The position numbers were made by a program, and so were the translations under genes. This document shows, piece after piece, positions 1-64,000 of a stretch of DNA of 64,000 bases. Origin of the DNA: Pseudomonas sp. PSE14 (lineage in GTDB: Bacteria; Pseudomonadota; Gammaproteobacteria; Pseudomonadales; Pseudomonadaceae); contig NZ_CP115669.1 in the NCBI RefSeq assembly GCF_029203285.1, positions 1,302,001 to 1,366,000 of the forward strand, in the 5' to 3' direction. The notes below the pieces were generated by a model, which was not told the DNA's origin, made no database searches, and was given only the letters and a program-made list of their open reading frames with translations. Each line of letters begins with the position of its first letter. Position 1 is the stretch's first letter.

Positions 1-1
1 G

Positions 2-1927
2 TCGAACTTCACCAGCAGCGAGGTGCGTGTGCTGATCGCCATTCCGTCCGTCGAACTGCTGGCCGGCGCTCGACAACTACTGTTCAACCAGGCCCTGTGG
101 AGTGCTGCGCTGCTGTCGGTGCTGCTGCTGATCGGCTGGTATCTGGGGCGTCGCATCGCCCGTCCGCTGACGGCGTTGGCCGACCAGGTGGGGGCGTTGG
201 CCGCCTTCGATTTCGCCCGTCCCATCGGGGTGAAGTCGAAGATCGCCGAGGTTCGCGACCTGAGTCGGGTGATGGGCAGCATGTCGCGCACCATCCACAA
301 CTTCCAGGCCATTACCCTGACCCTGAGTCGGGAGACCCACCTGGACAGCATGCTCGAAGGGGTACTCTCGCGCCTGGTGGAGGCCACCGGCGTCATGGGC
401 GGTGCCGTGTACCTGCTGGAGGACGAAGACTGCCGCTTGCGCCTGGCCTGCGCGGTGAACGGTGAGCAGTACCCGCAGTCGATGCTCATCGAAGGTTTCA
501 CCGAGGCACAGCTGGCCGAGCGGGTGGGGCAGGCGCTGGCCAATCGCGGGCAGTACATGGAGGTGTCGCTGCGCAATCGCAGCGATGAACTGCTGGGTGT
601 CCTCGTCCTGCAACTGGCCGGGGAGGGCGCTCGCAGCCGCCAGCCGCGGCCGCAATTCAAACGCTTCGTCGAGGAGCTCTCCGGCGCCGCGGCGGTCGCC
701 ATAGAGACCCGCCAGCTGATCGAGGCCCAGCAACGCTTGCTGGACGCCATCATCAAGCTGCTGGCCGACGCGATCGACGCCAAGAGCCCCTACACAGGCG
801 GCCACTGCGAACGGGTGCCGCAATTGGCGGACCTGCTGCTGCAGAAGGTGATCGACGCCCGCGATGGCGAGTACGCCAGCTTCACCATGAGCGACGCGGA
901 GCGCTACGAGTTCCAGATCGCCGCCTGGCTGCACGACTGCGGGAAGATCACCAGCCCGGAGTACGTGGTGGACAAGGCCACCAAGCTGGAGACGCTGTAC
1001 AACCGCCTGCACGAGGTCCGCACGCGCTTCGAAGTGATCTGGCGCGATATCGAACTGGACTACTGGCGCGGTCTGGCGGCGGGGGACGACATCGGCCCGC
1101 TGGCGGCACGCCGGGACGCGCTGCATGAGGCGCTGCGCGAGGATTACGCCTTCGTCGCCCAGGCCAATATCGGCGGTGAATTCATGAAGGACGAGGATAT
1201 CGAGCGCCTGAAGCGCATCGGCGAACGCCGCTGGCTGCGTCATTTCGATGATCGCCTGGGCATCTCCCGCGATGAGCTGGAACGCTTGCGCGGCCGCCCG
1301 GAGCCCACCTTGCCGGTGGAAGAGTTCCTGCTCGCCGACAAGCCCGAGCACCGCGAACACTGGGGCGAGCGCAAGCCACCGGTGGATCGGGACGACCCGC
1401 GCAACGTCTGGGGCTTCGACATGCGCCTGCCGCCCTATGCGAGCAACCAAGGCGAGTTGTACAACCTGGGAATTCGGCGTGGCACGCTCAACGAGGAGGA
1501 GCGCTTCAAGATCAACGAGCACATCGTCCAGACCTTGATGATGCTCACCACCCTGCCGCTGCCGCGCCACCTGCGCCGGGTGCCGACCATCGCCGCCAAC
1601 CACCACGAGAAGGTGGATGGCACCGGCTACCCGCGCAAGTTGTCGAGGGAGCAGATGAGCATTCCCGAGCGGGTGATGGCGATCGCCGACATCTTCGAAG
1701 CGCTGACCGCCGCCGACCGCCCGTACAAGGCGCCGAAGACGCTGTCGGAATCGCTGAAGATCCTGGCCTTCATGGCCCGCGACCAGCATATCGATGCGGA
1801 GCTGTTCCGGGTGTTCCTGATCCAGGGGGTGTACCTGGAGTACGGCGCACGCTTCCTGCGGCCGGAGCAGATGGATGAGGTGGATGTGCAGGCGATGCTG
1901 CAGGTGCTGGAGGGGGTGAAGGCGTAG
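2..1927 (+). CDS. HD-GYP domain phosphohydrolase with HAMP and GAF-like regions (5' end outside window)
   Basis: The reading frame is open from the left edge, so the true start lies upstream. The visible part has one membrane helix (about nt 70-150), a HAMP-like segment (RRIARPLTALADQV), a GAF-like sensor region (about nt 330-720) and an HD-GYP catalytic domain. The catalytic signatures are LHDCGK (HD at nt 932-937), HHEKVDGTGYP (from nt 1601) and ADIFEALTAADRPY. HD-GYP proteins hydrolyse cyclic di-GMP, so a membrane-bound signal-dependent phosphodiesterase is likely. Oddity: HD and HH are about 220 residues apart, roughly 160 more than in a usual HD-GYP domain, because of a charged insertion. 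The family call is firm; substrate and signal are inferred. Confidence 0.85.
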   Translation, partial: SNFTSSEVRVLIAIPSVELLAGARQLLFNQALWSAALLSVLLLIGWYLGRRIARPLTALADQVGALAAFDFARPIGVKSKIAEVRDLSRVMGSMSRTIHNFQAITLTLSRETHLDSMLEGVLSRLVEATGVMGGAVYLLEDEDCRLRLACAVNGEQYPQSMLIEGFTEAQLAERVGQALANRGQYMEVSLRNRSDELLGVLVLQLAGEGARSRQPRPQFKRFVEELSGAAAVAIETRQLIEAQQRLLDAIIKLLADAIDAKSPYTGGHCERVPQLADLLLQKVIDARDGEYASFTMSDAERYEFQIAAWLHDCGKITSPEYVVDKATKLETLYNRLHEVRTRFEVIWRDIELDYWRGLAAGDDIGPLAARRDALHEALREDYAFVAQANIGGEFMKDEDIERLKRIGERRWLRHFDDRLGISRDELERLRGRPEPTLPVEEFLLADKPEHREHWGERKPPVDRDDPRNVWGFDMRLPPYASNQGELYNLGIRRGTLNEEERFKINEHIVQTLMMLTTLPLPRHLRRVPTIAANHHEKVDGTGYPRKLSREQMSIPERVMAIADIFEALTAADRPYKAPKTLSESLKILAFMARDQHIDAELFRVFLIQGVYLEYGARFLRPEQMDEVDVQAMLQVLEGVKA

Positions 1928-2086
1928 GGCGTACAACCGTTCGCGGTTGTACGCCGATACACCGAGCGCATCGTTGGCTCCATGGCAGAGCCCGGAGAGG
2001 TATGGCGCGTGGCTCCGTGGTCGGATTCGGAGTGCCCTGAACCCAAGGTCAAACGGCGTATAACGCCGAACGTTATACGCCCTACG
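1924..2086. repeat. ~160-bp two-hairpin intergenic repeat, copy 1
   Basis: The unit starts with a hairpin (GGCGTACAACCG facing CGGTTGTACGCC) and ends with a second one (GGCGTATAACG facing CGTTATACGCC). About 90 bp of conserved sequence lies between them. The same order and spacing recur at 14526-14685, with partial copies at 4567-4600 and 62431-62528. It begins inside the stop codon of the HD-GYP gene. No gene is visible in this gap. Confidence 0.75.
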
Positions 2087-2088
2087 CT

Positions 2089-2185
2089 CCCGGGAGAGGG
2101 GACTGTTCGGTGCAGGATGAAACCGTAGTGTCAGCCGGCACGGACGGCTCCCTCTCCCTGAGGGAGAGGGCTGGGGTGAGGGGGA
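2089..2185. repeat. CCCTCTCC / GGTGCAGGATGAAACC intergenic element, copy 1
   Basis: Shares the core GGTGCAGGATGAAACC...TGTCAGCCGG, flanked by inverted CCCTCTCC/GGAGAGGG tracts, with copies at 4749-4867 and 30967-31085. This copy has a shorter left arm. No coding potential is seen. Confidence 0.65.
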
Positions 2186-2218
2186 AGCGCAGGCAGGGAT
2201 TAACCCGGTAGAAGACAG

Positions 2219-2282
2219 TTGCTCCTACGCAAGCGTCACCTTCCGCAGCGACGCCTTGCAGGAGCGAGCTTGCTCGCGAACC
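2219..2282. repeat. Pseudomonas REP-type element
   Basis: Contains CAGGAGCGAGCTTGCTCGCGAACC, cited here only in part as GGAGCGAGCTTGCTCGCGAA, the common Pseudomonas REP palindrome. An inverted GCTCCTAC lies about 40 bp upstream. It sits directly behind the stop codon of the following minus-strand gene. Confidence 0.7.
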
Positions 2283-2287
2283 GCCAC

Positions 2288-3034
2288 TCAGCGCTTGGCG
2301 AGGTTCTGCGCGTAGCGGTTGATCTGCGGGTTCTTAGCCACGGTGCAGCTTTGCCCGGCGAGGAACTGTGAGGTCTTCAGCCATTGCTGCTGCGGGTAGT
2401 AGGCGAACACGTAGCTGCCGTTTTTCACCGTATCGATCAGCTTCTGCGCGACCTGCGGGCGTACCGCCGGGCAGCCCAGGCTGCGGCCCAGGCGACCGAG
2501 GCCGGGGACGACCTTCGGGTCGGCGTAGGCGGCGGCGTGCATGACGATGGCGCGTTCTTCGCTGTTGTCATTGAAGCCCGGCTCCAGGCCCAGCAGGCGC
2601 AGGGAGCGGCCGTGCTTGCCGGTGTAGGTCTGGCCGGTCTGGTAGAGGCCGATGGAGGACTGGTTGCTCTCCGGAAGGTTGGAGAAGGAGGTGGCCATGT
2701 CGTCACCACTCTTCTTGCCGTGGGCGACCCACTCCTCGAACAGCAGCTTGCGTTGCTTGAGGTCGAATACCCACAGGCGCTTGTCGCGGGATGGCTTGGA
2801 GTAGTCGATGACGGTCAGCAGCTGGTTGTCGCCGCCCAGCTGGGTGCTGGCGCACTGCAGGGCGTTGAGCGCCAGGCGCAGCGTTTCGGTGTTGGTGGCG
2901 GGCGCGAGGCGGTGGAGTTCCTCGGCCGTCGGCAGGCGGGCGGCGGACGCACTCTGCCAGCTACCGAACGCGAAGAGCGCGGCACTGGCGACAGTGATCC
3001 GGAAGATCCCCCGTAACTTCGAAAAAGTCAGCAT
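2288..3034 (-). CDS. murein L,D-transpeptidase catalytic domain family protein
   Basis: The 248-residue protein has an N-terminal signal sequence (hydrophobic about residues 12-30, ending ASAA). The C-terminal half carries the IVMHAA...SLGCPAVRP signature, with His166 and Cys188 as the presumed catalytic pair. It belongs to the YkuD_2-type murein L,D-transpeptidase family, which forms or remodels peptidoglycan cross-links or anchors lipoproteins in the periplasm. The next gene downstream in the window is a classical YkuD enzyme on the same strand, but 360 bp separate them, so they are probably separate units. The ATG start is chosen because the signal peptide begins there. Exact reaction type is not known. 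Confidence 0.85.
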   Translation of the reverse strand: MLTFSKLRGIFRITVASAALFAFGSWQSASAARLPTAEELHRLAPATNTETLRLALNALQCASTQLGGDNQLLTVIDYSKPSRDKRLWVFDLKQRKLLFEEWVAHGKKSGDDMATSFSNLPESNQSSIGLYQTGQTYTGKHGRSLRLLGLEPGFNDNSEERAIVMHAAAYADPKVVPGLGRLGRSLGCPAVRPQVAQKLIDTVKNGSYVFAYYPQQQWLKTSQFLAGQSCTVAKNPQINRYAQNLAKR

Positions 3035-3396
3035 GAATACGACATTCCCGTTGAATCGATATGGTTTTTTCTGGGAAACGCCGCATTGTGCGTGATTTTT
3101 GACCAGTGGTGTGGTTGTTTTTTAACCATTTACTAGCCCGCCTGTCGGTAAATGCGCGTGCTTGACGCTGTCGAACCCCGTCTGCTGCAGGAATGCCGGG
3201 CTGCGAAGTCGGCCTGTGGGCATTTCGGGAGCGGGTGCTGTTTCGAATTTCTTCGGCCACGGCGGCGGGCGCATGAGTGCCGTTGATCCGGACATTGGGG
3301 CATGGCCAGCATCAAGGCTGGCCTCCTGCTATCAAGCATAGCGGACGCGCGCCGCCACGGAGCTGTGGACGCTGAAGGCTGCGCCGCTCCATGGCT
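3035..3396. other. 362-bp intergenic region without a recognisable gene
   Basis: Lies between two minus-strand L,D-transpeptidase genes. The part next to 3034 is AT-rich (TTTTTTCTGGG, GTTTTTTAACC) and probably holds the promoter of the 2288-3034 gene. A small hairpin GGCCAGC-ATCAAG-GCTGGCC occupies 3304-3323, behind the stop of the 3397-4449 gene, but it has no T tract. No start codon with a convincing RBS and long frame was found on either strand. Confidence 0.5.
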
Positions 3397-4449
3397 TCAG
3401 TTGACCGGCTGGTTCTTGACCGGCTTCTGTTCCGCCGGCCGGTCGTTGGTGGTGATGACGGTGAAGTCCGGGTTGCTGCGCATGCTGCGGGTGGACGGCA
3501 GGTCGGTGATGATCAGGGTGCTGCCGACATCCATGCTCGCCATCAGGTTGCGCAGGAACTCGCGGTCCATACTGAACCTGCCCATTTGCTCGGCGGGCGT
3601 CAGGCCTTTCTGCGGGTCGCTGACCTGCACGGTGGTCCAGCGCAGGCTGGGGTTCAGGCTGTCGATGTCGCTCTGGGTGGGCTTGGTCATCAGCGAGAAC
3701 GCGGCGACGCCGGTCTTTTCCTCCGGATGCTCGAAGGCCACCGGCGCGGTGCCGATCTGCAGGCCGCCACGGTAGACGTAGGCGCGTCGGTCGGCGCGGC
3801 TGATCAGTACGGAGAGCGGGCCTTTCTCCGCCCCCGGATCGCTCCAGAACGGTATCACCATGCCGCTGTCGTCGTGCGGGCCGGCGGGGCGCCCGTCGCT
3901 GACGATAGGGGCGAGCAGGCCGGGATGGTAGACCTCCACCGGCGAGCTCTTGGCGTCGGAGATGATCACAGTGGTGGTGCTGAAACCGGTGACCTCGTAG
4001 AGCTTCTTGGCGAAGGCCATGGGCAGGCGAATGCAGCCGTGGGAGGCCGGGTAACCGGGCAGGTTGCCGGCGTGCAGGGCGATGCCGTCCCAGGTCAGGC
4101 GCTGCATGTAGGGCATGGGCGCGCTGTTGTAGAGGTCGGAATGGTATTCGACCTTCTTCTGCAGGATGGTGAACACGCCGGTGGGGGTTTCCTTGCCTTT
4201 CTTGCCGGTGCTGACGGTGGCCACGCCGATGGCGATGCCGTTGCGGTACACGTAGGCGCGCTGTTCGGTGAGGCTGACCACCAGCGTGACCGGTCCGGCC
4301 GGGGAGATTTCCGGGTACCAGAGGAACTGCCCGGGCTTGAGCGTCTTCAGCGCCGCCTGCAGGTCGGACAGTGGCGAGGGCTTGCTCGGGGTTGCAACGG
4401 CGAAGCTGGCGCTCAGGGCGAGCAGCAGAGCGACCGACAGTTTCTTCAT
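3397..4449 (-). CDS. L,D-transpeptidase (YkuD family) with a duplicated C-terminal half
   Basis: The 350-residue protein begins with a signal peptide (MKKLSVALLLALSASFAVA). The ATG at 4449 is preferred over the adjacent GTG because AAGGA lies at proper spacing before it. The first half contains the full YkuD active-site motif HAGNLPGYPASHGCIR, with His126 and Cys139. This motif makes 3-3 peptidoglycan cross-links or attaches proteins to peptidoglycan in the periplasm. The second half repeats the start of the fold (LTEQRAYVYRNGIAIG versus RADRRAYVYRGGLQIG) but has no SHGC motif, so it looks like a degenerate second YkuD-like domain. Family call is secure; the substrate is not. Confidence 0.87.
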   Translation of the reverse strand: MKKLSVALLLALSASFAVATPSKPSPLSDLQAALKTLKPGQFLWYPEISPAGPVTLVVSLTEQRAYVYRNGIAIGVATVSTGKKGKETPTGVFTILQKKVEYHSDLYNSAPMPYMQRLTWDGIALHAGNLPGYPASHGCIRLPMAFAKKLYEVTGFSTTTVIISDAKSSPVEVYHPGLLAPIVSDGRPAGPHDDSGMVIPFWSDPGAEKGPLSVLISRADRRAYVYRGGLQIGTAPVAFEHPEEKTGVAAFSLMTKPTQSDIDSLNPSLRWTTVQVSDPQKGLTPAEQMGRFSMDREFLRNLMASMDVGSTLIITDLPSTRSMRSNPDFTVITTNDRPAEQKPVKNQPVN

Positions 4450-4566
4450 CACCTTTCCTTGGGACGCGGATTTTGCTGGAGCTTAGCCAAGCCGTGGCGG
4501 CGGCTGCAAACCGCCGGGCTGAACGGTCTGCGGGGCGATTGGCCGGGATTGCTGCTCAGGTGATCG

Positions 4567-4600
4567 TGGGGCGTACAAGCGTTTGCGGTGGTACGCCGAT
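4567..4600. repeat. partial copy of the ~160-bp two-hairpin repeat
   Basis: Only the first hairpin (GGCGTACAAGCGTTTGCGG... GTACGCC) is present, with several mismatches against the full copies at 1924 and 14526. It is the left part of a 481-bp gap (4450-4930) that holds repeats and no gene. Confidence 0.55.
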
Positions 4601-4648
4601 ACTTCATACGTACCGTCCCGGGTCGGGTCAGGTGCGGAGCGAGTGTTG

Positions 4649-4726
4649 GTAGGAGCGAGCTTGCTCGCGAACAGTGTCAGCTCGCCGCTCAAATGTCAGC
4701 AGGTTCGCGAGCAAGCCCGCTCCTAC
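4649..4726. repeat. inverted pair of Pseudomonas REP elements
   Basis: GTAGGAGCGAGCTTGCTCGC at 4649 is mirrored by GCGAGCAAGCCCGCTCCTAC ending at 4726, about 30 bp apart, as in a BIME. It lies between the L,D-transpeptidase promoter side and the end of rsuA. Confidence 0.75.
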
Positions 4727-4748
4727 GAGGTACATCTGCGCTTGGGTC

Positions 4749-4867
4749 GGCCCTCACCCTAACCCTCTCCCAGGGGGAGAGGGGACCGTTCGGTGCAGGA
4801 TGAAACCTTCGTGTCAGCCGGGGCGGACTGCCCCCTCTCCCTGAGGGAGAGGGCTGGGATTAGGGGA
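4749..4867. repeat. CCCTCTCC / GGTGCAGGATGAAACC intergenic element, copy 2
   Basis: Full element: CCCTCACCCTAACCCTCTCC at the left edge, core GGTGCAGGATGAAACC followed by TGTCAGCCGG, then CCCTCTCCCTGAGGGAGAGG. The two ends are inverted to each other. Matching copies lie at 2089-2185 and, in reverse orientation, at 30967-31085. Confidence 0.7.
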
Positions 4868-4930
4868 ATGCGCAGGCACGGACTCCCCGGAAGGAGACAA
4901 TTGCTCCTACAGGTGGCCGTTGGCGTGGGA

Positions 4931-5626
4931 TCACCCCAGCTCGGCAATCTCCTGCGCCGTCAGCGCGCGGTACTGGCCGGGCTGCAGTGCCGGATCGAGT
5001 CTGAGGCTGCCCATGCTCTCGCGGTGCAGCCGGGTCACCTTGTTCTGGAAGTGGCCGAACATGCGCTTGACCTGGTGGTAGCGGCCTTCGTGCAGGGTCA
5101 GGCGTGCCGCGCGCGGGGCGAGGATTTCCAGTTGGGCGGGCAGGGTGGTGAGGTCTTCGAAGGCGAAGTACAGCCCTTGCTCGAAGGTCTGCGCGTAGTG
5201 CGCTTCGATGGGGTCTTCGGTCTCCACGTAGTAGACCTTCGGCAGCTTGCGCCCCGGCAGGGTCATGCGCCGCGACCACTGGCCGTCGTTGGTGATCAGC
5301 AGCAGGCCGGTGGTGTTGTAGTCCAGGCGGCCGCCGATGTGCAGTTCGTGCTTGTCCGGCTCGTCCAGCAGGTCGAGCACGGTGCGGTGCTCGGCGTCGC
5401 GGGTGGCGCTGACGCAGCCGGCGGGCTTGTGCAGCATGAAGTAGCGGGCGGGCTTGCCGGCTTGCAGCAGCTCCTCGTCCAGTTCCACCCGGCTGAACTC
5501 GCGGACTTCATGTTGGCCGTCGCGCACCACCTGGCCATCGACGCGCAAGCGGCCTTCGGCGAGTAGTTGGCGAGCCTGCTGGCGATTGAAGCGGGGCAGG
5601 TTGGCGATGAAACGGTCCAGGCGCAT
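4931..5626 (-). CDS. rsuA: RsuA-family 16S rRNA pseudouridine synthase
   Basis: The 231-residue protein has an N-terminal S4 RNA-binding domain (MRLDRFIANLPRFNRQQARQLLAEG region) and a pseudouridine synthase domain. The catalytic motif is GGRLDYNTTGLLLITNDG, with Asp102 as the nucleophile. Members of the family isomerise a single uridine in rRNA; for RsuA this is U516 of 16S rRNA. The frame is open further upstream, but the ATG at 5626 begins the S4 domain and overlaps the stop of the CWC gene (TGATG), which indicates translational coupling. RsuA itself versus a close paralogue (RluE/RluF type) cannot be fully separated by eye. Confidence 0.85.
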   Translation of the reverse strand: MRLDRFIANLPRFNRQQARQLLAEGRLRVDGQVVRDGQHEVREFSRVELDEELLQAGKPARYFMLHKPAGCVSATRDAEHRTVLDLLDEPDKHELHIGGRLDYNTTGLLLITNDGQWSRRMTLPGRKLPKVYYVETEDPIEAHYAQTFEQGLYFAFEDLTTLPAQLEILAPRAARLTLHEGRYHQVKRMFGHFQNKVTRLHRESMGSLRLDPALQPGQYRALTAQEIAELG

Positions 5627-5856
5627 CAGCGGTTCTCGTCGGCGTCCTGGCCCTGCGGGGCGAGCCCGACGGCGCAGCGCGGGCAGAGGCAGGCGCGGTC
5701 GACCAGTTCGGGCGGGATGCGCTCCAGGGCGTTGCGCTCGATGCGCTCGCTGAAACACCAGCACGCCTGGCCTTCCAGCGCCGGGTCGGCCTGGGTGCAG
5801 CGGTTGGACTGGCCGCAGAGCGGGCAGCGGCTGGGATCGGGAGTGACGTCGTTCAT
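5626..5856 (-). CDS. small cysteine-rich CWC family protein
   Basis: This 76-residue protein has seven cysteines arranged as CPLCGQSNRC ... CWC ... CLCPRC, the layout of the Cys-rich CWC family. A zinc-ribbon-like metal site is likely. It is coupled to rsuA by a one-base overlap of stop and start. The function of the family is unknown; the rsuA pairing hints at an RNA-related role, which is inference. The ATG start at 5856 is chosen because the conserved cysteine core follows within ten residues. Confidence 0.75.
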   Translation of the reverse strand: MNDVTPDPSRCPLCGQSNRCTQADPALEGQACWCFSERIERNALERIPPELVDRACLCPRCAVGLAPQGQDADENR

Positions 5857-5956
5857 GACCGGGTGGTGCGAGGCAAGACGGTGCGATGCGGGCGCACAGG
5901 GTGCAGCGCCCGTGCGCCTTGCGCAAGCGGATTCGGATCGGCGCGGCGGGCGCCGG

Positions 5957-6802
5957 TCAGGAGCCGCTCGGCGCGACCTCGATGCGTTCGATCCAGGGCT
6001 CCAGGCGCTGGCCGAAGGCGATCTGCGCGTTGAAGCGCTGCATCCGCTCGCGCTCCTCGTCCGCCTGCCAGCTCTCCTCTTCCAGCACCTGCCGCCAGCG
6101 ATGCGGCACGTTGATGCTGTCCACGCCCAGGGCGCTGGCGGTGCCGCCGAGGGTCCAGATGTGCTCGTGGAACAGCGAGATCGGCCGCACCCGCCCATGC
6201 ACGATCAGGTAGCGCTGGCGGTCCGGGTAGCGCTGGCGCAGGGTCTGCAGGTCGAGCCCGACGTCCTTGAGCAGCAAGCGGGTGGCGAACCTCTCCTCGC
6301 TCTTGAGGGCGTTCTGGCTGTCCTTGAGCTCATAGGCCAGCTTCGGGTTGCCCGGCGCCGCGGCAGCGGCCTGTTGCGCGGCATCCAGGCGTTTGCGCGC
6401 CAGTTGCAGTTCGCGCTGGTACAGCGGGCCGTCCAGTTCCAGCACCAGCAGGGCGGCGCGCGATTGCTGGTGGTCGAACTGGCGGGCGCTGTCGTCGTCC
6501 ACCTGTGCGGGCATGCGGAAGCCGAGTCCGGCCATCTGTTTGGCCGTGATGCGTGGCTCCCAGGCGCGGCTGTGCGGGCCGGCGCTTTCGTCTTCGCTGG
6601 GGAAGCGCCAGTTCAGGCGCAGGCTCAGGCCACTGTTTTCGTTATGCCAGGTGCTGTTGTGCGCCAGTTCGCGCTGGCTCAGGTGCGACTGGCTGTCCGG
6701 CGTGCCGGTGCGGTTCCAGGCCACGCCGCCCAGGGCTACGGCGTTGACCAGCAGGATCAGCGAGACGCCGCCGAGCAGCGCATGGGTGCGGGTCCAGTTC
6801 AT
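5957..6802 (-). CDS. DUF4824-type single-pass membrane protein
   Basis: The 281-residue protein has one N-terminal transmembrane segment (ALLGGVSLILLVNAVALGGVAW), then a large soluble region, probably periplasmic. The start NRTGTPDSQ...ERELA...LSLRLNWR resembles DUF4824 proteins as I remember them. Its ATG overlaps the stop of the upstream DUF2157 gene by four bases (ATGA), so the two form one operon and probably one membrane complex. No catalytic motif is recognised. Confidence 0.7.
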   Translation of the reverse strand: MNWTRTHALLGGVSLILLVNAVALGGVAWNRTGTPDSQSHLSQRELAHNSTWHNENSGLSLRLNWRFPSEDESAGPHSRAWEPRITAKQMAGLGFRMPAQVDDDSARQFDHQQSRAALLVLELDGPLYQRELQLARKRLDAAQQAAAAAPGNPKLAYELKDSQNALKSEERFATRLLLKDVGLDLQTLRQRYPDRQRYLIVHGRVRPISLFHEHIWTLGGTASALGVDSINVPHRWRQVLEEESWQADEERERMQRFNAQIAFGQRLEPWIERIEVAPSGS

Positions 6803-7875
6803 GGCTGATTCCCTCCCAGCAGCCCGTGGACATTACGCAGGCGGCGCAGCACGAGCAGGATCAGCACCGCACACAGGCCGAGCACGAGGAAGAACAGGTA
6901 CTTGGGCATCACCGCCCACCACCAGTCGAAGAACTTGGTGTAGAGGAACACCACGAAGAAGGTCAGCCCGGTGTTCACCACCTCCGGCCATTCGCGACGC
7001 GCGCCGAGCCAGATGACCAGCGCCGAGGCGACGAAGCCGAGCACCTGGTAGAGGTTTTCCACTGTGCTGAAGCCCAGCGGCAGGTAGCTGCCGCCCCCCC
7101 AGTTGGCCAGCACCAGCATCGGCAGGAACAGCCCGAGCAGGCCGAACACCCGGTAGATCGCGGCGAAGCCATCGAAGCGCCCCTGGCCGATCAGCGAGGG
7201 CACGAGGAAGATCAGCAGGGCGGCGGGGAAGAAGTTTTCCGGGCGCTCGCCCACGTCCAGCCAGTAAACGCCGCTCCAGGTGCCGACCCGTGCGGCGACA
7301 TAGCCCATCACGCAGATCAGCGCGGCGGCCAGCAACAGGCGGGCGTTGCAGGTGTAGGCCAGCAGCAGGGCGTAGGCGGCCCAGGGCAGCAGGGCCTTGT
7401 CCGAGGGGGTGATGTTGAAGATCTGCCCGATCATCACCACGTTCAGCACCAGGCAGGCGAAGGCCAGCATGGCGGCGAGCCTGGCGAAGTAGCCGGAGGC
7501 GTCGCGGCGCTGCAAGGCGAGGGTCAGCAGCAGGCTGCCCAGGGCGGCGGCGATGAGGATGACCACCTGGGCGGTTTCCGCGAACAGCCCCCAGAACTGG
7601 TAGAACAGGAAGAACAGGCTGGCCGCCAGAGCCAGCGCGCCGAGGAAGGAAGCCACACGCATGCCCAGGGACAGCCGGTGGTCCTGGCTGTCGCGGTCGA
7701 TGTCGAAGCGCGCGCGGTAGTCGGCGAGCAGGCGTTGCTGGTGATCGTGCAGGCGTTCGCGTTGCGTGGCGTCGAGGATGAGCGCGCGCTCATCCTCCAG
7801 GCGCCGCAGTTCCCGGTCGAAGGCCAGGATGTCATCGACGCGGCGCTGCGCCTGCTGGTGGCTGAGTTCGGGCAT
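6799..7875 (-). CDS. DUF2157 multi-spanning membrane protein
   Basis: The 358-residue protein starts with a charged cytoplasmic region (about residues 1-70, probable coiled coil rich in R, E, D). About nine to ten hydrophobic helices follow, the first being FLGALALAASLFFLFYQFWGLF. This is the DUF2157 architecture. It overlaps the DUF4824-type gene by ATGA. The family has no assigned biochemical function; paired occurrence suggests a two-subunit membrane module. A paired-REP element lies just upstream and separates it from the DUF1145 gene. Confidence 0.75.
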   Translation of the reverse strand: MPELSHQQAQRRVDDILAFDRELRRLEDERALILDATQRERLHDHQQRLLADYRARFDIDRDSQDHRLSLGMRVASFLGALALAASLFFLFYQFWGLFAETAQVVILIAAALGSLLLTLALQRRDASGYFARLAAMLAFACLVLNVVMIGQIFNITPSDKALLPWAAYALLLAYTCNARLLLAAALICVMGYVAARVGTWSGVYWLDVGERPENFFPAALLIFLVPSLIGQGRFDGFAAIYRVFGLLGLFLPMLVLANWGGGSYLPLGFSTVENLYQVLGFVASALVIWLGARREWPEVVNTGLTFFVVFLYTKFFDWWWAVMPKYLFFLVLGLCAVLILLVLRRLRNVHGLLGGNQP

Positions 7876-7962
7876 GGCCGATCCTTGCGACGGGTGATGC
7901 TTGGACTCTAGCTCTTGCCGGGGAGGGCTTCCATGGGGTAGTCGGCCGGGGGCCGTGCAACG

Positions 7963-8047
7963 GGTTCGCGAGCAAGCTCGCTCCTACGAAGAGCTCACCG
8001 GCGCATGCCTGCAGGAGCGAGGGGGGCGCCCAGTTCTTGCTCGCGAA
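7963..8047. repeat. inverted REP pair, one arm of the extended subtype
   Basis: GGTTCGCGAGCAAGCTCGCT at 7963 is mirrored by GCAGGAGCGA...TTGCTCGCGAAC ending at 8047. The right arm carries an extra GGGGGGCGCCCAGTTC between the two half palindromes. The same extended form is present at 35989-36027. Confidence 0.7.
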
Positions 8048-8150
8048 CGAAGCGTGGGACCAACGAGATGCGCGGCCAGTCGAAAGACAGGAGCGTCCGG
8101 GGCGATGCGGCCGGCAGACTGCACCGACCTTCTTACAAGGAAACAACGTC

Positions 8151-8408
8151 ATGTCCGAATTGCTGAGCTTCGCCAAGGGTGCGCTGGCCATGTTCTGGCT
8201 CGCCGCCGTCCTCAACCTGGTCTACCCGTTCGGCGAGTTGCATCGCCCGCTGCTCTGGGTGTCCGGCGTGATGCTGCTGGTGCATGTCGGGGAGGTGCTG
8301 CTGCTGGCGCGGCGCCGTTCGCTGGGGGAACAGCTGCAGGTCCTGCTGTTTGGCGTGCTGCACCTGCAGAGTCGCCGTCAGCGCCGTCTGGAAACTGTAA
8401 ACGGCTGA
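8151..8408 (+). CDS. DUF1145 small membrane protein
   Basis: The 85-residue protein is mostly two hydrophobic helices (AMFWLAAVLNLVYPF and LLWVSGVMLLVHVGEVLLL) followed by a basic tail (RRRS...SRRQRR). It matches the DUF1145 family of small inner-membrane proteins with unknown role. The ATG at 8151 is preceded by AAGGA at good spacing. Longer in-frame starts upstream would run into a REP element and are rejected. A GC-rich hairpin GCCCCGC-ATTCCC-GCGGGGC at about 8487-8506 lies downstream and could end the transcript, although it has no T run. Confidence 0.75.
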   Translation: MSELLSFAKGALAMFWLAAVLNLVYPFGELHRPLLWVSGVMLLVHVGEVLLLARRRSLGEQLQVLLFGVLHLQSRRQRRLETVNG

Positions 8409-8530
8409 TTTACCAAAGCTTTACTTTGCGCAATCGCACCGGCGCCTGGCCGAAATGTCTGATCCTGTGAGACCGGAAGAATCTTTGCCCCGCATTCCCG
8501 CGGGGCTGCCGGCTCGATTCAGGAGGCGCC

Positions 8531-8707
8531 ATGCGTCGCATCTTCGCTGCTGTACTGCTCATCCTTCCGTTGACCGGTTGCGTGATTCACGAATACGACC
8601 ACGATCGCGGCTGGCATGACCGCGACTGGAATGACCGCCCGCACCGGGATTACCGCCGGGACTACCACGACCGCGATCACGATCGCTACGAGGGCTGGAG
8701 TCGCTGA
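8531..8707 (+). CDS. 58-residue lipoprotein with a His/Asp/Arg-rich tail
   Basis: An ATG at 8531 behind a strong RBS (AGGAGG, six bases upstream) opens a frame of 58 residues. The protein begins MRRIFAAVLLILPLTGC, a lipoprotein signal peptide with lipobox LTGC, so Cys17 should be lipidated. The mature tail is almost entirely His, Asp, Arg, Tyr and Trp in repeating HDRD, HRDY and DRDH units. Such a tail could bind divalent metals or bridge charged envelope polymers; this is inference. No family is recognised. It is followed at once by the convergent LysR gene. Confidence 0.7.
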   Translation: MRRIFAAVLLILPLTGCVIHEYDHDRGWHDRDWNDRPHRDYRRDYHDRDHDRYEGWSR

Positions 8708-8717
8708 GCCGTGACCG

Positions 8718-9629
8718 TCAGGACGCGTCGCGAAACGCCGCGTCCTCCTCCAGCAACAACGCGACGAACTGGCTGGCCGCAGGCGACAGGCTGCGGCTGG
8801 CGTGACGCACCAGGGCGTAGGCAGAGCCGCGCGCTGAAGCGTCGTCGCGGTTGGGCCAGGGCAGCACAGCCAGGCGCCCGGCCTGAACGTCTTCGGCCAC
8901 CACGTCCCAGGTGGCGAGGCAGAGTACGTCGCTGCCTTTCACCAATTCCTTGAGCATCAGCACGTCATCGCATTGCACGCTCAGCGGCTGCTCGCGCCCG
9001 AGGTTCCGGGCCAGGCGCTCCTGGGCGTCGCGCGGCAGGCGCGGGCCGGCCAGAGGGTAGTCGAGCAGGCGCTCCACGGACGGCTTCGTGTCGATCAAGG
9101 GATGCCCTGGGCGGCAGAACAGCACGCTGTGGTGTACCCGCAGCGGCAGGATGTCGAGGCGGCTGTCGCCTTCCAGCTCGCGGTAGTCGGCGATGAAGAG
9201 TTCGATTTCGTCGTCCAGCAGGCGTTGGTGCAACTTGCTCCAGTTCTCGATGGAGAGCAGCACCGACACCTTCGGGTGTGCGCTGCTGTAACGCGCGAGC
9301 ACCTGCGGCATCAGCCGTGCGGCGGGGAAGGGGCCGGCGCCCAGGCGCAGTTCGCCGGTCTCCAGGTCGGCCAGTTGCAGCACGGCATTCCTCAGCGCGC
9401 GGTCGCCGGCCAGCAGGCGACGGGCGTGCTCCAGCACCAGCCGGCCGTGGGCGGTGAGGGTCACGCCGCGCGGATTGCGATCCACCAGTTGGCAGTTCAA
9501 CTGGCCTTCCAATGCCTGGATGCTCCGCGACAGGGCGGGTTGGCTCAGGCTCACCGCGTCGGCGGCGCGGGCGAAGTGGCCGTGTTCGGCGAGGGCGACG
9601 AAATGGCGTAGCTGGCGGAGATCGCTCAT
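8718..9629 (-). CDS. sdsB1: LysR-family regulator, likely activator of the alkylsulfatase gene
   Basis: The 303-residue protein has an N-terminal winged helix-turn-helix (LRHFVALAEHGHFARAADAVSLSQPALSRSIQALE) and a LysR substrate-binding domain. It is divergent from the alkylsulfatase at 9727 with 97 bp between them, the arrangement of sdsB1/sdsA1 in P. aeruginosa (PA0739/PA0740). The known SdsB1 activates sdsA1 during growth on SDS. The ATG at 9629 is selected because the HTH starts four residues later; the upstream extension is not LysR-like and runs into the sdsA1 coding region. Confidence 0.85.
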   Translation of the reverse strand: MSDLRQLRHFVALAEHGHFARAADAVSLSQPALSRSIQALEGQLNCQLVDRNPRGVTLTAHGRLVLEHARRLLAGDRALRNAVLQLADLETGELRLGAGPFPAARLMPQVLARYSSAHPKVSVLLSIENWSKLHQRLLDDEIELFIADYRELEGDSRLDILPLRVHHSVLFCRPGHPLIDTKPSVERLLDYPLAGPRLPRDAQERLARNLGREQPLSVQCDDVLMLKELVKGSDVLCLATWDVVAEDVQAGRLAVLPWPNRDDASARGSAYALVRHASRSLSPAASQFVALLLEEDAAFRDAS

Positions 9630-9637
9630 GCGCTTCC

Positions 9638-9670
9638 TGCATTGATTGTGAAATTGGAATGCATTGGAAT
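9638..9670. promoter_or_regulatory. candidate LysR operator between sdsB1 and sdsA1
   Basis: The short divergent gap holds TGCATT (9638-9643) mirrored by AATGCA (9658-9663). Overlapping this are two direct copies of ATTGGAAT, at 9653-9660 and 9663-9670, ten bases apart. LysR regulators commonly bind interrupted dyads of this kind in divergent promoters. Binding by SdsB1 is inferred. Confidence 0.45.
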
Positions 9671-9726
9671 TATTAGCGCGACGGCCGGCATAGTGCGAGC
9701 ACAACAACAAATTCCGGAGTTCTCCG

Positions 9727-11700
9727 ATGTCCCGCCTTTCCGCCGCCGTTCTGCTGGCCAGTTTCTGCCCCGGCCTGCTCGCCGCCGCCGAGCAGCCCAA
9801 GCCGCCCACCGAGTTCACCATCGCCGCCCAGCAGAAGGTGCGCGAGTCGCTGCCGTTCTCCGACCGCGCCGACTTCGACCGGGTGGAGAAGGGGCTGATC
9901 AAGCGCCCGGAGAACCTGGTGATCAAGAACGAGGACGGCAGCACCGCCTGGCAACTGGGCAGCTACGACTTCCTCAATGCCGGCAAGGACATCGACAGCA
10001 TCAACCCGAGCCTGCAACGCCAGGCCCTGCTGAACCTGAAATACGGCCTGTACAAGGTCGCCGACGGCATCTACCAGGTGCGTGGCTTCGACCTCGCCAA
10101 CATCACCTTCGTCGAGGGCAAGAGCGGCTGGATCGTCATCGACACCCTGACCACCCCGGCTACCGCCAAGGCGGCTTATGCGCTGGTCAGCCAGGAGCTG
10201 GGACAGAAGCCGATCCGCGCGGTCATCTATACCCACGCCCACGTCGATCATTTCGGCGGGGTGAAGGGGCTGGTGACTCCGGAGCAGGTCGACAAGGGCG
10301 AGGTGCAGATCATCGCGCCCAAGGGCTTCATGGAGGCGGCGATCAAGGAGAACGTGCTGGCCGGCAACGCCATGATCCGCCGTGCCACCTTCCAGTACGG
10401 CACCCTGCTGCCCAAGGGTGCGCAGGGCCAGGTCGACATGGCCATCGGCAAGGGCGTGGCGCGCGGGCCGTTGAGCATCCTGGCGCCGACCAAGGTGATC
10501 GAGGGCGACTTGCAGGAGCTGGAGATCGACGGCGTGCCGGTCACCTTCCAGAACACCCCGGGCACCGAGTCGCCCGCCGAAATGAACGTCTGGCTGCCGC
10601 AGCAGAAGGCGTTGCTGATGTCCGAGAACGTCACCGGCACGCTGCATAACCTCTACACCCTGCGCGGCGCCGAGACCCGCGACGCGCTGGGCTGGAGCAA
10701 GTACATCAACGAGGCGCTGCACCGCTACGGCGACAAGGCCGAGGTACTGCTCGCCTCGCACAACTGGCCGCGCTGGGGACACGACGACATCGTCCGTACC
10801 CTGGAAAAACAACGTGACCTGTATGGCTTCCTGAACGACCAGACCCTGTACCTGGCCAACCAGGGCGTGACCATCAACCAGATCCACGAGCGCTTCCGGG
10901 TGCCGCCGGAGCTGGCCAACGAGTGGTACAACCGGGGCTACCACGGCAGCGTCAGCCACAACGTGCGGGCGGTGGTGAACAAGTACCTGGGCTACTACGA
11001 CGGCAACCCGGCGACCCTCAACCCGATGGCGCCGGAGGACTCGGCGAAGAAGTACGTGGAGTTCATGGGCGGCGCCGATCACCTGCTGCAACTGGCGAAG
11101 CAGTCCTACGACAAGGGCGAGTACCGCTGGGTGGTCGAGGTGGTCAACAAGCTGGTCTTCGCCGATCCGTCCAACCAGGCCGCCCGCGACCTGCAGGCCG
11201 ACGCCCTGGAACAGCTCGGCTACCAGTCGGAGAACGCCGGCTGGCGCAACAGCTACCTGGTGGCTGCGCAGGAGCTGCGCAACGGCGTACCGCGTGACCA
11301 GCCGTCGCTGCGGGTCACCAGTTCCGACGCCCTGGCGGCGATGGATACCGGCCTGTTGTTCGATTACCTCGGCGTGCGCCTGAACGCGCAGAAGGCCGAG
11401 GGTGAGGACCTGAGCATCAACCTGGTGCTGCCGGACGTGAAGGAACAGTACCTGCTGGAGCTGAAGAACTCGCACCTGAACAACATCAAGGGCGTGCAGA
11501 ACGAGAATGCCGGGCAGACCGTCACCATCGATCGCGCCGACCTCAACCGCCTGCTGCTCAAGGAAGTCTCGCCGGTGCGCCTGGTGTTCGAGGGCAAGCT
11601 CAAGAGCTCGGGCAATCCGCTGCTGCTGGCCAAGCTGTTCGGCATGCTCGACGACTTCGACTTCTGGTTCGACATCGTCACCCCGCCGCAGAAGAGCTGA
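9727..11700 (+). CDS. sdsA1: secreted/periplasmic linear alkylsulfatase (metallo-beta-lactamase fold)
   Basis: The 657-residue protein starts with a signal peptide ([19 protein letters not shown]). The catalytic domain carries [10 protein letters not shown] at residues 169-178, with His170, His172, Asp174 and His175 expected to bind the two zinc ions. A dimerisation region follows, and a C-terminal SCP2-like domain (about residue 530 to the end) is thought to recruit hydrophobic substrate. The family hydrolyses primary alkyl sulfates such as SDS to the alcohol and sulfate, feeding fatty-alcohol oxidation. The divergent LysR gene supports the sdsA1 identity. A strong terminator follows immediately. 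Confidence 0.9.
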
Positions 11701-11723
11701 TCCCACCTCCCTCCCGCCGACCG

Positions 11724-11765
11724 ACAATGGCACAGTGCTTGATTGCATTGTGCCATTGTTTTTTT
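11724..11765 (+). terminator. rho-independent terminator of sdsA1
   Basis: ACAATGGCACAGTG (11724-11737) pairs with CATTGTGCCATTGT (11746-11759), a 14-bp stem with one G-U pair. A run of T residues to 11765 follows. It lies 24 bp behind the sdsA1 stop and separates it from lapG. Confidence 0.85.
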
Positions 11766-11841
11766 CGCGACCAGCTTGCACCATGCCGCTCCGGCGTACG
11801 CCTGGCCAGGCGTGCGTCTTCGCAGTCGAGAAGTCGCGATC

Positions 11842-12540
11842 GTGTCCAGCTGTTCCATCCGTGCGTTGCGCCGTTATCGGCCCGCAGCCCTGTTCCTGGC
11901 GCTGGCGGTGTCGCTCGCCGTGCTGGCTGGCGCGCAACCGGATGCCTGGGACTTCCGCCTGATCGCGCAACGCGCCGAATCGCTCTACGGCCCGCTGGGT
12001 GAGGGACGGGCGCGCATCGACGCCTGGCAGCGCCTGCTCGAGGAGTCCGGCGGCCTGCCCGAGGGCGAGCAGCTGCAGGCGGTCAACCGCTTCTTCAACG
12101 CGCAACTGCGCTTCACCGACGACATCAGCCTGTGGGGCGACGTGGACTACTGGGCGACGCCGGTGGAGGCGCTGCTCAAGGGCGCTGGCGATTGCGAGGA
12201 CTTCGCCATCGCCAAGTACATCAGCCTGCGTCATCTCGGCGTGCCGGCCCAGAAGCTGCGTATCACCTACGTCAAGGCGCTGCGCCTGAACCAGGCGCAC
12301 ATGGTTCTGACGTACTACCCCCGCCCCGATGCGGTACCGCTGGTGCTGGACAACCTGATCGGCAGCCTGCTGCCGGCCAGCCAGCGCACCGACCTGCAAC
12401 CGGTGTACGCCTTCAACGGCGAAGGGCTGTGGCTGGCCAACGCCAGTGGCGGCAAGCAGGTCGGCGACAGCAAGCGGCTGTCTCGCTGGCAGGACCTGCT
12501 GAAGAAAATGAAAGCCGAAGGCTTTCCCCTGAACGAATGA
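11842..12540 (+). CDS. lapG: LapG-type periplasmic cysteine protease that releases the adhesin
   Basis: A bacterial transglutaminase-like cysteine protease of 232 residues. GDCEDFAIAK contains Cys118; with His153 (NQAHMVL) and Asp170 (LVLDNL) it forms the expected triad, with spacing like that of P. fluorescens LapG. A hydrophobic signal (AALFLALAVSLAVLAGA) directs it to the periplasm, where LapG cuts the LapA N-terminus when LapD does not hold it. It is followed 15 bp later by lapD. The GTG at 11842 is chosen because it gives a compact signal peptide; the ATG at 11743 would start inside the terminator of sdsA1. Start is uncertain, function is firm. Confidence 0.85.
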   Translation: MSSCSIRALRRYRPAALFLALAVSLAVLAGAQPDAWDFRLIAQRAESLYGPLGEGRARIDAWQRLLEESGGLPEGEQLQAVNRFFNAQLRFTDDISLWGDVDYWATPVEALLKGAGDCEDFAIAKYISLRHLGVPAQKLRITYVKALRLNQAHMVLTYYPRPDAVPLVLDNLIGSLLPASQRTDLQPVYAFNGEGLWLANASGGKQVGDSKRLSRWQDLLKKMKAEGFPLNE

Positions 12541-12555
12541 GAGCGTGGAGACACG

Positions 12556-14499
12556 ATGTCCCTGTTCAAACAATTGCTCATCGCCATCTGCCTGTTCCTG
12601 CTGGTCGCCTTCAGCGGCAGCTTCATGGTCAGCCTGGAAAGCTCCCGCGAGCAGTACGTCAACCAGCTGCGCTCCCACGCCCAGGACGCCGCGACGGCGC
12701 TGGGGCTGTCGCTCACGCCGAACATCGACGATCCGGCGATGGTCGAGCTGATGGTCAGCTCGATCTTCGACAGCGGCTACTTCGAGAGCATCCGCGTGGT
12801 CGACCTGGCCAGCGGCAAGGTGATCGTCGAGCGTACCGGCGTGCCGGACGCGCTGGCAGCCAAGGTGCCGCAATGGTTCGTTGCGCTGATCGACCTGCAT
12901 TCGGCCGGCGGTGACGCCATCGTCAGCCGCGGCTGGACCCAGGCTGCGCGGGTCGAGGTGCTCAGCCACCCGATGTTCGCCATCGCCAAGCTCTGGCAAA
13001 GCGCGCTGGGCAGCCTGCTGTGGCTGGCCCTGTGTGGGGTGGCCAGCGGCGTGCTCGGGGCGGTCCTGCTGCGTCGCCAACTGAGGCCGCTGGATTACAT
13101 GGTGGAGCAGTCCCACGCCATTGCCCGCCGCGAATTCCTCAGCGTGCCCGAGCTGCCGCGCACGCCGGAACTGCGCCGCGTGGTGCAGGCGATGAACCAG
13201 ATGGTTGAGAAGCTCAAGGCGCTGTTCCAGGAGCAGGCCGAACGCAGCGAGCGGCTGCGCGACGAGGCCTATCTGGACAGCCTGACCGGCCTGGGCAACC
13301 GGCGCTTCTTCGATATGCAGTTGCACGCCCGGTTGAGCGCCGAGGACCAGGTCGGCAGCGGGCTGTTGCTGGTCCTGCGGGTGCGTGACCTGGCCGGCCT
13401 GAACCAGCGCCTGGGCGGCCAGCGTGTCGACCAGTTGCTCAAGGCGGTCGCCGATCAACTGCGCCTGGCCGGGCAGGGCCTTGGCGCTGGCCTGACCCTG
13501 GCGCGCAGCCGGGGCGGCGAGTTCGTGATGCTGGCGCCGGGGCTGATGCCCGAGGAGGCGTCGGCCCTGGCGATGCGCCTGGAGACCATGCTGGCGACCC
13601 TGGCCAGCACCGGGGCAAGCGATGTGAGCCCGGTGGCGAGCATGGGGCTGGTGCCTTTCGTTTCCGGTGAGTCGGCGCAGGCACTGCTGGTGCTGGCCGA
13701 TGAGGCGCTGGCCCTGGCCGAGCGTGAGGGGGAGCGCTGCTGGGCGTTCCTGCAGAGTGGGGCCAGCCCGGTCGCCGAAGAGCGCCATGCCTGGCACCAG
13801 TTGCTGGAGCAGGCCCTGGCACACAGGCGCTTCCAGTTGTATTTCCAGCCAGTGGTGGCGTGCAACGAGCCCACCCGGATACTGCACTACAAGGTGCTCT
13901 CGCGCCTGCCGGACGGGCAGGGCGGCCACATCGCCGCCGGACGCTTCCTGCCCTGGTTGGATCGCTTCGGCTGGACCGCGCGGCTCGACCTGCTGATGCT
14001 GGAAAGCGTACTCGCCGACCTGGCCCGCCACGACCGGCCACTGGCGCTGAACCTGTCGGCGGCGCTGCTGCGCGATGAGTGGGCCACCGGGCGGGTGTTT
14101 GACCTGTTGCGTCAGCATCCGCAGTTCGCCGGACGCCTGACCCTGGAGCTGGAGGAAGACCAGTTGCCGGCCCAGGCAGTGCTGGAAACCCTGACCCGCC
14201 GCCTGCATGAGCTGGGTTACAGCCTGAGCCTGCAGCATTTCGGTGGACGCTTCAGCATGATCGGCAACCTGGCTCGCCTGGGCCTGGCCTACCTGAAGGT
14301 GGACGGCAGCCACATCCGCGCCATCGACCAGGAGAACGACAAGCGCCTGTTCATCGAAGCCATGCAGCGCGCCGCACACAGCATCGACCTGCCGCTGATC
14401 GCCGAGCGGGTGGAGACGGCTGGGGAATTCCGCGTACTGCGCGAGATGGGGATTCAGGGGGCGCAGGGACAATTGTTTGGCGGGCCTGCGCCGTGGTGA
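12556..14499 (+). CDS. lapD: LapD-type c-di-GMP receptor (degenerate GGDEF-EAL)
   Basis: The 647-residue protein has a membrane helix at residues 6-25, a periplasmic output domain (about 26-150), a second helix (about 155-177), a HAMP linker, then GGDEF and EAL domains. The cyclase motif reads RGGEF (319-323) and the EAL motif reads KVL (446-448). Both are degenerate, as in P. fluorescens LapD, which binds c-di-GMP without making or cleaving it. When loaded it sequesters LapG through the periplasmic domain and so protects the adhesin. It sits in an apparent operon behind lapG, with its target LapA next door. Confidence 0.9.
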   Translation: MSLFKQLLIAICLFLLVAFSGSFMVSLESSREQYVNQLRSHAQDAATALGLSLTPNIDDPAMVELMVSSIFDSGYFESIRVVDLASGKVIVERTGVPDALAAKVPQWFVALIDLHSAGGDAIVSRGWTQAARVEVLSHPMFAIAKLWQSALGSLLWLALCGVASGVLGAVLLRRQLRPLDYMVEQSHAIARREFLSVPELPRTPELRRVVQAMNQMVEKLKALFQEQAERSERLRDEAYLDSLTGLGNRRFFDMQLHARLSAEDQVGSGLLLVLRVRDLAGLNQRLGGQRVDQLLKAVADQLRLAGQGLGAGLTLARSRGGEFVMLAPGLMPEEASALAMRLETMLATLASTGASDVSPVASMGLVPFVSGESAQALLVLADEALALAEREGERCWAFLQSGASPVAEERHAWHQLLEQALAHRRFQLYFQPVVACNEPTRILHYKVLSRLPDGQGGHIAAGRFLPWLDRFGWTARLDLLMLESVLADLARHDRPLALNLSAALLRDEWATGRVFDLLRQHPQFAGRLTLELEEDQLPAQAVLETLTRRLHELGYSLSLQHFGGRFSMIGNLARLGLAYLKVDGSHIRAIDQENDKRLFIEAMQRAAHSIDLPLIAERVETAGEFRVLREMGIQGAQGQLFGGPAPW

Positions 14500-14525
14500 A
14501 GGTGTGCTGAATCCATGATCCGGAC

Positions 14526-14685
14526 GTAGGGCGTACAACCGTTCGCGGTGGTACGCCGTTACACCGAAGGTATCGTCGGTTGCATGGTCAGGTTCGGAGT
14601 GCCCCGAGCGGCTCCGTGGTCGGGCCCGAAGTGCTCTGAGACTATGGTTAAACGGCGTATAACGTCGAGCGTTATACGCCCTACG
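14526..14685. repeat. ~160-bp two-hairpin intergenic repeat, copy 2
   Basis: The order is the same as at 1924-2086: a GGCGTACAACCG-type hairpin, a conserved middle including CGGAGTGCCC and GGCTCCGTGGTCGG, then the hairpin GGCGTATAACG/CGTTATACGCC. It lies between the convergent lapD and small lap-linked gene. Confidence 0.75.
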
Positions 14686-14739
14686 CTCCTCGCCCACAGG
14701 CTTTGCAGGGCGCCTTTCCCTGCAAATGAAAACTGGGCC

Positions 14740-15072
14740 TCAGATCAGCCCCGTTTCCTCATCGTCATTGATCAACCGGGTCAGCCCGCCCAGGGCCTCA
14801 CGGGCCTGGGTCCGGTTGAGCAGCTTGGAGCGCGCCGCCGGCGGCAGGTCGGTGATACGGATGACGCCCTTGGCGATCAGCACCGAGATCAGGTCGTCCA
14901 GCACCCGAATCATGTCCAGGTCGCTCTGCTTGAGGTGCAGCAGGCTGCTCTCGGCGGCCTGCCAGGCCAGGATGTCCGGATGGTCGGCCGGCAGCGTTCC
15001 GGTCATCCCTTCGAACTCGGCGTCTTCGACGCGCGCCAGTTTTCCTTCGGCGTTGCGCTGGATGTACAGCAT
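14740..15072 (-). CDS. conserved small protein between lapD and lapA, function unknown
   Basis: The 110-residue soluble protein has no signal peptide. It starts MLYIQRNAEGKLARVEDAEF, continues with a helical region (LKQSDLDMIRVLDDLISVLIAKGVI) and ends acidic (NDDEETGLI). The ATG at 15072 is taken because the conserved-looking sequence begins there. Similar short proteins in Pseudomonas databases are, as I recall, often labelled as tryptophan synthase beta-like, which is not supported by any catalytic feature here. It lies downstream of lapA on the same strand, with a hairpin between. A role in Lap biology is possible but inferred only from position. Confidence 0.65.
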   Translation of the reverse strand: MLYIQRNAEGKLARVEDAEFEGMTGTLPADHPDILAWQAAESSLLHLKQSDLDMIRVLDDLISVLIAKGVIRITDLPPAARSKLLNRTQAREALGGLTRLINDDEETGLI

Positions 15073-15104
15073 CGACCCGTCCCCATTGTCGGATGTGAAA
15101 GTAC

Positions 15105-15140
15105 GCCAGCGGCGCCATCGCAAAGGATGGCGCCGCTGGC
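15105..15140 (-). terminator. perfect 15-bp hairpin behind lapA
   Basis: GCCAGCGGCGCCATC (15105-15119) and GATGGCGCCGCTGGC (15126-15140) are exact inverted copies with a six-base loop. The hairpin lies 47 bp beyond the lapA stop and 33 bp before the small gene. No long T run follows on either strand, so it may end or only attenuate lapA transcripts, or protect the mRNA 3' end. Confidence 0.55.
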
Positions 15141-15186
15141 GCGATGGCTGAGCCTGACTCTTTCGCTGCCTGGCGGCAACGGGGAA

Positions 15187-18100
15187 TCAGTGATGCTCAG
15201 TCTTGACCACGGGATCGGAGCCCGCCACCAGTTTGTTGACGATCTCGGTGGAGGTCGAACCGTAGCTGGTCAAGTCAACGCCGCTCAGCTTGATGGTGAC
15301 GTCTGCACCGCTGTTGACCTGGCCGGTGGTGCTCACCTGCAGGGTCGAGGTGCTGGTGTCTACCTTCAGGTAGCTGAGGATGTCGTTCTGCGCGGCATCC
15401 GGCAGCAGGTCGCTGATGTCGATGCGGTCGCCTTCACCGGCATTGAAGTCGGTGATGGTGTCGTTGCCGATGTCGCCGGCCTTCCAGATGAAGGTGTCCG
15501 CACCCGCACCGCCGGTGAGGATGTCGTTGCCCTGGCCGCCGGTGAGCTGGTCGCTGCCGGTGCCACCCAGCAGGATGTCATTGCCGCCCTCGCCGAACAG
15601 GAAGTCGTTGCCGCCCTGGCCGTAGAGGATGTCGTTGCCGTCGCCACCGTAGAGATTGTCGCTGCCGCCACGGGTGTCGCCGTCGACGTTGAACAGCGCA
15701 TGGTTCTCCTTGATGAAGCTGTACATCTCCTCGGAGGTCGCTACGTGGCCGTTCTTCAGTTCCAGGAACGCCGACAGCGCGCTGACGCCGGAGCCCGCTG
15801 GCAGCTCGGCCGGCTTGACCGGGTTGCCGTTGACGCCCCAGGGCAGGTTGTCGGTGTTGATGCTGTCACCGAAGACGATGTCGTTGCCCGAGCCTGCGTG
15901 GACGGTGTCGTTGCCCGAGGGCGCGAGGTCCGAGCTGCTGGAGCCACCGTGCAGGGCGGCATTGAGCTGGTCGGCCTGGGTGACGATATCGACCTGGCCG
16001 ACCGGGGCAGTGACCAGGTCGTTCCGGGTGATGTTGTCGATGGTGACGGTGGCGTTGTCGTTGTTGCCTTTGCTCGTGTAGTCGTTGAGCTCGAAGTCCA
16101 GGCGATAGGTGCCTTCGCCCACGGCGTTGGTGGTGAAGTTGCTGCCGCCGGTATTGAAGGCGATGGTGTGCTGCTCGACCTGATCCCAGCCGCCGTCGGC
16201 CCGCTGCTTCTCCAGGGTCCAGGTGAATTGGTCGCCCTTGGTCAGGTTCTTGGTGAAGTCGAAGCTGAAGGTCGAGGTCTTGCCCGCCGCGACCGACAGG
16301 TTCGAGCTGATGGCAGTGCTGGCGCCGCTCTTGACGTGGGTGTCCATCATCTGCAGCTTGCCGCCGCTGACGCTGACCGAGCCATTGCCGTCGGTGGCCT
16401 TGCTCCATCCGCTGGGCAGGCTGGCGCTGCCGCCCTCGAAGTCGAACAGGGTGGTGCCCTTGTAATAGGTCACGGAGCCCGCGCCGGTGACATTGGTGTT
16501 GTCGAAGTACTTGAGCGTTGCTTCGTTGACGTTGGTGCCGATGCCGATCGCACGGACCTCGCTGAGCGCCGACAGGTTGGCGAAGGCCTGCGTGGTGTTC
16601 TGCATCAGACTGCCGCTGCCGGTGGACTCGGTCGGGTCGCCGTCGGTGAGGAACAGCGTGACGTTCTCGTTGCCGTTCTGCTGACCGTTGAACCAGTTCA
16701 CCGCCTGGCCGAACGCCTCCTGGTAGTCGGTACCGCCGCCAGCCTGCAAGCCCTCGTACTGCGAGTTGCCGATGGCATCGGTCAACAGCTTGATGTTGGC
16801 ATCGGTCAGGTCATTCACGCTGACCTTGATGCTGGCGGTGCTGTTGAAGCCGATCAGCGCGATGTTGATCACGCCATCGTGGCCCTTCAGCTGGTCGGCC
16901 AGTTTGAGCAGCGCGTCCTTGACCAGCTTCATCCGCGTGTCGTTGTAGTTCCAGGTGCTCCACCCGGCCAGGTTGTCGCCCATGCTGCCGGAAGTATCGA
17001 CGATCAGGGCGATGTTGTAGTTGGTGCCCGGCTGGGTGACGGTCAGGATGCCGCCCACATCGCCCAGGATCACGTCATCGCCCGGGCCGCCGGTCAGGGT
17101 GTTGTCGCCGTTGGGATCGGTGCCGGGGATCTGTACCTGGCCGACATGGATGTCGAAGCCGTGGGTCGCCGAGGTATCCACGCCACCATTGGCGGTGCCG
17201 CCGCTGTCCTGCACGGCGAAGTCGAAGTGCGCGTTGCTGCCCGCGGCGTCCGGCACGAAGGTCAACTTGCCGCTGGCGATGGCGCTGGGGTCGATGGCCT
17301 GGCCGGCCACGACCTTGCTGCCGTCGAGCCACAGGGTGCCGGTATCGGGCAGGGACTTGATGATGACGGCCTGCAGGCCCTGGGACTGGCCGTCCGCGCT
17401 GTCGTTGAAGGCGAAGTCGTTCAGCCCGAAGGTATAGGTCTTGCCGGTGTAGATGCTGGCCGTGGCATCTGCCGACAGCGGCGCGTCGTTCACCGAGTTG
17501 ACGTTCAGGGTGATGGTGTTCGGCGTCGGATCGAAGGCACCAGCGCTGTCCTTCACCGAGAAGGTGAAGTCGGCGTAATGGTTGCCGCTGGCGTTGGCCG
17601 CCGGGGTGAACACCAGGCCGCCCAATTGGCTGGCGGCGATCACCTGGCCGGCGATCACGGCTACACCGTTGAGGGTCAGGCTGCCGGCGGTCGGCAGGCC
17701 GTCGATACGTACGGCGCTCAGGCTGTCGCCATGGTCCACGTCAGTGAAGCCGAAGTCGGCGGCGCTGAAGGTGCGGCTGCTGTCCTCGTTGAGGGTGATG
17801 CTGTTGTCGGCGCCACTGGGGGCGTCGTTGACCGCGTGTACCTGGATGTCCAGCGGCAGGGTGGTGGTCGCCTGGTCGTGGTTGCTCGCCTCGGTGGAGG
17901 TGGCGTTCACCTGCAGGGTAATAGTGCCGTTGGCATTGGCCGGCGGGGTGAAGGTCAGGGTGGAGAGGTTCCAGCCGGTGACGTCCACACTGCCGTTGCT
18001 GGCGTCGGCGGTGAAGCTGTGGATGCCGTCGCTCAGGGTGGCCCCATTGGGGATGCCACTGATGCTGATCGACAGGCTTTCCGAACCGTCGGTATCGACC

Positions 18101-21100
18101 AGCGCCGCGTTGATCTTCGACAGCGGAATACTGGTGTCTTCGTTGCCCTCGTTGGGCCCGAAGACGGTGTAGTGGCCCTGGCCATTGCTGCCGACCAGGT
18201 CGCCCAGGCGCTCGCCCGCACCGGTCAGCTCGCCGGTGTTGTGGTAGACCAGTGCGTTGCCGGTGCCGAGGGTCTGCGCCGCGCTGCCGTTGTCGGACAT
18301 CTTGAGGTTGTAGCTGCCCGGGCCGTTCTGGTTGTGCTGGTAGAGCGCGAGGGTGTAGTAGCCGCTCTCGGTGGGCGTGAAGGTGCCGCTGAACTGGCCG
18401 CTGGTGCCGCCCCAGGTGGCTTCGGCGACGTTGGTGCCGCCGACGACCAGGCGGATGCTGTCATCGCCTGTACCGCTGAAGGTATAGGTGTGGCCGGCCT
18501 CGAGGAAGATCAGGCCGCTGACCTTGTTGGCGGTGCCAGCGCTGACGCTGGAGTTGCTCACGCTGTTGATCGAGCCGCTGCTGTTGGGCGTGCCGGCACC
18601 ATCGATGACCGATTGCAGGGTGGAAGGCGCGGCGCCGCTGCCGTTGCTGCCCAGGGCGAGCCCAGCCCAGCTTTCCAGGGTCAGGCCGGTGGCCGGAGGA
18701 TGGCCGCTGCTGCTGTCCAGGCTGAGGTTCGGCTTGTCCGCCACGGCGATGATGGTCACGTTCACCATCGAGGTGGAGGTACCACCTTTGCCATCGCTGA
18801 TGCTGTAAGTGATGGTATCGGTGCCGCTGAAGTTGGCCTTCGGCGTGTAGGTGACGGTGCCGTCGTCGTTGATCACCAGGGTGCCGTTGTTGGCGCTGGC
18901 TGCGGTGACGGCCAGCGGGTCGCCGTCCACATCGCTGTCGTTGTTCAGCACATCGATGGTGACGGAGCTGTCCTCGTTGACGGTGGCGCTGTCGGGGGTG
19001 GCAACCGGGGCGTCGTTCACCGGGGTGACGGTGAGGTTCAGTGTCGAGCTGCTGCCGGTGTTGGTGGTGTAGGTGATCTCGGGGACCGAGCCGTTCCAAT
19101 CCTTCGCCGGGGTGAAGCTGTAGTTGCCGTCGCTGCCCAGGGTGAAGCTGCCGACGCCGCTGATGGCCGCGCTCTGGCCGGCGTTGAAGCTGCCGTTCAC
19201 GCCCGCGATGCTGAAGCTGGCGACGCTGAGGACGTTGTCCACGTCGTGGTCGTTGGTCAGAACGTTGCCGCTGGCAGGGGTGTCTTCGGCGACGGTTTTG
19301 CTATCCGGGGTCAGAACCGACGGATCGTCCACCGGGGTGACGTTGGCGAAGCTCAGGTCGGCGGTGGCGGTCAGTTTGCCGTCGCTGACAGTGTAGGTCG
19401 CGGTCGGCACCGGGCCGTTGTAGTTCGGCACCGGGGTGAAGGTGAAGCTGCCGTTGCTGTTGATCACCAGCGAGCCGACGCCATTGATCGTCGCGGTATC
19501 GCCGGCGGTGTAGTTGTTGCCGCCAATGGTGAAGCCGGTGACGGTCAGCTTGTCGCCGTCGACATCACTGTCGTTGGTCAGCACGTTGCCGGTGGCCTGG
19601 GTGTCTTCAGTGACCGGAGTCGGGCCGTCATTCAGGGCGATCGGCGCGTCGTTCACCGGAGTGACATCGATCGTCACGATGGATTCGACATAACCGCCGT
19701 TGCCATCGCTGATGCCCACGGTGAAGCTGTCGGGGCCGTGGTAGTTGGCGTTCGGCGTATAGACGTACTGGCCGGTCGCGCTGTCCAGGGTCAAGGTGCC
19801 GTTGGCCGGCTCCTTGCCGCTGACCAGGGCGTAGCTGAGGGTATCGCCGTCGATGTCGCTGGCCGGGATCTGGCCGGGGATCGAGGTGTCTTCCGGCCCG
19901 CTGACGGCCTGGTCGGTGGTGGTAGGAGCATCGTTCACCGGGGTGACGTTGATATAGACGGTGGCAGTGTCGATGCCGCCGTGACCGTCATGGACGCCAT
20001 AGGTGAAGGAGGCCTGGCCGGTGAAGTTCGGCGCCGGGGTAAAGATCAGTTGGCCGCCGACGACGTCGAACGTGCCATTCACCGGGTTGCTGACCATGTA
20101 GACGGAGAGGTGATCGCCGTCTACATCGGTGTCGTTGCCGGTCAGAGCGCCGAAGTCGCCAAAGTTGAAGGTCAGCGGCGTGTCTTCGGCGATGGTGAAG
20201 TGGTCATCGTGCGCCACTGGCGCATCGTTAACCGGGGTGATGCTGACGTCCAGGGTGCTGCTGAAACCGGTATTGGTGGTGTAGGTGACCTGGGGCACCG
20301 CACCATTCCAGTCGGGCAGCGGGGTGAAGCTGTACTGGCCGTCGGTGCCCAGGGTGAACTCGCCCTTGCCGGCGATATTGACCACGGAGCCGGCGGCATA
20401 GCTGCCGGGCAGGCCGGCGATGCTGAAACTGGCGACACTCAGCAGGTTGTCGACGTCCGAATCGTTGGTCAGCACGTTGCCCGTGGCGGGGTGGTCTTCT
20501 TGTGCGCTGCCAGTGTCGGCGACCAGCACGGAGGGGTCATCCACCGCAGTGACGGTGATATGCACGGTACCGGTGGCGACGTTGCCGTTGCCGTCGTGAA
20601 TCCCATAGGTGAAGGAGGCCGGGCCGCTGTAGTTGGCCGTTGGGGTGAAGACCAACTGGCCGCCGACGATGTCGAGCGTGCCGTTCACCGGGCTGCTGAC
20701 CATGTACACGGAGAGATGGTCGCCGTCGGCATCGGTATCGTTGCCGGTGAGCGCGCTCAAGTCACCGATGTTGAAACTCAGCGGGGTGTCTTCGGCGATG
20801 GTGAAGTGATCGTCGTTGGCAACCGGCTTGTCCTGCACCGGAGTGACGGTGATGTCCAGCGTAGAGCTGCTGCCGGTATTGGTGGTGTAGGTGATCTGAG
20901 GGACCGAGCCGTTCCAGTCTGCCGCCGGAGTGAAGCTGTAGTTGCCATCGCTGCCCAGGGTGAAGCTGCCGACACCGCTGATGGTCGCGCTCTGTCCGGC
21001 GGTGAAGTTGCCACTCACGCCAGCGATGCTGAAGCTGGCAACGCTGAGGACGTTATCCACGTCGTGGTCGTTGTCCAGTACGTTGCCGGTGGCAGGATTG

Positions 21101-24100
21101 TCTTCGGCAACGGTGTTGGTGTCCGCGGTCAGTAGCGACGGGTCGTCCACCGGGCTGACATCGGCGAAGCTGAGTTCGGCGCTGGAGCTCAACTGGCCGT
21201 CGGTGACGGTGTAGGTCGCACTGGGCACCGGGCCGTTGTAGTCCTGGGCCGGAGTGAAGGTGAAGCTTCCGTTGCCGTTGATCACCAGCGAGCCTACACC
21301 GTTGATCGTCGCGGTATCGCCGGCGGCGTAGTTGTTACCTCCGATGCTGAAGCCGGTGACGGTCAGGGCGTCGCCGTCGACGTCGCTGTCGTTTTGCAGC
21401 ACGTTGCCGCTGGCCTGGGTATCTTCGGTAACCGTTACCGGGCCGTCATTCAGGGCGATCGGCGCATCGTTCACCGGGGTGACGGTGATATTCAGCGTCG
21501 AGCTGCTGCCGGTGTTGGTGGTGTAGGTGATCTGCGGGACCGAACCGTTCCAGTTCGTGGCCGGAGTGAAGCTGTAATCACCGTCGCTGCCCAGGGTGAA
21601 GCTGCCGACGCCGCTGATGGTTGCGCTCTGGCCGGCGTTGAAGCTGCCGGTGACGCCGTTGATGCTGAAGCTGGCGACGCTGAGGACGTTGTCCACGTCG
21701 TGGTCGTTGGTCAGCACGTTGCCGGTGGCCGGGTTGTCTTCGGCGACGGTTTTGCTATCCGGGGTCAGAACCGACGGATCGTCCACCGGGCTGACATCGG
21801 CGAAGCTGAGTTCGGCGCTGGAGCTCAACTGGCCGTCGCTGACGGTGTAGGTGGCGGTCGGCACCGGGCCGTTGTAGTTCGGCGCCGGGGTGAAGGTGAA
21901 GCTGCCGTCGCCATTGATGACGAGGCTGCCGACGCCCTGGAGGGTGGCGGTCTGGCCTGCTGCGTAGTTGTTGCCGCCGAAGCTGAAGCCGGTAACGGTC
22001 AGCTTGTCGCCATCGACATCATTATCGTTGGTCAGCACGTTGCCGCTGGCCTGGGTGTCTTCGGTGACGGCGCCCGGACCATCGTTCAGGGCGACCGGCG
22101 CGTCATTCACCGGAGTGACGGTGAGGTTGACCACCGATTCGACGGTGCCACCGTTGCCGTCGCTGACGACCACGGTGAAGGTATCGGTGCCGTTGTAGTC
22201 CTTGGCCGGGGTGTAGGTGTACTCACCGGTGGCCGGGTTCAGCGCCAGGCTGCCGTGGGTCGGTTCGGCACCCGGTTTCAGGGTGTAGCTGAGAGTGTCG
22301 TGGTCGACGTCGGTGGCGACGATCTGACCGTTGACCGGCGTGTCTTCGGCTGTGGTCTTGGACTGGTCGGCGGTTTCCGGGGCGTCGTTCACTGGCGTCA
22401 CGGTGAGGTTGACCACCGACTCCACCACGTCACCGTTACCGTCGCTGACGACCACAGTGAAGGTGTCGGTGCCGTTGTAGTCCTTGGCCGGGGTGTAGGT
22501 GTATTCACCGGTGGCCGGGTTCAGCACCAGGCTGCCGTGGGCCGGTTCGGCACCCGGTTTCAGGGTGTAGCTGAGAGTGTCGTGGTCGACGTCAGTGGCG
22601 ACGATCTGACCGTTGACCGGCGTGTCTTCGGCAGTGGTATTGGACTGGTCGGCGGTTTCCGGGGCGTCGTTAACCGGGGTGACGTCGGTGAAGCTCAGGT
22701 CAGCCGTGGCGGTCAGCGAGCCGTCCGTGAGGGTGTAAGTGGCGCTCGGCACCGGGCCGTTGTAGTTCGCTTCCGGGGTGAAGACGAAGCTGCCGTCGCC
22801 ATTGATGACGAGGCTGCCGACGCCCTGGAGGGTGGCGGTCTGGCCTGCTGCGTAGTTGTTGCCGCCGAAGCTGAAGCCGGTAACGGTCAGCTTGTCGCCA
22901 TCGACATCGCTGTCATTGGTCAGCACATTGCCGGTAGCCGGGGTGTCTTCGGTGACCGCTACCGGGCCGTCGTTCTGGGCGATCGGTGCATCGTTCACCG
23001 GAGTGACATCGGCGAATTTCAGGTCGGCCGCGGCGGTCAGCGAGCCATCGGTGACGGTGTAAGTAGCACTCGGCACCGGGCCGATGTAGTTCGCTTCCGG
23101 GGTGAAGGCGAAGCTGCCGTCGCCCTTGATGACGAGGCTGCCAACGCCGTTGATGGTCGCGGTCTGGCCAGCGGCATAGCTGTTGCCGCCGAAGCTGAAG
23201 CTGGTGACGGTCAGGGCATCGCCGTCGACGTCACTGTCGTTGGTCAGTACGTTGCCGGTAGCCGGGGTGTCTTCGGTGACCGCTACCGGGCCGTCGTTCA
23301 GGGCTACCGGCGCATCGTTCACCGGCGTGACGCTGATGTTCAGCGTGGAGCTGCTGCCGGTGTCGGTGGTGTAGGTAACTTCGGGCACCGCGCCGTTGTA
23401 GTCCTGCACTGGGGTGAAGATGTAGCTGCCGTCGGCATTGATCACCAGCGAGCCGACGCCGCCGATGTTCGCGGTTTGTCCGGCGGTGAAGCTGCCCTGT
23501 ACGCCATCGATGCTGAAACCAGTGACGCTGAGCGTGTTGTCCACATCGTGGTCGTTGCTCAGCACGCTACCGGTGGCCGGGGTGTCCTCGGCGACGGTGT
23601 CGGTGTCGGCAACCAGTACCGATGCGTCGTCCACCGGGGTGACGTCGGCGAAGTCGAGCTGCGCGGTGTCGATGGCGCTGCCGTCGCTGACAGTGTAGGT
23701 CGCGCTCGGCACCGGACCGTTGTAGTCCTGGGCCGGCGTGAAGGTGAAGCTGCCGTCGCCATTGATGACGAGGCTGCCGACGCCCTGGATAGTTGCGGTC
23801 TGGCCGGCGGCGTAGTCCTTGCCACCGAAGTTGAAGCCGGTGACGGTCAGCTTGTCGCCGTCGGCATCGCTGTCATTGGCCAGCACGTTGCCGGCGGCCG
23901 GGGCGTCCTCAGTCACCGAGATCGGACCATCGTTCCGGGCGACCGGCGCGTCGTTTACCGGGGTGACGTTGAGGTTGACGACCGACTCGACCGAGCCGCC
24001 TTTGCCATCGCTCACCACCACGGTGAAGCTGTCGCTGCCGTTGTAGTCCTTGGCTGGGGTGTAGGTGTACTCGCCGGTCGCCGGGTTCAGCACCAGGGTG

Positions 24101-25617
24101 CCGTGAGCCGGTTCAGTGCCCGGCTTCAGGGTATAGCTGAGCGTGTCCTGATCCACATCGGTGGCGACGATCTGGCCGGTGACCGGGGTGTCTTCCGCGG
24201 TGGTCTGCGACTGGTTGGCAGTGACCGGTGCATCGTTCACCGGAGTCACGGTTAGGTTGACCACCGATTCGACCGAACCACCTTTGCCATCACTCACCAC
24301 CACGGTGAAGCTGTCGCTGCCGTTGTAGTCCTTGCTCGGGGTGTAGGTGTATTCGCCGGTCACCGGGTTCAGCACCAGGGTACCGTGCGCCGGCTCAGTG
24401 CCCGGTTTCAGGGTGTAGTTGAGCGTGTCCTGATCGACATCAGTGGCGACGATCTGACCACTGATCGGGGTGTCCTCGGCGGTGGTCTGCGACTGACCGG
24501 CAGTAACCGGCGCGTCGTTCACCGGGCTGACATCGCCGAAGTTCAGCTGCGCGGTATCGCTCAGCCGGCCGTCGCTGACGGTGTAGGTCGCGCTCGGCAC
24601 CGGGCCGTTGTAGTTCTGCGCCGGGGTGAAGGTGAAGCTGCCGTCGGTGTTGATTACCAGCGAACCCACGCCACTGACGCTGGCGGTCTGGCCTGCGGCG
24701 TAGTTGTTGCCGCCGAAGCTGAAACCGGTGACGGTCAGCGCATCGCCGTCGACGTCGTGGTCATTGGTCAGCACGTTGCCGGTGGCCGGGGTGTCTTCGG
24801 TCACGGCAGCCGGGCCGTCGTTGGCGGCCTCCGGGGCATCGTTCACCGGGTTCACGCCGACATTGACGGTGATGGTGTCGCGGCCGCCCTGGCCGTCACT
24901 GACCACCACGGTGAAGCTGTCGTTGCCGTTGAAGTTCTGCCCGGGAGTGTAGGTGTAGGTACCGTCGGCGTTGACCACCACGGCGCCATTGCGCGGGGCC
25001 TCGCCCAGATCGAAGCGCAGCGGATTGCCGTCCGGGTCGTTGGCGCGCAGGCGGCCGCTGACCGGGGTGTCTTCATCGGTGCGAAGGGTGGCGTCCTGGC
25101 CGCGCGGGTCGTGGTTCGGCCCGCGCTGGTTTTGCGCGCCCTGCTCCTGCTGTTGCCGGCCGACGGCCTGGCCGTTGCTTGCAGTGCCGAAGCCGATGTT
25201 CGGGTCGACCCGGCCACCCGTCTCGCCGAGCATCACGAAGCTGTGGCCGCCGCCCGCAGCGCCGGAGCCACCGGTGGACGCCGACGGACCTGCCGCGGTG
25301 GGCGCCAGGGCCTGGGTCGGGTCTAGGCCGGCGGCGATGGCTTTCTGCAGGTCCTCGGTGCTCGGAACGGAGAGTTGTGCTTGCGCGTGCGCGGGCGCCA
25401 CGTGCGGCAGGTCGGCGCCGCTCCACTGGCTGTCGCGGCCCAGGTCGACCACGCGGCCGTTGCCGGTATCCAGGGTCACGGCGCCGGCGGCGCCCGTGAC
25501 CAGCTGCTCACCCTGGTAGATGCGGTCACCCTCGACCAAGACGCGCTGGGCGCCTTCGGGAGATACCGCGACTACTTGCCCGATGATGCTTTTGACGACG
25601 GCGACGACGCTGCTCAT
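15187..25617 (-). CDS. lapA: LapA-type giant cell-surface adhesin, exported by type I secretion
   Basis: The 3,476-residue protein lacks a Sec signal. In order: an N-terminal retention module ([20 protein letters not shown]; about 1-125) with the LapG-type TAAG site at 107-110; about 21 tandem cadherin-like repeats (about 170-2295) ending in VTPVNDAP or variants; a PA14-like segment (about 2300-2455, [14 protein letters not shown]); three divergent repeats; a von Willebrand A domain (about 2862-3045) with MIDAS motif DTSGSMG; a further beta-rich domain; RTX nonapeptides (about 3316-3376, [10 protein letters not shown]) for calcium; and a C-terminal secretion region. The ATG at 25617 follows AGGAG. 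LapA-type adhesins anchor cells irreversibly to surfaces. Placement between lapD/lapG and lapEBC supports the name. Confidence 0.93.
18740..25110 (-). repeat. about 21 tandem cadherin-like repeats within lapA, four subtypes
   Basis: Units of about 85-110 residues each begin near AEDTP/TEDTP and end near PVNDAP or PVDDP. Subtype A reads NDGPxxVTEDT...[19 protein letters not shown]. Subtype B reads DSKTVAED...[16 protein letters not shown]. Subtype C reads [25 protein letters not shown]. Subtype D reads [12 protein letters not shown]...[19 protein letters not shown]. Neighbouring units of one subtype are nearly identical in DNA, for example around 22100-22390 and 22390-22680, which indicates recent duplication or gene conversion. 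Edges are approximate. Confidence 0.85.
25288..25299 (-). other. predicted LapG cleavage motif in LapA (Thr-Ala-Ala-Gly)
   Basis: The codons ACC GCG GCA GGT on the minus strand encode Thr107-Ala108-Ala109-Gly110 within [11 protein letters not shown]. fluorescens LapA is known to be cut between two alanines in a TAAG motif at the same residue numbers. The agreement in motif and position makes this the probable cleavage point. Confidence 0.75.
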
Positions 25618-25717
25618 GCACTTCTCCTGATGAGGCTTACCTGGTGTGCCGGCCGGGCGGCCGTTTTCCGTATCGGCGCCAGGGGCATTCCTTGTCATTC
25701 AGAGCGAAATATTTGGC

Positions 25718-25731
25718 GTCAGTAAATTGGC
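25718..25731. promoter_or_regulatory. FleQ-like binding site in the lapA-lapE divergent promoter region
   Basis: GTCAGTAAATTGGC differs at one position from the reported FleQ consensus GTCANTAAATTGAC. It lies 101 bp upstream of the lapA start and about 230 bp upstream of lapE. The whole 342-bp gap (25618-25959) is AT-rich compared with the genome and holds no gene. FleQ controls biofilm adhesin genes in response to c-di-GMP in pseudomonads; action here is inferred. Confidence 0.55.
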
Positions 25732-25959
25732 TTTATGTCAAAACGAAATTGCTTATATGCCAATCTATTGACCATTCGCGTGCCATCCTAAACAATTGGC
25801 AAATCGATGTCACTTTGATATCGAAGCGCCGCCCCAAATATTTTTCGTGAAATGGGTCACGTTTCCCGATGGGTCCTTGCAGCGTATTCGCCGGTCTTTT
25901 GACGCGCTTTGCGGCAATCGAATCGCTGCCGCAATCTCACTGATAAGGATGTTTTCCTC

Positions 25960-27312
25960 ATGCGTCTGCGATTCGCTCAAGTAGTGCCCTTTGCCCTGTC
26001 ATTCGTGCTTCCCGCCCATGCCGACACGCTCAACCAGGCGATGCAGAAGGCCATCGACTACCACCCGGAAATCCAGGCTGGCGTGAACAGTCGACTGGCC
26101 GCCGACAAGCAGCTGCGCGCCGCCCAGGGTGGCTATCTGCCATCGGTCGACCTGCTCGGTGGCTACGGTCGCGAAGGCACCGATTCGCCCACCACCCGCG
26201 CCGAGGGCAATGACCACTGGAAGACCATGAGCCGAGGCGAGTCCAGCCTGCGCCTGCAGCAGATGGTGTTCGACGGCTTCGCCACCTCCAGCGAAGTGGG
26301 CCGCCAGCAAGCCACCGTGAACTCCCGCGCCTACGCGCTGCTGGGCACCTCCGAGCGCACCGCGCTGGAAGTGGCCCAGGTCTATACCGACGTGCTGCGC
26401 CGCCAGGAGATGGTTCGTCTGGCCGAAGCCAACCTGAAGCGTCACCAGCAGGTCTACGACCAGATCAGCCTGCGCAGCGCGCGCGGCGTCGGTCGCCTGG
26501 CCGACCAGGACCAGGCCGAGGCACGCCTGGCCCAGGCGCAGAACAACCTGTTCACCGAGAAGACCAACCTGGCCGACGCCCGCACCAACTACTTCAGCGT
26601 GGTGGGCAGCGAGCCGGTGGACCTGGCCGACCCCTCCGGCCTGAACGGCCAACTGCCGGCGGACCTGCAGGCGGCGCGCCGCCAGCTGCTGGAAAACAGC
26701 CCGATCCTGCGTTCGGCGGAGTCGGACGTGGCGGCGGCGGAGAAGCAGTACGAAGCCGCGAAGTCGACCTTCTATCCAAGATTCGATGCAGAACTTTCCC
26801 GCGGTGCCGATAACAACATCGACGGTGATCCGGGCCACAACAACGAATGGCAGGCCATGCTGCGCATGCGCTACAACCTGTTCGCCGGCGGCAGCAACAA
26901 GGCCGAGCTGGAAGCCAAGTCGTACCAGGCCACCCAGGCACTGGATATTCGCAACAACGCCCTGCGCCAGTTGAACGAGGAACTCGGCTTGTCCTGGAAC
27001 GCCCTGGAAAACGCCCGCGAGCAGCTGCCGATCGCCCGCCAGTACGTGGACTACAGCACCCGTGTGCGCGAGGCCTACCAACAGCAGTTCACCATCGGTG
27101 AGCGCACCCTGCTCGACCTGCTGGACAGTGAGAACGAACTGTTCAACGCGTCGCGTCGCGCGGTTGACCTGAAGTACACCGAACTGTTCACCCAGTACCG
27201 CATCAAGGCCACCCTGGGCGAGCTGCTCAAGAGCCAGGGCGTGGTGGCGCCGATGGCGACCGTGGTGAGCACCGACGTCAAGCCGCAAGTCCAACTGCCG
27301 GGCCTGAACTGA
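25960..27312 (+). CDS. lapE: TolC-family outer membrane channel of the adhesin secretion system
   Basis: The 450-residue protein has a signal peptide (RFAQVVPFALSFVLPAHA) followed by DTLNQAMQKAIDYHPEIQ, the usual start of a mature TolC-type protein. Long helical segments and repeated structure cover the rest. It should form the outer-membrane exit duct for LapA and hold the adhesin through its retention module. The ATG at 25960 is preceded by AAGGA; the longer upstream frame has no signal-like start. It is the first gene of lapE-lapB-lapC and divergent from lapA. Confidence 0.9.
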   Translation: MRLRFAQVVPFALSFVLPAHADTLNQAMQKAIDYHPEIQAGVNSRLAADKQLRAAQGGYLPSVDLLGGYGREGTDSPTTRAEGNDHWKTMSRGESSLRLQQMVFDGFATSSEVGRQQATVNSRAYALLGTSERTALEVAQVYTDVLRRQEMVRLAEANLKRHQQVYDQISLRSARGVGRLADQDQAEARLAQAQNNLFTEKTNLADARTNYFSVVGSEPVDLADPSGLNGQLPADLQAARRQLLENSPILRSAESDVAAAEKQYEAAKSTFYPRFDAELSRGADNNIDGDPGHNNEWQAMLRMRYNLFAGGSNKAELEAKSYQATQALDIRNNALRQLNEELGLSWNALENAREQLPIARQYVDYSTRVREAYQQQFTIGERTLLDLLDSENELFNASRRAVDLKYTELFTQYRIKATLGELLKSQGVVAPMATVVSTDVKPQVQLPGLN

Positions 27313-27361
27313 TCAGGTCCCCGGCCTCAACCCAGCCAGCCCCAACCTAGAGTGCTCCCGC

Positions 27362-29518
27362 GTGGATCAAGAAGTCAGTCGAGTTTCCTCACGTCACGAT
27401 CCGCGCGGTCTGCTCGATGACCCGCTGCTGGACAGCCTGCTGACGCTCTGCCAGCTGCACCAGAAGCCGGCCAGTCGCGCCATGCTCACCAGCGGCCTGC
27501 CGCTGCCCGAGCAACGCCTGACCGCCGAGTTGCTGCCGCGCGCAGCGGCCCGCGCGGGTTTGCAGGGACGCCTGTTGCAACGGCGCCTGGAGCAGATTCC
27601 GGCGCTTGCGCTACCGGCCATGCTGCTGCTGCGCGAGGGACGTTGCGCGGTGCTGCTGGGTTGGGAAGGTGAGGGCCAGGCGCGCCTGCTGCTCAGCGAG
27701 AGCGACGGCGGCGAAGTGCGCGTGTCCCGCGAGCTGCTGCTGGAGGATTACAGCGGCCAGGCATTCTTCGCCCAGCCGCAGCACAAGTTCGACCTGCAGC
27801 ACGGGGAGCTCATTCCCCGCGCCAAGAGCTGGTTCCGCGATACCCTGAAGCGCTCGCGCTGGCTGTATGTCGACGCGGTGGCCGCGAGCCTGCTGATCAA
27901 CCTGATCGCCCTGGCCGCACCGCTGTTCGTGATGAACGTCTACGACCGCGTGGTGCCCAACCAGGCCGCCGCTACCCTCTGGGTGCTGGCCATCGGCATC
28001 AGCGGCGCCTACCTGTTCGACCTGCTGCTCAAGACCATGCGCGGCCTGTGCCTGGACCTGGCGGGCAAGAAGACCGACCTGATCATCTCGGCGACGCTGT
28101 TCGAGCGTATCGTCGGCATGAGCATGAAATACCGGCCCGCGCGGGTCGGCAGCTTTGCGCAGAACATCCACGAATTCCAGACGCTGCGCGACTTCCTCAA
28201 CTCGCTGACCCTCACTACCCTGATCGACCTGCCGTTCACCCTGCTGATCCTGCTGGTGATCGGCATCATCGGCGGGCCGCTGGTGTTCGTCCCGCTGGTG
28301 GCCTTCCCGCTGGCCGCGGGTCTGGGCTGGATGCTGCAGAAGCCGCTGGTGGAGACCATGAACCGCACCATGGCGCTGTCCGCCGAGCGCCAGTCGAGCC
28401 TGATCGAGACACTGGCCAGCCTCGACGCGGTGAAGGTGAACAACGCCGAGAGCGAGCGCCAGTACCTCTGGGAACAGACCATCGGTACCCTGAGCCGCCT
28501 GGAACTGCGGGTGAAACTGCTGTCGTCCCTGGCGATGAACAGCACCGTGCTGATCCAGGCGCTGGCCGGGGTGGTGATGATCATCGGCGGCGTCTACCTG
28601 ATCATCGCCGGCGACCTGTCCATGGGTGGCCTGATCGCCTGCTACATGCTCAACGGCCGCGCCCTCGGCCCGCTGACCCAGCTCTCCGGGCTGATCCAGC
28701 GCTACCAGCAGGCGCGCCTGTCCATGGAGACCACCAACCAGATGATGGAACTGCCGCAGGAGCGAAGCGCCGACGAGCGTCCGCTGACCCGCTCGCAACT
28801 GCGCGGCGGCATCGAGATGCGCGAGCTGGATTTCGTCTACCCGAACCAGCAGGTGGCGGCGCTGCACGGCATCAACCTGCAGTTCCGTCCTGGCGAGAAG
28901 GTCGGCATCGTCGGCCGCAGCGGCTCGGGCAAGAGCTCCCTGGCCAAGCTGATCGTCGGCCTCTACCAACCGGACAAGGGCAACCTGCTGGTGGATGGCG
29001 CCGACGTGCGCCAGCTGGACATCAGCGAGCTGCGCCACAACATCGGCTACGTGCCGCAGGACATCAGCCTGTTCAGCGGCACCCTGCGCGACAACCTGGT
29101 CTGCGGGGCGCGCTACGTGGATGACGAGCGCGTGCTGGAGGTGGCCGAGCTGACCGGCGTGAACGAGTTCGTCCGCCTGCATCCGCAGGGCTACGAGCTG
29201 CAGGTCGGCGAACGCGGCCTGAACCTGTCCGGTGGCCAGCGGCAGAACGTCGCCCTGGCCCGTGCGCTGCTGCTCGATCCGCCGATCCTGCTGCTCGACG
29301 AGCCCACCAGCGCCATGGACAACGCCGGCGAAGAGCGCCTGAAGCAGCGCCTGCATTCGATCATCGGCGACAAGACGCTGCTGCTGGTCACCCACCGCGC
29401 CTCCATGCTCAGCCTGGTGGACCGCCTGGTGATCATCGACAAGGGACGCATCATCGCCGACGGCCCGAAGGACGTGGTGATGGACGCATTGAAGAAGGGG
29501 CAGATCAGTGTCGCTTGA
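27362..29518 (+). CDS. lapB: type I secretion ABC transporter for LapA
   Basis: The 718-residue protein has an N-terminal C39-like domain (about 1-140), a six-helix membrane domain (about 165-450) and an ATPase domain. Walker A is GRSGSGKSSL (from about residue 518), the signature is LSGGQRQNVALARALL and Walker B is ILLLDEP. In the C39-like region the stretch HQKPASRAML takes the place of the active DCGxAC motif, so the catalytic cysteine appears absent. This fits exporters whose substrate is not cut at a double glycine. It starts with GTG at 27362 and overlaps lapC by 11 bases. Confidence 0.92.
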   Translation: MDQEVSRVSSRHDPRGLLDDPLLDSLLTLCQLHQKPASRAMLTSGLPLPEQRLTAELLPRAAARAGLQGRLLQRRLEQIPALALPAMLLLREGRCAVLLGWEGEGQARLLLSESDGGEVRVSRELLLEDYSGQAFFAQPQHKFDLQHGELIPRAKSWFRDTLKRSRWLYVDAVAASLLINLIALAAPLFVMNVYDRVVPNQAAATLWVLAIGISGAYLFDLLLKTMRGLCLDLAGKKTDLIISATLFERIVGMSMKYRPARVGSFAQNIHEFQTLRDFLNSLTLTTLIDLPFTLLILLVIGIIGGPLVFVPLVAFPLAAGLGWMLQKPLVETMNRTMALSAERQSSLIETLASLDAVKVNNAESERQYLWEQTIGTLSRLELRVKLLSSLAMNSTVLIQALAGVVMIIGGVYLIIAGDLSMGGLIACYMLNGRALGPLTQLSGLIQRYQQARLSMETTNQMMELPQERSADERPLTRSQLRGGIEMRELDFVYPNQQVAALHGINLQFRPGEKVGIVGRSGSGKSSLAKLIVGLYQPDKGNLLVDGADVRQLDISELRHNIGYVPQDISLFSGTLRDNLVCGARYVDDERVLEVAELTGVNEFVRLHPQGYELQVGERGLNLSGGQRQNVALARALLLDPPILLLDEPTSAMDNAGEERLKQRLHSIIGDKTLLLVTHRASMLSLVDRLVIIDKGRIIADGPKDVVMDALKKGQISVA

Positions 29519-30878
29519 TCCCAAAGGCAGCATTCGCCACAGCATCGGCGGTTATTTCAAGGGCGGCGACAACCTCTCCGGCCAACCGCTTCCCGAAGTC
29601 AGCAAGGCGCTGGTGGAAGACGCGCCGCGCGTGGTGCGCCTGACCATCTGGGTGCTGATCGGCTTCGTCCTGTTCCTCGGCCTGTGGGCGCACTTCGCCA
29701 AGATCGATGAAGTCACCCGTGGCGAAGGCAAGGCCATTCCCTCGTCCAAGGTGCAGAAGATCCAGAACCTGGAAGGCGGCATCGTCTCGCAGATCTTCGT
29801 CCACGAAGGCGAGGTGGTGCAGGCCGGCGAATCGCTGATGCGCCTGGACCCGACCCGCTTCCAGTCCAACGTCGGCGAGACCGAGGCCGACCGCCTGGCC
29901 ATGTTCCTGCGGGTGGAGCGACTCTCCGCGGAGGTCGAAGACCGCGCGCTGAACGTCCCCGACGACGTGCGCGCCAAGGTGCCCGGCCAGGCCAGCAGCG
30001 AAGAGGCGCTGTTCCACAGCCGCCAGCAGCAACTCAAGGACGAGGTCGCCGGCCTTGAGCAGCAACTGGTGCAGAAGCAACAGGAGCTGCGCGAATTCGT
30101 CTCCAAGCAGGCGCAATACCGCAACAGCCTGGAACTGCTGCGCCAGGAAATCTCCATGTCCGCGCCGCTGGTGGCGCAGGGCGCCATGTCCCAGGTGGAA
30201 CTGCTGCGCCTGAAGCGCTCGGAAGTGGAAAACCGTGGCCAGCTCGACGCCACCACCCTGGCGATTCCCCGCGCCGAGGCGGCGGTGAAGGAAGTCGAGC
30301 GCAAGGTCGCCGAGACCCGCTCGCGCTTCCGCAGCGAGGCGCTGAAGGAGCTCAACGAGGCGCGCACCGACCTGAGCAAGGCCGAGGCTACCGGCAAGGC
30401 GCTGGAGGACCGGGTAAACCGTACCCTGGTTACCTCGCCGGTGCGGGGTATCGTCAAGCAGCTGCTGGTCAACACCATCGGCGGCGTGATCCAGCCGGGC
30501 AGCGACCTGGTGGAAATCGTCCCGCTGGACGACACCCTGCTGGTGGAGGCGCGCATCCGCCCGCAGGACATCGCCTTCCTGCGGCCGGGGCAGCATGCGA
30601 TGGTCAAGTTCACTGCCTACGACTACACCATCTACGGCGGGCTGGAGGCGGACCTTGAACAGATCGGCGCGGACACCGTCACCGATGACGATGGCAACAG
30701 CTTCTACCTGATCAAGCTGCGCACCCGCAAAAGCCACCTGGGCACCGATGACAAGCCGCTGCTGATCATCCCCGGCATGGTGGCCACGGTGGACATCATC
30801 ACCGGCAAGAAGAGCATCCTGAGCTACCTGCTCAAGCCCATCCTGCGGGCCAAGGCGGAGGCGTTGCGGGAGCGGTGA
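29508..30878 (+). CDS. lapC: HlyD-type membrane fusion protein of the LapA exporter
   Basis: The 456-residue protein has a short cytoplasmic start, a single membrane helix (LTIWVLIGFVLFLGLWAHFA) and a periplasmic lipoyl/barrel-sandwich region (GKAIPSSKVQKIQNLEGGIV). A long coiled coil (about residues 165-300) and a C-terminal beta domain follow. It bridges LapB in the inner membrane and LapE in the outer membrane. The start lies inside the end of lapB, indicating coupled translation. Confidence 0.92.
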   Translation: MSLDPKGSIRHSIGGYFKGGDNLSGQPLPEVSKALVEDAPRVVRLTIWVLIGFVLFLGLWAHFAKIDEVTRGEGKAIPSSKVQKIQNLEGGIVSQIFVHEGEVVQAGESLMRLDPTRFQSNVGETEADRLAMFLRVERLSAEVEDRALNVPDDVRAKVPGQASSEEALFHSRQQQLKDEVAGLEQQLVQKQQELREFVSKQAQYRNSLELLRQEISMSAPLVAQGAMSQVELLRLKRSEVENRGQLDATTLAIPRAEAAVKEVERKVAETRSRFRSEALKELNEARTDLSKAEATGKALEDRVNRTLVTSPVRGIVKQLLVNTIGGVIQPGSDLVEIVPLDDTLLVEARIRPQDIAFLRPGQHAMVKFTAYDYTIYGGLEADLEQIGADTVTDDDGNSFYLIKLRTRKSHLGTDDKPLLIIPGMVATVDIITGKKSILSYLLKPILRAKAEALRER

Positions 30879-30966
30879 TCGACTTTGCATCCGCTCCTGC
30901 GGGCTGGGTTCTCCGGTTTCGTAGGAGCAACTGTCTTCTACCGGGTTGATCCCTGCCTGCGTCTCC

Positions 30967-31085
30967 CTCTCACCCCAGCCCTCTCCCTCCGGGAGAGGGA
31001 GCCGTCCGAGCCGGCTGACGCCAAGGTTTCATCCTGCACCGAACAGTCCCCTCTCCCGCTTGCGGGAGAGGGTTAGGGTGAGGGG
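30967..31085. repeat. CCCTCTCC / GGTGCAGGATGAAACC intergenic element, copy 3 (reverse orientation)
   Basis: Reads CTCACCCCAGCCCTCTCC ... CCGGCTGACG ... GGTTTCATCCTGCACC ... GGGAGAGGGTTAGGGTGAGG, the reverse complement of the copy at 4749-4867. It is part of a 464-bp gap (30879-31342) that holds repeats and no gene. Confidence 0.7.
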
Positions 31086-31127
31086 CCTTTGATCTTGTAG
31101 GAGCGGAATCTGTCTACGATGCTTTTC

Positions 31128-31295
31128 GCTCGGGTGTTTTTGCGCCGCTTCGGTGTGCTCGGGGCGTATCTGGTTTCGCCTCTCGGCGAGTCCCTTTGTC
31201 AAACGTCGGATAGCCGCCTTCACAAAAGGAACTCGCCCGAGGGGGCGAAACGAAATCTCCCAGCACACGCCGAAGCGGCGCAAGAACACCGAACA
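31128..31295. repeat. ~168-bp imperfect palindrome right of the lap module
   Basis: The left arm contains GCGCCGCTTCGGTGTGCT, GTTTCGCCTCTCGGCGAGT and CCCTTTGT. The right arm contains, in reverse order, ACAAAAGG, ACTCGCCCGAGGGGGCGAAAC and AGCACACGCCGAAGCGGCGC. The arms pair over most of their length with small bulges. Small frames inside it (for example 31119-31328) mirror each other because of the palindrome and are not called as genes. Its nature (mobile relic, structured RNA or extended REP) is not known. Confidence 0.65.
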
Positions 31296-31342
31296 AGACG
31301 AACAACTAACGCCGCCCCAGCCCAGTAAAAGGCGACGAGCCA

Positions 31343-31984
31343 TCAATATGCAACGGTAAACCGCTGCTGATGATGATTGGCCTGCTCGGCCTCGTCGATC
31401 ATCGCCACCGCCAGGTCCGGCAGGGAGATGCGGCTTTCGCCCTTGTCATCGAACAACACCTGATCGCCCCCGATACGGAAGCTGCCGGTGCGGGTTTCAC
31501 CGTCGAGCAACATCGCCGGGCTGAGGAAGGCCCAATCCAGTTCCTTCTCACCACGCAACTGGTCCAGCGCATCGGCCGCGCCCAGCGCGCCTTGCTTCCA
31601 TTGCTCGGGAAACTCCGGGCTGTCCACCAGGCGCTGGCCGGGGGCGATCTCCAGGCTGCCGGCGCCACCGAGCACCAGCAGGCGCTTCAGGCCAGCGGCC
31701 TTCACCCCGTCGAGAATGGCGTGGCTGCCCCTGGCGTGGGCATCGCGGATGTCCGGATTGCCCCAGCCGGCGTTGAAGGCGCTGATCACCAGGTCCTGGC
31801 CGGCGACGGCACGGGCGACCTGGGACGGATCGTAGACATCGGCCTGAACCACCTTCAGGTTCTCCCGTGCCGGCAGTTTCGCGGGGTCGCGTACCAGGGC
31901 GCTCACCTGATGACCGCGCCGCAGGGCCTCTTCGAGGAAGTAATGGCCAACGTGGCCGGTGGCGCCGATCAGGGCAATGTTCAT
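31343..31984 (-). CDS. NAD(P)-binding oxidoreductase (atypical SDR, YwnB/NmrA-like)
   Basis: The 213-residue cytoplasmic protein starts with a Rossmann fingerprint (IALIGATGHVGHYFLEEALRRGHQV). The rest matches the NAD(P)H-binding family of small flavin/quinone reductase-like proteins (VSALVRDPAKL, LLVLGGAGSLE, LDWAFLSPAMLLDGE). The catalytic YxxxK of classical SDRs is not evident, as is usual for this group. It is a single gene with a start overlapping nothing. Substrate unknown. Confidence 0.82.
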   Translation of the reverse strand: MNIALIGATGHVGHYFLEEALRRGHQVSALVRDPAKLPARENLKVVQADVYDPSQVARAVAGQDLVISAFNAGWGNPDIRDAHARGSHAILDGVKAAGLKRLLVLGGAGSLEIAPGQRLVDSPEFPEQWKQGALGAADALDQLRGEKELDWAFLSPAMLLDGETRTGSFRIGGDQVLFDDKGESRISLPDLAVAMIDEAEQANHHQQRFTVAY

Positions 31985-32103
31985 GGAATCACCTTCTGTG
32001 GGATGGAGTGCCGCATCTCGGCGGCGGGTGATTCATCTTCGGCGCGCGGCGGGCGGCGATAAAGCCGGGCAGGCGGCATGCACTCGTAAGCCTGGCTTAA
32101 TAA

Positions 32104-32733
32104 TCAGTCCTTGATGTCGTCGTTCATCAGGCTCAGTCCCCGGGCCACGGCCAGGGCGATGAACAGTGCGCCCATGATCGCTTCGCTACCCGCCAGCAGG
32201 CGCGCCAGGGGCAGGGTCGGGGCGATGTCGCCGTAGCCGATGGTGGTCAGCGTGATCATGCTCAGGTAGATGAAGCTGTCCAGGTGCAAGGGGCCGTTGC
32301 CGGTGAAGCTGTGCGGCCAGATCTGCTCGATCATGTTGTAGGCGAAGGCGAACACCAGCACGAAGTTCAGGTACAGCGAACACAGGCCATAAAGCAGTTC
32401 CGCGGTGACCGGGCGCTCCCGGGTGACGCGGCGGAACAGCGCCGCCACCATCAGCAAGTAGAAGCACATCTGTGGAATGCCCTGGTGTAGCCAGGGGCGC
32501 AGAGACCAGTCGCCGGGGATGAACAGCATTCCCAGGCTGACGATGCCGGCCAGGCTGACGACCACGAACAGCGGGCTGCGGTTGCGCAGGGAGTTGAGCG
32601 AAGCCAGCACCATCAGGACCAGGCTGCCGAGCTCCAGGGGCAGGGGCGGCGAAGGGAAGGCCAGCACCGCCATGACCAGCACGATGCTGCCCAGCAGCAG
32701 GCGGAAGCGGTAGTGCAGCAGGAAGCGTTTCAA
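32104..32733 (-). CDS. potassium channel-like membrane protein (TIGYGD filter)
   Basis: The protein has several hydrophobic helices and, near the C-terminus, a pore loop with the K+ selectivity filter TTIGYGD followed by a last helix. Ion channels of this two-pore-helix type (Ion_trans_2) conduct K+ across the inner membrane. No RCK or cyclic-nucleotide domain is present; the protein ends MNDDIKD. No ATG or GTG is available near the conserved start, so TTG at 32733 (LKRFLLHYRFRLLLG) is proposed, giving 209 residues. Longer frames run towards the neighbouring dehydrogenase gene. The start is uncertain. Confidence 0.7.
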   Translation of the reverse strand: MKRFLLHYRFRLLLGSIVLVMAVLAFPSPPLPLELGSLVLMVLASLNSLRNRSPLFVVVSLAGIVSLGMLFIPGDWSLRPWLHQGIPQMCFYLLMVAALFRRVTRERPVTAELLYGLCSLYLNFVLVFAFAYNMIEQIWPHSFTGNGPLHLDSFIYLSMITLTTIGYGDIAPTLPLARLLAGSEAIMGALFIALAVARGLSLMNDDIKD

Positions 32734-32803
32734 GGTGACGAGGCCCGGGAGTCGAGGGTGCGCCAGTCTGGTTGAAAACGCTGTCTGTCCGCCATGCCGG
32801 TCC

Positions 32804-33688
32804 TTAGGAATCGAAGAGTTTCTGTACCACCGAGAAGTCCTGCTCACCATGGCCCTGCTTGACCAGCAGGCGATACAGCGCAAGTGCCAGGCTGCCCATC
32901 GGTGTGCTGTTGCCGCTGACCTGGGCGGTTTCCTGGGCGAGTCCGAGGTCCTTGGTCATCAGCGAGGCCATGAAGCCACCAGTGTAGCCGCGCGCGGCGG
33001 GTGCGTTCTCCATCACCCCGGGCCACGGGTTGTACACCTCCAGCGCCCAGTTGCCGCCGGAGCTGCGGCGCATGATTTCCGACAGCACCACCGGGTCGAG
33101 CCCGTTGGCGGCGCCCAGGGCCAGGGACTCGGCGGTGCCGATCATCAGCACGGCGAGCAGCTGGTTGTTGCACACCTTGGCCACCTGTCCCGCGCCGTCG
33201 CCGCCGGCGTGGAAGATGTTGCGGCCCATGGCGGAGAACACCGGGCGGGCGCGTTCGAGCACCTCGGCGTCGCCGCCGACCATGAAGGTCAGGGTGCCGG
33301 CCACGGCCCCGCCGGTGCCGCCGGAGACCGGCGCATCGAGCATCGGGATGCCGCGCTCGGCGGCGGCCTGGTGGACCTTGCGCGCGGAGGCGGGGGCGAT
33401 GGTGGAGCATTCCAGCACCAGGGTGCCGGGAGTGATATGCGTCAGCAGGCCTTCGGCGCCCAGGTAGAGCCCCTCGACGTGCTGGCTGGCCGGCAGCATG
33501 GTGATCACCAGGTCGGCGCCGTCGACCGCGTCATGGGCGCTGCGCGCCGCGCTGGCGCCCTGGGCGACCAGGCCGTCGATGGCACTCTGCACCAGGTCGA
33601 ACACGCGCAGCAGGTAGCCGGCCTTGATCAGGTTGGCGGCCATGGGGGCGCCCATGTGGCCGAGGCCGATGAAGGCGATGGTTTGCAT
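32804..33688 (-). CDS. mmsB: 3-hydroxyisobutyrate dehydrogenase family protein
   Basis: The 294-residue protein has the NAD-binding start MQTIAFIGLGHMGAPMAANLIKAGY, the substrate motif DAPVSGGTGGAVAGTLTFMVGG and the catalytic lysine in KVCNNQLLAV. The family oxidises 3-hydroxyisobutyrate to methylmalonate semialdehyde in valine degradation. It is the last of four genes (acyl-CoA dehydrogenase, two enoyl-CoA hydratase types, this dehydrogenase) that together resemble PA0743-PA0746 of P. aeruginosa. The symbol follows the family; P. aeruginosa has a second mmsB elsewhere, so orthology to that one is not implied. Confidence 0.83.
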   Translation of the reverse strand: MQTIAFIGLGHMGAPMAANLIKAGYLLRVFDLVQSAIDGLVAQGASAARSAHDAVDGADLVITMLPASQHVEGLYLGAEGLLTHITPGTLVLECSTIAPASARKVHQAAAERGIPMLDAPVSGGTGGAVAGTLTFMVGGDAEVLERARPVFSAMGRNIFHAGGDGAGQVAKVCNNQLLAVLMIGTAESLALGAANGLDPVVLSEIMRRSSGGNWALEVYNPWPGVMENAPAARGYTGGFMASLMTKDLGLAQETAQVSGNSTPMGSLALALYRLLVKQGHGEQDFSVVQKLFDS

Positions 33689-33737
33689 GCTGGTTTCCTC
33701 CTGTTGGACCACAGGCACTCCAGCGCTTTTGCTCTTC

Positions 33738-33855
33738 GTAGGAGCGAGCGTGCTCGCGAACAGCCCCGCAGCGGGGGTGGGCTTGCGAGGCCGAATCCGT
33801 TCCCGACGGATTTCGGCATTTCCCACATCCCTGTGGGTCACAAGCTCGCTCCTAC
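33738..33855. repeat. inverted REP pair
   Basis: GTAGGAGCGAGCGTGCTCGC at 33738 is mirrored by CACAAGCTCGCTCCTAC ending at 33855, about 75 bp apart. It fills the gap between mmsB and the hydrolase gene, so it would lie inside the transcript if the four genes form one operon. Confidence 0.65.
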
Positions 33856-33867
33856 AGGGGAAGGGAC

Positions 33868-34971
33868 CTAGAGATCCGCCAGCGGATGCTCGCCCTCCCA
33901 GGTCGCGTCGAAGTGCGCATTCACCACTGCATCAGGTATGGCAGCGATATCCGGCCAGTGCCAGTGCGGGGCGTTGTCCTTGTCGATCAGCCGGGCGCGC
34001 ACGCCTTCTGGGAATTCCGGGTGGCGGCAGCAGTTCAGGCTCATCGCGTACTCCATGCGGAACACCTCGGCTGTCGACAGATGGCGCGCGCGGCGAATCT
34101 GTTCCCAGACCAGGCGGGCCGTCAGCGGGCAGCCGGACACCAGGGTCTTCGCGCCCTTGGCGATCAACGCATCGCTGTCCTCGGTGAGCGGGGCCAGCGC
34201 GTGCCAGGCCTCCACCACATTGGCGCAGTCCAGCAGCGCATCGATGCGTTCGCGGCGAGGCAGCAACTGGGCTTGCGGCAGTTCCCCGCGGACTTCGTGC
34301 TCCAGCGCCTGGAGCAGGCTGTGCAACTGCACGGCGGGCTGTTCGCGCCAGTTCAGCTGCACCAGGCCTTCGATCAGGTCGTCCTGCTGGGTGTCGAGCA
34401 GGAAGCGGTCGGCCAGGTCCAGGTCCAATGCGTCGCGGGCGTTCATCTGCGTGGCGGTCAGCCCGAGGAACAGGCCGAGGCGGCCGGGCAGGCGGGCGAG
34501 GAACCAGCTGGCGCCGACATCCGGGTACAGGCCGATGCTGATTTCCGGCATGGCCAGGCGGGTGGACGGGGTGACGATGCGTACCCCGGCGCCCTGCATC
34601 AGCCCCATGCCGCCGCCCATCACGTAGCCGTGGGCCCAGCAGATCAGCGGTTTGCCGTAGCTGTGGATGAGGTAGTCCAGGCGGTATTCGTCGGCGAAGA
34701 AGCGGCGGGCGAGGGTAGGCACCTCGCCGGGCTGCTCGCGGCAGGCGTCGACCAGCTTGCGCACGTCGCCGCCGGCGCAGAAGGCCTTGCCGCCATTGCC
34801 GCGCAGTACTACGCAGGCGATCTGCGGGTCGTTCTGCCAGACGCCCAGCTGATGGCTCAGCGCTTCGATCATCGGCAGGCTCAGGGCGTTCAGGCTCTTC
34901 TCGGCGTCGAGGGTGGCGATACCAATGCGAAAGCCGTGCAGGCCGGGGCGCTCTTCGAACATCACGTTCAT
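33868..34971 (-). CDS. enoyl-CoA hydratase/3-hydroxyisobutyryl-CoA hydrolase family protein
   Basis: The 367-residue protein has a crotonase fold: GGKAFCAGGDVRKLVDA forms the oxyanion hole and GHGYVMGGGMG-like text (AHGYVMGGGMGLM) the second one. The motif MPEISIGLYPDVGASWFLARLPG is typical of 3-hydroxyisobutyryl-CoA hydrolases, and the length of about 360 residues also fits them. Such enzymes release 3-hydroxyisobutyrate in valine degradation, which would feed the next gene, the dehydrogenase. The ATG at 34971 starts ten bases after the stop of the hydratase gene. Confidence 0.82.
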   Translation of the reverse strand: MNVMFEERPGLHGFRIGIATLDAEKSLNALSLPMIEALSHQLGVWQNDPQIACVVLRGNGGKAFCAGGDVRKLVDACREQPGEVPTLARRFFADEYRLDYLIHSYGKPLICWAHGYVMGGGMGLMQGAGVRIVTPSTRLAMPEISIGLYPDVGASWFLARLPGRLGLFLGLTATQMNARDALDLDLADRFLLDTQQDDLIEGLVQLNWREQPAVQLHSLLQALEHEVRGELPQAQLLPRRERIDALLDCANVVEAWHALAPLTEDSDALIAKGAKTLVSGCPLTARLVWEQIRRARHLSTAEVFRMEYAMSLNCCRHPEFPEGVRARLIDKDNAPHWHWPDIAAIPDAVVNAHFDATWEGEHPLADL

Positions 34972-34981
34972 GGTCAGTCCC

Positions 34982-35800
34982 TTACTGGTTACGCCAATGC
35001 GGCTCGCGTTTTTCCAGGAAGGCGTTGACGCCTTCGCGGGTGTCGTCGGCATCGAACAGATCGACGAAGCGCTCGCGCTCTTCCGGCAGCCAGGTGGTCG
35101 GGCCGCGTTCGCGGGCGCCCTGGATCAGCGGTTTGATGGTGCGTACCGCGACCGGGCTCTGGCGGGCGACCTTGGCCGCCAGCAGCAGGGCGGTGCCGCG
35201 CGCTTCGCCGGTATCCACCACCTGCTCGACCAGGCCGATGCGCAGCGCGGTGTCGGCGTCGACGCGCTCGCCGCAGAGGATCATGCGCTTGGCCCAGCCT
35301 TCGCCCACCAGCCAGGGCAGCGCCTGGGTGCCGCCGGCGCAGGGCAACAGGCCCACGGCGGCTTCCGGCAGGGCCATCTGCGCCTGGCGCTCGGCGATGC
35401 GGATGTCGCAGGCCAGGGCGCATTCCAGGCCGCCGCCCATGGCGTAGCCGTTGATCGCGGCGATGGACACGCCACGGAAGTCGCGCAGCGCCTCGAAGGC
35501 TTCGCCGAAGCGGCGGGCCATTTCGCGGGCGCGGGCCTTGTCGCCGTCGGCGAACATGTTCAGGTCGGCGCCGGCGGAGAAGAATTTCGGGCCCTGGCCG
35601 GTCACCACCAGGGCGTAGATGTCGTCGTCGCGGTTGAGGTGTTCGATCACCTGGCGCAGGCCGATCAGCGAGTCGCGGTCCCAGGTGTTGGCCGGCGGAT
35701 GATTGATGGTGATCAGCGCGGTGTGGCCGTGCTTTTCCACGGTCAGCTTGTGGGTGAGGTCGAAGACTCCGGGCTTGTAGGGCTCGAGGGCGTTGCTCAT
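34982..35800 (-). CDS. dspI: enoyl-CoA hydratase, DspI-like
   Basis: The 272-residue crotonase-fold protein contains the oxyanion motifs KFFSAGADLNMF and INGYAMGGGLECALACD, with a catalytic-type glutamate in MALPEAAVGLLPCAGGTQ. Length and context match P. aeruginosa PA0745 (DspI), which is required for the dispersal signal cis-2-decenoic acid. An ordinary hydratase in acyl-CoA degradation is the alternative, and both could be true. The second of two close ATGs (35800) is used because AAGGAG lies six bases before it. Confidence 0.75.
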   Translation of the reverse strand: MSNALEPYKPGVFDLTHKLTVEKHGHTALITINHPPANTWDRDSLIGLRQVIEHLNRDDDIYALVVTGQGPKFFSAGADLNMFADGDKARAREMARRFGEAFEALRDFRGVSIAAINGYAMGGGLECALACDIRIAERQAQMALPEAAVGLLPCAGGTQALPWLVGEGWAKRMILCGERVDADTALRIGLVEQVVDTGEARGTALLLAAKVARQSPVAVRTIKPLIQGARERGPTTWLPEERERFVDLFDADDTREGVNAFLEKREPHWRNQ

Positions 35801-35944
35801 GGGCATCTCCTTGTCGGTGCCGCCGGCGGGCGGACGTATGTGCCTGGACTCTAGGCGCGCGCGATGGGGCGCGTCCATGTCCTATCTGTTCGATTGCGCC
35901 CGCGTGGGCGGGCGGTTTTTCCAGTGCGGCAGTTGTGTGCTTTT

Positions 35945-36027
35945 CGTAGGAGCGAGCTTGCTCGCGAACCAATCCCGCTGCGGAGATTGTTCGCGAGCAA
36001 TAACGAAGGCGTCCCCCTCGCTCCTAC
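35945..36027. repeat. inverted REP pair, one arm of the extended subtype
   Basis: CGTAGGAGCGAGCTTGCTCG at 35945 is mirrored by GTTCGCGAGCAATAACGAAGG...CCCTCGCTCCTAC ending at 36027. The right arm has the same extra internal block as at 8011-8047. It lies between the hydratase and acyl-CoA dehydrogenase genes. Confidence 0.7.
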
Positions 36028-36037
36028 AGGAAAGGCG

Positions 36038-37201
36038 TCAGAGCAGGCGATCCAGCATTCCACCCTGTTCCAGCAGGCGGCGGGCGACGATCACCCGCAT
36101 GATCTCGTTGGTGCCCTCCAGGATCTGGTGCACGCGGCTGTCGCGCACCCAGCGCTCCAGCGGGTAGTCATTGAGGTAGCCGTAGCCGCCGTGCAGTTGC
36201 AGCGCCTCGTTGCACAGGGCGAAGCAGCGGTCGGTGGCGAAGCGTTTGGCCATGGCGCAGTACAGGGTCGCCTCGCCGTCCTTGTGGTCCAGCTTGTGGG
36301 CGGCCAGGCGCACCATCTGCCGGCTGGCGGTGAGGTCGGTGAGCATGTCGGCGAGCTTGAACTGCAGTGCCTGGAACTCGGCCAGCGCCTTGCCGAACTG
36401 CTTGCGCTCCTCGACGTAGCGCAGCGACTGCTCCAGCGCCGCCTGGGCCGCGCCCAGGGAGCAGCTGGCGATGTTCAGGCGGCCGCCGTCCAGGCCTTTC
36501 ATGGCATAGACGAAGCCCTGGCCTTCCGGGCCGATGCGGTTGCTCGCCGGGATGCGCACGCCCTCGAAGGTGATGGTGCGGGTCGGCTGGGCCTTCCAGC
36601 CCATCTTGTCCTCGTTGCGCCCGTAGCGGATGCCCTCGGCGTTGGCCGGCACCAGGAAGCAGGAGATGCCCTTGGCGCCGTCCACTCCGGTGCGTGCCAT
36701 GACGATCAGCACGTCGGTACTGCCGGCGCCGGAAATGAAGGTCTTGGCCCCGTCCAGCACGTACTCATCGCCGTCGCGGCGGGCGCGGGTGCGCAGGTGC
36801 GCGGCGTCGGAGCCGGCGTCCGGCTCGGTGAGGCAATAGGAGGCCAGGTGCTCGCCGCCGATCATCCCCGCTAGCCACTGATCCTTGAGCGCGGCGTCGC
36901 CGAAGCTGGCGAGCATCCAGGTAGCCATGTTGTGGATGGTGATGTAGGCGGTGGTGGCGACGCAGCCGGCGGCCAGCTGCTCGAAGATCAGCGAGGCGGA
37001 CAGCCGCGACAGCCCCAGGCCGCCATCCTCCTCGGCGATGTAGAGGCCCAGGTAGCCCTGCTCGGCGGCGCGGCGGATCACCTCCACCGGGAAGTGGTGC
37101 TGGCGGTCCCAGTCGGCGGCGTGGGGGGCCAGTTCGCGGCTGGCGAAGGCGCGGGCGCTGTCTACCAGCAGGCGTTGTTCTTCGGACAGATCGAAATGCA
37201 T
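36038..37201 (-). CDS. acyl-CoA dehydrogenase
   Basis: The 387-residue flavoprotein starts MHFDLSEEQRLLVDSARAFA. It contains the substrate/FAD motif YCLTEPDAGSDAAHLRTRA, and the C-terminal region LQLHGGYGYLNDYPLERWVRDSRVHQILEGTNEIMR carries the catalytic Glu in EGTNEI-type context. It should oxidise a short or branched acyl-CoA to the enoyl-CoA, the first step for the downstream hydratases. Isobutyryl-CoA is plausible given the 3-hydroxyisobutyrate enzymes. It is the first gene of the cluster and divergent from the AraC regulator. Confidence 0.88.
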   Translation of the reverse strand: MHFDLSEEQRLLVDSARAFASRELAPHAADWDRQHHFPVEVIRRAAEQGYLGLYIAEEDGGLGLSRLSASLIFEQLAAGCVATTAYITIHNMATWMLASFGDAALKDQWLAGMIGGEHLASYCLTEPDAGSDAAHLRTRARRDGDEYVLDGAKTFISGAGSTDVLIVMARTGVDGAKGISCFLVPANAEGIRYGRNEDKMGWKAQPTRTITFEGVRIPASNRIGPEGQGFVYAMKGLDGGRLNIASCSLGAAQAALEQSLRYVEERKQFGKALAEFQALQFKLADMLTDLTASRQMVRLAAHKLDHKDGEATLYCAMAKRFATDRCFALCNEALQLHGGYGYLNDYPLERWVRDSRVHQILEGTNEIMRVIVARRLLEQGGMLDRLL

Positions 37202-37292
37202 GCAGCTACCTCGGATTGTTCTTGTCGGCCACATCGTCGCGCGGTGCGCGAATTTTCATCGGTTATAGCCGTTGCGTGGACGGCTGTGGATT

Positions 37293-37323
37293 GACGATCT
37301 TGCTCGGGGGATGGACGATCTTG
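37293..37323. promoter_or_regulatory. candidate AraC-type operator (two GACGATCTTG repeats)
   Basis: Two exact copies of GACGATCTTG lie at 37293-37302 and 37314-37323, 21 bp apart start to start, which is two DNA turns on the same face. AraC-family proteins typically bind such direct repeats. The site lies 27 bp before the araC-type start and about 90 bp before the acyl-CoA dehydrogenase start, so it could control both. Confidence 0.55.
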
Positions 37324-37349
37324 GCATTCACGAGCACGGAATCCTCGCC

Positions 37350-38228
37350 ATGTCCCGTCCCCTCACCTCATCCTGGCCGCTGCCCCAGCAGGGCGTTCGC
37401 TTCATCACGCCGCCGCGTCTGCGCCGGGCGTTGGACCGTCATCCACTGGGCCAGGCCTGCTATCCACTGGCGCTGGGCTATTACCCGGCGGCGGTGGGGC
37501 ACCGCATGGAGCGGGAGAATCCGGACGATCACCTGTTGATCTATTGCAGCGCCGGCCACGGCTGGCTGGAAACAGCGGATGGACGATTCGAGGTTGCCGG
37601 TGGTGATCTGCTGGTGCTGCCCAAGGGCCGCGCCCATGCCTATGGCGCCGATGCGCAGCGGCCCTGGTCGATCTTCTGGGTGCACCTGGATGGCCGGCTG
37701 GCAGAGGAGTTCCTGCGTCCGCTGGGCAAGTCGCCGCGCCTGCGGGTCGGCGTGCAGCCTCGTCTGCTCGGCGAGTTCGATGCATTGCTGGCGTTGCGCC
37801 GGCAGGGCCTGAGCCTGCCGCACTTCATCCACGCCGCGCACTTGTTGCAGAGCCTGCTGACCTCCCTGGCCCTGCGCCCGGTGCGGGCCCGGCTGAAGTC
37901 CGGGCGCGTGCTGGATGTGGAAGCAGTGCAGGCCCTGATGCGCGAGCACCTGCATGACGCGCTGAACCTCGATGAACTGGCCGCGCAGTTCCGCCTGTCG
38001 CGTTTTCACTTCGCCAAGACCTACCGCGCGCTGACCGGACAGGCGCCGATCCAGGACTTCATCCGCCTGAAGATGACCCACGCCTGCCGTCTGCTCGACC
38101 AGGGCAACCTGGAAGTGCGCCAGGTCGCCGAGCAACTGGGTTACGCCGATGCCTATTACTTCTCGCGGCTGTTCAAGCGCGTGGTGGGCATGGCGCCCAG
38201 TCATTACCGGGCGCTGCATACGGGCTAG
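37350..38228 (+). CDS. AraC-family transcriptional regulator
   Basis: The 292-residue protein has an N-terminal cupin-like sensing domain (GDLLVLPKGRAHAYG) and a C-terminal double helix-turn-helix (LNLDELAAQFRLSRFHFAKTYRALTG ... VRQVAEQLGYADAYYFSRLFKRVVGMAPSHYR). It is divergent from the acyl-CoA cluster and probably regulates it in response to an acyl or branched-chain metabolite. The ATG at 37350 is chosen because the upstream part of the frame would overlap the repeat operator. Confidence 0.85.
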   Translation: MSRPLTSSWPLPQQGVRFITPPRLRRALDRHPLGQACYPLALGYYPAAVGHRMERENPDDHLLIYCSAGHGWLETADGRFEVAGGDLLVLPKGRAHAYGADAQRPWSIFWVHLDGRLAEEFLRPLGKSPRLRVGVQPRLLGEFDALLALRRQGLSLPHFIHAAHLLQSLLTSLALRPVRARLKSGRVLDVEAVQALMREHLHDALNLDELAAQFRLSRFHFAKTYRALTGQAPIQDFIRLKMTHACRLLDQGNLEVRQVAEQLGYADAYYFSRLFKRVVGMAPSHYRALHTG

Positions 38229-38303
38229 TCCCGGCGCGCGGCGCCTTGACTTGACCGGGGCGCTTGCTTAGCGTGCCGGTTCGTTTTACCAGGCAGACGC
38301 ACC

Positions 38304-38996
38304 ATGACGAATGAAGATCGGATCAAGCTGGAAGCCAGCTGGAAGGAAGCCCTCCACGAGGAGTTCGAGAAGCCCTACATGAAGCAGCTGGGCGAGTTCC
38401 TCCGCGCGGAAAAGGCCGCCGGCAAGGTGATCTTCCCGCCCGGTCCGCTGATCTTCAATGCGCTGAACACCACGCCGCTGGACCATGTGAAGGTGGTGAT
38501 CATCGGCCAGGACCCCTACCACGGTCCCGGCCAGGCCCACGGTCTGTGCTTCTCGGTACAGCCGGGCGTGCCGACGCCGCCGTCGCTGCAGAACATCTAC
38601 AAGGAGCTGCAGCGCGACCTCAACCTGCCGATCCCCAACCATGGCTACCTGCAGCACTGGGCCGAGCAGGGCGTGCTGCTGCTCAACACCTCACTCACCG
38701 TCGAGCAGGCCCGCGCCGGCTCCCATGCCCAGGCCGGCTGGCAGCTGTTCACCGACAAGGTGATCGAGGTGGTCAGCCAGCGCTGCGAGAACCTGGTGTT
38801 CCTGCTCTGGGGCTCCCATGCGCAGAGCAAGCAGAAGCTGATCGACGCGCAGAAGCACCTGGTCCTCAAGTCGGCGCACCCCTCGCCGCTGTCGGCCTAC
38901 CGGGGCTTCCTCGGCAACGGACATTTCAGCCGCACCAACAAGTTCCTCGAACAGCACGGCCTGGCGCCCATCGACTGGTCGCTGCCGCCGGTCTGA
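38304..38996 (+). CDS. ung: uracil-DNA glycosylase (family 1)
   Basis: The 230-residue protein contains the family-1 signature [22 protein letters not shown], with the catalytic Asp in GQDPYH, and the C-terminal [13 protein letters not shown] minor-groove loop. It removes uracil from DNA as the first step of base excision repair. It is a single gene ending at a terminator shared with the convergent downstream gene. Confidence 0.95.
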
Positions 38997-39008
38997 CGGC
39001 GCGCCCGC

Positions 39009-39037
39009 AAAAAAAGAGGCCCGCACGAGGCGGGCCT
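39009..39037 (-). terminator. rho-independent terminator of the AbrB-family/tct transcript
   Basis: On the minus strand AGGCCCGC and GCGGGCCT form an 8-bp stem with a five-base loop (39017-39037), followed by a run of seven T residues (39015-39009). It lies about 40 bp behind the stop of the 39078-40121 gene. On the plus strand it has no T run but may still help end ung. Confidence 0.85.
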
Positions 39038-39077
39038 GGAGAAATCGCCGGAGAACTCAATCCGGCGAGCGTGGCAC

Positions 39078-40121
39078 TTACTCCGTTGCCTCGGCGCGAC
39101 GTTGCCAGAGGCGGAAACAGGGTTCGGCGAGGAACAGCACCAGCAGCAGGCGCAGTACCTGCAGTGCCGTCACCAGTGGTACCGAGAGTTGCAGCGCCTC
39201 GGCGGTCAGGCTCAGCTCGGCGATGCCGCCGGGCATCATGCCGAGCATCAGCGACTGGTGATCCAGCGGCCCGAGCCAGCCGATCAGCTCCGCCACCAGC
39301 GCCGCCGCCAGCATCATCCACAGGGTGCAGGCCAGGCTGCGGCCGATGAAGGCCGGGGCATTGCGGAAGAAACTGCGATTGAAATGACAGCCCAGCGCGC
39401 TGCCGATCAGCCATTGGCCCAGGGAGCTGCTGCCCGCTGGCAGGCCGATCTGCAGATCGGCGGCGATGGCGGCGACGGCGCTGACCAGCAGCGGCCCGAG
39501 CAGCCAGGGATTGGGTTGGCGCAGCTTCTGCAGGACCAGTGCGACCACGGCGCCAGCCGGCAGCAGCAGGGCCAGCCAGCCCCAGCTGACAGTAACGGAG
39601 TGCGCGCTTGGCGGCGGGGTATCCAGCAGCCAGGTGAAGGCCGCCGGCACCAGCAGAACCACCAGTAGCAGGCGCAGGCTCTGCGCCGCCGCCACGCGGC
39701 TGGACTGCGCGCCGTGGCGCAGGCCGAGGTTGACCATCTCGCTGGCGCCGCCGGGCATGCTGGAGAAGAACGCCGTGGCGCGATCCTCGCCGGCGCGCCG
39801 CAGCACGGCGATGGCGGCAAGGCTCGACAAGGTGGTGGCCAGCGCGCCGAGCACCACGATGGCGCCATGTTCGAGCACCTGCTCGACCACCGCCGGGGTG
39901 AAGTGCAGGCCGATCCCGGTGCCCACCACCCATTGCCCGGCCTTGCGTGCGCCGGGCACTTCCGCGAGCGGCCAGTCGAGCAGGCAGCGGCTGAGCATCA
40001 CCGCCAGCAGTGAGCCGATCATCCAGGGCAGCGGCCAGCCGACCAGAGAGGCCAGCCAGCCGCCAAGGGCGCCGATCAGGGGCGTTGCCCAGAACAGGCG
40101 CCAGTTCGCCAGCTTATGCAT
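39078..40121 (-). CDS. AbrB-family (ammonia monooxygenase-related) membrane protein
   Basis: The 347-residue protein is almost wholly hydrophobic, with about ten helices in two similar halves. Repeated GG-rich motifs (SSMPGGASEMVNLGL and MLGMMPGGIAELSLTAEAL) are typical of the AbrB/PF05145 family. Despite the family label it is an integral membrane protein, not a DNA-binding AbrB. Its start overlaps the end of tctA by eight bases, so it is cotranscribed with the tricarboxylate transporter. A transport or regulatory role in that system is inferred. Confidence 0.82.
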   Translation of the reverse strand: MHKLANWRLFWATPLIGALGGWLASLVGWPLPWMIGSLLAVMLSRCLLDWPLAEVPGARKAGQWVVGTGIGLHFTPAVVEQVLEHGAIVVLGALATTLSSLAAIAVLRRAGEDRATAFFSSMPGGASEMVNLGLRHGAQSSRVAAAQSLRLLLVVLLVPAAFTWLLDTPPPSAHSVTVSWGWLALLLPAGAVVALVLQKLRQPNPWLLGPLLVSAVAAIAADLQIGLPAGSSSLGQWLIGSALGCHFNRSFFRNAPAFIGRSLACTLWMMLAAALVAELIGWLGPLDHQSLMLGMMPGGIAELSLTAEALQLSVPLVTALQVLRLLLVLFLAEPCFRLWQRRAEATE

Positions 40122-41631
40122 CCGCCAGCTCGACCGTTGCGTGACGGCTGCGCTTGCGCCAGGCGCGGTACAGCGGCAGGCCGAGCATGAGCACCACCAG
40201 CGCCCAGGTGCCGAGGGTGATCGGGCTGGACCAGAGGATGCCCAGTTCGCCGTTGGAGATCGACAGCGCGCGGCGCAGGTTCTGCTCCATCAGCCCGCCG
40301 AGGATGAAGCCCAGCAGCAGCGGCGAGAGCGGGAAGTCCAACTTTCGCAGGATGTAGCCGAGGATGCCGATGGCGACCATCAGGAACAGGTCGAAGGTGG
40401 TGGCATGCACGGCGTACACGCCGATCGCGGTGATGATCGCGATGCCTGGCACCAGCGCCCAGTTCGGCACCGAGAGGATACGGGTGAACACCCGGACCAT
40501 CGGCACGTTGAGGATGATCAGCATGACGTTGGCGATGAACAGCGAGGCGATCAGGCCCCAGACGATGTTCGGCTGTTCCTGGAACAGCAGCGGGCCGGGG
40601 GTGATGTTGTACAGGCTGAGCGCGCCGATCATCACCGCCGTGGTGCCCGAGCCGGGCACGCCGAGGGTCAGCATGGGCACCAGGGCGCCGCACGCCGCGC
40701 CGCCGATGGCGGTTTCCGGTGCCGCCAGGCCGCGCATGTCGCCCTTGCCGAACTGGCCCTTGTCGCCGGCCAGCTTCTTCTCGGTCATATAGGCCACGGC
40801 GCTGGCCAGCGTCGCGCCTGCGCCGGGCAGTACGCCCATGATGAAGCCCAGCACGCCACAGCGCAGGTTGACCACGAAGACCGAGGCCGCTTCCTTGACG
40901 TTGAACAGCATGCGTCCGCTGGCCTCGACCATCTTGTGGCCGTGGTGGGTCTTCTCCAGCAGCAGGAGGATCTCGCTCACCGAGAACAGGCCCAGCACCA
41001 GCACCACGAACTGGATGCCGTCGGAAACGTGGATGCTGTCGAAGGTGAAGCGGTACACGCCGCTGTTGGCGTCGATGCCCACGCTGGACAGGAACAGTCC
41101 GAGCAGGGCGGCCAGCAGGGTCTTCAGCGGACGGTCACCGGCCAGGCCGCCGAGGGCGACGATGGCGAACACCATCAGCACGAAGTATTCCGCCGGGCCG
41201 AAGGCGATCGCCCATTTCGCCAGCAGCGGGGCGAACAGCACCATGCCGCAGGTGGCGATGAAGGCGCCGATGAACGAGCTCCAGGCCGACAGCGACAGGG
41301 CCACGCCGGCCAGACCCTTGCGGGCCATGGGGTAGCCGTCGAGGGTGGTCATCACGGTGGAGGCTTCGCCGGGGATGTTCAACAGGATCGAGGAAATCCG
41401 CCCGCCGTACTCGCAGCCCAGGTACACGGCGGCCAGCAGGATCAGCGCTGACTCCGGCGGCAGGCCGAGGGCGAAGGCTACCGGGATCAGCAGGGCCACG
41501 CCGTTGATCGGACCCAGGCCCGGCAGCAGGCCGACGACGGTGCCGATCAGGGTGCCGATCAGCGCGGTGATGAGGTTGTAGGGCGTCAGGGCGACACCGA
41601 AGCCCTGGCCGAGATAACTCAAGGTATCCAT
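40114..41631 (-). CDS. tctA: tripartite tricarboxylate transporter, large permease TctA
   Basis: The 505-residue membrane protein has about twelve helices. It contains the conserved TctA glycine-rich stretches (GLLPGLGPINGVALLIPVAF, LGVPGSGTTAVMIGAL) and ends with a basic tail. TctA forms the translocation channel of TTT transporters and works with TctB and the periplasmic binder TctC. The tct genes run opdH-tctC-tctB-tctA-abrB-like on the minus strand. Confidence 0.93.
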   Translation of the reverse strand: MDTLSYLGQGFGVALTPYNLITALIGTLIGTVVGLLPGLGPINGVALLIPVAFALGLPPESALILLAAVYLGCEYGGRISSILLNIPGEASTVMTTLDGYPMARKGLAGVALSLSAWSSFIGAFIATCGMVLFAPLLAKWAIAFGPAEYFVLMVFAIVALGGLAGDRPLKTLLAALLGLFLSSVGIDANSGVYRFTFDSIHVSDGIQFVVLVLGLFSVSEILLLLEKTHHGHKMVEASGRMLFNVKEAASVFVVNLRCGVLGFIMGVLPGAGATLASAVAYMTEKKLAGDKGQFGKGDMRGLAAPETAIGGAACGALVPMLTLGVPGSGTTAVMIGALSLYNITPGPLLFQEQPNIVWGLIASLFIANVMLIILNVPMVRVFTRILSVPNWALVPGIAIITAIGVYAVHATTFDLFLMVAIGILGYILRKLDFPLSPLLLGFILGGLMEQNLRRALSISNGELGILWSSPITLGTWALVVLMLGLPLYRAWRKRSRHATVELADA

Positions 41632-41641
41632 GACTCAGTCC

Positions 41642-42109
41642 TCAGAGCAGGGGTTCGAGGATGCCCAGCGGCAGCGGGACATCCAGGGTGCGGTCGAACA
41701 GCAGGTACAGGCCGATGGCGAGCAGCGTCGCGGTGACCACGCTGGCCACCGGGCGGCCGCCGTAGATCAGAGCGATGAAGGTGCCGACCAGGGCGCTGGC
41801 CGGGATGAAGCCCAGCGGTTCGAAGAGGCCGGCATAGACCACCAGCAGGGCAACGCAGAGCACCACCTTGGCCAGCAGCGCGCCTTCCAGCGCGGGCTCG
41901 TCTTCCTCGCGCTTGATCGGCGTCGGACGCGCGATCAGCCAGGCCAGGCCGGCGGCCATCAGGCCCAGGCAGAGCAGGGGGTAGGCGCGCGGGCCGACCG
42001 GTTCGTAGGAGAAGGGCGCCTGGTAGTTCCAGGCGATCAGGGCGAAGGCGACGCAGGCGAGCAGCCAGGCGCCGGCGAACAGCCGCTGGAAGAGGCTGGT
42101 TTGCGACAT
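41642..42109 (-). CDS. tctB: tripartite tricarboxylate transporter, small permease TctB
   Basis: The 155-residue protein has four predicted membrane helices, the usual size and topology of TctB. It lies ten bases upstream of tctA and 54 bases behind tctC. Sequence in this family is poorly conserved, so the call rests partly on position. Confidence 0.88.
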   Translation of the reverse strand: MSQTSLFQRLFAGAWLLACVAFALIAWNYQAPFSYEPVGPRAYPLLCLGLMAAGLAWLIARPTPIKREEDEPALEGALLAKVVLCVALLVVYAGLFEPLGFIPASALVGTFIALIYGGRPVASVVTATLLAIGLYLLFDRTLDVPLPLGILEPLL

Positions 42110-42163
42110 GGGATGACTCCTTGCGTCGGCGACCTTGGGCGGCCGCCGACGCCGCGCGGGGCG

Positions 42164-43141
42164 TTACTGGATGAGGCCGAACTCGCGGGCGAGCTGCTTG
42201 TACTGGGTGACCTGCTGCTTCACGTAGGTATCCAGCTCCGGCCCGGTCATGGCGAAGGGGAACAGCTCGCGCTGGTCGCGCAGCTTGGCGAAGTCTTCCG
42301 AGGCCAGCAGCTTGTCGAAGGCGCCTTTCCAGAATGCGTAGTCCTCGTCGCTCACCTTCGGGCCGACGTAGAAGCCGCGCACCACCGGCCAGACGATGTC
42401 GTAGCCCTGTTCCTTGGCGGTGGGGATGTCGGTCATGCCCTCATCCTTCAGGCGCTCCTCGGCGAATACCGCCAAGAGGCGCATCTTGCCGGCGCGGATG
42501 TGTGGCATGGAGTCGGAGATGTCGGTGCTGCCGACCTGGATGTGCCCGCCCAGCAGCGCCGTGGCGATCTCACCGCCGCCTTCCAGGGCGACGTAGCGCA
42601 GTTGCTTGGGGTCGATGCCGGCGGCCTTGGCGATCAGCGCGGTCTGCATCCAGTCCTGGCTGCCGACGGTGCCGCCGGAGCCGATCACCACCTTGCTCGG
42701 GTCGGCCTTCAGCGCCGCGACCAGATCACCGAGGTTCTTGAACGGCGAGTCCGCCGGCACCGCGATGGCGCCGTAGCTGGTGCCTACCGCCGCCAGCCAC
42801 TTCACCGCGTTCTCGTCGAAGCGGCCGAACTTGCCCTGGGCCAGGTTCAGCAGCGAGCCGCTGGAGAAGGCGGTGATGGTGTTGCCGTCGGCCGGTCGCT
42901 GGGCGACCACCGCGTTGTAGGCCACGGCGCCAACGCCGCCGGGCATGTAGGTGACGCGCATCGGCTTGGACAGCAGCTTCGAATCCATCAGGGCGCTCTG
43001 CGCCAGCTTGCAGGTGAGGTCGAAGCCGCCGCCGGGGGAGGCCGGGGCGATACATTCCGGGCGCTTGGGCTCGGCGATCAGGCTACCGGCGAACAGCAGG
43101 GTGGCGCCGGCGAGGGTCAGGTTGCGCAGGACGGTGGACAT
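42164..43141 (-). CDS. tctC: tripartite tricarboxylate transporter, substrate-binding protein TctC
   Basis: The 325-residue protein has a signal peptide (LRNLTLAGATLLFAGSLIA) followed by the TctC/Bug-type binding fold: PECIAPASPGGGFDLTCKLA near the start, MRVTYMPGGVGAVAYN and a C-terminal helical end. It should capture citrate-like tricarboxylates in the periplasm. The ATG at 43141 follows AGAGGAATT at RBS distance; the upstream extension is not signal-like. Confidence 0.92.
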   Translation of the reverse strand: MSTVLRNLTLAGATLLFAGSLIAEPKRPECIAPASPGGGFDLTCKLAQSALMDSKLLSKPMRVTYMPGGVGAVAYNAVVAQRPADGNTITAFSSGSLLNLAQGKFGRFDENAVKWLAAVGTSYGAIAVPADSPFKNLGDLVAALKADPSKVVIGSGGTVGSQDWMQTALIAKAAGIDPKQLRYVALEGGGEIATALLGGHIQVGSTDISDSMPHIRAGKMRLLAVFAEERLKDEGMTDIPTAKEQGYDIVWPVVRGFYVGPKVSDEDYAFWKGAFDKLLASEDFAKLRDQRELFPFAMTGPELDTYVKQQVTQYKQLAREFGLIQ

Positions 43142-43170
43142 GGGGCAATTCCTCTCTTGTTGTTGTTGGT

Positions 43171-44472
43171 TTACCAGATCGCCAGGGAGTAGCTGAGGTA
43201 GATACGTGTCTCGTCGGCGTCCCGCGCGAAGCTCGAACGGTAGGTGGCGTTGCGCACGCGCACGGCTACGTTCTTGAGCGGGCCGCTCTGGATCACGTAC
43301 TTGATGTCGGTGTTGCGTTCCCATTCCTTGCCGTGGCCGTCCATGCCATTGATTCTGGCATCGTCGCCGCTGACGTAGCGATTCATCAGGGTCAGGCCGG
43401 GAATCCCGAGGCCGGCAAAGTCGAAGTCGTGGCGCAACTGCCAGGAGCGTTCCTCGGCGTCGGCGAAGTCGCCGACCTGCACGAAGTTCACCAGGTACGG
43501 GTTGCTGCCGTCGATGTAGGGGAAGGCGGTGTCGCCGTTCATCTGCTGCCAGCCGAGGCTGAGCTTGTTGGCGCCCAGGGCGTAGCCGAGCATGCCGTTG
43601 AAGGCGCGGTTGTCGATCTCCCCGCCACGGGCTGCGCCCTGGTCATCGCTGACCGCCAGGCGCAGGTCGGCGCTGAATTTTCCGGGGCCGAGCGGGTAGC
43701 TGGCGAGCAGGCCGACGAAGTGCTGACGATAGACGTCGTCCAGGGAGGCGTAGTGGTAGCGGCCAGTGAGGTGGTCGGTGAGTTTGTAGTCGCCGCCGGC
43801 CAGGTCGTAGTGGTTGCCTTCGGCGCTGCCGCCGGAAAAGCGCTTGTTCTTGTTGTTCAGCGCCAGGTCCTGCCAGTCGGTGGAGTCGCGGTCCCTGGCC
43901 TTCTCCAGGCGGCCGCCGGTGAAGTCGAGGCCGGGCAGGTCGGTGGAGTTGAGCAGGCCGCCTTCGAAGGTCTGCGGGAACAGGCGGCTGTCGTTGGGTT
44001 GCAGCGTCGGCAGGTCGGGGATCAGGCTGCCGATCTTCAGCTCCGTCTCGGAGACCTTGAACTTGGCGGTCAGGCCGAGCTTGCTGTACTCATCGGCGGC
44101 GCGCCCGTCGTCGTGGGTCGGCAGCAGGCCGGTGCCGGTGCGGTCGGGCGAGGAGTCGAGCTTCAGGCCCAGCATGCCCATGGCGTCGAGGCCGACGCCG
44201 ATGGTGCCGGGGGTATAGCCGGACTGGAAATCGAGGATGAAGCCCTGCGCCCATTCTTCGCGCTTGGACTGGCCGCTGCCGTCGCGAAAATCACGGTTGA
44301 AGTAGATGTTCTGGGTGCTGAGCTTGGCGCTGCTGTCTTCGATGAAACCTGCGGCATCGCACAAGGGGGCGACACCGGCGAAGGCCAGCACGGCGCTCGC
44401 GTGGGCAGGGGACAGGCAGGGGAAAAACGGCTTGCGGACAGCCAGTGCAGCCTGGGGCTGGGCAGTGGTCAT
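43171..44472 (-). CDS. opdH: OprD-family outer membrane porin for tricarboxylates
   Basis: The 433-residue protein begins with a signal sequence. Its beta-barrel pattern includes the OprD-family landmarks GFIEDSSAKLSTQNIYFNRDFR near the start, GLDAMGMLGLKLDSS and FPQTFEGGLLNSTDLPGL. It ends in an aromatic residue (SYSLAIW). In P. aeruginosa the porin at this locus, OpdH, takes up cis-aconitate and is controlled by TctDE. It is first in the opdH-tctCBA unit and divergent from tctD. The ATG at 44472 is used; the exact signal cleavage is not clear. Confidence 0.87.
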   Translation of the reverse strand: MTTAQPQAALAVRKPFFPCLSPAHASAVLAFAGVAPLCDAAGFIEDSSAKLSTQNIYFNRDFRDGSGQSKREEWAQGFILDFQSGYTPGTIGVGLDAMGMLGLKLDSSPDRTGTGLLPTHDDGRAADEYSKLGLTAKFKVSETELKIGSLIPDLPTLQPNDSRLFPQTFEGGLLNSTDLPGLDFTGGRLEKARDRDSTDWQDLALNNKNKRFSGGSAEGNHYDLAGGDYKLTDHLTGRYHYASLDDVYRQHFVGLLASYPLGPGKFSADLRLAVSDDQGAARGGEIDNRAFNGMLGYALGANKLSLGWQQMNGDTAFPYIDGSNPYLVNFVQVGDFADAEERSWQLRHDFDFAGLGIPGLTLMNRYVSGDDARINGMDGHGKEWERNTDIKYVIQSGPLKNVAVRVRNATYRSSFARDADETRIYLSYSLAIW

Positions 44473-44570
44473 CTGTGGTCTCCGGTTCTTGTTGTTGTCA
44501 CGAAAGGGCACCACGCCGCCTTTCGCTCTGAGCAGTCTTCGCCGCTTGGGGGCGATGCTAACGGGCTAAG

Positions 44571-44614
44571 CTTTCACCAGGCTTTCAGTTCCCTTTCGCA
44601 GTGTTTTCAGCGAA
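44571..44614. promoter_or_regulatory. four tandem 11-bp repeats, candidate TctD operator
   Basis: Consecutive 11-bp units CTTTCACCAGG, CTTTCAGTTCC, CTTTCGCAGTG and TTTTCAGCGAA share a (C/T)TTTC core in exact 11-bp register. OmpR/PhoB-type regulators such as TctD bind direct repeats with this period. The array lies in the 216-bp gap between opdH and tctD, about 100 bp before opdH and 75 bp before tctD. Confidence 0.6.
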
Positions 44615-44688
44615 TTTCCCCCATTCACAGGGGCTTGCGGATGGGTAAACTGCCGGCCAAATCCTGTAGCCCCGAGGGGTAGAAGCGC

Positions 44689-45360
44689 GTGCGAATCCTC
44701 CTGGTCGAAGACCATCCCCAACTGGGCGAAAGCGTCGCCCAGGCGCTCAAGGGCGCCGGCTGGACCGTGGACCTGCTGCAGGATGGCGTAGCCGCGGACC
44801 TGGCCCTGGCCAGTGAGGATTACGCCCTGGCGATTCTCGATGTCGGCTTGCCGCGGCTGGACGGCTTCCAGGTGCTGGCACGCCTGCGCGAGCGCGGCAA
44901 GACCCTTCCGGTACTGATGCTCACCGCCCGTGGCGAAGTGCGCGATCGCGTCCACGGGTTGAACCTGGGCGCCGACGATTACCTCGCCAAACCTTTCGAG
45001 CTGACCGAGCTGGAAGCACGGGTAAAAGCCCTGCTGCGGCGCAGTGTGCTCGGCGGTGAACAGCAGCAGCGCTGTGGCGAGCTGGTCTACGACCTCGGCG
45101 CGCGGCGCTTCACCCTGGCCGACCAGGCGATGAACCTGACCTCCCGCGAGCAGGCCGTGCTGGAGGCGTTGATCGCCCGGCCGGGGCGGGTGATGAGCAA
45201 GGAGCAACTGGCCGCGCAGGTGTTCGGCCTGGACCAGGACGCCAGCGCTGATGCCATCGAAATCTACGTGCACCGCCTGCGCAAGAAGCTCGAAGGCAGT
45301 TCAGTGCGCATCGTCACCTTCCGGGGCCTGGGCTACCTGCTCGAGGCGCAGGATGGTTGA
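44689..45360 (+). CDS. tctD: OmpR-family response regulator TctD
   Basis: The 223-residue protein has a receiver domain (MRILLVEDHPQLGESVAQAL; phospho-acceptor Asp in AILDVGLP; Lys in AKPFELTELEARV). A winged-helix DNA-binding domain of OmpR type follows (SKEQLAAQVFG...IEIYVHRLRKKLEG). It starts with GTG. Its stop overlaps the start of tctE by eight bases. It should activate the divergent opdH-tct genes when tricarboxylates are present. Confidence 0.92.
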   Translation: MRILLVEDHPQLGESVAQALKGAGWTVDLLQDGVAADLALASEDYALAILDVGLPRLDGFQVLARLRERGKTLPVLMLTARGEVRDRVHGLNLGADDYLAKPFELTELEARVKALLRRSVLGGEQQQRCGELVYDLGARRFTLADQAMNLTSREQAVLEALIARPGRVMSKEQLAAQVFGLDQDASADAIEIYVHRLRKKLEGSSVRIVTFRGLGYLLEAQDG

Positions 45361-46762
45361 GCCGCGCCGCTGGCGTTACCCCGGCGCCGGCAGCCTGCGT
45401 GGCCGGCTGCTCTGGCGGCTGGGTGGGATGTTGCTGGTGCTGCTGCTGATCGGCAGCGCAGTGACCTACTGGCGGGCCCGCCATGCCGCCGACATCGCCT
45501 ACGACCGCACCCTGCTGGCCTCGGCGCGTGACATCGCCGACGGGCTCTACGCCAGCGACGGCACCCTGCGCGCCAACGTGCCCTATGTGGCGCTGGACAG
45601 TTTCGAGTACGACAGCGCTGGTCGCATCTTCTACCAGGTGATCGATCCCCAGGGACGGATGATTTCCGGCTACGAGAGCCTGCCTGCGCCACCGCCGGAG
45701 ACGCCACGTACCGATGACTACCCGGCGCTGGCCAAGTTCTACGACGCCCAGTACCAGGGGCAGGGCGTGCGGGTGGTCAGCCTGCTGCAGCCGGTCAGCC
45801 AGCCGACGGTCAACGGCATGGCGGAAATCCGCGTGGCGGAAACCCTGGGCGCCCGCGAGCGGCTGGCGCGCAACCTGCTCGGCGACACCCTGTTGAACCT
45901 GGCGCTGTCGGCCATCGCCGCGCTGCTGATGGTCTGGTACGCGGTGAGCGCCGGCCTGCGCCCGCTGGATCGCCTGCGCGCGGCGGTGGAGGAGCGGCAG
46001 CCGGATGACCTGCGGCCGTTGCCGGTGGTGCGGGTGCAGCGTGAGCTGCGTCCGCTGGTGGCGGCGCTCAACCACTTCACCGTGCGCCTGCGTGGGCTGT
46101 TCGACCGGCAGTCGCAATTCATCGCCGAGGCCTCGCACGAACTGCGCACGCCGCTGGCGGCGCTCAAGGCGCGGCTGGAACTGGGCCTGCGCGAGCAGGA
46201 TCCGCAGCAATGGCGCGCCACCCTGGTGGATGCCGTGCAGAACACTGACCGGGTGACCGGGCTGGCGAACCAGTTGCTTTCCCTGGCGCGGGTCGAAAGT
46301 GGCGCGCGCGCCATTGCCGAAGGGGCAGGGGAGGACATCGATCTCAGCCAGCTGGCGCGGGAGCTGGGCCTGGCGCTGGCGCCGCTGGCCTACGCGCGGG
46401 GCGTCGCGCTGGCGCTGGAGGCGGACGATCCGGTGTGGGTGAAGGGCGATCCGACGCTGCTCAACGAACTGCTCAGCAATCTGGTGGATAACGCCATCGC
46501 CCATGCTCCGGCGGACGGCAACGTGATCATCCGCGTGCTGTCGCCGGCCGGCCTGGAGGTGGAGGACGACGGCCCGGGGATTCCGCCGGAGGAGCGAGAC
46601 AAGGTGTTCCGCCGCTTCTACCGTCGTCGCCAGCAGGGCACAGGCCTGGGCCTGGCCATCGTCGGCGAGATCTGCAGCGCGCACCGCGCGCGTATCGAAC
46701 TGGCGCAGGGCGAGCTGGGTGGTTTGCTGGTGCGGGTGAGCTTCCCGACGGAAAACCTTTGA
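45353..46762 (+). CDS. tctE: sensor histidine kinase TctE
   Basis: The 469-residue protein has two membrane helices (LLWRLGGMLLVLLLIGSAVTYW and LLNLALSAIAALLMVWYAVSAG) enclosing a periplasmic sensor region of about 130 residues. The HisKA box is FIAEASHELRTPLAALKARLE, with the phosphorylated His in SHELRTP. ATPase motifs are the N box LLSNLVDNAIAHA, the G1 box DDGPGIPPEE and the G2 box GTGLGLAIV. It is translationally coupled to tctD and should sense tricarboxylates in the periplasm. Confidence 0.92.
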   Translation: MVEPRRWRYPGAGSLRGRLLWRLGGMLLVLLLIGSAVTYWRARHAADIAYDRTLLASARDIADGLYASDGTLRANVPYVALDSFEYDSAGRIFYQVIDPQGRMISGYESLPAPPPETPRTDDYPALAKFYDAQYQGQGVRVVSLLQPVSQPTVNGMAEIRVAETLGARERLARNLLGDTLLNLALSAIAALLMVWYAVSAGLRPLDRLRAAVEERQPDDLRPLPVVRVQRELRPLVAALNHFTVRLRGLFDRQSQFIAEASHELRTPLAALKARLELGLREQDPQQWRATLVDAVQNTDRVTGLANQLLSLARVESGARAIAEGAGEDIDLSQLARELGLALAPLAYARGVALALEADDPVWVKGDPTLLNELLSNLVDNAIAHAPADGNVIIRVLSPAGLEVEDDGPGIPPEERDKVFRRFYRRRQQGTGLGLAIVGEICSAHRARIELAQGELGGLLVRVSFPTENL

Positions 46763-46774
46763 GCCAGAAACGCG

Positions 46775-46803
46775 AAACCCACCGGTAAGGGCGGGTTTTT
46801 GGG
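46775..46803 (+). terminator. rho-independent terminator of tctDE
   Basis: AAACCCACC and GGCGGGTTT form a stem (with one mismatch near the loop) that ends in a TTTTT run, 12 bp behind the tctE stop. Confidence 0.65.
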
Positions 46804-46873
46804 GGGGATTTCGTGGACAAGGTCCACTCCTACGAGAGCTGACGCTGCGAAGTCTCAGGCAGGTCCGGCCCCT

Positions 46874-46952
46874 GTAGGAGCGAGCTTGCTCGCGAACCCG
46901 CCTGACAGCGGAGTCGCAGGAAACCCTGGTTCGCGAGCAAGCTCACTTCTAC
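46874..46952. repeat. inverted REP pair
   Basis: GTAGGAGCGAGCTTGCTCGC at 46874 is mirrored by GCGAGCAAGCTCACTTCTAC ending at 46952, about 30 bp apart, between the convergent tctE and HDOD genes. Confidence 0.75.
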
Positions 46953-46982
46953 GAAGAGCAGGAACCTCGCGGGCGTTTCCCG

Positions 46983-47819
46983 TTACTGCAGCATGCTCAT
47001 CGCGGCTTCCATCGCCGCCGAGAGGTCTTCGTCTTCCTTGAGGCTGGCGTTGGGGTCCAGGCCGAGCTTGGCGAAGGCCGGGATGCTGCTCCAGTCCAGC
47101 TCGGTGAAGGGGTGATTGCTGCCCAGGTAGCTCTGCAGGGTGGCGACCTGGACGATGTCCACATAGTCGACCTTGACCGAGTCGCGGTTGAAGTCCAGGT
47201 GCTGGCCCGGCACCGAGGCGATTGGCGCGGGGAAGTCCCAGGCCTTGAGGATGCGGTCGCCGATGATCGGATGGATGCGCTCGATCACATGGTTGAGGCT
47301 GATGGAATCGGCCAGCAGTTCGCTGTGCTCCTCGGCGTAGGTGAGGATCGGCAGCGCGCCGATCTGGTGCACCAGGCCGGCGAGGGTGGCCTGGTCTGGC
47401 GCCAGTCGGGTGTAGTGACGGCACAGGGCGTGGCAGATGCCGGCGATCTCGGTGCTCTTGTTCCAGACTTCGCGCATCTTGCGGTCGACCACGTCGGAGG
47501 TGGCCTGGAACATCTGTTCCATGGCAAGGCCGGTGGCCAGGTTGCAGGTATAGTTCATGCCCAGGCGGCCGATGGCCATCTGCAGGTCGGTGATTTCCTT
47601 GGTGGTGCGCAGCAGCGGGCTGTTCACCACCTTGATGATGCGCGCGGTCAACGCGGCATCGTTGCCAATCACCTTGGAGAGATCCTGGATGCTGCTGTCC
47701 GGGTCTTCCGCCGCCTCGCGCACGCGCAGCGCGACTTCCGGCAGCGTTGGCAGCACCAGTTCATCGTTCTCGATGGCCCGCAGCAGATCCTGTTGTACTT
47801 TGTCGGCAAGCTTGCTCAT
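46983..47819 (-). CDS. HDOD domain protein
   Basis: The 278-residue protein starts MSKLADKVQQDLLRAIENDELVLPTLPEVALRVREAAEDP and continues with the HDOD fold (LSKVIGNDAALTARIIKVVNSP, LQMAIGRLGMNYTCNLATGLAME, LAGLVHQIGALPIL). HDOD domains are HD-related but lack metal-dependent phosphodiesterase activity and act in signalling; the HD pair is replaced here (LVHQIG). No output domain is attached. The gene stands alone between REP elements and ygfZ. Partner and signal unknown. Confidence 0.85.
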   Translation of the reverse strand: MSKLADKVQQDLLRAIENDELVLPTLPEVALRVREAAEDPDSSIQDLSKVIGNDAALTARIIKVVNSPLLRTTKEITDLQMAIGRLGMNYTCNLATGLAMEQMFQATSDVVDRKMREVWNKSTEIAGICHALCRHYTRLAPDQATLAGLVHQIGALPILTYAEEHSELLADSISLNHVIERIHPIIGDRILKAWDFPAPIASVPGQHLDFNRDSVKVDYVDIVQVATLQSYLGSNHPFTELDWSSIPAFAKLGLDPNASLKEDEDLSAAMEAAMSMLQ

Positions 47820-47987
47820 GGCACTTCCTGATTGGGTCTGATGACGCTTCTTAGTGAGTCGTGTTGCCGGGCAACCCGTAGGGACGGGCTGCATTTTGCA
47901 CGTCGGCGCATGACGCGTCGGTTAGGTGGATCACCAAATGGTATTTCTCACACCTTGCCTTGTGCCGGGCTCCCCACCCGGCAGCGT

Positions 47988-48929
47988 TCAGCGCTGAATC
48001 TCGCGGTCGCTGTCCAGGGTGTAGGGCAGGTCCAGCAGTTGCAGGGGCTGGCCTTCGGCCTCGCCCAGGCGCACGCGGCCATCGGTTACGGCGTCGTCCT
48101 GCAGCACGGCCAGCAGCTCCACGCCTTGTGCGGCCCGGGCGGCCAGCACCACTTCGCCGACGCTGGTGCTGTGCACCGGCGAGAACAGTTCGCGGCCCGG
48201 TTCCGGCAATTCGTCGCCGTCCAGCAGCAGGCGGTGCAGGCGGCGCTTGAGGCGGCCGAGGTACTGCATGCGCGCGACGATTTCCTGGCCGGTGTAGCAG
48301 CCTTTCTTGAAGCTCACGCCGCCGACGGCCTGCAGGTTGATCATCTGCGGAATGAACAGCTCGCGGGTACTGCCGAACACCTGGCCAACGCCGGCGCGGA
48401 CCTGGCCGAGCAGCCAGTCGTTGAGGCTGCCGTGTGCCAGTTGGGCGCCCAGTCGCTCGCGCAGCTCGGTGGCGCGCGACGCCGGTACCCAGAGTTCGAC
48501 GCGGCCATGGCCGAGACCGATGGCGATCAGACCGTCATGGCGCGCCACCTGATCGGCCTGGCCGTTCAGCGTCAGGCCCAGCTCGGCGAGCAGGGCATCG
48601 GCGCCGCAGAGTCCGAAGCGCGTCCACAGGGCGCTGTCGTCCGACAGGCTGGCCTTGGAAAATACGGCGTACTTCTTGAGGTCGGCGAGCTGGCTTTCCA
48701 GCAGCTCACGGGCCATCGCCAGCAGGTAGCCGTCAGCCTCGGCGAGGATGCGGAAGCTGGAGGTCATGCGTCCCTTGGGGGTGCAGCGCGCGCCGAGGCT
48801 TGCGGTTTCGGCGTCCAGGTAGCTGAGGTTGCAGGTCAGCTGGCCCTGGAGGAATTTGGCGGCGTCCACGCCGCGCACGGCGAGAATCCCTTCGTGATCG
48901 AGTTCGGTGAAGGAAGCGGAGGCAGTCAT
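47988..48929 (-). CDS. ygfZ: YgfZ/GcvT-family folate-binding protein, Fe-S cluster maintenance
   Basis: The 313-residue protein shows the YgfZ signature KGCYTGQEIVARMQYLGRLKRRL, in which the cysteine is essential in the family, and the GcvT-like tetrahydrofolate-binding fold. YgfZ takes part in folate-dependent repair or synthesis of a subset of Fe-S clusters. It is divergent from sdhE, itself an Fe-S/flavoenzyme assembly factor gene. The ATG at 48929 is taken as start. Confidence 0.9.
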   Translation of the reverse strand: MTASASFTELDHEGILAVRGVDAAKFLQGQLTCNLSYLDAETASLGARCTPKGRMTSSFRILAEADGYLLAMARELLESQLADLKKYAVFSKASLSDDSALWTRFGLCGADALLAELGLTLNGQADQVARHDGLIAIGLGHGRVELWVPASRATELRERLGAQLAHGSLNDWLLGQVRAGVGQVFGSTRELFIPQMINLQAVGGVSFKKGCYTGQEIVARMQYLGRLKRRLHRLLLDGDELPEPGRELFSPVHSTSVGEVVLAARAAQGVELLAVLQDDAVTDGRVRLGEAEGQPLQLLDLPYTLDSDREIQR

Positions 48930-49099
48930 CACGATTCGCTGGAAGAAAGTTAGGGGCCTCATGATAGAGCTCGGACCGAGGCTTGTCAGCGGGTGCCGGG
49001 AGCCGGGCCGCATGCGTATAATGCCGCTCGGCTCGCGCCGGCCCGTGGCGGTGCGAGCGATCCGATGTAATCGCCCGCTGTTATTCGAGGTACCTGCAG

Positions 49100-49354
49100 A
49101 TGACCGACGAAATCGAACTCAAACGCCTGTTCTGGCACAGCCGCCGTGGCATGCTGGAGCTGGACGTGCTGCTGGTGCCTTTCGTGCAGGAGGTCTATCC
49201 CGGCCTGCCGGCGGAAGACCAGGCACGCTTCCGCAAGCTGCTGGAGTGCGAGGACCAGGACATGTTCGGCTGGTTCATGCAGCGCGGCGAGCCGGAAGAT
49301 GCCGACCTGCGCCACATCGTTCGCATGATCCTGGACCGTGTCCAGCCGAAGTGA
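49100..49354 (+). CDS. sdhE: FAD assembly factor SdhE
   Basis: This 84-residue helical protein contains the invariant motif RRGMLELD (RGxxE) near residue 15, which is needed for covalent flavinylation of succinate dehydrogenase. An acidic C-terminal half follows ([13 protein letters not shown]). It overlaps the next gene by 17 bases, the conserved sdhE-ygfX arrangement. AlgU and NadB genes lie just beyond. Confidence 0.9.
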
Positions 49355-49790
49355 CCCCTTCGAATGCCGCTGGCGACCGTCCATCGGCTTGCTGGCGGCC
49401 TATCTCGGCGCGCAGTCGCTCGCCGTCCTGGCGCTGCTGCTCGCCGCCATTCCCATTTCCCTGAGTCTGCTCGGCCTGCTGGCCTGTGCGCTGCACGCGT
49501 GGTACGTCCTGCCGCGCCAGGTGTTGCTGCGCTCCGCGGCGTCCGTGCGCGCGTTGCGCCACGGTGCGGAGGGTTGGCAGCTATGGAGCGAGCGGGATGG
49601 CTGGCAGCCGGTGCAGTTGGCGCCGGACAGCCTGGCGCTGCCAGCGCTGGTCGTGCTGCGTTTCCGCCGTCCCGGCCAGTGGCTGGCGCGCAGCGTCTGC
49701 GTGCCGGCCGATGCCCTGGCGCCGGATATTCACCGGCGCCTGCGGGTGAGGCTGCGCTTCAGTCGGAATAGGTGGGCGGTGCCAGGATAG
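49338..49790 (+). CDS. ygfX: YgfX/CptA-like membrane protein
   Basis: The 150-residue protein begins with a short polar stretch (FECRWRPS), then two adjacent helices ([25 protein letters not shown] and [14 protein letters not shown]), and a soluble domain of about 90 residues. Size, topology and position behind sdhE match YgfX/CptA, the membrane partner of SdhE in enterobacteria, where a toxin role has been debated. The GTG start lies inside sdhE. Its 3' end overlaps the convergent nadB by 32 bases. Confidence 0.72.
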
Positions 49791-51375
49791 TGTCGCGGGC
49801 TTCGGGCAGCAGGTCCGGGTAGTCGAGGGTGTAGTGCAGGCCGCGGCTTTCATGGCGCTGCATGGCGGAGTTGATGATCAGCTCGGCCACCTGGGCCAGG
49901 TTGCGCAGCTCGATCAGGTCGCGGCTGACCTTGTAGTTCGAGTAGAACTCGTCGATCTCGTCCAGCAGCAGGCGCACGCGATGCTGCGCGCGGGCCAGGC
50001 GCTTGTTGGTGCGCACGATACCGACGTAGTCCCACATGAAGCGCCGCAGCTCGTCCCAGTTGTGCGCGATGATCACGTCTTCGTCCGAGTCGGTCACCTG
50101 GCTGGCATCCCAGCTGGGGAGGGCGGTGGGGGCGGGCGCACGGGCGAGCTTGTCGACGATGTCGGCGGCAGCGGAGCGTGCGTAGACGAAGCACTCCAGC
50201 AGGGAATTGCTCGCCATCCGGTTGGCGCCGTGCAGTCCGGTGAAGGTGGTCTCGCCGATGGCGTAGAGGTTCGGCACGTCGGTGTGGCCGTGCTGGTCGA
50301 CCAGTACGCCACCGCAGGTGTAGTGCGCCGCGGGCACCACCGGGATCGGCTCGCGGGTGATGTCGATGCCGAAGTCCAGGCAACGCTCGTAGACCGTGGG
50401 GAAGTGCTCGCGGATGAACTCGGCCGGCTTGTGGCTGATGTCCAGGTAGACGTAGTCGATACCCAGGCGCTTCATCTCGTGGTCGATGGCGCGGGCCACG
50501 ACATCGCGCGGCGCCAGTTCGGCGAGGGCATGGAAGCGCTGCATGAAGCGTTCGCCGTTGGGCAGGCGCAGCAGACCGCCTTCGCCGCGCAGGGCTTCGG
50601 TGATCAGGAAGCTCTTGGCCTGCGGGTGGTACAGGCAGGTCGGGTGGAACTGGTTGAATTCCAGGTTGCCGACGCGGCAGCCGGCGCGCCAGGCCATGGC
50701 GATGCCGTCGCCGGAGTTGCCGTCCGGGTTGCTGGTATAAAGGTAGACTTTGCTGGCGCCGCCGGAGGCGAGCACGGTGAAGCGCGCACCGAAGGTATCG
50801 ACCTCGCCGGTGTTGCGGTCCAGCACGTAGGCGCCCAGGCAGCGCTGACCCTTCATGCCGAGCTTGCGCTGGGTGATCAGGTCGACCGCGACCCGCTGCG
50901 ACAGCAGTTCGATGTTCGGCCGTTGCCGCGCCTGTTCCAGCAGGGTGTTGAAGATGGCGGCGCCGGTGGCGTCGGCGGCATGGATGATGCGCCGATGGCT
51001 GTGGCCGCCTTCGCGGGTCAGGTGGAATTCGAAGCCGCCGTCCTCGCGCCCCGGTTCGTGGTCGCGGGTGAAGGGGACGCCCTGTTCGATCAGCCACTGG
51101 ATGGCTTCGCGGCTATGCTCGACGGTGAATTTTACGGCGTCTTCGCGGCACAGGCCGGCGCCCGCGACCAGGGTATCCTCGACGTGGGACTCGACGGTGT
51201 CGGTATCGTCCAGCACGGCGGCAACCCCGCCCTGGGCCCAGAAGGTCGAGCCCTGGGACAGTTCACCCTTGCTCAGGACGGCGATGCGCAGGTGCGCCGG
51301 CAGCGTCAGGGCGAGCGTCAGGCCAGCGGCCCCGCTGCCGATCACCAATACATCATGCTGGAAGTGCTGACCCAT
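49759..51375 (-). CDS. nadB: L-aspartate oxidase
   Basis: The 538-residue flavoprotein has the FAD fingerprint [16 protein letters not shown], the motif [13 protein letters not shown], and the substrate-site region [22 protein letters not shown]. It oxidises L-aspartate to iminoaspartate in the first step of NAD synthesis, acting in the cytoplasm with NadA. The second ATG (51375) is used because the FAD motif follows and the length then equals that of P. aeruginosa NadB as I recall it. It is divergent from algU. Confidence 0.95.
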
Positions 51376-51564
51376 GTCCGGCTCCACCAAAAAGGCGCCC
51401 TAGTATATAGAAGGGTGTCACGGCACAATACTGGCGAACCGATGACACCGAAGGCGCCTGCAGCGTACGGCAGTCGCAGGGCGGACTCCAAGGACTCCCG
51501 CTCATGCCGTGAAGCCAGGCTCGCCGGCGTTGCATCGAGAGTGACGGATCGTGGCAAATCGCCG

Positions 51565-51591
51565 GAACTTTTTTAGTCGTTCCGGTTCCAA
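51565..51591 (+). promoter_or_regulatory. AlgU-type promoter upstream of algU (distal)
   Basis: GAACTT (51565-51570), a 16-base spacer and TCCAA (51587-51591) fit the AlgU/RpoE consensus GAACTT-N16/17-TCtgA. It lies about 240 bp before algU in the 459-bp nadB-algU gap, which holds no gene. It suggests autoregulation, as known for P. aeruginosa algU. Confidence 0.65.
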
Positions 51592-51748
51592 CGCGGAATA
51601 CCTTAAGTCGCTTTCGCGCAGGCTCGGACTGCGCGGAGAGGGTGCGGGTGTTTCGCCCGATACAGTTGAATTCAACGGGCTTCGGACGCATGTCTGGGTC
51701 CGATTGCCGCCAATGTGAAAAAACTGTGCGGCGCATGCTTGGAGGGGA

Positions 51749-51775
51749 GAACTTTTGCAGACGTCCCGAGTCTAT
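51749..51775 (+). promoter_or_regulatory. AlgU-type promoter upstream of algU (proximal)
   Basis: GAACTT (51749-51754), a 16-base spacer and TCTAT (51771-51775) form a second AlgU-like promoter 60 bp before the algU start. P. aeruginosa algU also has more than one sigma-22-dependent start. Confidence 0.6.
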
Positions 51776-51834
51776 CTTGGCAGGACGATTCACCAGGGTG
51801 CTCGAAGCTCCTCCAGGTTCGTAGAGGAGCATTC

Positions 51835-52419
51835 ATGCTAACCCAGGAACAGGATCAACAACTGGTTGAACGGGTACAGCGCGGAGACAAGCGGGCATTC
51901 GATCTGCTGGTGCTGAAGTACCAGCACAAGATTCTCGGGCTGATCGTGCGTTTCGTGCATGACGCCCAGGAAGCCCAGGATGTCGCACAGGAAGCATTCA
52001 TCAAGGCGTATCGCGCCTTGGGTAACTTCCGAGGCGACAGTGCCTTTTATACCTGGCTGTACCGTATTGCCATCAACACCGCGAAGAACCACCTGGTGGC
52101 GCGCGGTCGGCGTCCGCCGGACAGCGATGTCACCGCGGAAGACGCGGAGTTCTTCGAGGGCGACCATGCCCTGAAGGACATCGAATCGCCGGAAAGAGCC
52201 ATGCTGCGGGATGAGATCGAGGAAACAGTCCATCGCACCATTCAGCAGTTGCCCGAGGATCTGCGCACGGCATTGACCCTGCGTGAGTTCGAAGGCTTGA
52301 GTTACGAAGATATCGCCACCGTGATGCAGTGTCCGGTGGGAACGGTCCGCTCACGGATCTTCCGTGCGCGGGAAGCGATCGACAAAGCTTTGCAGCCTTT
52401 GTTGCATGAAGAAGTCTGA
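51835..52419 (+). CDS. algU: extracytoplasmic function sigma factor AlgU (sigma-22, RpoE type)
   Basis: The 194-residue protein has sigma region 2 (FDLLVLKYQHKILGLIVRFVHDAQEAQDVAQEAFIKAYRAL) and region 4 (LREFEGLSYEDIATVMQCPVGTVRSRIFRAREAIDK). It directs transcription of envelope-stress and, in P. aeruginosa, alginate genes, and is held by the anti-sigma factor MucA. The ATG at 51835 is preceded by GAGGAG. It is first in algU-mucA-mucB-mucC-mucD and is likely transcribed from its own promoters. Confidence 0.97.
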   Translation: MLTQEQDQQLVERVQRGDKRAFDLLVLKYQHKILGLIVRFVHDAQEAQDVAQEAFIKAYRALGNFRGDSAFYTWLYRIAINTAKNHLVARGRRPPDSDVTAEDAEFFEGDHALKDIESPERAMLRDEIEETVHRTIQQLPEDLRTALTLREFEGLSYEDIATVMQCPVGTVRSRIFRAREAIDKALQPLLHEEV

Positions 52420-52451
52420 ATACAGCGGCAACAGCCAAGAGAGGTACCGCT

Positions 52452-53039
52452 ATGAGTCGTGAAGCCCTGCAGGAGTCGCTGTCCGCTGTCATGGATAACG
52501 AAGCGGATGAGCTTGAGCTGCGGCGAGTGCTTGCAGCCTGCGGCGAGGACGCCGAATTGCGGGCCACCTGGTCCCGTTATCAACTGGCCCGTGCCGTGAT
52601 GCATCGGGAGCCGGCGCTGCCAAAGCTGGATATCGCTGCCGCCGTGTCCGCCGCCCTGGTCGATGAAGCCGCGCCGGCGCCGGTAAAGAGCAATCCGTGG
52701 CGCAACGTTGGCCGCCTGGCGGTCGCCGCGTCGGTGACCCTGGCCGTGCTGGCCGGTGTTCGCCTGTACCACCAGGACAGCGGTGTCGCCAACGGCCTGG
52801 CCCAGCAGGCCCCCGCCACCCAGCAGATCGCTCTGCCGCAGGTGCAGGGTCCGGCGGTTCTGGCAGGCTACACTCAGGACGAGGCGCCGCAGGTGATCAC
52901 CAATGCCCGGGGTGGGCAGACCACCTGGCATGAGCAGCGTCTTCCGGGTTACCTGCGCCAACATGCGCAACAGTCCGCCGTAAGCGGCACTGACAGCGCT
53001 CTGCCTTACGCACGCGCCGCGAGCCTGGAAAGCCGCTGA
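52452..53039 (+). CDS. mucA: anti-sigma factor MucA
   Basis: The 195-residue protein has an N-terminal sigma-binding domain (MSREALQESLSAVMDNEADELELRRVLAA), one membrane helix (VGRLAVAASVTLAVLAGVRLY) and a periplasmic tail that MucB would cover. Stress proteases AlgW and MucP normally cut MucA to free AlgU. The gene is full length here, with no truncating frameshift of the kind seen in mucoid P. aeruginosa strains. Confidence 0.95.
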   Translation: MSREALQESLSAVMDNEADELELRRVLAACGEDAELRATWSRYQLARAVMHREPALPKLDIAAAVSAALVDEAAPAPVKSNPWRNVGRLAVAASVTLAVLAGVRLYHQDSGVANGLAQQAPATQQIALPQVQGPAVLAGYTQDEAPQVITNARGGQTTWHEQRLPGYLRQHAQQSAVSGTDSALPYARAASLESR

Positions 53040-53061
53040 TTTTGCGACCTTAAGGAGCGAC

Positions 53062-54006
53062 ATGCGCGCGACGACAGCACTGCTGTTCATCCTGGGCGGT
53101 CTGCTGGCTCTGCCAGTCCAGGCCGCCGATGCGTTGGACTGGATCAAGCGCCTCTCCGAGGCGGATCAGCAACAGAATTTCCAGGGCACTTTCGTCTACG
53201 AACGCAGCGGCACTTTCTCGACGCACGATGTCTGGCATCGGGTCGATGCCGATGGTTCGGTGCGCGAGCGCCTGGTGCAGGCCGACGGGCCGCGCCAGGA
53301 GGTCGTGCGGGTCGACGGCGCCACCCAGTGCGTGGGTGGCGGCATGGCCGGACAGGTGTCGGTGGGCGAGCTCTGGCCTTCGCACAAGCTGAACCCGCAG
53401 GATCTGTCCTCCTGGTACGACATTCGCGTGGCGGGTGAGTCGCGTGTCGCCGATCGCCCGGCCGTGGTGCTCGCGGTGCTGCCGCGCGATCAGCACCGCT
53501 ATGGTTTCGAGCTCCATCTGGACAAGGAAACCGGCCTGCCGCTCAAGTCCCTGCTGCTCAATGACAAGGGGCAGATCATCGAGCGCTTGCAGTTCACCCG
53601 TATCGATCTGACTGCGCCTGACGATGCCGAGTTGCAGCCGACCTCGAGCTGTCAGCCGGTCAAGGAGCTCAAGAGCGCCAGCGTGAAAACCGGCTGGCAT
53701 TCGGAGTGGGTTCCTCCGGGGTTCACCCTCAACAGCACCCTCCAGCAGCGCAGCCCGGTCTCGAACGACCAGGTGTTGTGCCTGGCCTACGGGGATGGAC
53801 TGGCGCGCTTCTCGGTGTTCCTTGAGCCGCTGCATGGCGCCAAGGTCGACGATGCGCGCACCCAGTTGGGCCCGACGACGGTGGTATCCCGGCGTTACGC
53901 CAGTGAAGATGGCGGCACCATGGTGACCGTGGTCGGCGAGATACCCAGCGGTACGGCTGAGCGGGTGGCGCTGTCCATGCGGCCAGCGGGAGCCCGGCCA
54001 GAGTGA
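53062..54006 (+). CDS. mucB: periplasmic negative regulator MucB (RseB family)
   Basis: The 314-residue protein has a signal peptide (TTALLFILGGLLALPVQAA) and the MucB/RseB fold (DWIKRLSEADQQQNFQGTFVYERSG near the start). It binds the periplasmic end of MucA and blocks its proteolysis until envelope stress releases it. The stop overlaps the start of mucC by four bases. Confidence 0.93.
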   Translation: MRATTALLFILGGLLALPVQAADALDWIKRLSEADQQQNFQGTFVYERSGTFSTHDVWHRVDADGSVRERLVQADGPRQEVVRVDGATQCVGGGMAGQVSVGELWPSHKLNPQDLSSWYDIRVAGESRVADRPAVVLAVLPRDQHRYGFELHLDKETGLPLKSLLLNDKGQIIERLQFTRIDLTAPDDAELQPTSSCQPVKELKSASVKTGWHSEWVPPGFTLNSTLQQRSPVSNDQVLCLAYGDGLARFSVFLEPLHGAKVDDARTQLGPTTVVSRRYASEDGGTMVTVVGEIPSGTAERVALSMRPAGARPE

Positions 54007-54458
54007 TCGAGGAGCAGGGGAGGGTGGTAGCGGTCGAGTCCGGAGCTGTCTGGGTCGAAACGCTGCGCCGCTCCACCTGCTCGGGATGTTCAGTGAACGC
54101 CGGCTGCGGCCAGGGTATCCTGGGGCGGTTGGGTGTCGGTAACCGGCGCGGTCTCGTGCGCGCCTTGTCTTCGCTGAAGCTTGCGCCTGGCGACGAAGTC
54201 GTGTTGGGCGTGGGCGAAGACCTTCTCCTGAAGAGTGCCCTGCTCTTCTATCTTTCCCCTCTGCTTGGACTTTTCGCGCTTGCACTACTGGCGGCGCGGC
54301 TCGGTTTCGGGGAACCTCTGGTCATTGCGGCCGGGCTCGCGGGATTCCTGCTGGCCTGGCTGCTCGTGCGTCGCCTGGGGCGACGTCATTCGGATGATCC
54401 GGCGATGCAACCGGTTGTGCTGCGTGCGCTGGTCGGTGGGCCGCTCGGCCCGGTTTAG
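54003..54458 (+). CDS. mucC: SoxR-reducing/RseC-family membrane protein MucC
   Basis: The 151-residue protein has a cysteine-rich N-terminal region (RRSTCSGCSVNAGCGQG) and two membrane helices (LLFYLSPLLGLFALALLAARLGF and LVIAAGLAGFLLAWLLV), the RseC/MucC layout. The cysteines suggest an Fe-S or redox role. It starts with GTG in a 4-base overlap with mucB. Its effect on AlgU activity in P. aeruginosa is mild. Confidence 0.88.
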   Translation: MIEEQGRVVAVESGAVWVETLRRSTCSGCSVNAGCGQGILGRLGVGNRRGLVRALSSLKLAPGDEVVLGVGEDLLLKSALLFYLSPLLGLFALALLAARLGFGEPLVIAAGLAGFLLAWLLVRRLGRRHSDDPAMQPVVLRALVGGPLGPV

Positions 54459-54494
54459 TGTCTTTCCCAATCAACATCACGGGAGCTGTAGTCA

Positions 54495-55916
54495 ATGCAA
54501 ACCCTGAAACGCAGCATGGCTGCGCTGATTGCCCTGCTGGCCCTGAGCCTGTCGGTCACTGCGCGTGCCGAACTACCGGATTTCACGCCGCTGGTCGAGA
54601 AGGCGTCGCCGGCAGTGGTCAACATCAGTACCACGCAGAAGCTTCCGGACCGCTCCAATGCCCAGATGGGCATTCCGGACCTGGACGGCTTGCCGCCGGG
54701 CCTGCGAGAGTTCTTCGAGCGCAGCATTCCCCGCGGTCAGGGCCAGGCGCCCCGTGGCCAGCAGCGCGAGGCGCAGTCCCTGGGTTCGGGTTTCATCATT
54801 TCCGATGATGGCTACATCCTTACCAACAACCATGTGGTGGCCGACGCCGACGAGATCCTGGTGCGTCTGTCTGACCGCAGCGAGCACAAGGCCAAGCTGG
54901 TGGGCGCCGATCCGCGCAGCGACGTCGCCGTGCTGAAGATCGAGGCCAAGAACCTGCCGACCCTCAAGCTGGGCGACTCCGACAAGCTGAAGGTGGGTGA
55001 GTGGGTGCTGGCCATCGGTTCGCCGTTCGGCTTCGACCATTCGGTGACCGCCGGTATCGTCAGCGCCAAGGGCCGCAGCCTGCCGAACGAGAACTACGTG
55101 CCGTTCATCCAGACCGACGTGGCGATCAACCCGGGCAACTCCGGTGGCCCGCTGCTGAACCTGCAAGGCGAGGTCGTGGGTATCAACTCGCAGATCTTCA
55201 CCCGTTCCGGCGGCTTCATGGGGCTTTCCTTCGCGATCCCGATCGATGTGGCGATGAACGTCGCCGATCAGCTGAAAAAGGCTGGCAAGGTCAGCCGCGG
55301 CTGGCTGGGCGTGGTGATCCAGGAGGTGAACAAGGATCTGGCCGAGTCCTTCGGGCTCGACAAGCCGTCCGGCGCCCTGGTCGCGCAACTGGTCGAAGAC
55401 GGTCCGGCAGCCAAGGGCGGCCTGCAGGTGGGCGACGTGATCCTCAGCCTGAATGGCCAGACCATCAATGAATCGGCCGATCTGCCGCACCTGGTGGGCA
55501 ACATGAAGCCGGGCGACAAGGCGGCCCTGGAAGTCATCCGCGATGGCAGCCGCAAGACGCTGAACATGACCATCGGCAACCTGCCGGACGAGGATGAGGA
55601 AGTCGCCGCCGTCGAGGGCAAGGGCGCCGAGCGCAGCAGCAACCGCATGGGCGTGACCGTGGCGGAACTGACTGCCGAGCAGCGCAAGTCGCTGGACATC
55701 AAGGGCGGCGTGGTGATCAAGGAAGTTCAGGGCGGTCCGGCGGCGATGATCGGCCTGCGTCCGGGTGATGTGATCACCCATCTGAACAACCGTGCGGTGG
55801 ATTCGTCCAAGACCTTCTCCGAGATCGCCAAGTCTCTGCCGAAGGATCGCTCCATCTCCATGCGCGTATTGCGCCAGGGCCGTGCGAGCTTCATCACCTT
55901 CAAACTCGCCGAGTAA
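54495..55916 (+). CDS. mucD: periplasmic serine protease MucD (DegP/HtrA family)
   Basis: The 473-residue protein has a signal peptide (LKRSMAALIALLALSLSVTARA) and a trypsin-like domain. The triad is His in TNNHVVADADE, Asp in RSDVAVLKIE and Ser in NPGNSGGPLLN. Two PDZ domains follow (GWLGVVIQEVNKDLAESFGL and MGVTVAELTAEQRKSLDIKGG). It degrades misfolded envelope proteins and so limits AlgU activation. It is the last gene of the operon and ends at a bidirectional terminator. Confidence 0.95.
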   Translation: MQTLKRSMAALIALLALSLSVTARAELPDFTPLVEKASPAVVNISTTQKLPDRSNAQMGIPDLDGLPPGLREFFERSIPRGQGQAPRGQQREAQSLGSGFIISDDGYILTNNHVVADADEILVRLSDRSEHKAKLVGADPRSDVAVLKIEAKNLPTLKLGDSDKLKVGEWVLAIGSPFGFDHSVTAGIVSAKGRSLPNENYVPFIQTDVAINPGNSGGPLLNLQGEVVGINSQIFTRSGGFMGLSFAIPIDVAMNVADQLKKAGKVSRGWLGVVIQEVNKDLAESFGLDKPSGALVAQLVEDGPAAKGGLQVGDVILSLNGQTINESADLPHLVGNMKPGDKAALEVIRDGSRKTLNMTIGNLPDEDEEVAAVEGKGAERSSNRMGVTVAELTAEQRKSLDIKGGVVIKEVQGGPAAMIGLRPGDVITHLNNRAVDSSKTFSEIAKSLPKDRSISMRVLRQGRASFITFKLAE

Positions 55917-55927
55917 GCTCGGCACCG

Positions 55928-55955
55928 AAAAAGGGCGGTCTTCACCGCCCTTTTT
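55928..55955 (+). terminator. rho-independent terminator of the algU-mucABCD operon
   Basis: AAAAAGGGCGGT and ACCGCCCTTTTT form a stem with the loop CTTC, flanked by A and T runs (55928-55955). It lies 12 bp behind the mucD stop. Confidence 0.9.
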
Positions 55956-56063
55956 CATGCCTGTCCGTCCGGCGCAGGCGTGGCGGATGGTGCGGGATTC
56001 AAGTAAACTCCCCGGCTATTTTTCGGCGGATTGCCGCCTTCAGCCTTTCGAGTGTGTTCAGCC

Positions 56064-57863
56064 GTGAGTGACCTGAGTCATATCCGCAATTTCTCCATCA
56101 TCGCCCATATCGACCATGGCAAGTCGACGCTGGCCGACCGCTTCATCCAGATCTGCGGCGGCCTGTCCGACCGCGAGATGGAGGCGCAGGTCCTCGACTC
56201 CATGGACCTGGAGCGTGAGCGCGGCATCACCATCAAGGCGCACAGCGTCACCCTTCACTACAACGCGAAGGACGGCAAGACCTACCAGCTGAACTTCATC
56301 GACACCCCCGGCCACGTCGACTTCACCTACGAAGTCAGCCGCTCGCTGGCCGCCTGCGAAGGCGCGCTGCTGGTGGTGGATGCCGGCCAGGGCGTGGAAG
56401 CGCAATCGGTCGCCAACTGCTACACCGCCATCGAGCAGGGCCTGGAAGTCATGCCCGTGCTGAACAAGATGGACCTGCCGCAGGCCGATCCGGACCGCGT
56501 GAAGGACGAGATCGAGAGCATCATCGGCATCGACGCCACTGACGCCGTGGCCTGCTCGGCCAAGAGCGGCATGGGTGTGGAAGACGTGCTCGAGCGTCTG
56601 GTCAGCGCCATTCCCGCGCCCGAGGGCGAGATCGAGGCACCGCTGCAGGCGTTGATCATCGACTCCTGGTTCGACAACTACCTGGGCGTGGTCTCCCTGG
56701 TGCGGGTCAAGCATGGCCGCGTCAAGAAAGGCGACAAGATCCTGGTGAAGTCCACCGGCAAGATCCACCAGGTGGACAGCGTCGGCGTCTTCACCCCGAA
56801 GCACACCGAGACTCCGGACCTCAAGGCCGGCGAAGTGGGCTTCATCATCGCCGGTATCAAGGACATCCTGGGCGCGCCGGTGGGCGATACCCTGACCCTG
56901 TCCAACACCCCGGACGTGGAAGTGCTGCCGGGCTTCAAGCGCATCAAGCCGCAGGTCTACGCCGGTCTGTTCCCGGTCAGTTCCGACGACTTCGAGGACT
57001 TCCGCGAAGCGCTGCAGAAGCTGACCCTGAACGACGCCGCACTGCAGTACGAGCCGGAAAGCTCCGAGGCCCTGGGCTTCGGCTTCCGCATCGGCTTCCT
57101 CGGCATGCTGCACATGGAGATCATCCAGGAGCGCTTGGAGCGCGAATACGACCTGGACCTGATCACCACCGCGCCGACCGTGATCTTCGAGATCGTGCAG
57201 AAGAACGGCGACATCCTCTATGTCGACAACCCGTCCAAGCTGCCCGACCTCTCGTCCATCGACGAGATGCGTGAGCCGATCTGCCGCGCCACCATCCTTG
57301 TGCCTCAGGAGCACCTGGGCAACGTCATTACCCTGTGCATCGAAAAGCGCGGCGTACAGCGCGACATGCACTTCCTCAGCGGCCAGGTCCAGGTGATCTA
57401 CGATCTGCCGATGAACGAAGTGGTGCTGGACTTCTTCGATCGCCTGAAGTCCACCAGCCGAGGCTATGCTTCGCTGGACTACAGCTTCGATCGTTTCGAG
57501 CCGGCCAACCTGGTCCGTCTCGACGTACTGATCAATGGCGAGAAGGTCGACGCCCTCGCCCTGATCGTCCACCGCGACAACGCGCCCTACAAGGGCCGTC
57601 AACTGGTGGAGAAGATGAAAGAACTGATTCCGCGGCAGATGTTCGACGTCGCGATTCAAGCGGCCATCGGTGGGCAGATCATCGCCCGTTCGACGGTCAA
57701 GGCGCTCAGGAAGAACGTGCTGGCTAAGTGCTACGGTGGTGACGTGAGCCGTAAGCGCAAGCTGCTGGAGAAGCAGAAGGCCGGTAAGAAAAGGATGAAG
57801 CAGGTCGGTAGCGTGGAGATTCCGCAGGAAGCCTTCCTCGCTGTGCTCAAAGTGGACAGTTGA
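56064..57863 (+). CDS. lepA: elongation factor 4 (LepA)
   Basis: The 599-residue translational GTPase contains the G1 motif [11 protein letters not shown]3 DTPGHVDF, G4 NKMDLP, EF-G-like domains and the LepA-specific C-terminal domain ([25 protein letters not shown]). It can back-translocate ribosomes. It begins with GTG at 56064, matching the usual N-terminus [15 protein letters not shown]; the upstream ATG in frame would add 11 non-conserved residues. It leads the lepA-lepB-DUF4845-rnc-era-recO-pdxJ group. Confidence 0.96.
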
Positions 57864-57868
57864 ACCCT

Positions 57869-58723
57869 ATGACGCTGAATTTCCCGCTGTTGCTGGTGAT
57901 TGCCGTTGCTGTGTGCGGCGTTCTCGCCCTGGTGGACCTGGTGCTGTTCGCACCGCGCCGCCGGGCAGCCATTTCCGCCTACGAAGGCACGGTCGGCGAG
58001 CCTGACCCGGAAGTGCTGGAAAAACTGAACAAGGAACCGGTGCTGGTCGAGTACGGCAAGTCGTTCTTCCCGGTACTGTTCATCGTGCTGGTGCTGCGCT
58101 CCTTCCTGGTCGAGCCGTTCCAGATTCCGTCCGGCTCGATGAAGCCGACTCTGGAAGTGGGTGATTTCATCCTGGTGAACAAGTTCGCCTATGGCATCCG
58201 CCTGCCGGTGCTGGACACCAAGGTGATCCCGGTGGGTGATCCGCAGCGTGGCGACGTCATGGTGTTCCGCTACCCCAGCGACCCGAACATCAACTACATC
58301 AAGCGTGTGATCGGCGTACCCGGCGACACCATCCGCTATACCAGCGACAAGCGCCTCTACGTCAACGATCAACTGGTCGCCGAGAAACTGATGGGTGAGG
58401 AGCCGGGCAGCCTGGGCAGCGTGACGTTGTACAAGGAAAAACTGGGCGACGTCGAACACCTGATCCGCAAGGAAATGACCCGTTACCGTGTCGAGCCGGG
58501 CAGGCAGTGGAAGGTGCCGGCCGATCACTACTTCATGATGGGCGACAACCGCGACAACTCCAACGACAGCCGCTACTGGAACGACCCGAAGATTCCGAAG
58601 GACCTGCTGGGCATGGTTCCGGACCGCAATATCGTCGGCAAGGCGTTCGCGGTGTGGATGAGCTGGCCGGAGCCCAAGCAGCGCAATCTGCCGAATTTCT
58701 CGCGAGTGGGCGTGATCCACTAA
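57869..58723 (+). CDS. lepB: signal peptidase I
   Basis: The 284-residue inner-membrane protease has N-terminal helices, the catalytic serine in PSGSMKPTL, the general-base lysine in NYIKRVIGVPGD and box E GDNRDNSNDSRYW. It removes signal peptides from exported proteins. The ATG at 57869 is preferred to the TTG at 57860 because it gives the usual length for Pseudomonas LepB. Confidence 0.95.
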   Translation: MTLNFPLLLVIAVAVCGVLALVDLVLFAPRRRAAISAYEGTVGEPDPEVLEKLNKEPVLVEYGKSFFPVLFIVLVLRSFLVEPFQIPSGSMKPTLEVGDFILVNKFAYGIRLPVLDTKVIPVGDPQRGDVMVFRYPSDPNINYIKRVIGVPGDTIRYTSDKRLYVNDQLVAEKLMGEEPGSLGSVTLYKEKLGDVEHLIRKEMTRYRVEPGRQWKVPADHYFMMGDNRDNSNDSRYWNDPKIPKDLLGMVPDRNIVGKAFAVWMSWPEPKQRNLPNFSRVGVIH

Positions 58724-58867
58724 AGTTGTGAGATGTTCGAAGCCTTCGGGCGGCGAACAGTGCTAGAAACCCGGGCGGGGCTGCACGCGGGGAGCGAGGC
58801 AGCCCCGCTTGCACTTGGACCCGCCGCGGTTGGCGGACAATAAGAACGATACCGACATGAGGTCGAT

Positions 58868-59245
58868 ATGAAGTACGCACGTTCGCAGAAGGGCATGTCG
58901 TTGCTGAGCTGGCTGGTGGTCCTCGCCGTGGTGGCGTTCCTGGCCAGCGCAGCGTTCAAGGTATTTCCGCACTACATGGATTACTACGCCATCGAGAAGG
59001 CCATCACCTCGGTGGAAACCGACAAGGCCGCCGAAGTGCGCACTGTCCCTGAGTTCTACTCTTACGTGGACAAGGCGCTGATGCTCAACAACATCCGCGA
59101 CCTCAAGCTGGACGACGCGCTGGATGTGAAGCTCGAGAACAACGAGTTCCGCGCCCACCTGAAATACGAAAAACGTGAGCCGCTGGTACAGAACATCGAC
59201 CTGGTGGTGAAATTTGACAAAGAATTCCGTGTACGAATGCCGTGA
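58868..59245 (+). CDS. DUF4845 family single-pass membrane protein
   Basis: The 125-residue protein starts [30 protein letters not shown], a type-IV-pilin-like N-terminus with one helix. A soluble domain follows ([20 protein letters not shown]). It is always seen between lepB and rnc in pseudomonads as I recall. Function is unknown; the conserved place next to signal peptidase suggests an envelope role. Its stop overlaps the rnc start by four bases. Confidence 0.82.
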
Positions 59246-59931
59246 GTAACAGTCTGGATCGACTCGAGCGCAAGCTTGGCTATACCTTTCGCGACCAGGA
59301 CCTGATGGTCCTGGCGCTGACCCATCGCAGTTTCGCCGGGCGCAACAACGAGCGTCTGGAGTTCCTGGGTGACGCCATCCTCAACTTCGTCATCGGCGAA
59401 GCCCTCTTCACCCATTTCCCCCAGGCCCGTGAAGGCCAGCTGTCGCGCCTGCGCGCGCGACTGGTGAAGGGCGAGACCCTGGCCCTGCTGGCCCGCGGTT
59501 TCGAAATCGGGGATTACCTGCGCCTGGGCTCGGGCGAGCTGAAGAGCGGCGGGTTCCGCCGTGAGTCGATCCTGGCCGATGCCATGGAGGCACTGATCGG
59601 CGCAATCTACCTGGATACCGGCATGGACTCCGCCCGCGAGCGGATCATGGCCTGGCTCGGCCCGCAGCTGCGCGAGCTGACCCCGGTGGATACCAACAAG
59701 GACCCCAAGACCCGCCTGCAGGAGTTCCTGCAATCGCGCGGGTGCGAGTTGCCGCGCTATGACGTGGTGGATATCCAGGGCGAACCGCATTGCCGCACCT
59801 TCTTCGTCGAGTGCGAGGTTGCCCTGTTGAATGACAAGACCCATGGCCACGGCGGTAGCCGCCGCATTGCCGAGCAGGTGGCCGCTGCCGCCGCGCTGGC
59901 AGCCCTGGGCGTGGAGAATGGCCATGAGTGA
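59242..59931 (+). CDS. rnc: ribonuclease III
   Basis: The 229-residue protein has the RNase III signature [18 protein letters not shown] with the metal-binding Glu and Asp residues, and a C-terminal double-stranded RNA-binding domain ([14 protein letters not shown]...[16 protein letters not shown]). It processes rRNA precursors and structured mRNAs. It starts with GTG in overlap with the DUF4845 gene and overlaps era by eight bases. Confidence 0.96.
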
Positions 59932-60865
59932 TCACGAGCAAGACCAGCACGACCCATCCGAGCACGATGAAGCGGGAGTCGTTCGTTGCGGCTATGTCGC
60001 GATCGTCGGCCGCCCCAACGTGGGCAAGTCGACCCTGCTCAACCACATCCTCGGCCAGAAGCTGGCCATCACCTCGCGCAAGCCGCAGACCACCCGCCAC
60101 ACCCTGCTGGGCATCAAGACCGAAGGTGACGTGCAGGCGGTGTACGTCGACACCCCCGGTTTGCACAAGGACAACGACAAGGCGCTCAACCGCTACATGA
60201 ACCGTTCGGCCAGTGCCGCGCTGAAGGATGTCGATGTGGTGATCTTCGTCGTAGACCGCAATCGCTGGACCGACGAAGACCAGATGGTCTACGACAAGGT
60301 CAAGTACGTGAGCTGCCCGGTGCTGCTGGCAGTGAACAAGGTCGACCGCATGGAAGACAAGGGCGAGCTGCTGCCGCACCTGCAGTGGCTGGCCGAGCAA
60401 CTGCCCAACGCCGAAGTCGTGCCGATTTCTGCCCAGCACGGGCAGAACCTGGATGTTCTCGAGGGGCTGGTCGCCGAGCGGCTGCCCGAAAGCGAGCATT
60501 TCTTCCCCGAAGACCAGATCACCGATCGCAGCAGCCGCTTCCTCGCCGCCGAACTGGTGCGCGAGAAGATCATGCGCCAGTTGGGCGCCGAGCTGCCGTA
60601 CCAGGTCACGGTAGAGATCGAAGAGTTCAAGCAGGATGGCCCGATCCTCCACATCCACGCGTTGATCCTGGTCGAACGTGATGGCCAGAAGAAGATCATC
60701 ATCGGCGAGAAGGGCGAGCGCATCAAAAGCATCGGCCAGAACGCCCGCAAGGACATGGAGGTGCTGTTCGACTCCAAGGTCATGCTCAACCTCTGGGTGA
60801 AAGTGAAGGGCGGCTGGTCCGACGACGAGCGCGCGCTGCGTTCGCTGGGCTACGGCGACCTCTGA
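59924..60865 (+). CDS. era: GTPase Era
   Basis: The 313-residue protein has the GTPase motifs [18 protein letters not shown] and NKVDRMEDK, and a C-terminal KH RNA-binding domain ([22 protein letters not shown]). It assists 16S rRNA maturation and 30S assembly. The start at 59924 is chosen over the ATG six bases earlier because GTGGAG is then at proper RBS distance. It has an acidic N-terminal tail of about 20 residues before the G domain. Confidence 0.96.
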
Positions 60866-60873
60866 TCGACCAA

Positions 60874-60896
60874 GCCCCGCGAGCCGCTCGCGGGGC
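60874..60896 (+). terminator. GC-rich hairpin between era and recO
   Basis: GCCCCGCGAG (60874-60883) pairs with CTCGCGGGGC (60887-60896) around a three-base loop. No T run follows, so it may attenuate or stabilise rather than fully terminate. recO starts 58 bp later. Confidence 0.45.
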
Positions 60897-60953
60897 GAAC
60901 CTTCCGGCGCCTGAGTGCGCCCGCTTCCCGACTCCCACTCCAGGCGCAGCGCC

Positions 60954-61658
60954 ATGAGCCTCGCTTCTCCCGCCCAAGCCGCCTTTGTCCTGCACAGCCG
61001 CGCGTACAAGGAAACCAGTGCGCTGGTGGACTTCCTCACGCCGCAAGGCCGGCTGCGGGCCGTGTTGCGCGGTGCGCGGGGCAAGGCCGGCGCGCTGGCG
61101 CGGCCGTTCGTACCGCTGGAAGCCGAGTTCCGCGGGCGCAGTGACCTGAAGAATGTCGTTCGCCTGGAAGCCAACGGCATTCCCAATCTGCTCAGCGGCG
61201 AGGCGCTGTTCAGCGGCCTGTACCTGAACGAGCTGATGATCCGCCTGCTGCCGGCGGAAGACCCGCATCCCGCGCTGTTCGAGCACTACCGCGCGACCTT
61301 GCCGTTGCTGGCCGCCGGCAGCCCGCTGGAGCCGCTGCTGCGCGCCTTCGAATGGCGGCTGCTGGACGAACTGGGTTATGGTTTCTCTCTGGACAGCGAT
61401 ATCGTCGGCCAGCCGGTGGCCCCCGACGGTCTTTACCGCCTGCTGCCGGATTCCGGCCTGGAGCCGGTCGGCAGCCTGCAGCCGGGGCTTTTCCATGGCG
61501 CCGATCTGCTGGCGATGGCCGAGGCCGACTGGAGCGCTCCGGGCGCGCTGACGGCAGCCAAACGTCTGATGCGCCAGGCCCTGGCGCCCCATCTGGGCGG
61601 CCGGCCACTGGTCAGCCGCGAGTTATTCATGAATCGCAAGGACAACTCCCGTGACTGA
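60954..61658 (+). CDS. recO: DNA repair protein RecO
   Basis: The 234-residue protein has the N-terminal OB fold of RecO ([34 protein letters not shown]) and a helical C-terminal domain ([40 protein letters not shown]). It loads RecA at gaps together with RecR. The usual zinc-finger cysteines are not present, as in other gamma-proteobacterial RecO. It overlaps pdxJ by eight bases. Confidence 0.93.
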
Positions 61659-62394
61659 AGCCAATCGTATCCTGCTGGGCGTGAACATCGATCACGTCGC
61701 TACCCTGCGCCAGGCCCGTGGCACCCGCTATCCCGACCCGGTGAAAGCTGCGCTGGACGCCGAGGAAGCCGGCGCCGACGGCATCACCGTGCACCTGCGC
61801 GAAGATCGCCGGCACATCCAGGACCGCGATGTGCGCGTGCTGGCCGAAGTGCTGCAGACCCGCATGAACTTCGAAATGGGCGTCACCGAAGAGATGATGA
61901 AGTTCGCCGAGATCATCCGTCCGGCCCACGTCTGCCTGGTTCCGGAGACTCGCCAGGAGCTGACCACCGAGGGCGGCCTGGACGTTGCCGGCCAGGAAGC
62001 GCGCATCCGCGATGCGGTGCAGCGGCTGTCCGCCGCCGGTTGCGAGGTGTCGCTGTTCATCGACCCGGACCAGCGGCAGATCGAGGCCTCTGCGCGTATC
62101 GGCGCGCCGGCCGTCGAGCTGCATACCGGCCGTTACGCCGATGCCCACACCCCCGCCGAAGCTGCCCATGAGCTGGCGCGCATCCGCGACGGCGTGGAGT
62201 TCGGCCTGTCCCACGGGCTGATCGTCAACGCCGGCCATGGCCTGCATTACCACAATGCCGAGCCGGTGGCGGCGATTGCCGGGATCAACGAGCTGAACAT
62301 CGGCCACGCCATCGTCGCCCATGCGTTGTTCGTGGGCTTCAAGCAGGCGGTGGCGGAGATGAAGGCGCTGATCGTGGCGGCGGCGAATCGTTGA
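61651..62394 (+). CDS. pdxJ: pyridoxine 5'-phosphate synthase
   Basis: The 247-residue TIM-barrel enzyme has the motifs [22 protein letters not shown] and [19 protein letters not shown], with the catalytic Glu and His residues typical of PdxJ. It also has a C-terminal phosphate site, [18 protein letters not shown]. It condenses 1-deoxyxylulose 5-phosphate and 3-amino-2-oxopropyl phosphate into pyridoxine phosphate in vitamin B6 synthesis. It starts with GTG and ends the lepA-to-pdxJ gene group. Confidence 0.96.
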
Positions 62395-62430
62395 TCGGCA
62401 CTTCGAGCCAATGACGGCGCAGGCGTCGAG

Positions 62431-62528
62431 GTAGGGTGTAACGGCGTACAACCGCGAACGGTTGTACGCCCTACGCCAGGGGGTGGTTCGGCGTAGGGCG
62501 GATAAATTTCGACGTTATCCGCCGTTTA
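62431..62528. repeat. divergent copy of the two-hairpin intergenic repeat
   Basis: Contains GGCGTACAACCGCGAACGGTTGTACGCC as a hairpin (arms GGCGTACAACCG and CGGTTGTACGCC) and, 30 bp on, a second dyad around GGCGGATAA/TTATCCGCC. The middle section of the full copies is missing. It fills the gap between the convergent pdxJ and cmoB. Confidence 0.6.
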
Positions 62529-62567
62529 GCCGTCGCATCCGTTAACCTCGGATTCGACCTGGGGGCG

Positions 62568-63536
62568 TCAGGGCTTGCGCGCGACCAAGGTGGCACGCAG
62601 CGGCGCCGGCAGGCCTTCGAGGGTGCGGCTATGGTCGTTCGGATCGAGGAAGTCCGGCAGCGACTGGTAGCGCATCCATTCCGTCGCACGCTGCTCTTCC
62701 ACCGAGGTGCGGCTGATGTCCACGCTGCGTACGTCGGTGAAGCCCGCGCGGCGCAGCCACAGCTCCAGCGCCGGCACCGACGGCAGGAACCACACGTTGC
62801 GCATCTGCGCGTAGCGGTCTTCGGGCACCAGCACGGTGTTCACGTCGCCTTCCACCACCAGGGTTTCCAGCACCAGTTCGCCACCCCGGCGCAGGCAGTC
62901 CTTGAGCGCCAGCAGGTGGTCGATGGGCGAGCGGCGGTGGTAGAGCACGCCCATGGAGAACACGGTGTCGAAGCCTTCCAGCTTTTCCGGCAGGTCTTCC
63001 AGGGCGAAGGGCAGGTGCCAGGCCGGCAGGTCCGGCAGGTAGCGCTTCATGGCGAGGAACTGGCAGAAGAACAGCCAGTTCGGGTCGACACCCACCACGC
63101 TGCGCGCCCCGGCGCCGAGCATGCGCCACTGGTAGTAGCCGTTGCCGCAGCCAACGTCGAGGATGCGTTTACCCTTCAGGTCGATGTGCGGCGAGACGCG
63201 CTGCCACTTCCAGTCCGAGCGCCATTCGGTATCGATGTGCACGCCGAACAGGTGGAAGGGGCCCTTGCGCCAGGGGATCAGCCCTTGCAGGGCGAGCTTG
63301 AGCTGCTCGCGGGTGTCCTCGTCGCAGGCGCCTTCCAGGTTGAAACGTTCGCGCAGCTCGACGGCCGCGGCTTTCAGCTCGGGCAGACGATCCACCGCCG
63401 CCAGCCAACGCTCGAGGTCGCCATGGCCGTCGTCGACCTTGGTCGCCAATTGTGCGGGCAGCGAGGCGGCCCAGGATTCCAGCGGTGTGCCAGCCAGTTC
63501 GAGGCTGAGGCGGTCGAGGTCGAAACGGTCAATCAT
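62568..63536 (-). CDS. cmoB: tRNA U34 carboxymethyltransferase CmoB
   Basis: The 322-residue protein has the SAM-type fold motif [22 protein letters not shown] and the CmoB-typical region [35 protein letters not shown]. It transfers a carboxymethyl group from carboxy-SAM to 5-hydroxyuridine at tRNA position 34. It overlaps the end of cmoA by four bases (ATGA), which supplies the carboxy-SAM. The ATG at 63536 is the start. Confidence 0.95.
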
Positions 63537-64000
63537 GGTAGGGCAATCAGGGAAGCGAAGTTGAGGCATTGGAACCAGGGCACGACCTTGGAGAATCCCG
63601 CGGCCAACAGGCGTTCGCGGTGGGTCTCCAGGGTGTCGGGGCGCATGACGTTCTCGATGGCGGTACGCTTCTGGGCGATTTCCAGTTCGCTGTAGCCATT
63701 GGCGCGCTTGAAGTCGATGTGCAGGTCGGTGAGCAGCTCGTGCTCCTGCTCGTCGGCGAAGCGCAGCTTTTCCGAGAGGATCAGCGCACCGCCCGGCAAC
63801 AGGCTGTCGTGCAGGCGGGTGAGCAGTGCCAGGCGTTGTTCGGGGGCGATGAACTGCAGGGTGAAGTTCATCGCGATCAGCGAGCAGGGTTTGAGCTCCA
63901 TGCTCAGGATGTCCGCCTCGATCAGCTCGACCGGCAGCAGTTCCTGGTACATGGCGTCCTGGGCGCGCAGGTATTCGCCGCAGCGCTCGATCATCGGGGC
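63533..64000 (-). CDS. cmoA: carboxy-S-adenosyl-L-methionine synthase CmoA (5' end outside window)
   Basis: The visible 156 codons run to the right edge; the first readable residues are AP followed by [12 protein letters not shown], so the internal Met is not the start. The region [41 protein letters not shown] is typical of CmoA. It makes carboxy-SAM from prephenate and SAM, used by CmoB immediately downstream. The N-terminal SAM-binding motif lies outside. Confidence 0.92.

Follow-up and report, generated by a model that had tools for sequence, protein, structure and literature searches.

The lap adhesin module described here very probably occupies an old Lap site, one that already carried the module in the ancestor of the Pseudomonas aeruginosa group and its nearer relatives. 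On this account, sdsB1-sdsA1 would have entered on the left of the module and an nmrA-like gene with an ion-channel gene on its right; the P. aeruginosa line would later have lost the module, and a seven-genome sister clade that includes P. citronellolis would have either lost it or moved it. P. aeruginosa would have retained only a second, paralogous lapG-lapD pair. A preliminary description of this DNA had offered two readings, gain of the module in this lineage or its loss in P. aeruginosa. The sharing of the site outside the genus, the trees and the native composition favour the second reading over the first, and loss elsewhere appears better supported than gain here, with position and the trees carrying the case.

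The analysed window comprises 64,000 nucleotides, bases 1302001-1366000 of a single-contig 5.98 Mb genome (G000) whose relatives include named P. aeruginosa-group species. Judged from its sequence, the stretch 11842-30878 is a complete Lap system of known kind, and the gene series previously listed for it, lapG-lapD-small gene-lapA-lapEBC, is present in full. The first gene, lapG (11842-12540, plus strand), encodes a periplasmic cysteine protease (Peptidase_C93) that belongs to the LapG family by the equivalog model NF045674 (380 bits; cut-off 320). The product of lapD (12556-14499, plus strand), a c-di-GMP receptor, scores 1074 bits against the equivalog NF045673 (cut-off 1020) and has a LapD_MoxY periplasmic domain, a HAMP domain, and degenerate GGDEF and EAL domains in which RGGEF replaces GGDEF and KVL replaces EAL; degenerate motifs in these two domains of LapD have been reported (PMC3032553). 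On the minus strand lie lapA (15187-25617) and, downstream of it, a small conserved gene of 110 amino acids (aa), which we call orfX (14740-15072). LapA is a large RTX adhesin of 3476 aa with an N-terminal retention module (NF033682, 121 bits; cut-off 50), the motif TAAG at residues 107-110 as a candidate LapG site, about twenty tandem cadherin/Ig-like repeats, a VWA domain, RTX nonapeptides and zero cysteines. A dedicated type I secretion system follows on the plus strand: lapE (25909-27312, given as the longest open reading frame (ORF), with an ATG start further in) for a TolC-type outer-membrane channel, lapB (27362-29518) for the ABC transporter (TIGR03375, 953 bits; cut-off 693) and lapC (29508-30878) for an HlyD-type membrane fusion protein, LapE and LapC also being above the cut-offs of TIGR01844 and TIGR01843.

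With this arrangement lapA is convergent with lapGD and divergent from lapEBC. The interval between lapA and lapE (25618-25908) is a putative divergent promoter region: all four promoter-like matches in 11650-31400, which are consensus matches only, sit at 25768-25844, with 1.7 expected in shuffles. Opposite lapA, codon scoring passed over plus-strand ORFs of 2195, 953 and 313 aa, which look like high-GC mirror frames, and a 1674-aa minus-strand ORF opposite sdsA1-lapG-lapD was taken as a mirror frame of high-GC genes. A search of Rfam gave no matches.

By analogy with the established Lap mechanism (PMC3032545, PMC3032553), LapB, LapC and LapE would, as their named families suggest, export LapA, and the N-terminal retention module would keep it in the outer membrane. 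Cleavage by LapG at the N-terminal TAAG site would release the adhesin. LapD bound to c-di-GMP would sequester LapG in the periplasm, so that cells would stay attached.

To the left, the locus is anchored by a gene for a small DUF1145 membrane protein (8151-8408, plus strand), whose homologues we compared across loci. Next come an sdsB1-like LysR regulator gene (8718-9944, minus strand) and the sdsA1 alkyl sulfatase gene (9727-11700, plus strand), a pair upheld by family searches. An intrinsic terminator 3' of sdsA1 (11723-11766, plus strand) is real, as the preliminary description had it, with 16 paired positions and a T run. The long palindrome that had been proposed as the right-hand boundary is also real (30966-31085), but it does not mark a boundary of the module, because its core pattern is a dispersed inverted repeat with 25 copies in G000. 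Beyond it, all on the minus strand, are an NAD(P)H-binding, nmrA-like gene (31343-31984), an ion-channel gene (32104-32883), a PA0743-like gene for a 3-hydroxyisobutyrate dehydrogenase-like protein (HIBADH; 32804-33841), at which the conserved right flank begins, and the ech2, ech1 and acyl-CoA dehydrogenase genes (33868-37234), which form a right anchor common to the outgroups. Family searches give this flank as nmrA-like, ion channel, HIBADH, ECH, ECH, acyl-CoA dehydrogenase and ung, and further right identify TctB/TctA/OprD, nadB, a sigma factor, mucA, mucB, a DegP-type protease, lepA and era.

We judged the gene order of PAO1 through G012, a P. aeruginosa-type genome of 6,588,339 bp; compared by eye, its SdsA1 and the solved SdsA1 2CFU share about 98% identity. 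The genes of G012 run DUF1145-sdsB1-sdsA1-nmrA-ion channel-HIBADH, and sdsA1 and nmrA stand 46 bp apart. In P. aeruginosa, SdsA1 is encoded by PA0740 (PMC3920027), and the best structure matches of the HIBADH of the window are 3OBB and 3Q3C, the latter being PA0743 of PAO1 (PMC3642240). Two locus numbers therefore lie between these genes in PAO1, as two genes do in G012, and the nmrA-like and ion-channel genes would hold the positions of PA0741 and PA0742. The PAO1 order given in the preliminary description is right as far as these comparisons reach.

Within the genus, 16 of 25 genomes carry the module between sdsA1 and the nmrA-HIBADH genes, with lapG-lapD 3' of sdsA1 and lapEBC preceding nmrA and the ECH genes. 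The module lies on one contig in 12 of the 16 (lapA of G020 contains two runs of N), and an assembly break falls inside it in the other four: between lapD and the small gene in G008 and G017, in lapA in G014, and in both lapA and lapB in G010. The 25 include G005, which the database places in the genus and the core tree places with P. guariconensis; its module is on other contigs. Seven genomes have a module-free site on a single contig (G007, G009, G011, G012, G013, G016 and G021). In five of these sdsA1 adjoins nmrA (G007, G009, G011, G012 and G016), in G021 it adjoins HIBADH, and G013 has neither sds nor lap at the site. The sdsA1-nmrA gap of G009 contains 395 N, so its site is only partly readable. 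In G019 a contig break falls at the site, and the rest of that genome has neither a close lapD nor a close lapB. P. citronellolis (G009) and G011 carry a whole module elsewhere, beside genes that by eye resembled pca genes. No coding remnant of lap was detected at the seven empty sites (best tblastn E 0.028). Matches by blastn at empty sites, with E values down to 2e-7, trace to a short inverted repeat and not to a lap coding remnant; those in G009 and G011 coincide with the repeat that separates lapD from orfX.

In many Pseudomonas outside the genus this module likewise stands beside these right-hand genes, with a shared operon on its left. We hand-picked 32 genomes from 80 loci as outgroups. 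A lapC at least 70% identical to that of the window is present in 21 of the 32, one being P. citronellolis, which falls in the genus. Of the other 20, 15 have the ech2 orthologue at a distance of 14 bp to 2.8 kb from lapC; the remaining five have no ech2 nearby on one contig. The left operon of the outgroups encodes a large carboxylase, DUF1989 proteins and an ABC transporter, and we take it to be of the guanidine/urea carboxylase type. It stands left of lapG in 16 of 26 loci (L035-L060), including a remnant in P. taeanensis, where only lapG and orfX remain between the same two flanks as a relic of the module. Both flanks were found in 13 genomes, on separate contigs in ten and on one unbroken contig in three (P. 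kuykendallii, P. argentinensis and Pseudomonas sp. P818). Four loci of the fluorescens/putida type (L043, L051, L055 and L056) have the module with a different left neighbourhood, and the site is therefore not ancestral for all Pseudomonas.

The left flank also bears on the order of events. Three members of the window's own clade (L032-L034) have the guanidine-type operon followed by DUF1145, sdsB1, sdsA1 and lapG, and a DUF1145 homologue stands left of sdsB1 in the window and in L031-L034. In the outgroup loci L035, L045 and L050, lapG comes directly after DUF1145. The only matches to sdsA1 in 46 outgroup loci, at 31-32% (L035 and L050), are to another alkyl-sulfatase gene left of DUF1145. 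The sdsBA pair, and not lap, thus looks like the later arrival at the site, a likely intruder between DUF1145 and lapG. The nmrA and ion-channel genes had no match in the 46 outgroup loci (E up to 0.001).

All trees were quick IQ-TREE searches with SH-aLRT support and no bootstraps. In a four-gene core tree of 45 genomes, G012 branches first in the genus, and the remainder divides into a seven-genome clade without lap at the site (G007, G009, G011, G013, G016, G019 and G021) and the 16-genome clade that has it. A tree of LapD, LapE, LapB and LapC from 38 genomes places the 16 together with P. citronellolis and G011 in one clade (SH-aLRT 100), which is what the core tree leads one to expect. 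The other main groups of this Lap tree also match those of the core tree. Conflicts do occur: P818 pairs with BN411 (support 100) only in the Lap tree, and the position of G005 and P. guariconensis shifts. Lap and core p-distances correlate with r = 0.95 over 595 non-independent pairs, a table from which the gappy rows G068, G075 and G010 were omitted. In AU tests, which omitted G068 and G075 and used groups named after the tree had been seen, uniting the 16 with outgroup holders of the site was rejected both for BN411 with P818 and for P. kuykendallii (p 6e-56 and 1e-30).

Base composition gives no sign of foreign origin. GC, GC3 and the codon-use index of the lap genes are within about 1.1 standard deviations of those of 34 flanking genes. 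No integrase was found among the neighbours scanned (Pfam, part of the neighbours) and no tRNA gene in the window; over this range none of the marks of a horizontal island (foreign composition, mobility genes or boundary repeats) was found. Taken with the outgroup loci and the trees, the outcome comes close to contradicting a gain and stops short of proof.

Presence and absence at the site do not by themselves decide the ancestral state. With 31 genomes coded as present and 11 as absent (G019, G056 and G068 uncoded), parsimony requires five changes whether the genus ancestor had or lacked the module, since G012 is the earliest branch and the sister clade, too, has no lap at the site. If losses are made dearer than gains, ancestral absence is cheaper (8 versus 10); if gains are made dearer, ancestral presence is cheaper (5 versus 6). 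In an alternative history, the genus ancestor had already lost lap, and the 16-genome clade, or the ancestor it shares with its sister clade, regained the module at this very position, possibly through recombination with a donor. This history costs the same on presence alone, and the clean junction of sdsA1 and nmrA in G012, at the 46-bp gap, is also in its favour. However, the insertion would have had to land between the same two neighbourhoods, and the lap copies have those of P. citronellolis and G011 as their sister group, not those of any sampled donor, with grouping with the sampled outgroup donors rejected. The native base composition also speaks against it, although an unsampled donor would still fit. 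We regard such a regain as unlikely.

We consider it very unlikely that the lapA locus is decaying or non-functional in this genome. In G020 the frame running on from the retention module reaches only 1363 aa, a shortening that may be an assembly gap because that lapA contains the two runs of N; in the window, by contrast, every frame of the module is open, with LapG, LapD, the LapA retention module and LapB above their cut-offs, and LapB is 94-98% identical among the intact copies of the 16-genome clade. That the lineage of this genome recently acquired a lap island by horizontal transfer, as the empty site in the P. aeruginosa-type genome and in the sister clade might suggest, is scarcely credible. 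Every one of the 16 genomes of the clade has the module at this position, and the broadly congruent trees, the lack of an integrase among scanned neighbours and of a tRNA gene in the window, flank-like GC, GC3 and codon use, a right-hand repeat that is dispersed, and the contradicting outgroup loci all speak against it.

A tree of 99 LapD sequences from the loci together with chain 3PJW splits into two families, apart from one very long Kluyvera row (L077). The LapD of the window and 3PJW fall in the same family. The other family contains the only LapD of G012, one of several other long rows in the tree, and the second LapD of G000, which has a separate second lapG-lapD pair at 4.23 Mb. In G012 the LapD-LapG pair adjoins lasI-lasR, which is presumably also the setting of PA1433 in PAO1. 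PA1433 and PA1434 had been taken for orthologues of lapD and lapG; with G012 as proxy, they are probably paralogues of the window's lapDG, because the LapD of G012 groups with the second LapD of G000, and they probably match the second pair also present in G000.

PA1434-PA1433 (LapG-LapD) of P. aeruginosa is the same kind of receptor-protease pair, and it is reported to complement P. putida mutants (PMC4694147). Judged by G012, it differs from the module of the window in belonging to the second LapD family and in coming with neither a retention-module adhesin above cut-off nor orfX; what corresponds to it in G000 is the separate 4.23 Mb pair. P. aeruginosa is reported to possess LapD and LapG but to lack LapA, with CdrA as the target of the pair (PMC4694147), and a survey covering 611 genomes reported CdrA to be specific to that species (PMC7716237). 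A retention-module adhesin above cut-off is present in 23 of the 25 genomes of the genus, the exceptions being G012 (one weak match, 26.5 bits) and G016 (none). At about 4.306 Mb, G000 has a second such adhesin, accompanied by type I secretion genes of its own; this locus is separate from the window, and its LapB is about 59% identical to the window's. It recalls MapA-MapBCE, the second RTX adhesin system of P. fluorescens, in general kind only.

The module of the window is closest in character to the Lap system of P. fluorescens Pf0-1, which has the same genes, lapG-lapD-lapA-lapEBC. LapD residues 22-153 and 222-647 match the solved LapD chains 3PJV and 3PJW (577 bits for 3PJW), which we take to be those of Pf0-1. 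The systems differ in that loci of the fluorescens/putida type have the other left neighbourhood noted above and in that LapA of the window is shorter, at 3476 aa, than that of Pf0-1, at about 5200 aa. The 23-residue cleavage region of LapA is similar to the one listed for P. fluorescens in Table 2 of PMC3032553.

In the accessible text of the survey PMC7716237, LapA comes mainly from the fluorescens and putida groups, and P. nitroreducens and P. citronellolis go unmentioned. The presence of LapD and LapG without LapA in P. aeruginosa is noted in PMC3032553 and PMC4694147, whose accessible parts give no evolutionary account of it. Nor did our literature search, which covered titles and abstracts and left subscription journals mostly outside, return a paper on this synteny or on lap loss in P. 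aeruginosa, and the portion of PMC10333796 available to us contains nothing on either. The comparison made here offers such an account, in which the LapA module would have been lost from a conserved site and the remaining pair would be a paralogue. It also counsels caution, as residue-level or substrate conclusions drawn from LapD and LapG of Pf0-1 would not be transferable to PA1433/PA1434 as though these were orthologues. What merits the attention of specialists is the probable paralogy of the P. aeruginosa pair, along with the unnamed small gene.

A broader reading ties these two points together, and we put it forward tentatively, as an open possibility slightly short of an even chance. P. 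aeruginosa would be the reduced descendant of a two-module ancestor, having lost both the lap module at this site and the second retention-module adhesin, so that the surviving LapG-LapD pair beside lasI-lasR was left controlling the unrelated CdrA; orfX would be an overlooked seventh component of the Lap system. The lap cluster of P. fluorescens F113 is described as having seven ORFs, of which six are named (PMC7716237), and the unnamed seventh may be orfX.

orfX is conserved and under purifying selection: an alignment of 36 homologues has 21 invariant columns, and 11 pairs gave dN of 0-0.03 versus dS of 0.10-0.31. It is present in 46 of 114 relatives, with no match in G012. Among 56 genomes searched for LapG, a count that leaves out 14 other orfX-carrying genomes, 32 have orfX together with a LapG-family gene, nine have LapG without orfX and 15 have neither (Fisher p = 8e-8, kinship ignored); orfX never occurs there without a LapG-family gene. 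The corresponding numbers outside the genus are 10, 6 and 15 (p = 2e-4, kinship again ignored). No NCBIfam family matched up to E 0.1, Pfam (E up to 1) gave scattered weak matches only (best E 0.011, in at most three of the 36 members), and the single PDB match (E 0.72) is a chance one that reveals no solved relative. orfX is thus a small conserved gene without a Pfam or NCBIfam family that could be tested in existing Lap model strains. A search of plasmids returned one Halomonas record, at 38%. In the structure predicted for the protein (pLDDT 80, pTM 0.44), two long helices come after a small region of strands.

In the window, the 110-residue gene between lapD and lapA (14740-15072, minus strand) is strongly conserved and belongs to no named family. 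Across the 56 genomes compared, those that carry this small gene always carry a LapG-family gene as well. At the lap site of P. taeanensis (loci L054 10001-11194 and L186), only lapG and the small gene remain between the two conserved flanks, with lapD, lapA and lapEBC all absent from the site. The related genome G016 has a single, divergent LapG-family gene (41%; L162) and the small gene at another place. Searches of this genome for LapD and for a retention-module adhesin gave no match to either.

Among the 16 genomes of the genus that have the lap module between sdsA1 and nmrA, the lapA open frame ranges from 2593 to 5145 aa. This range was obtained from 13 of the 16, leaving out G010 and G014, in which contig ends cut lapA, and G020, which has runs of N within it. 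By contrast, LapB, the type I secretion ABC transporter, is 94-98% identical among the intact copies of this clade.

The window's own genome has a second lapG-lapD pair at 4.234 Mb (L157). Approximately 70 kb from that pair, at 4.306 Mb (L168), it encodes another retention-module adhesin besides the window's LapA, accompanied by a separate set of type I secretion genes. In the P. aeruginosa-type genome G012, lasI and lasR adjoin the lapG-lapD pair (L158 7068-11421). The relocated lap module of P. citronellolis (L152 and L236) is adjoined by another giant gene, the product of which appears by eye to be a repeat protein.
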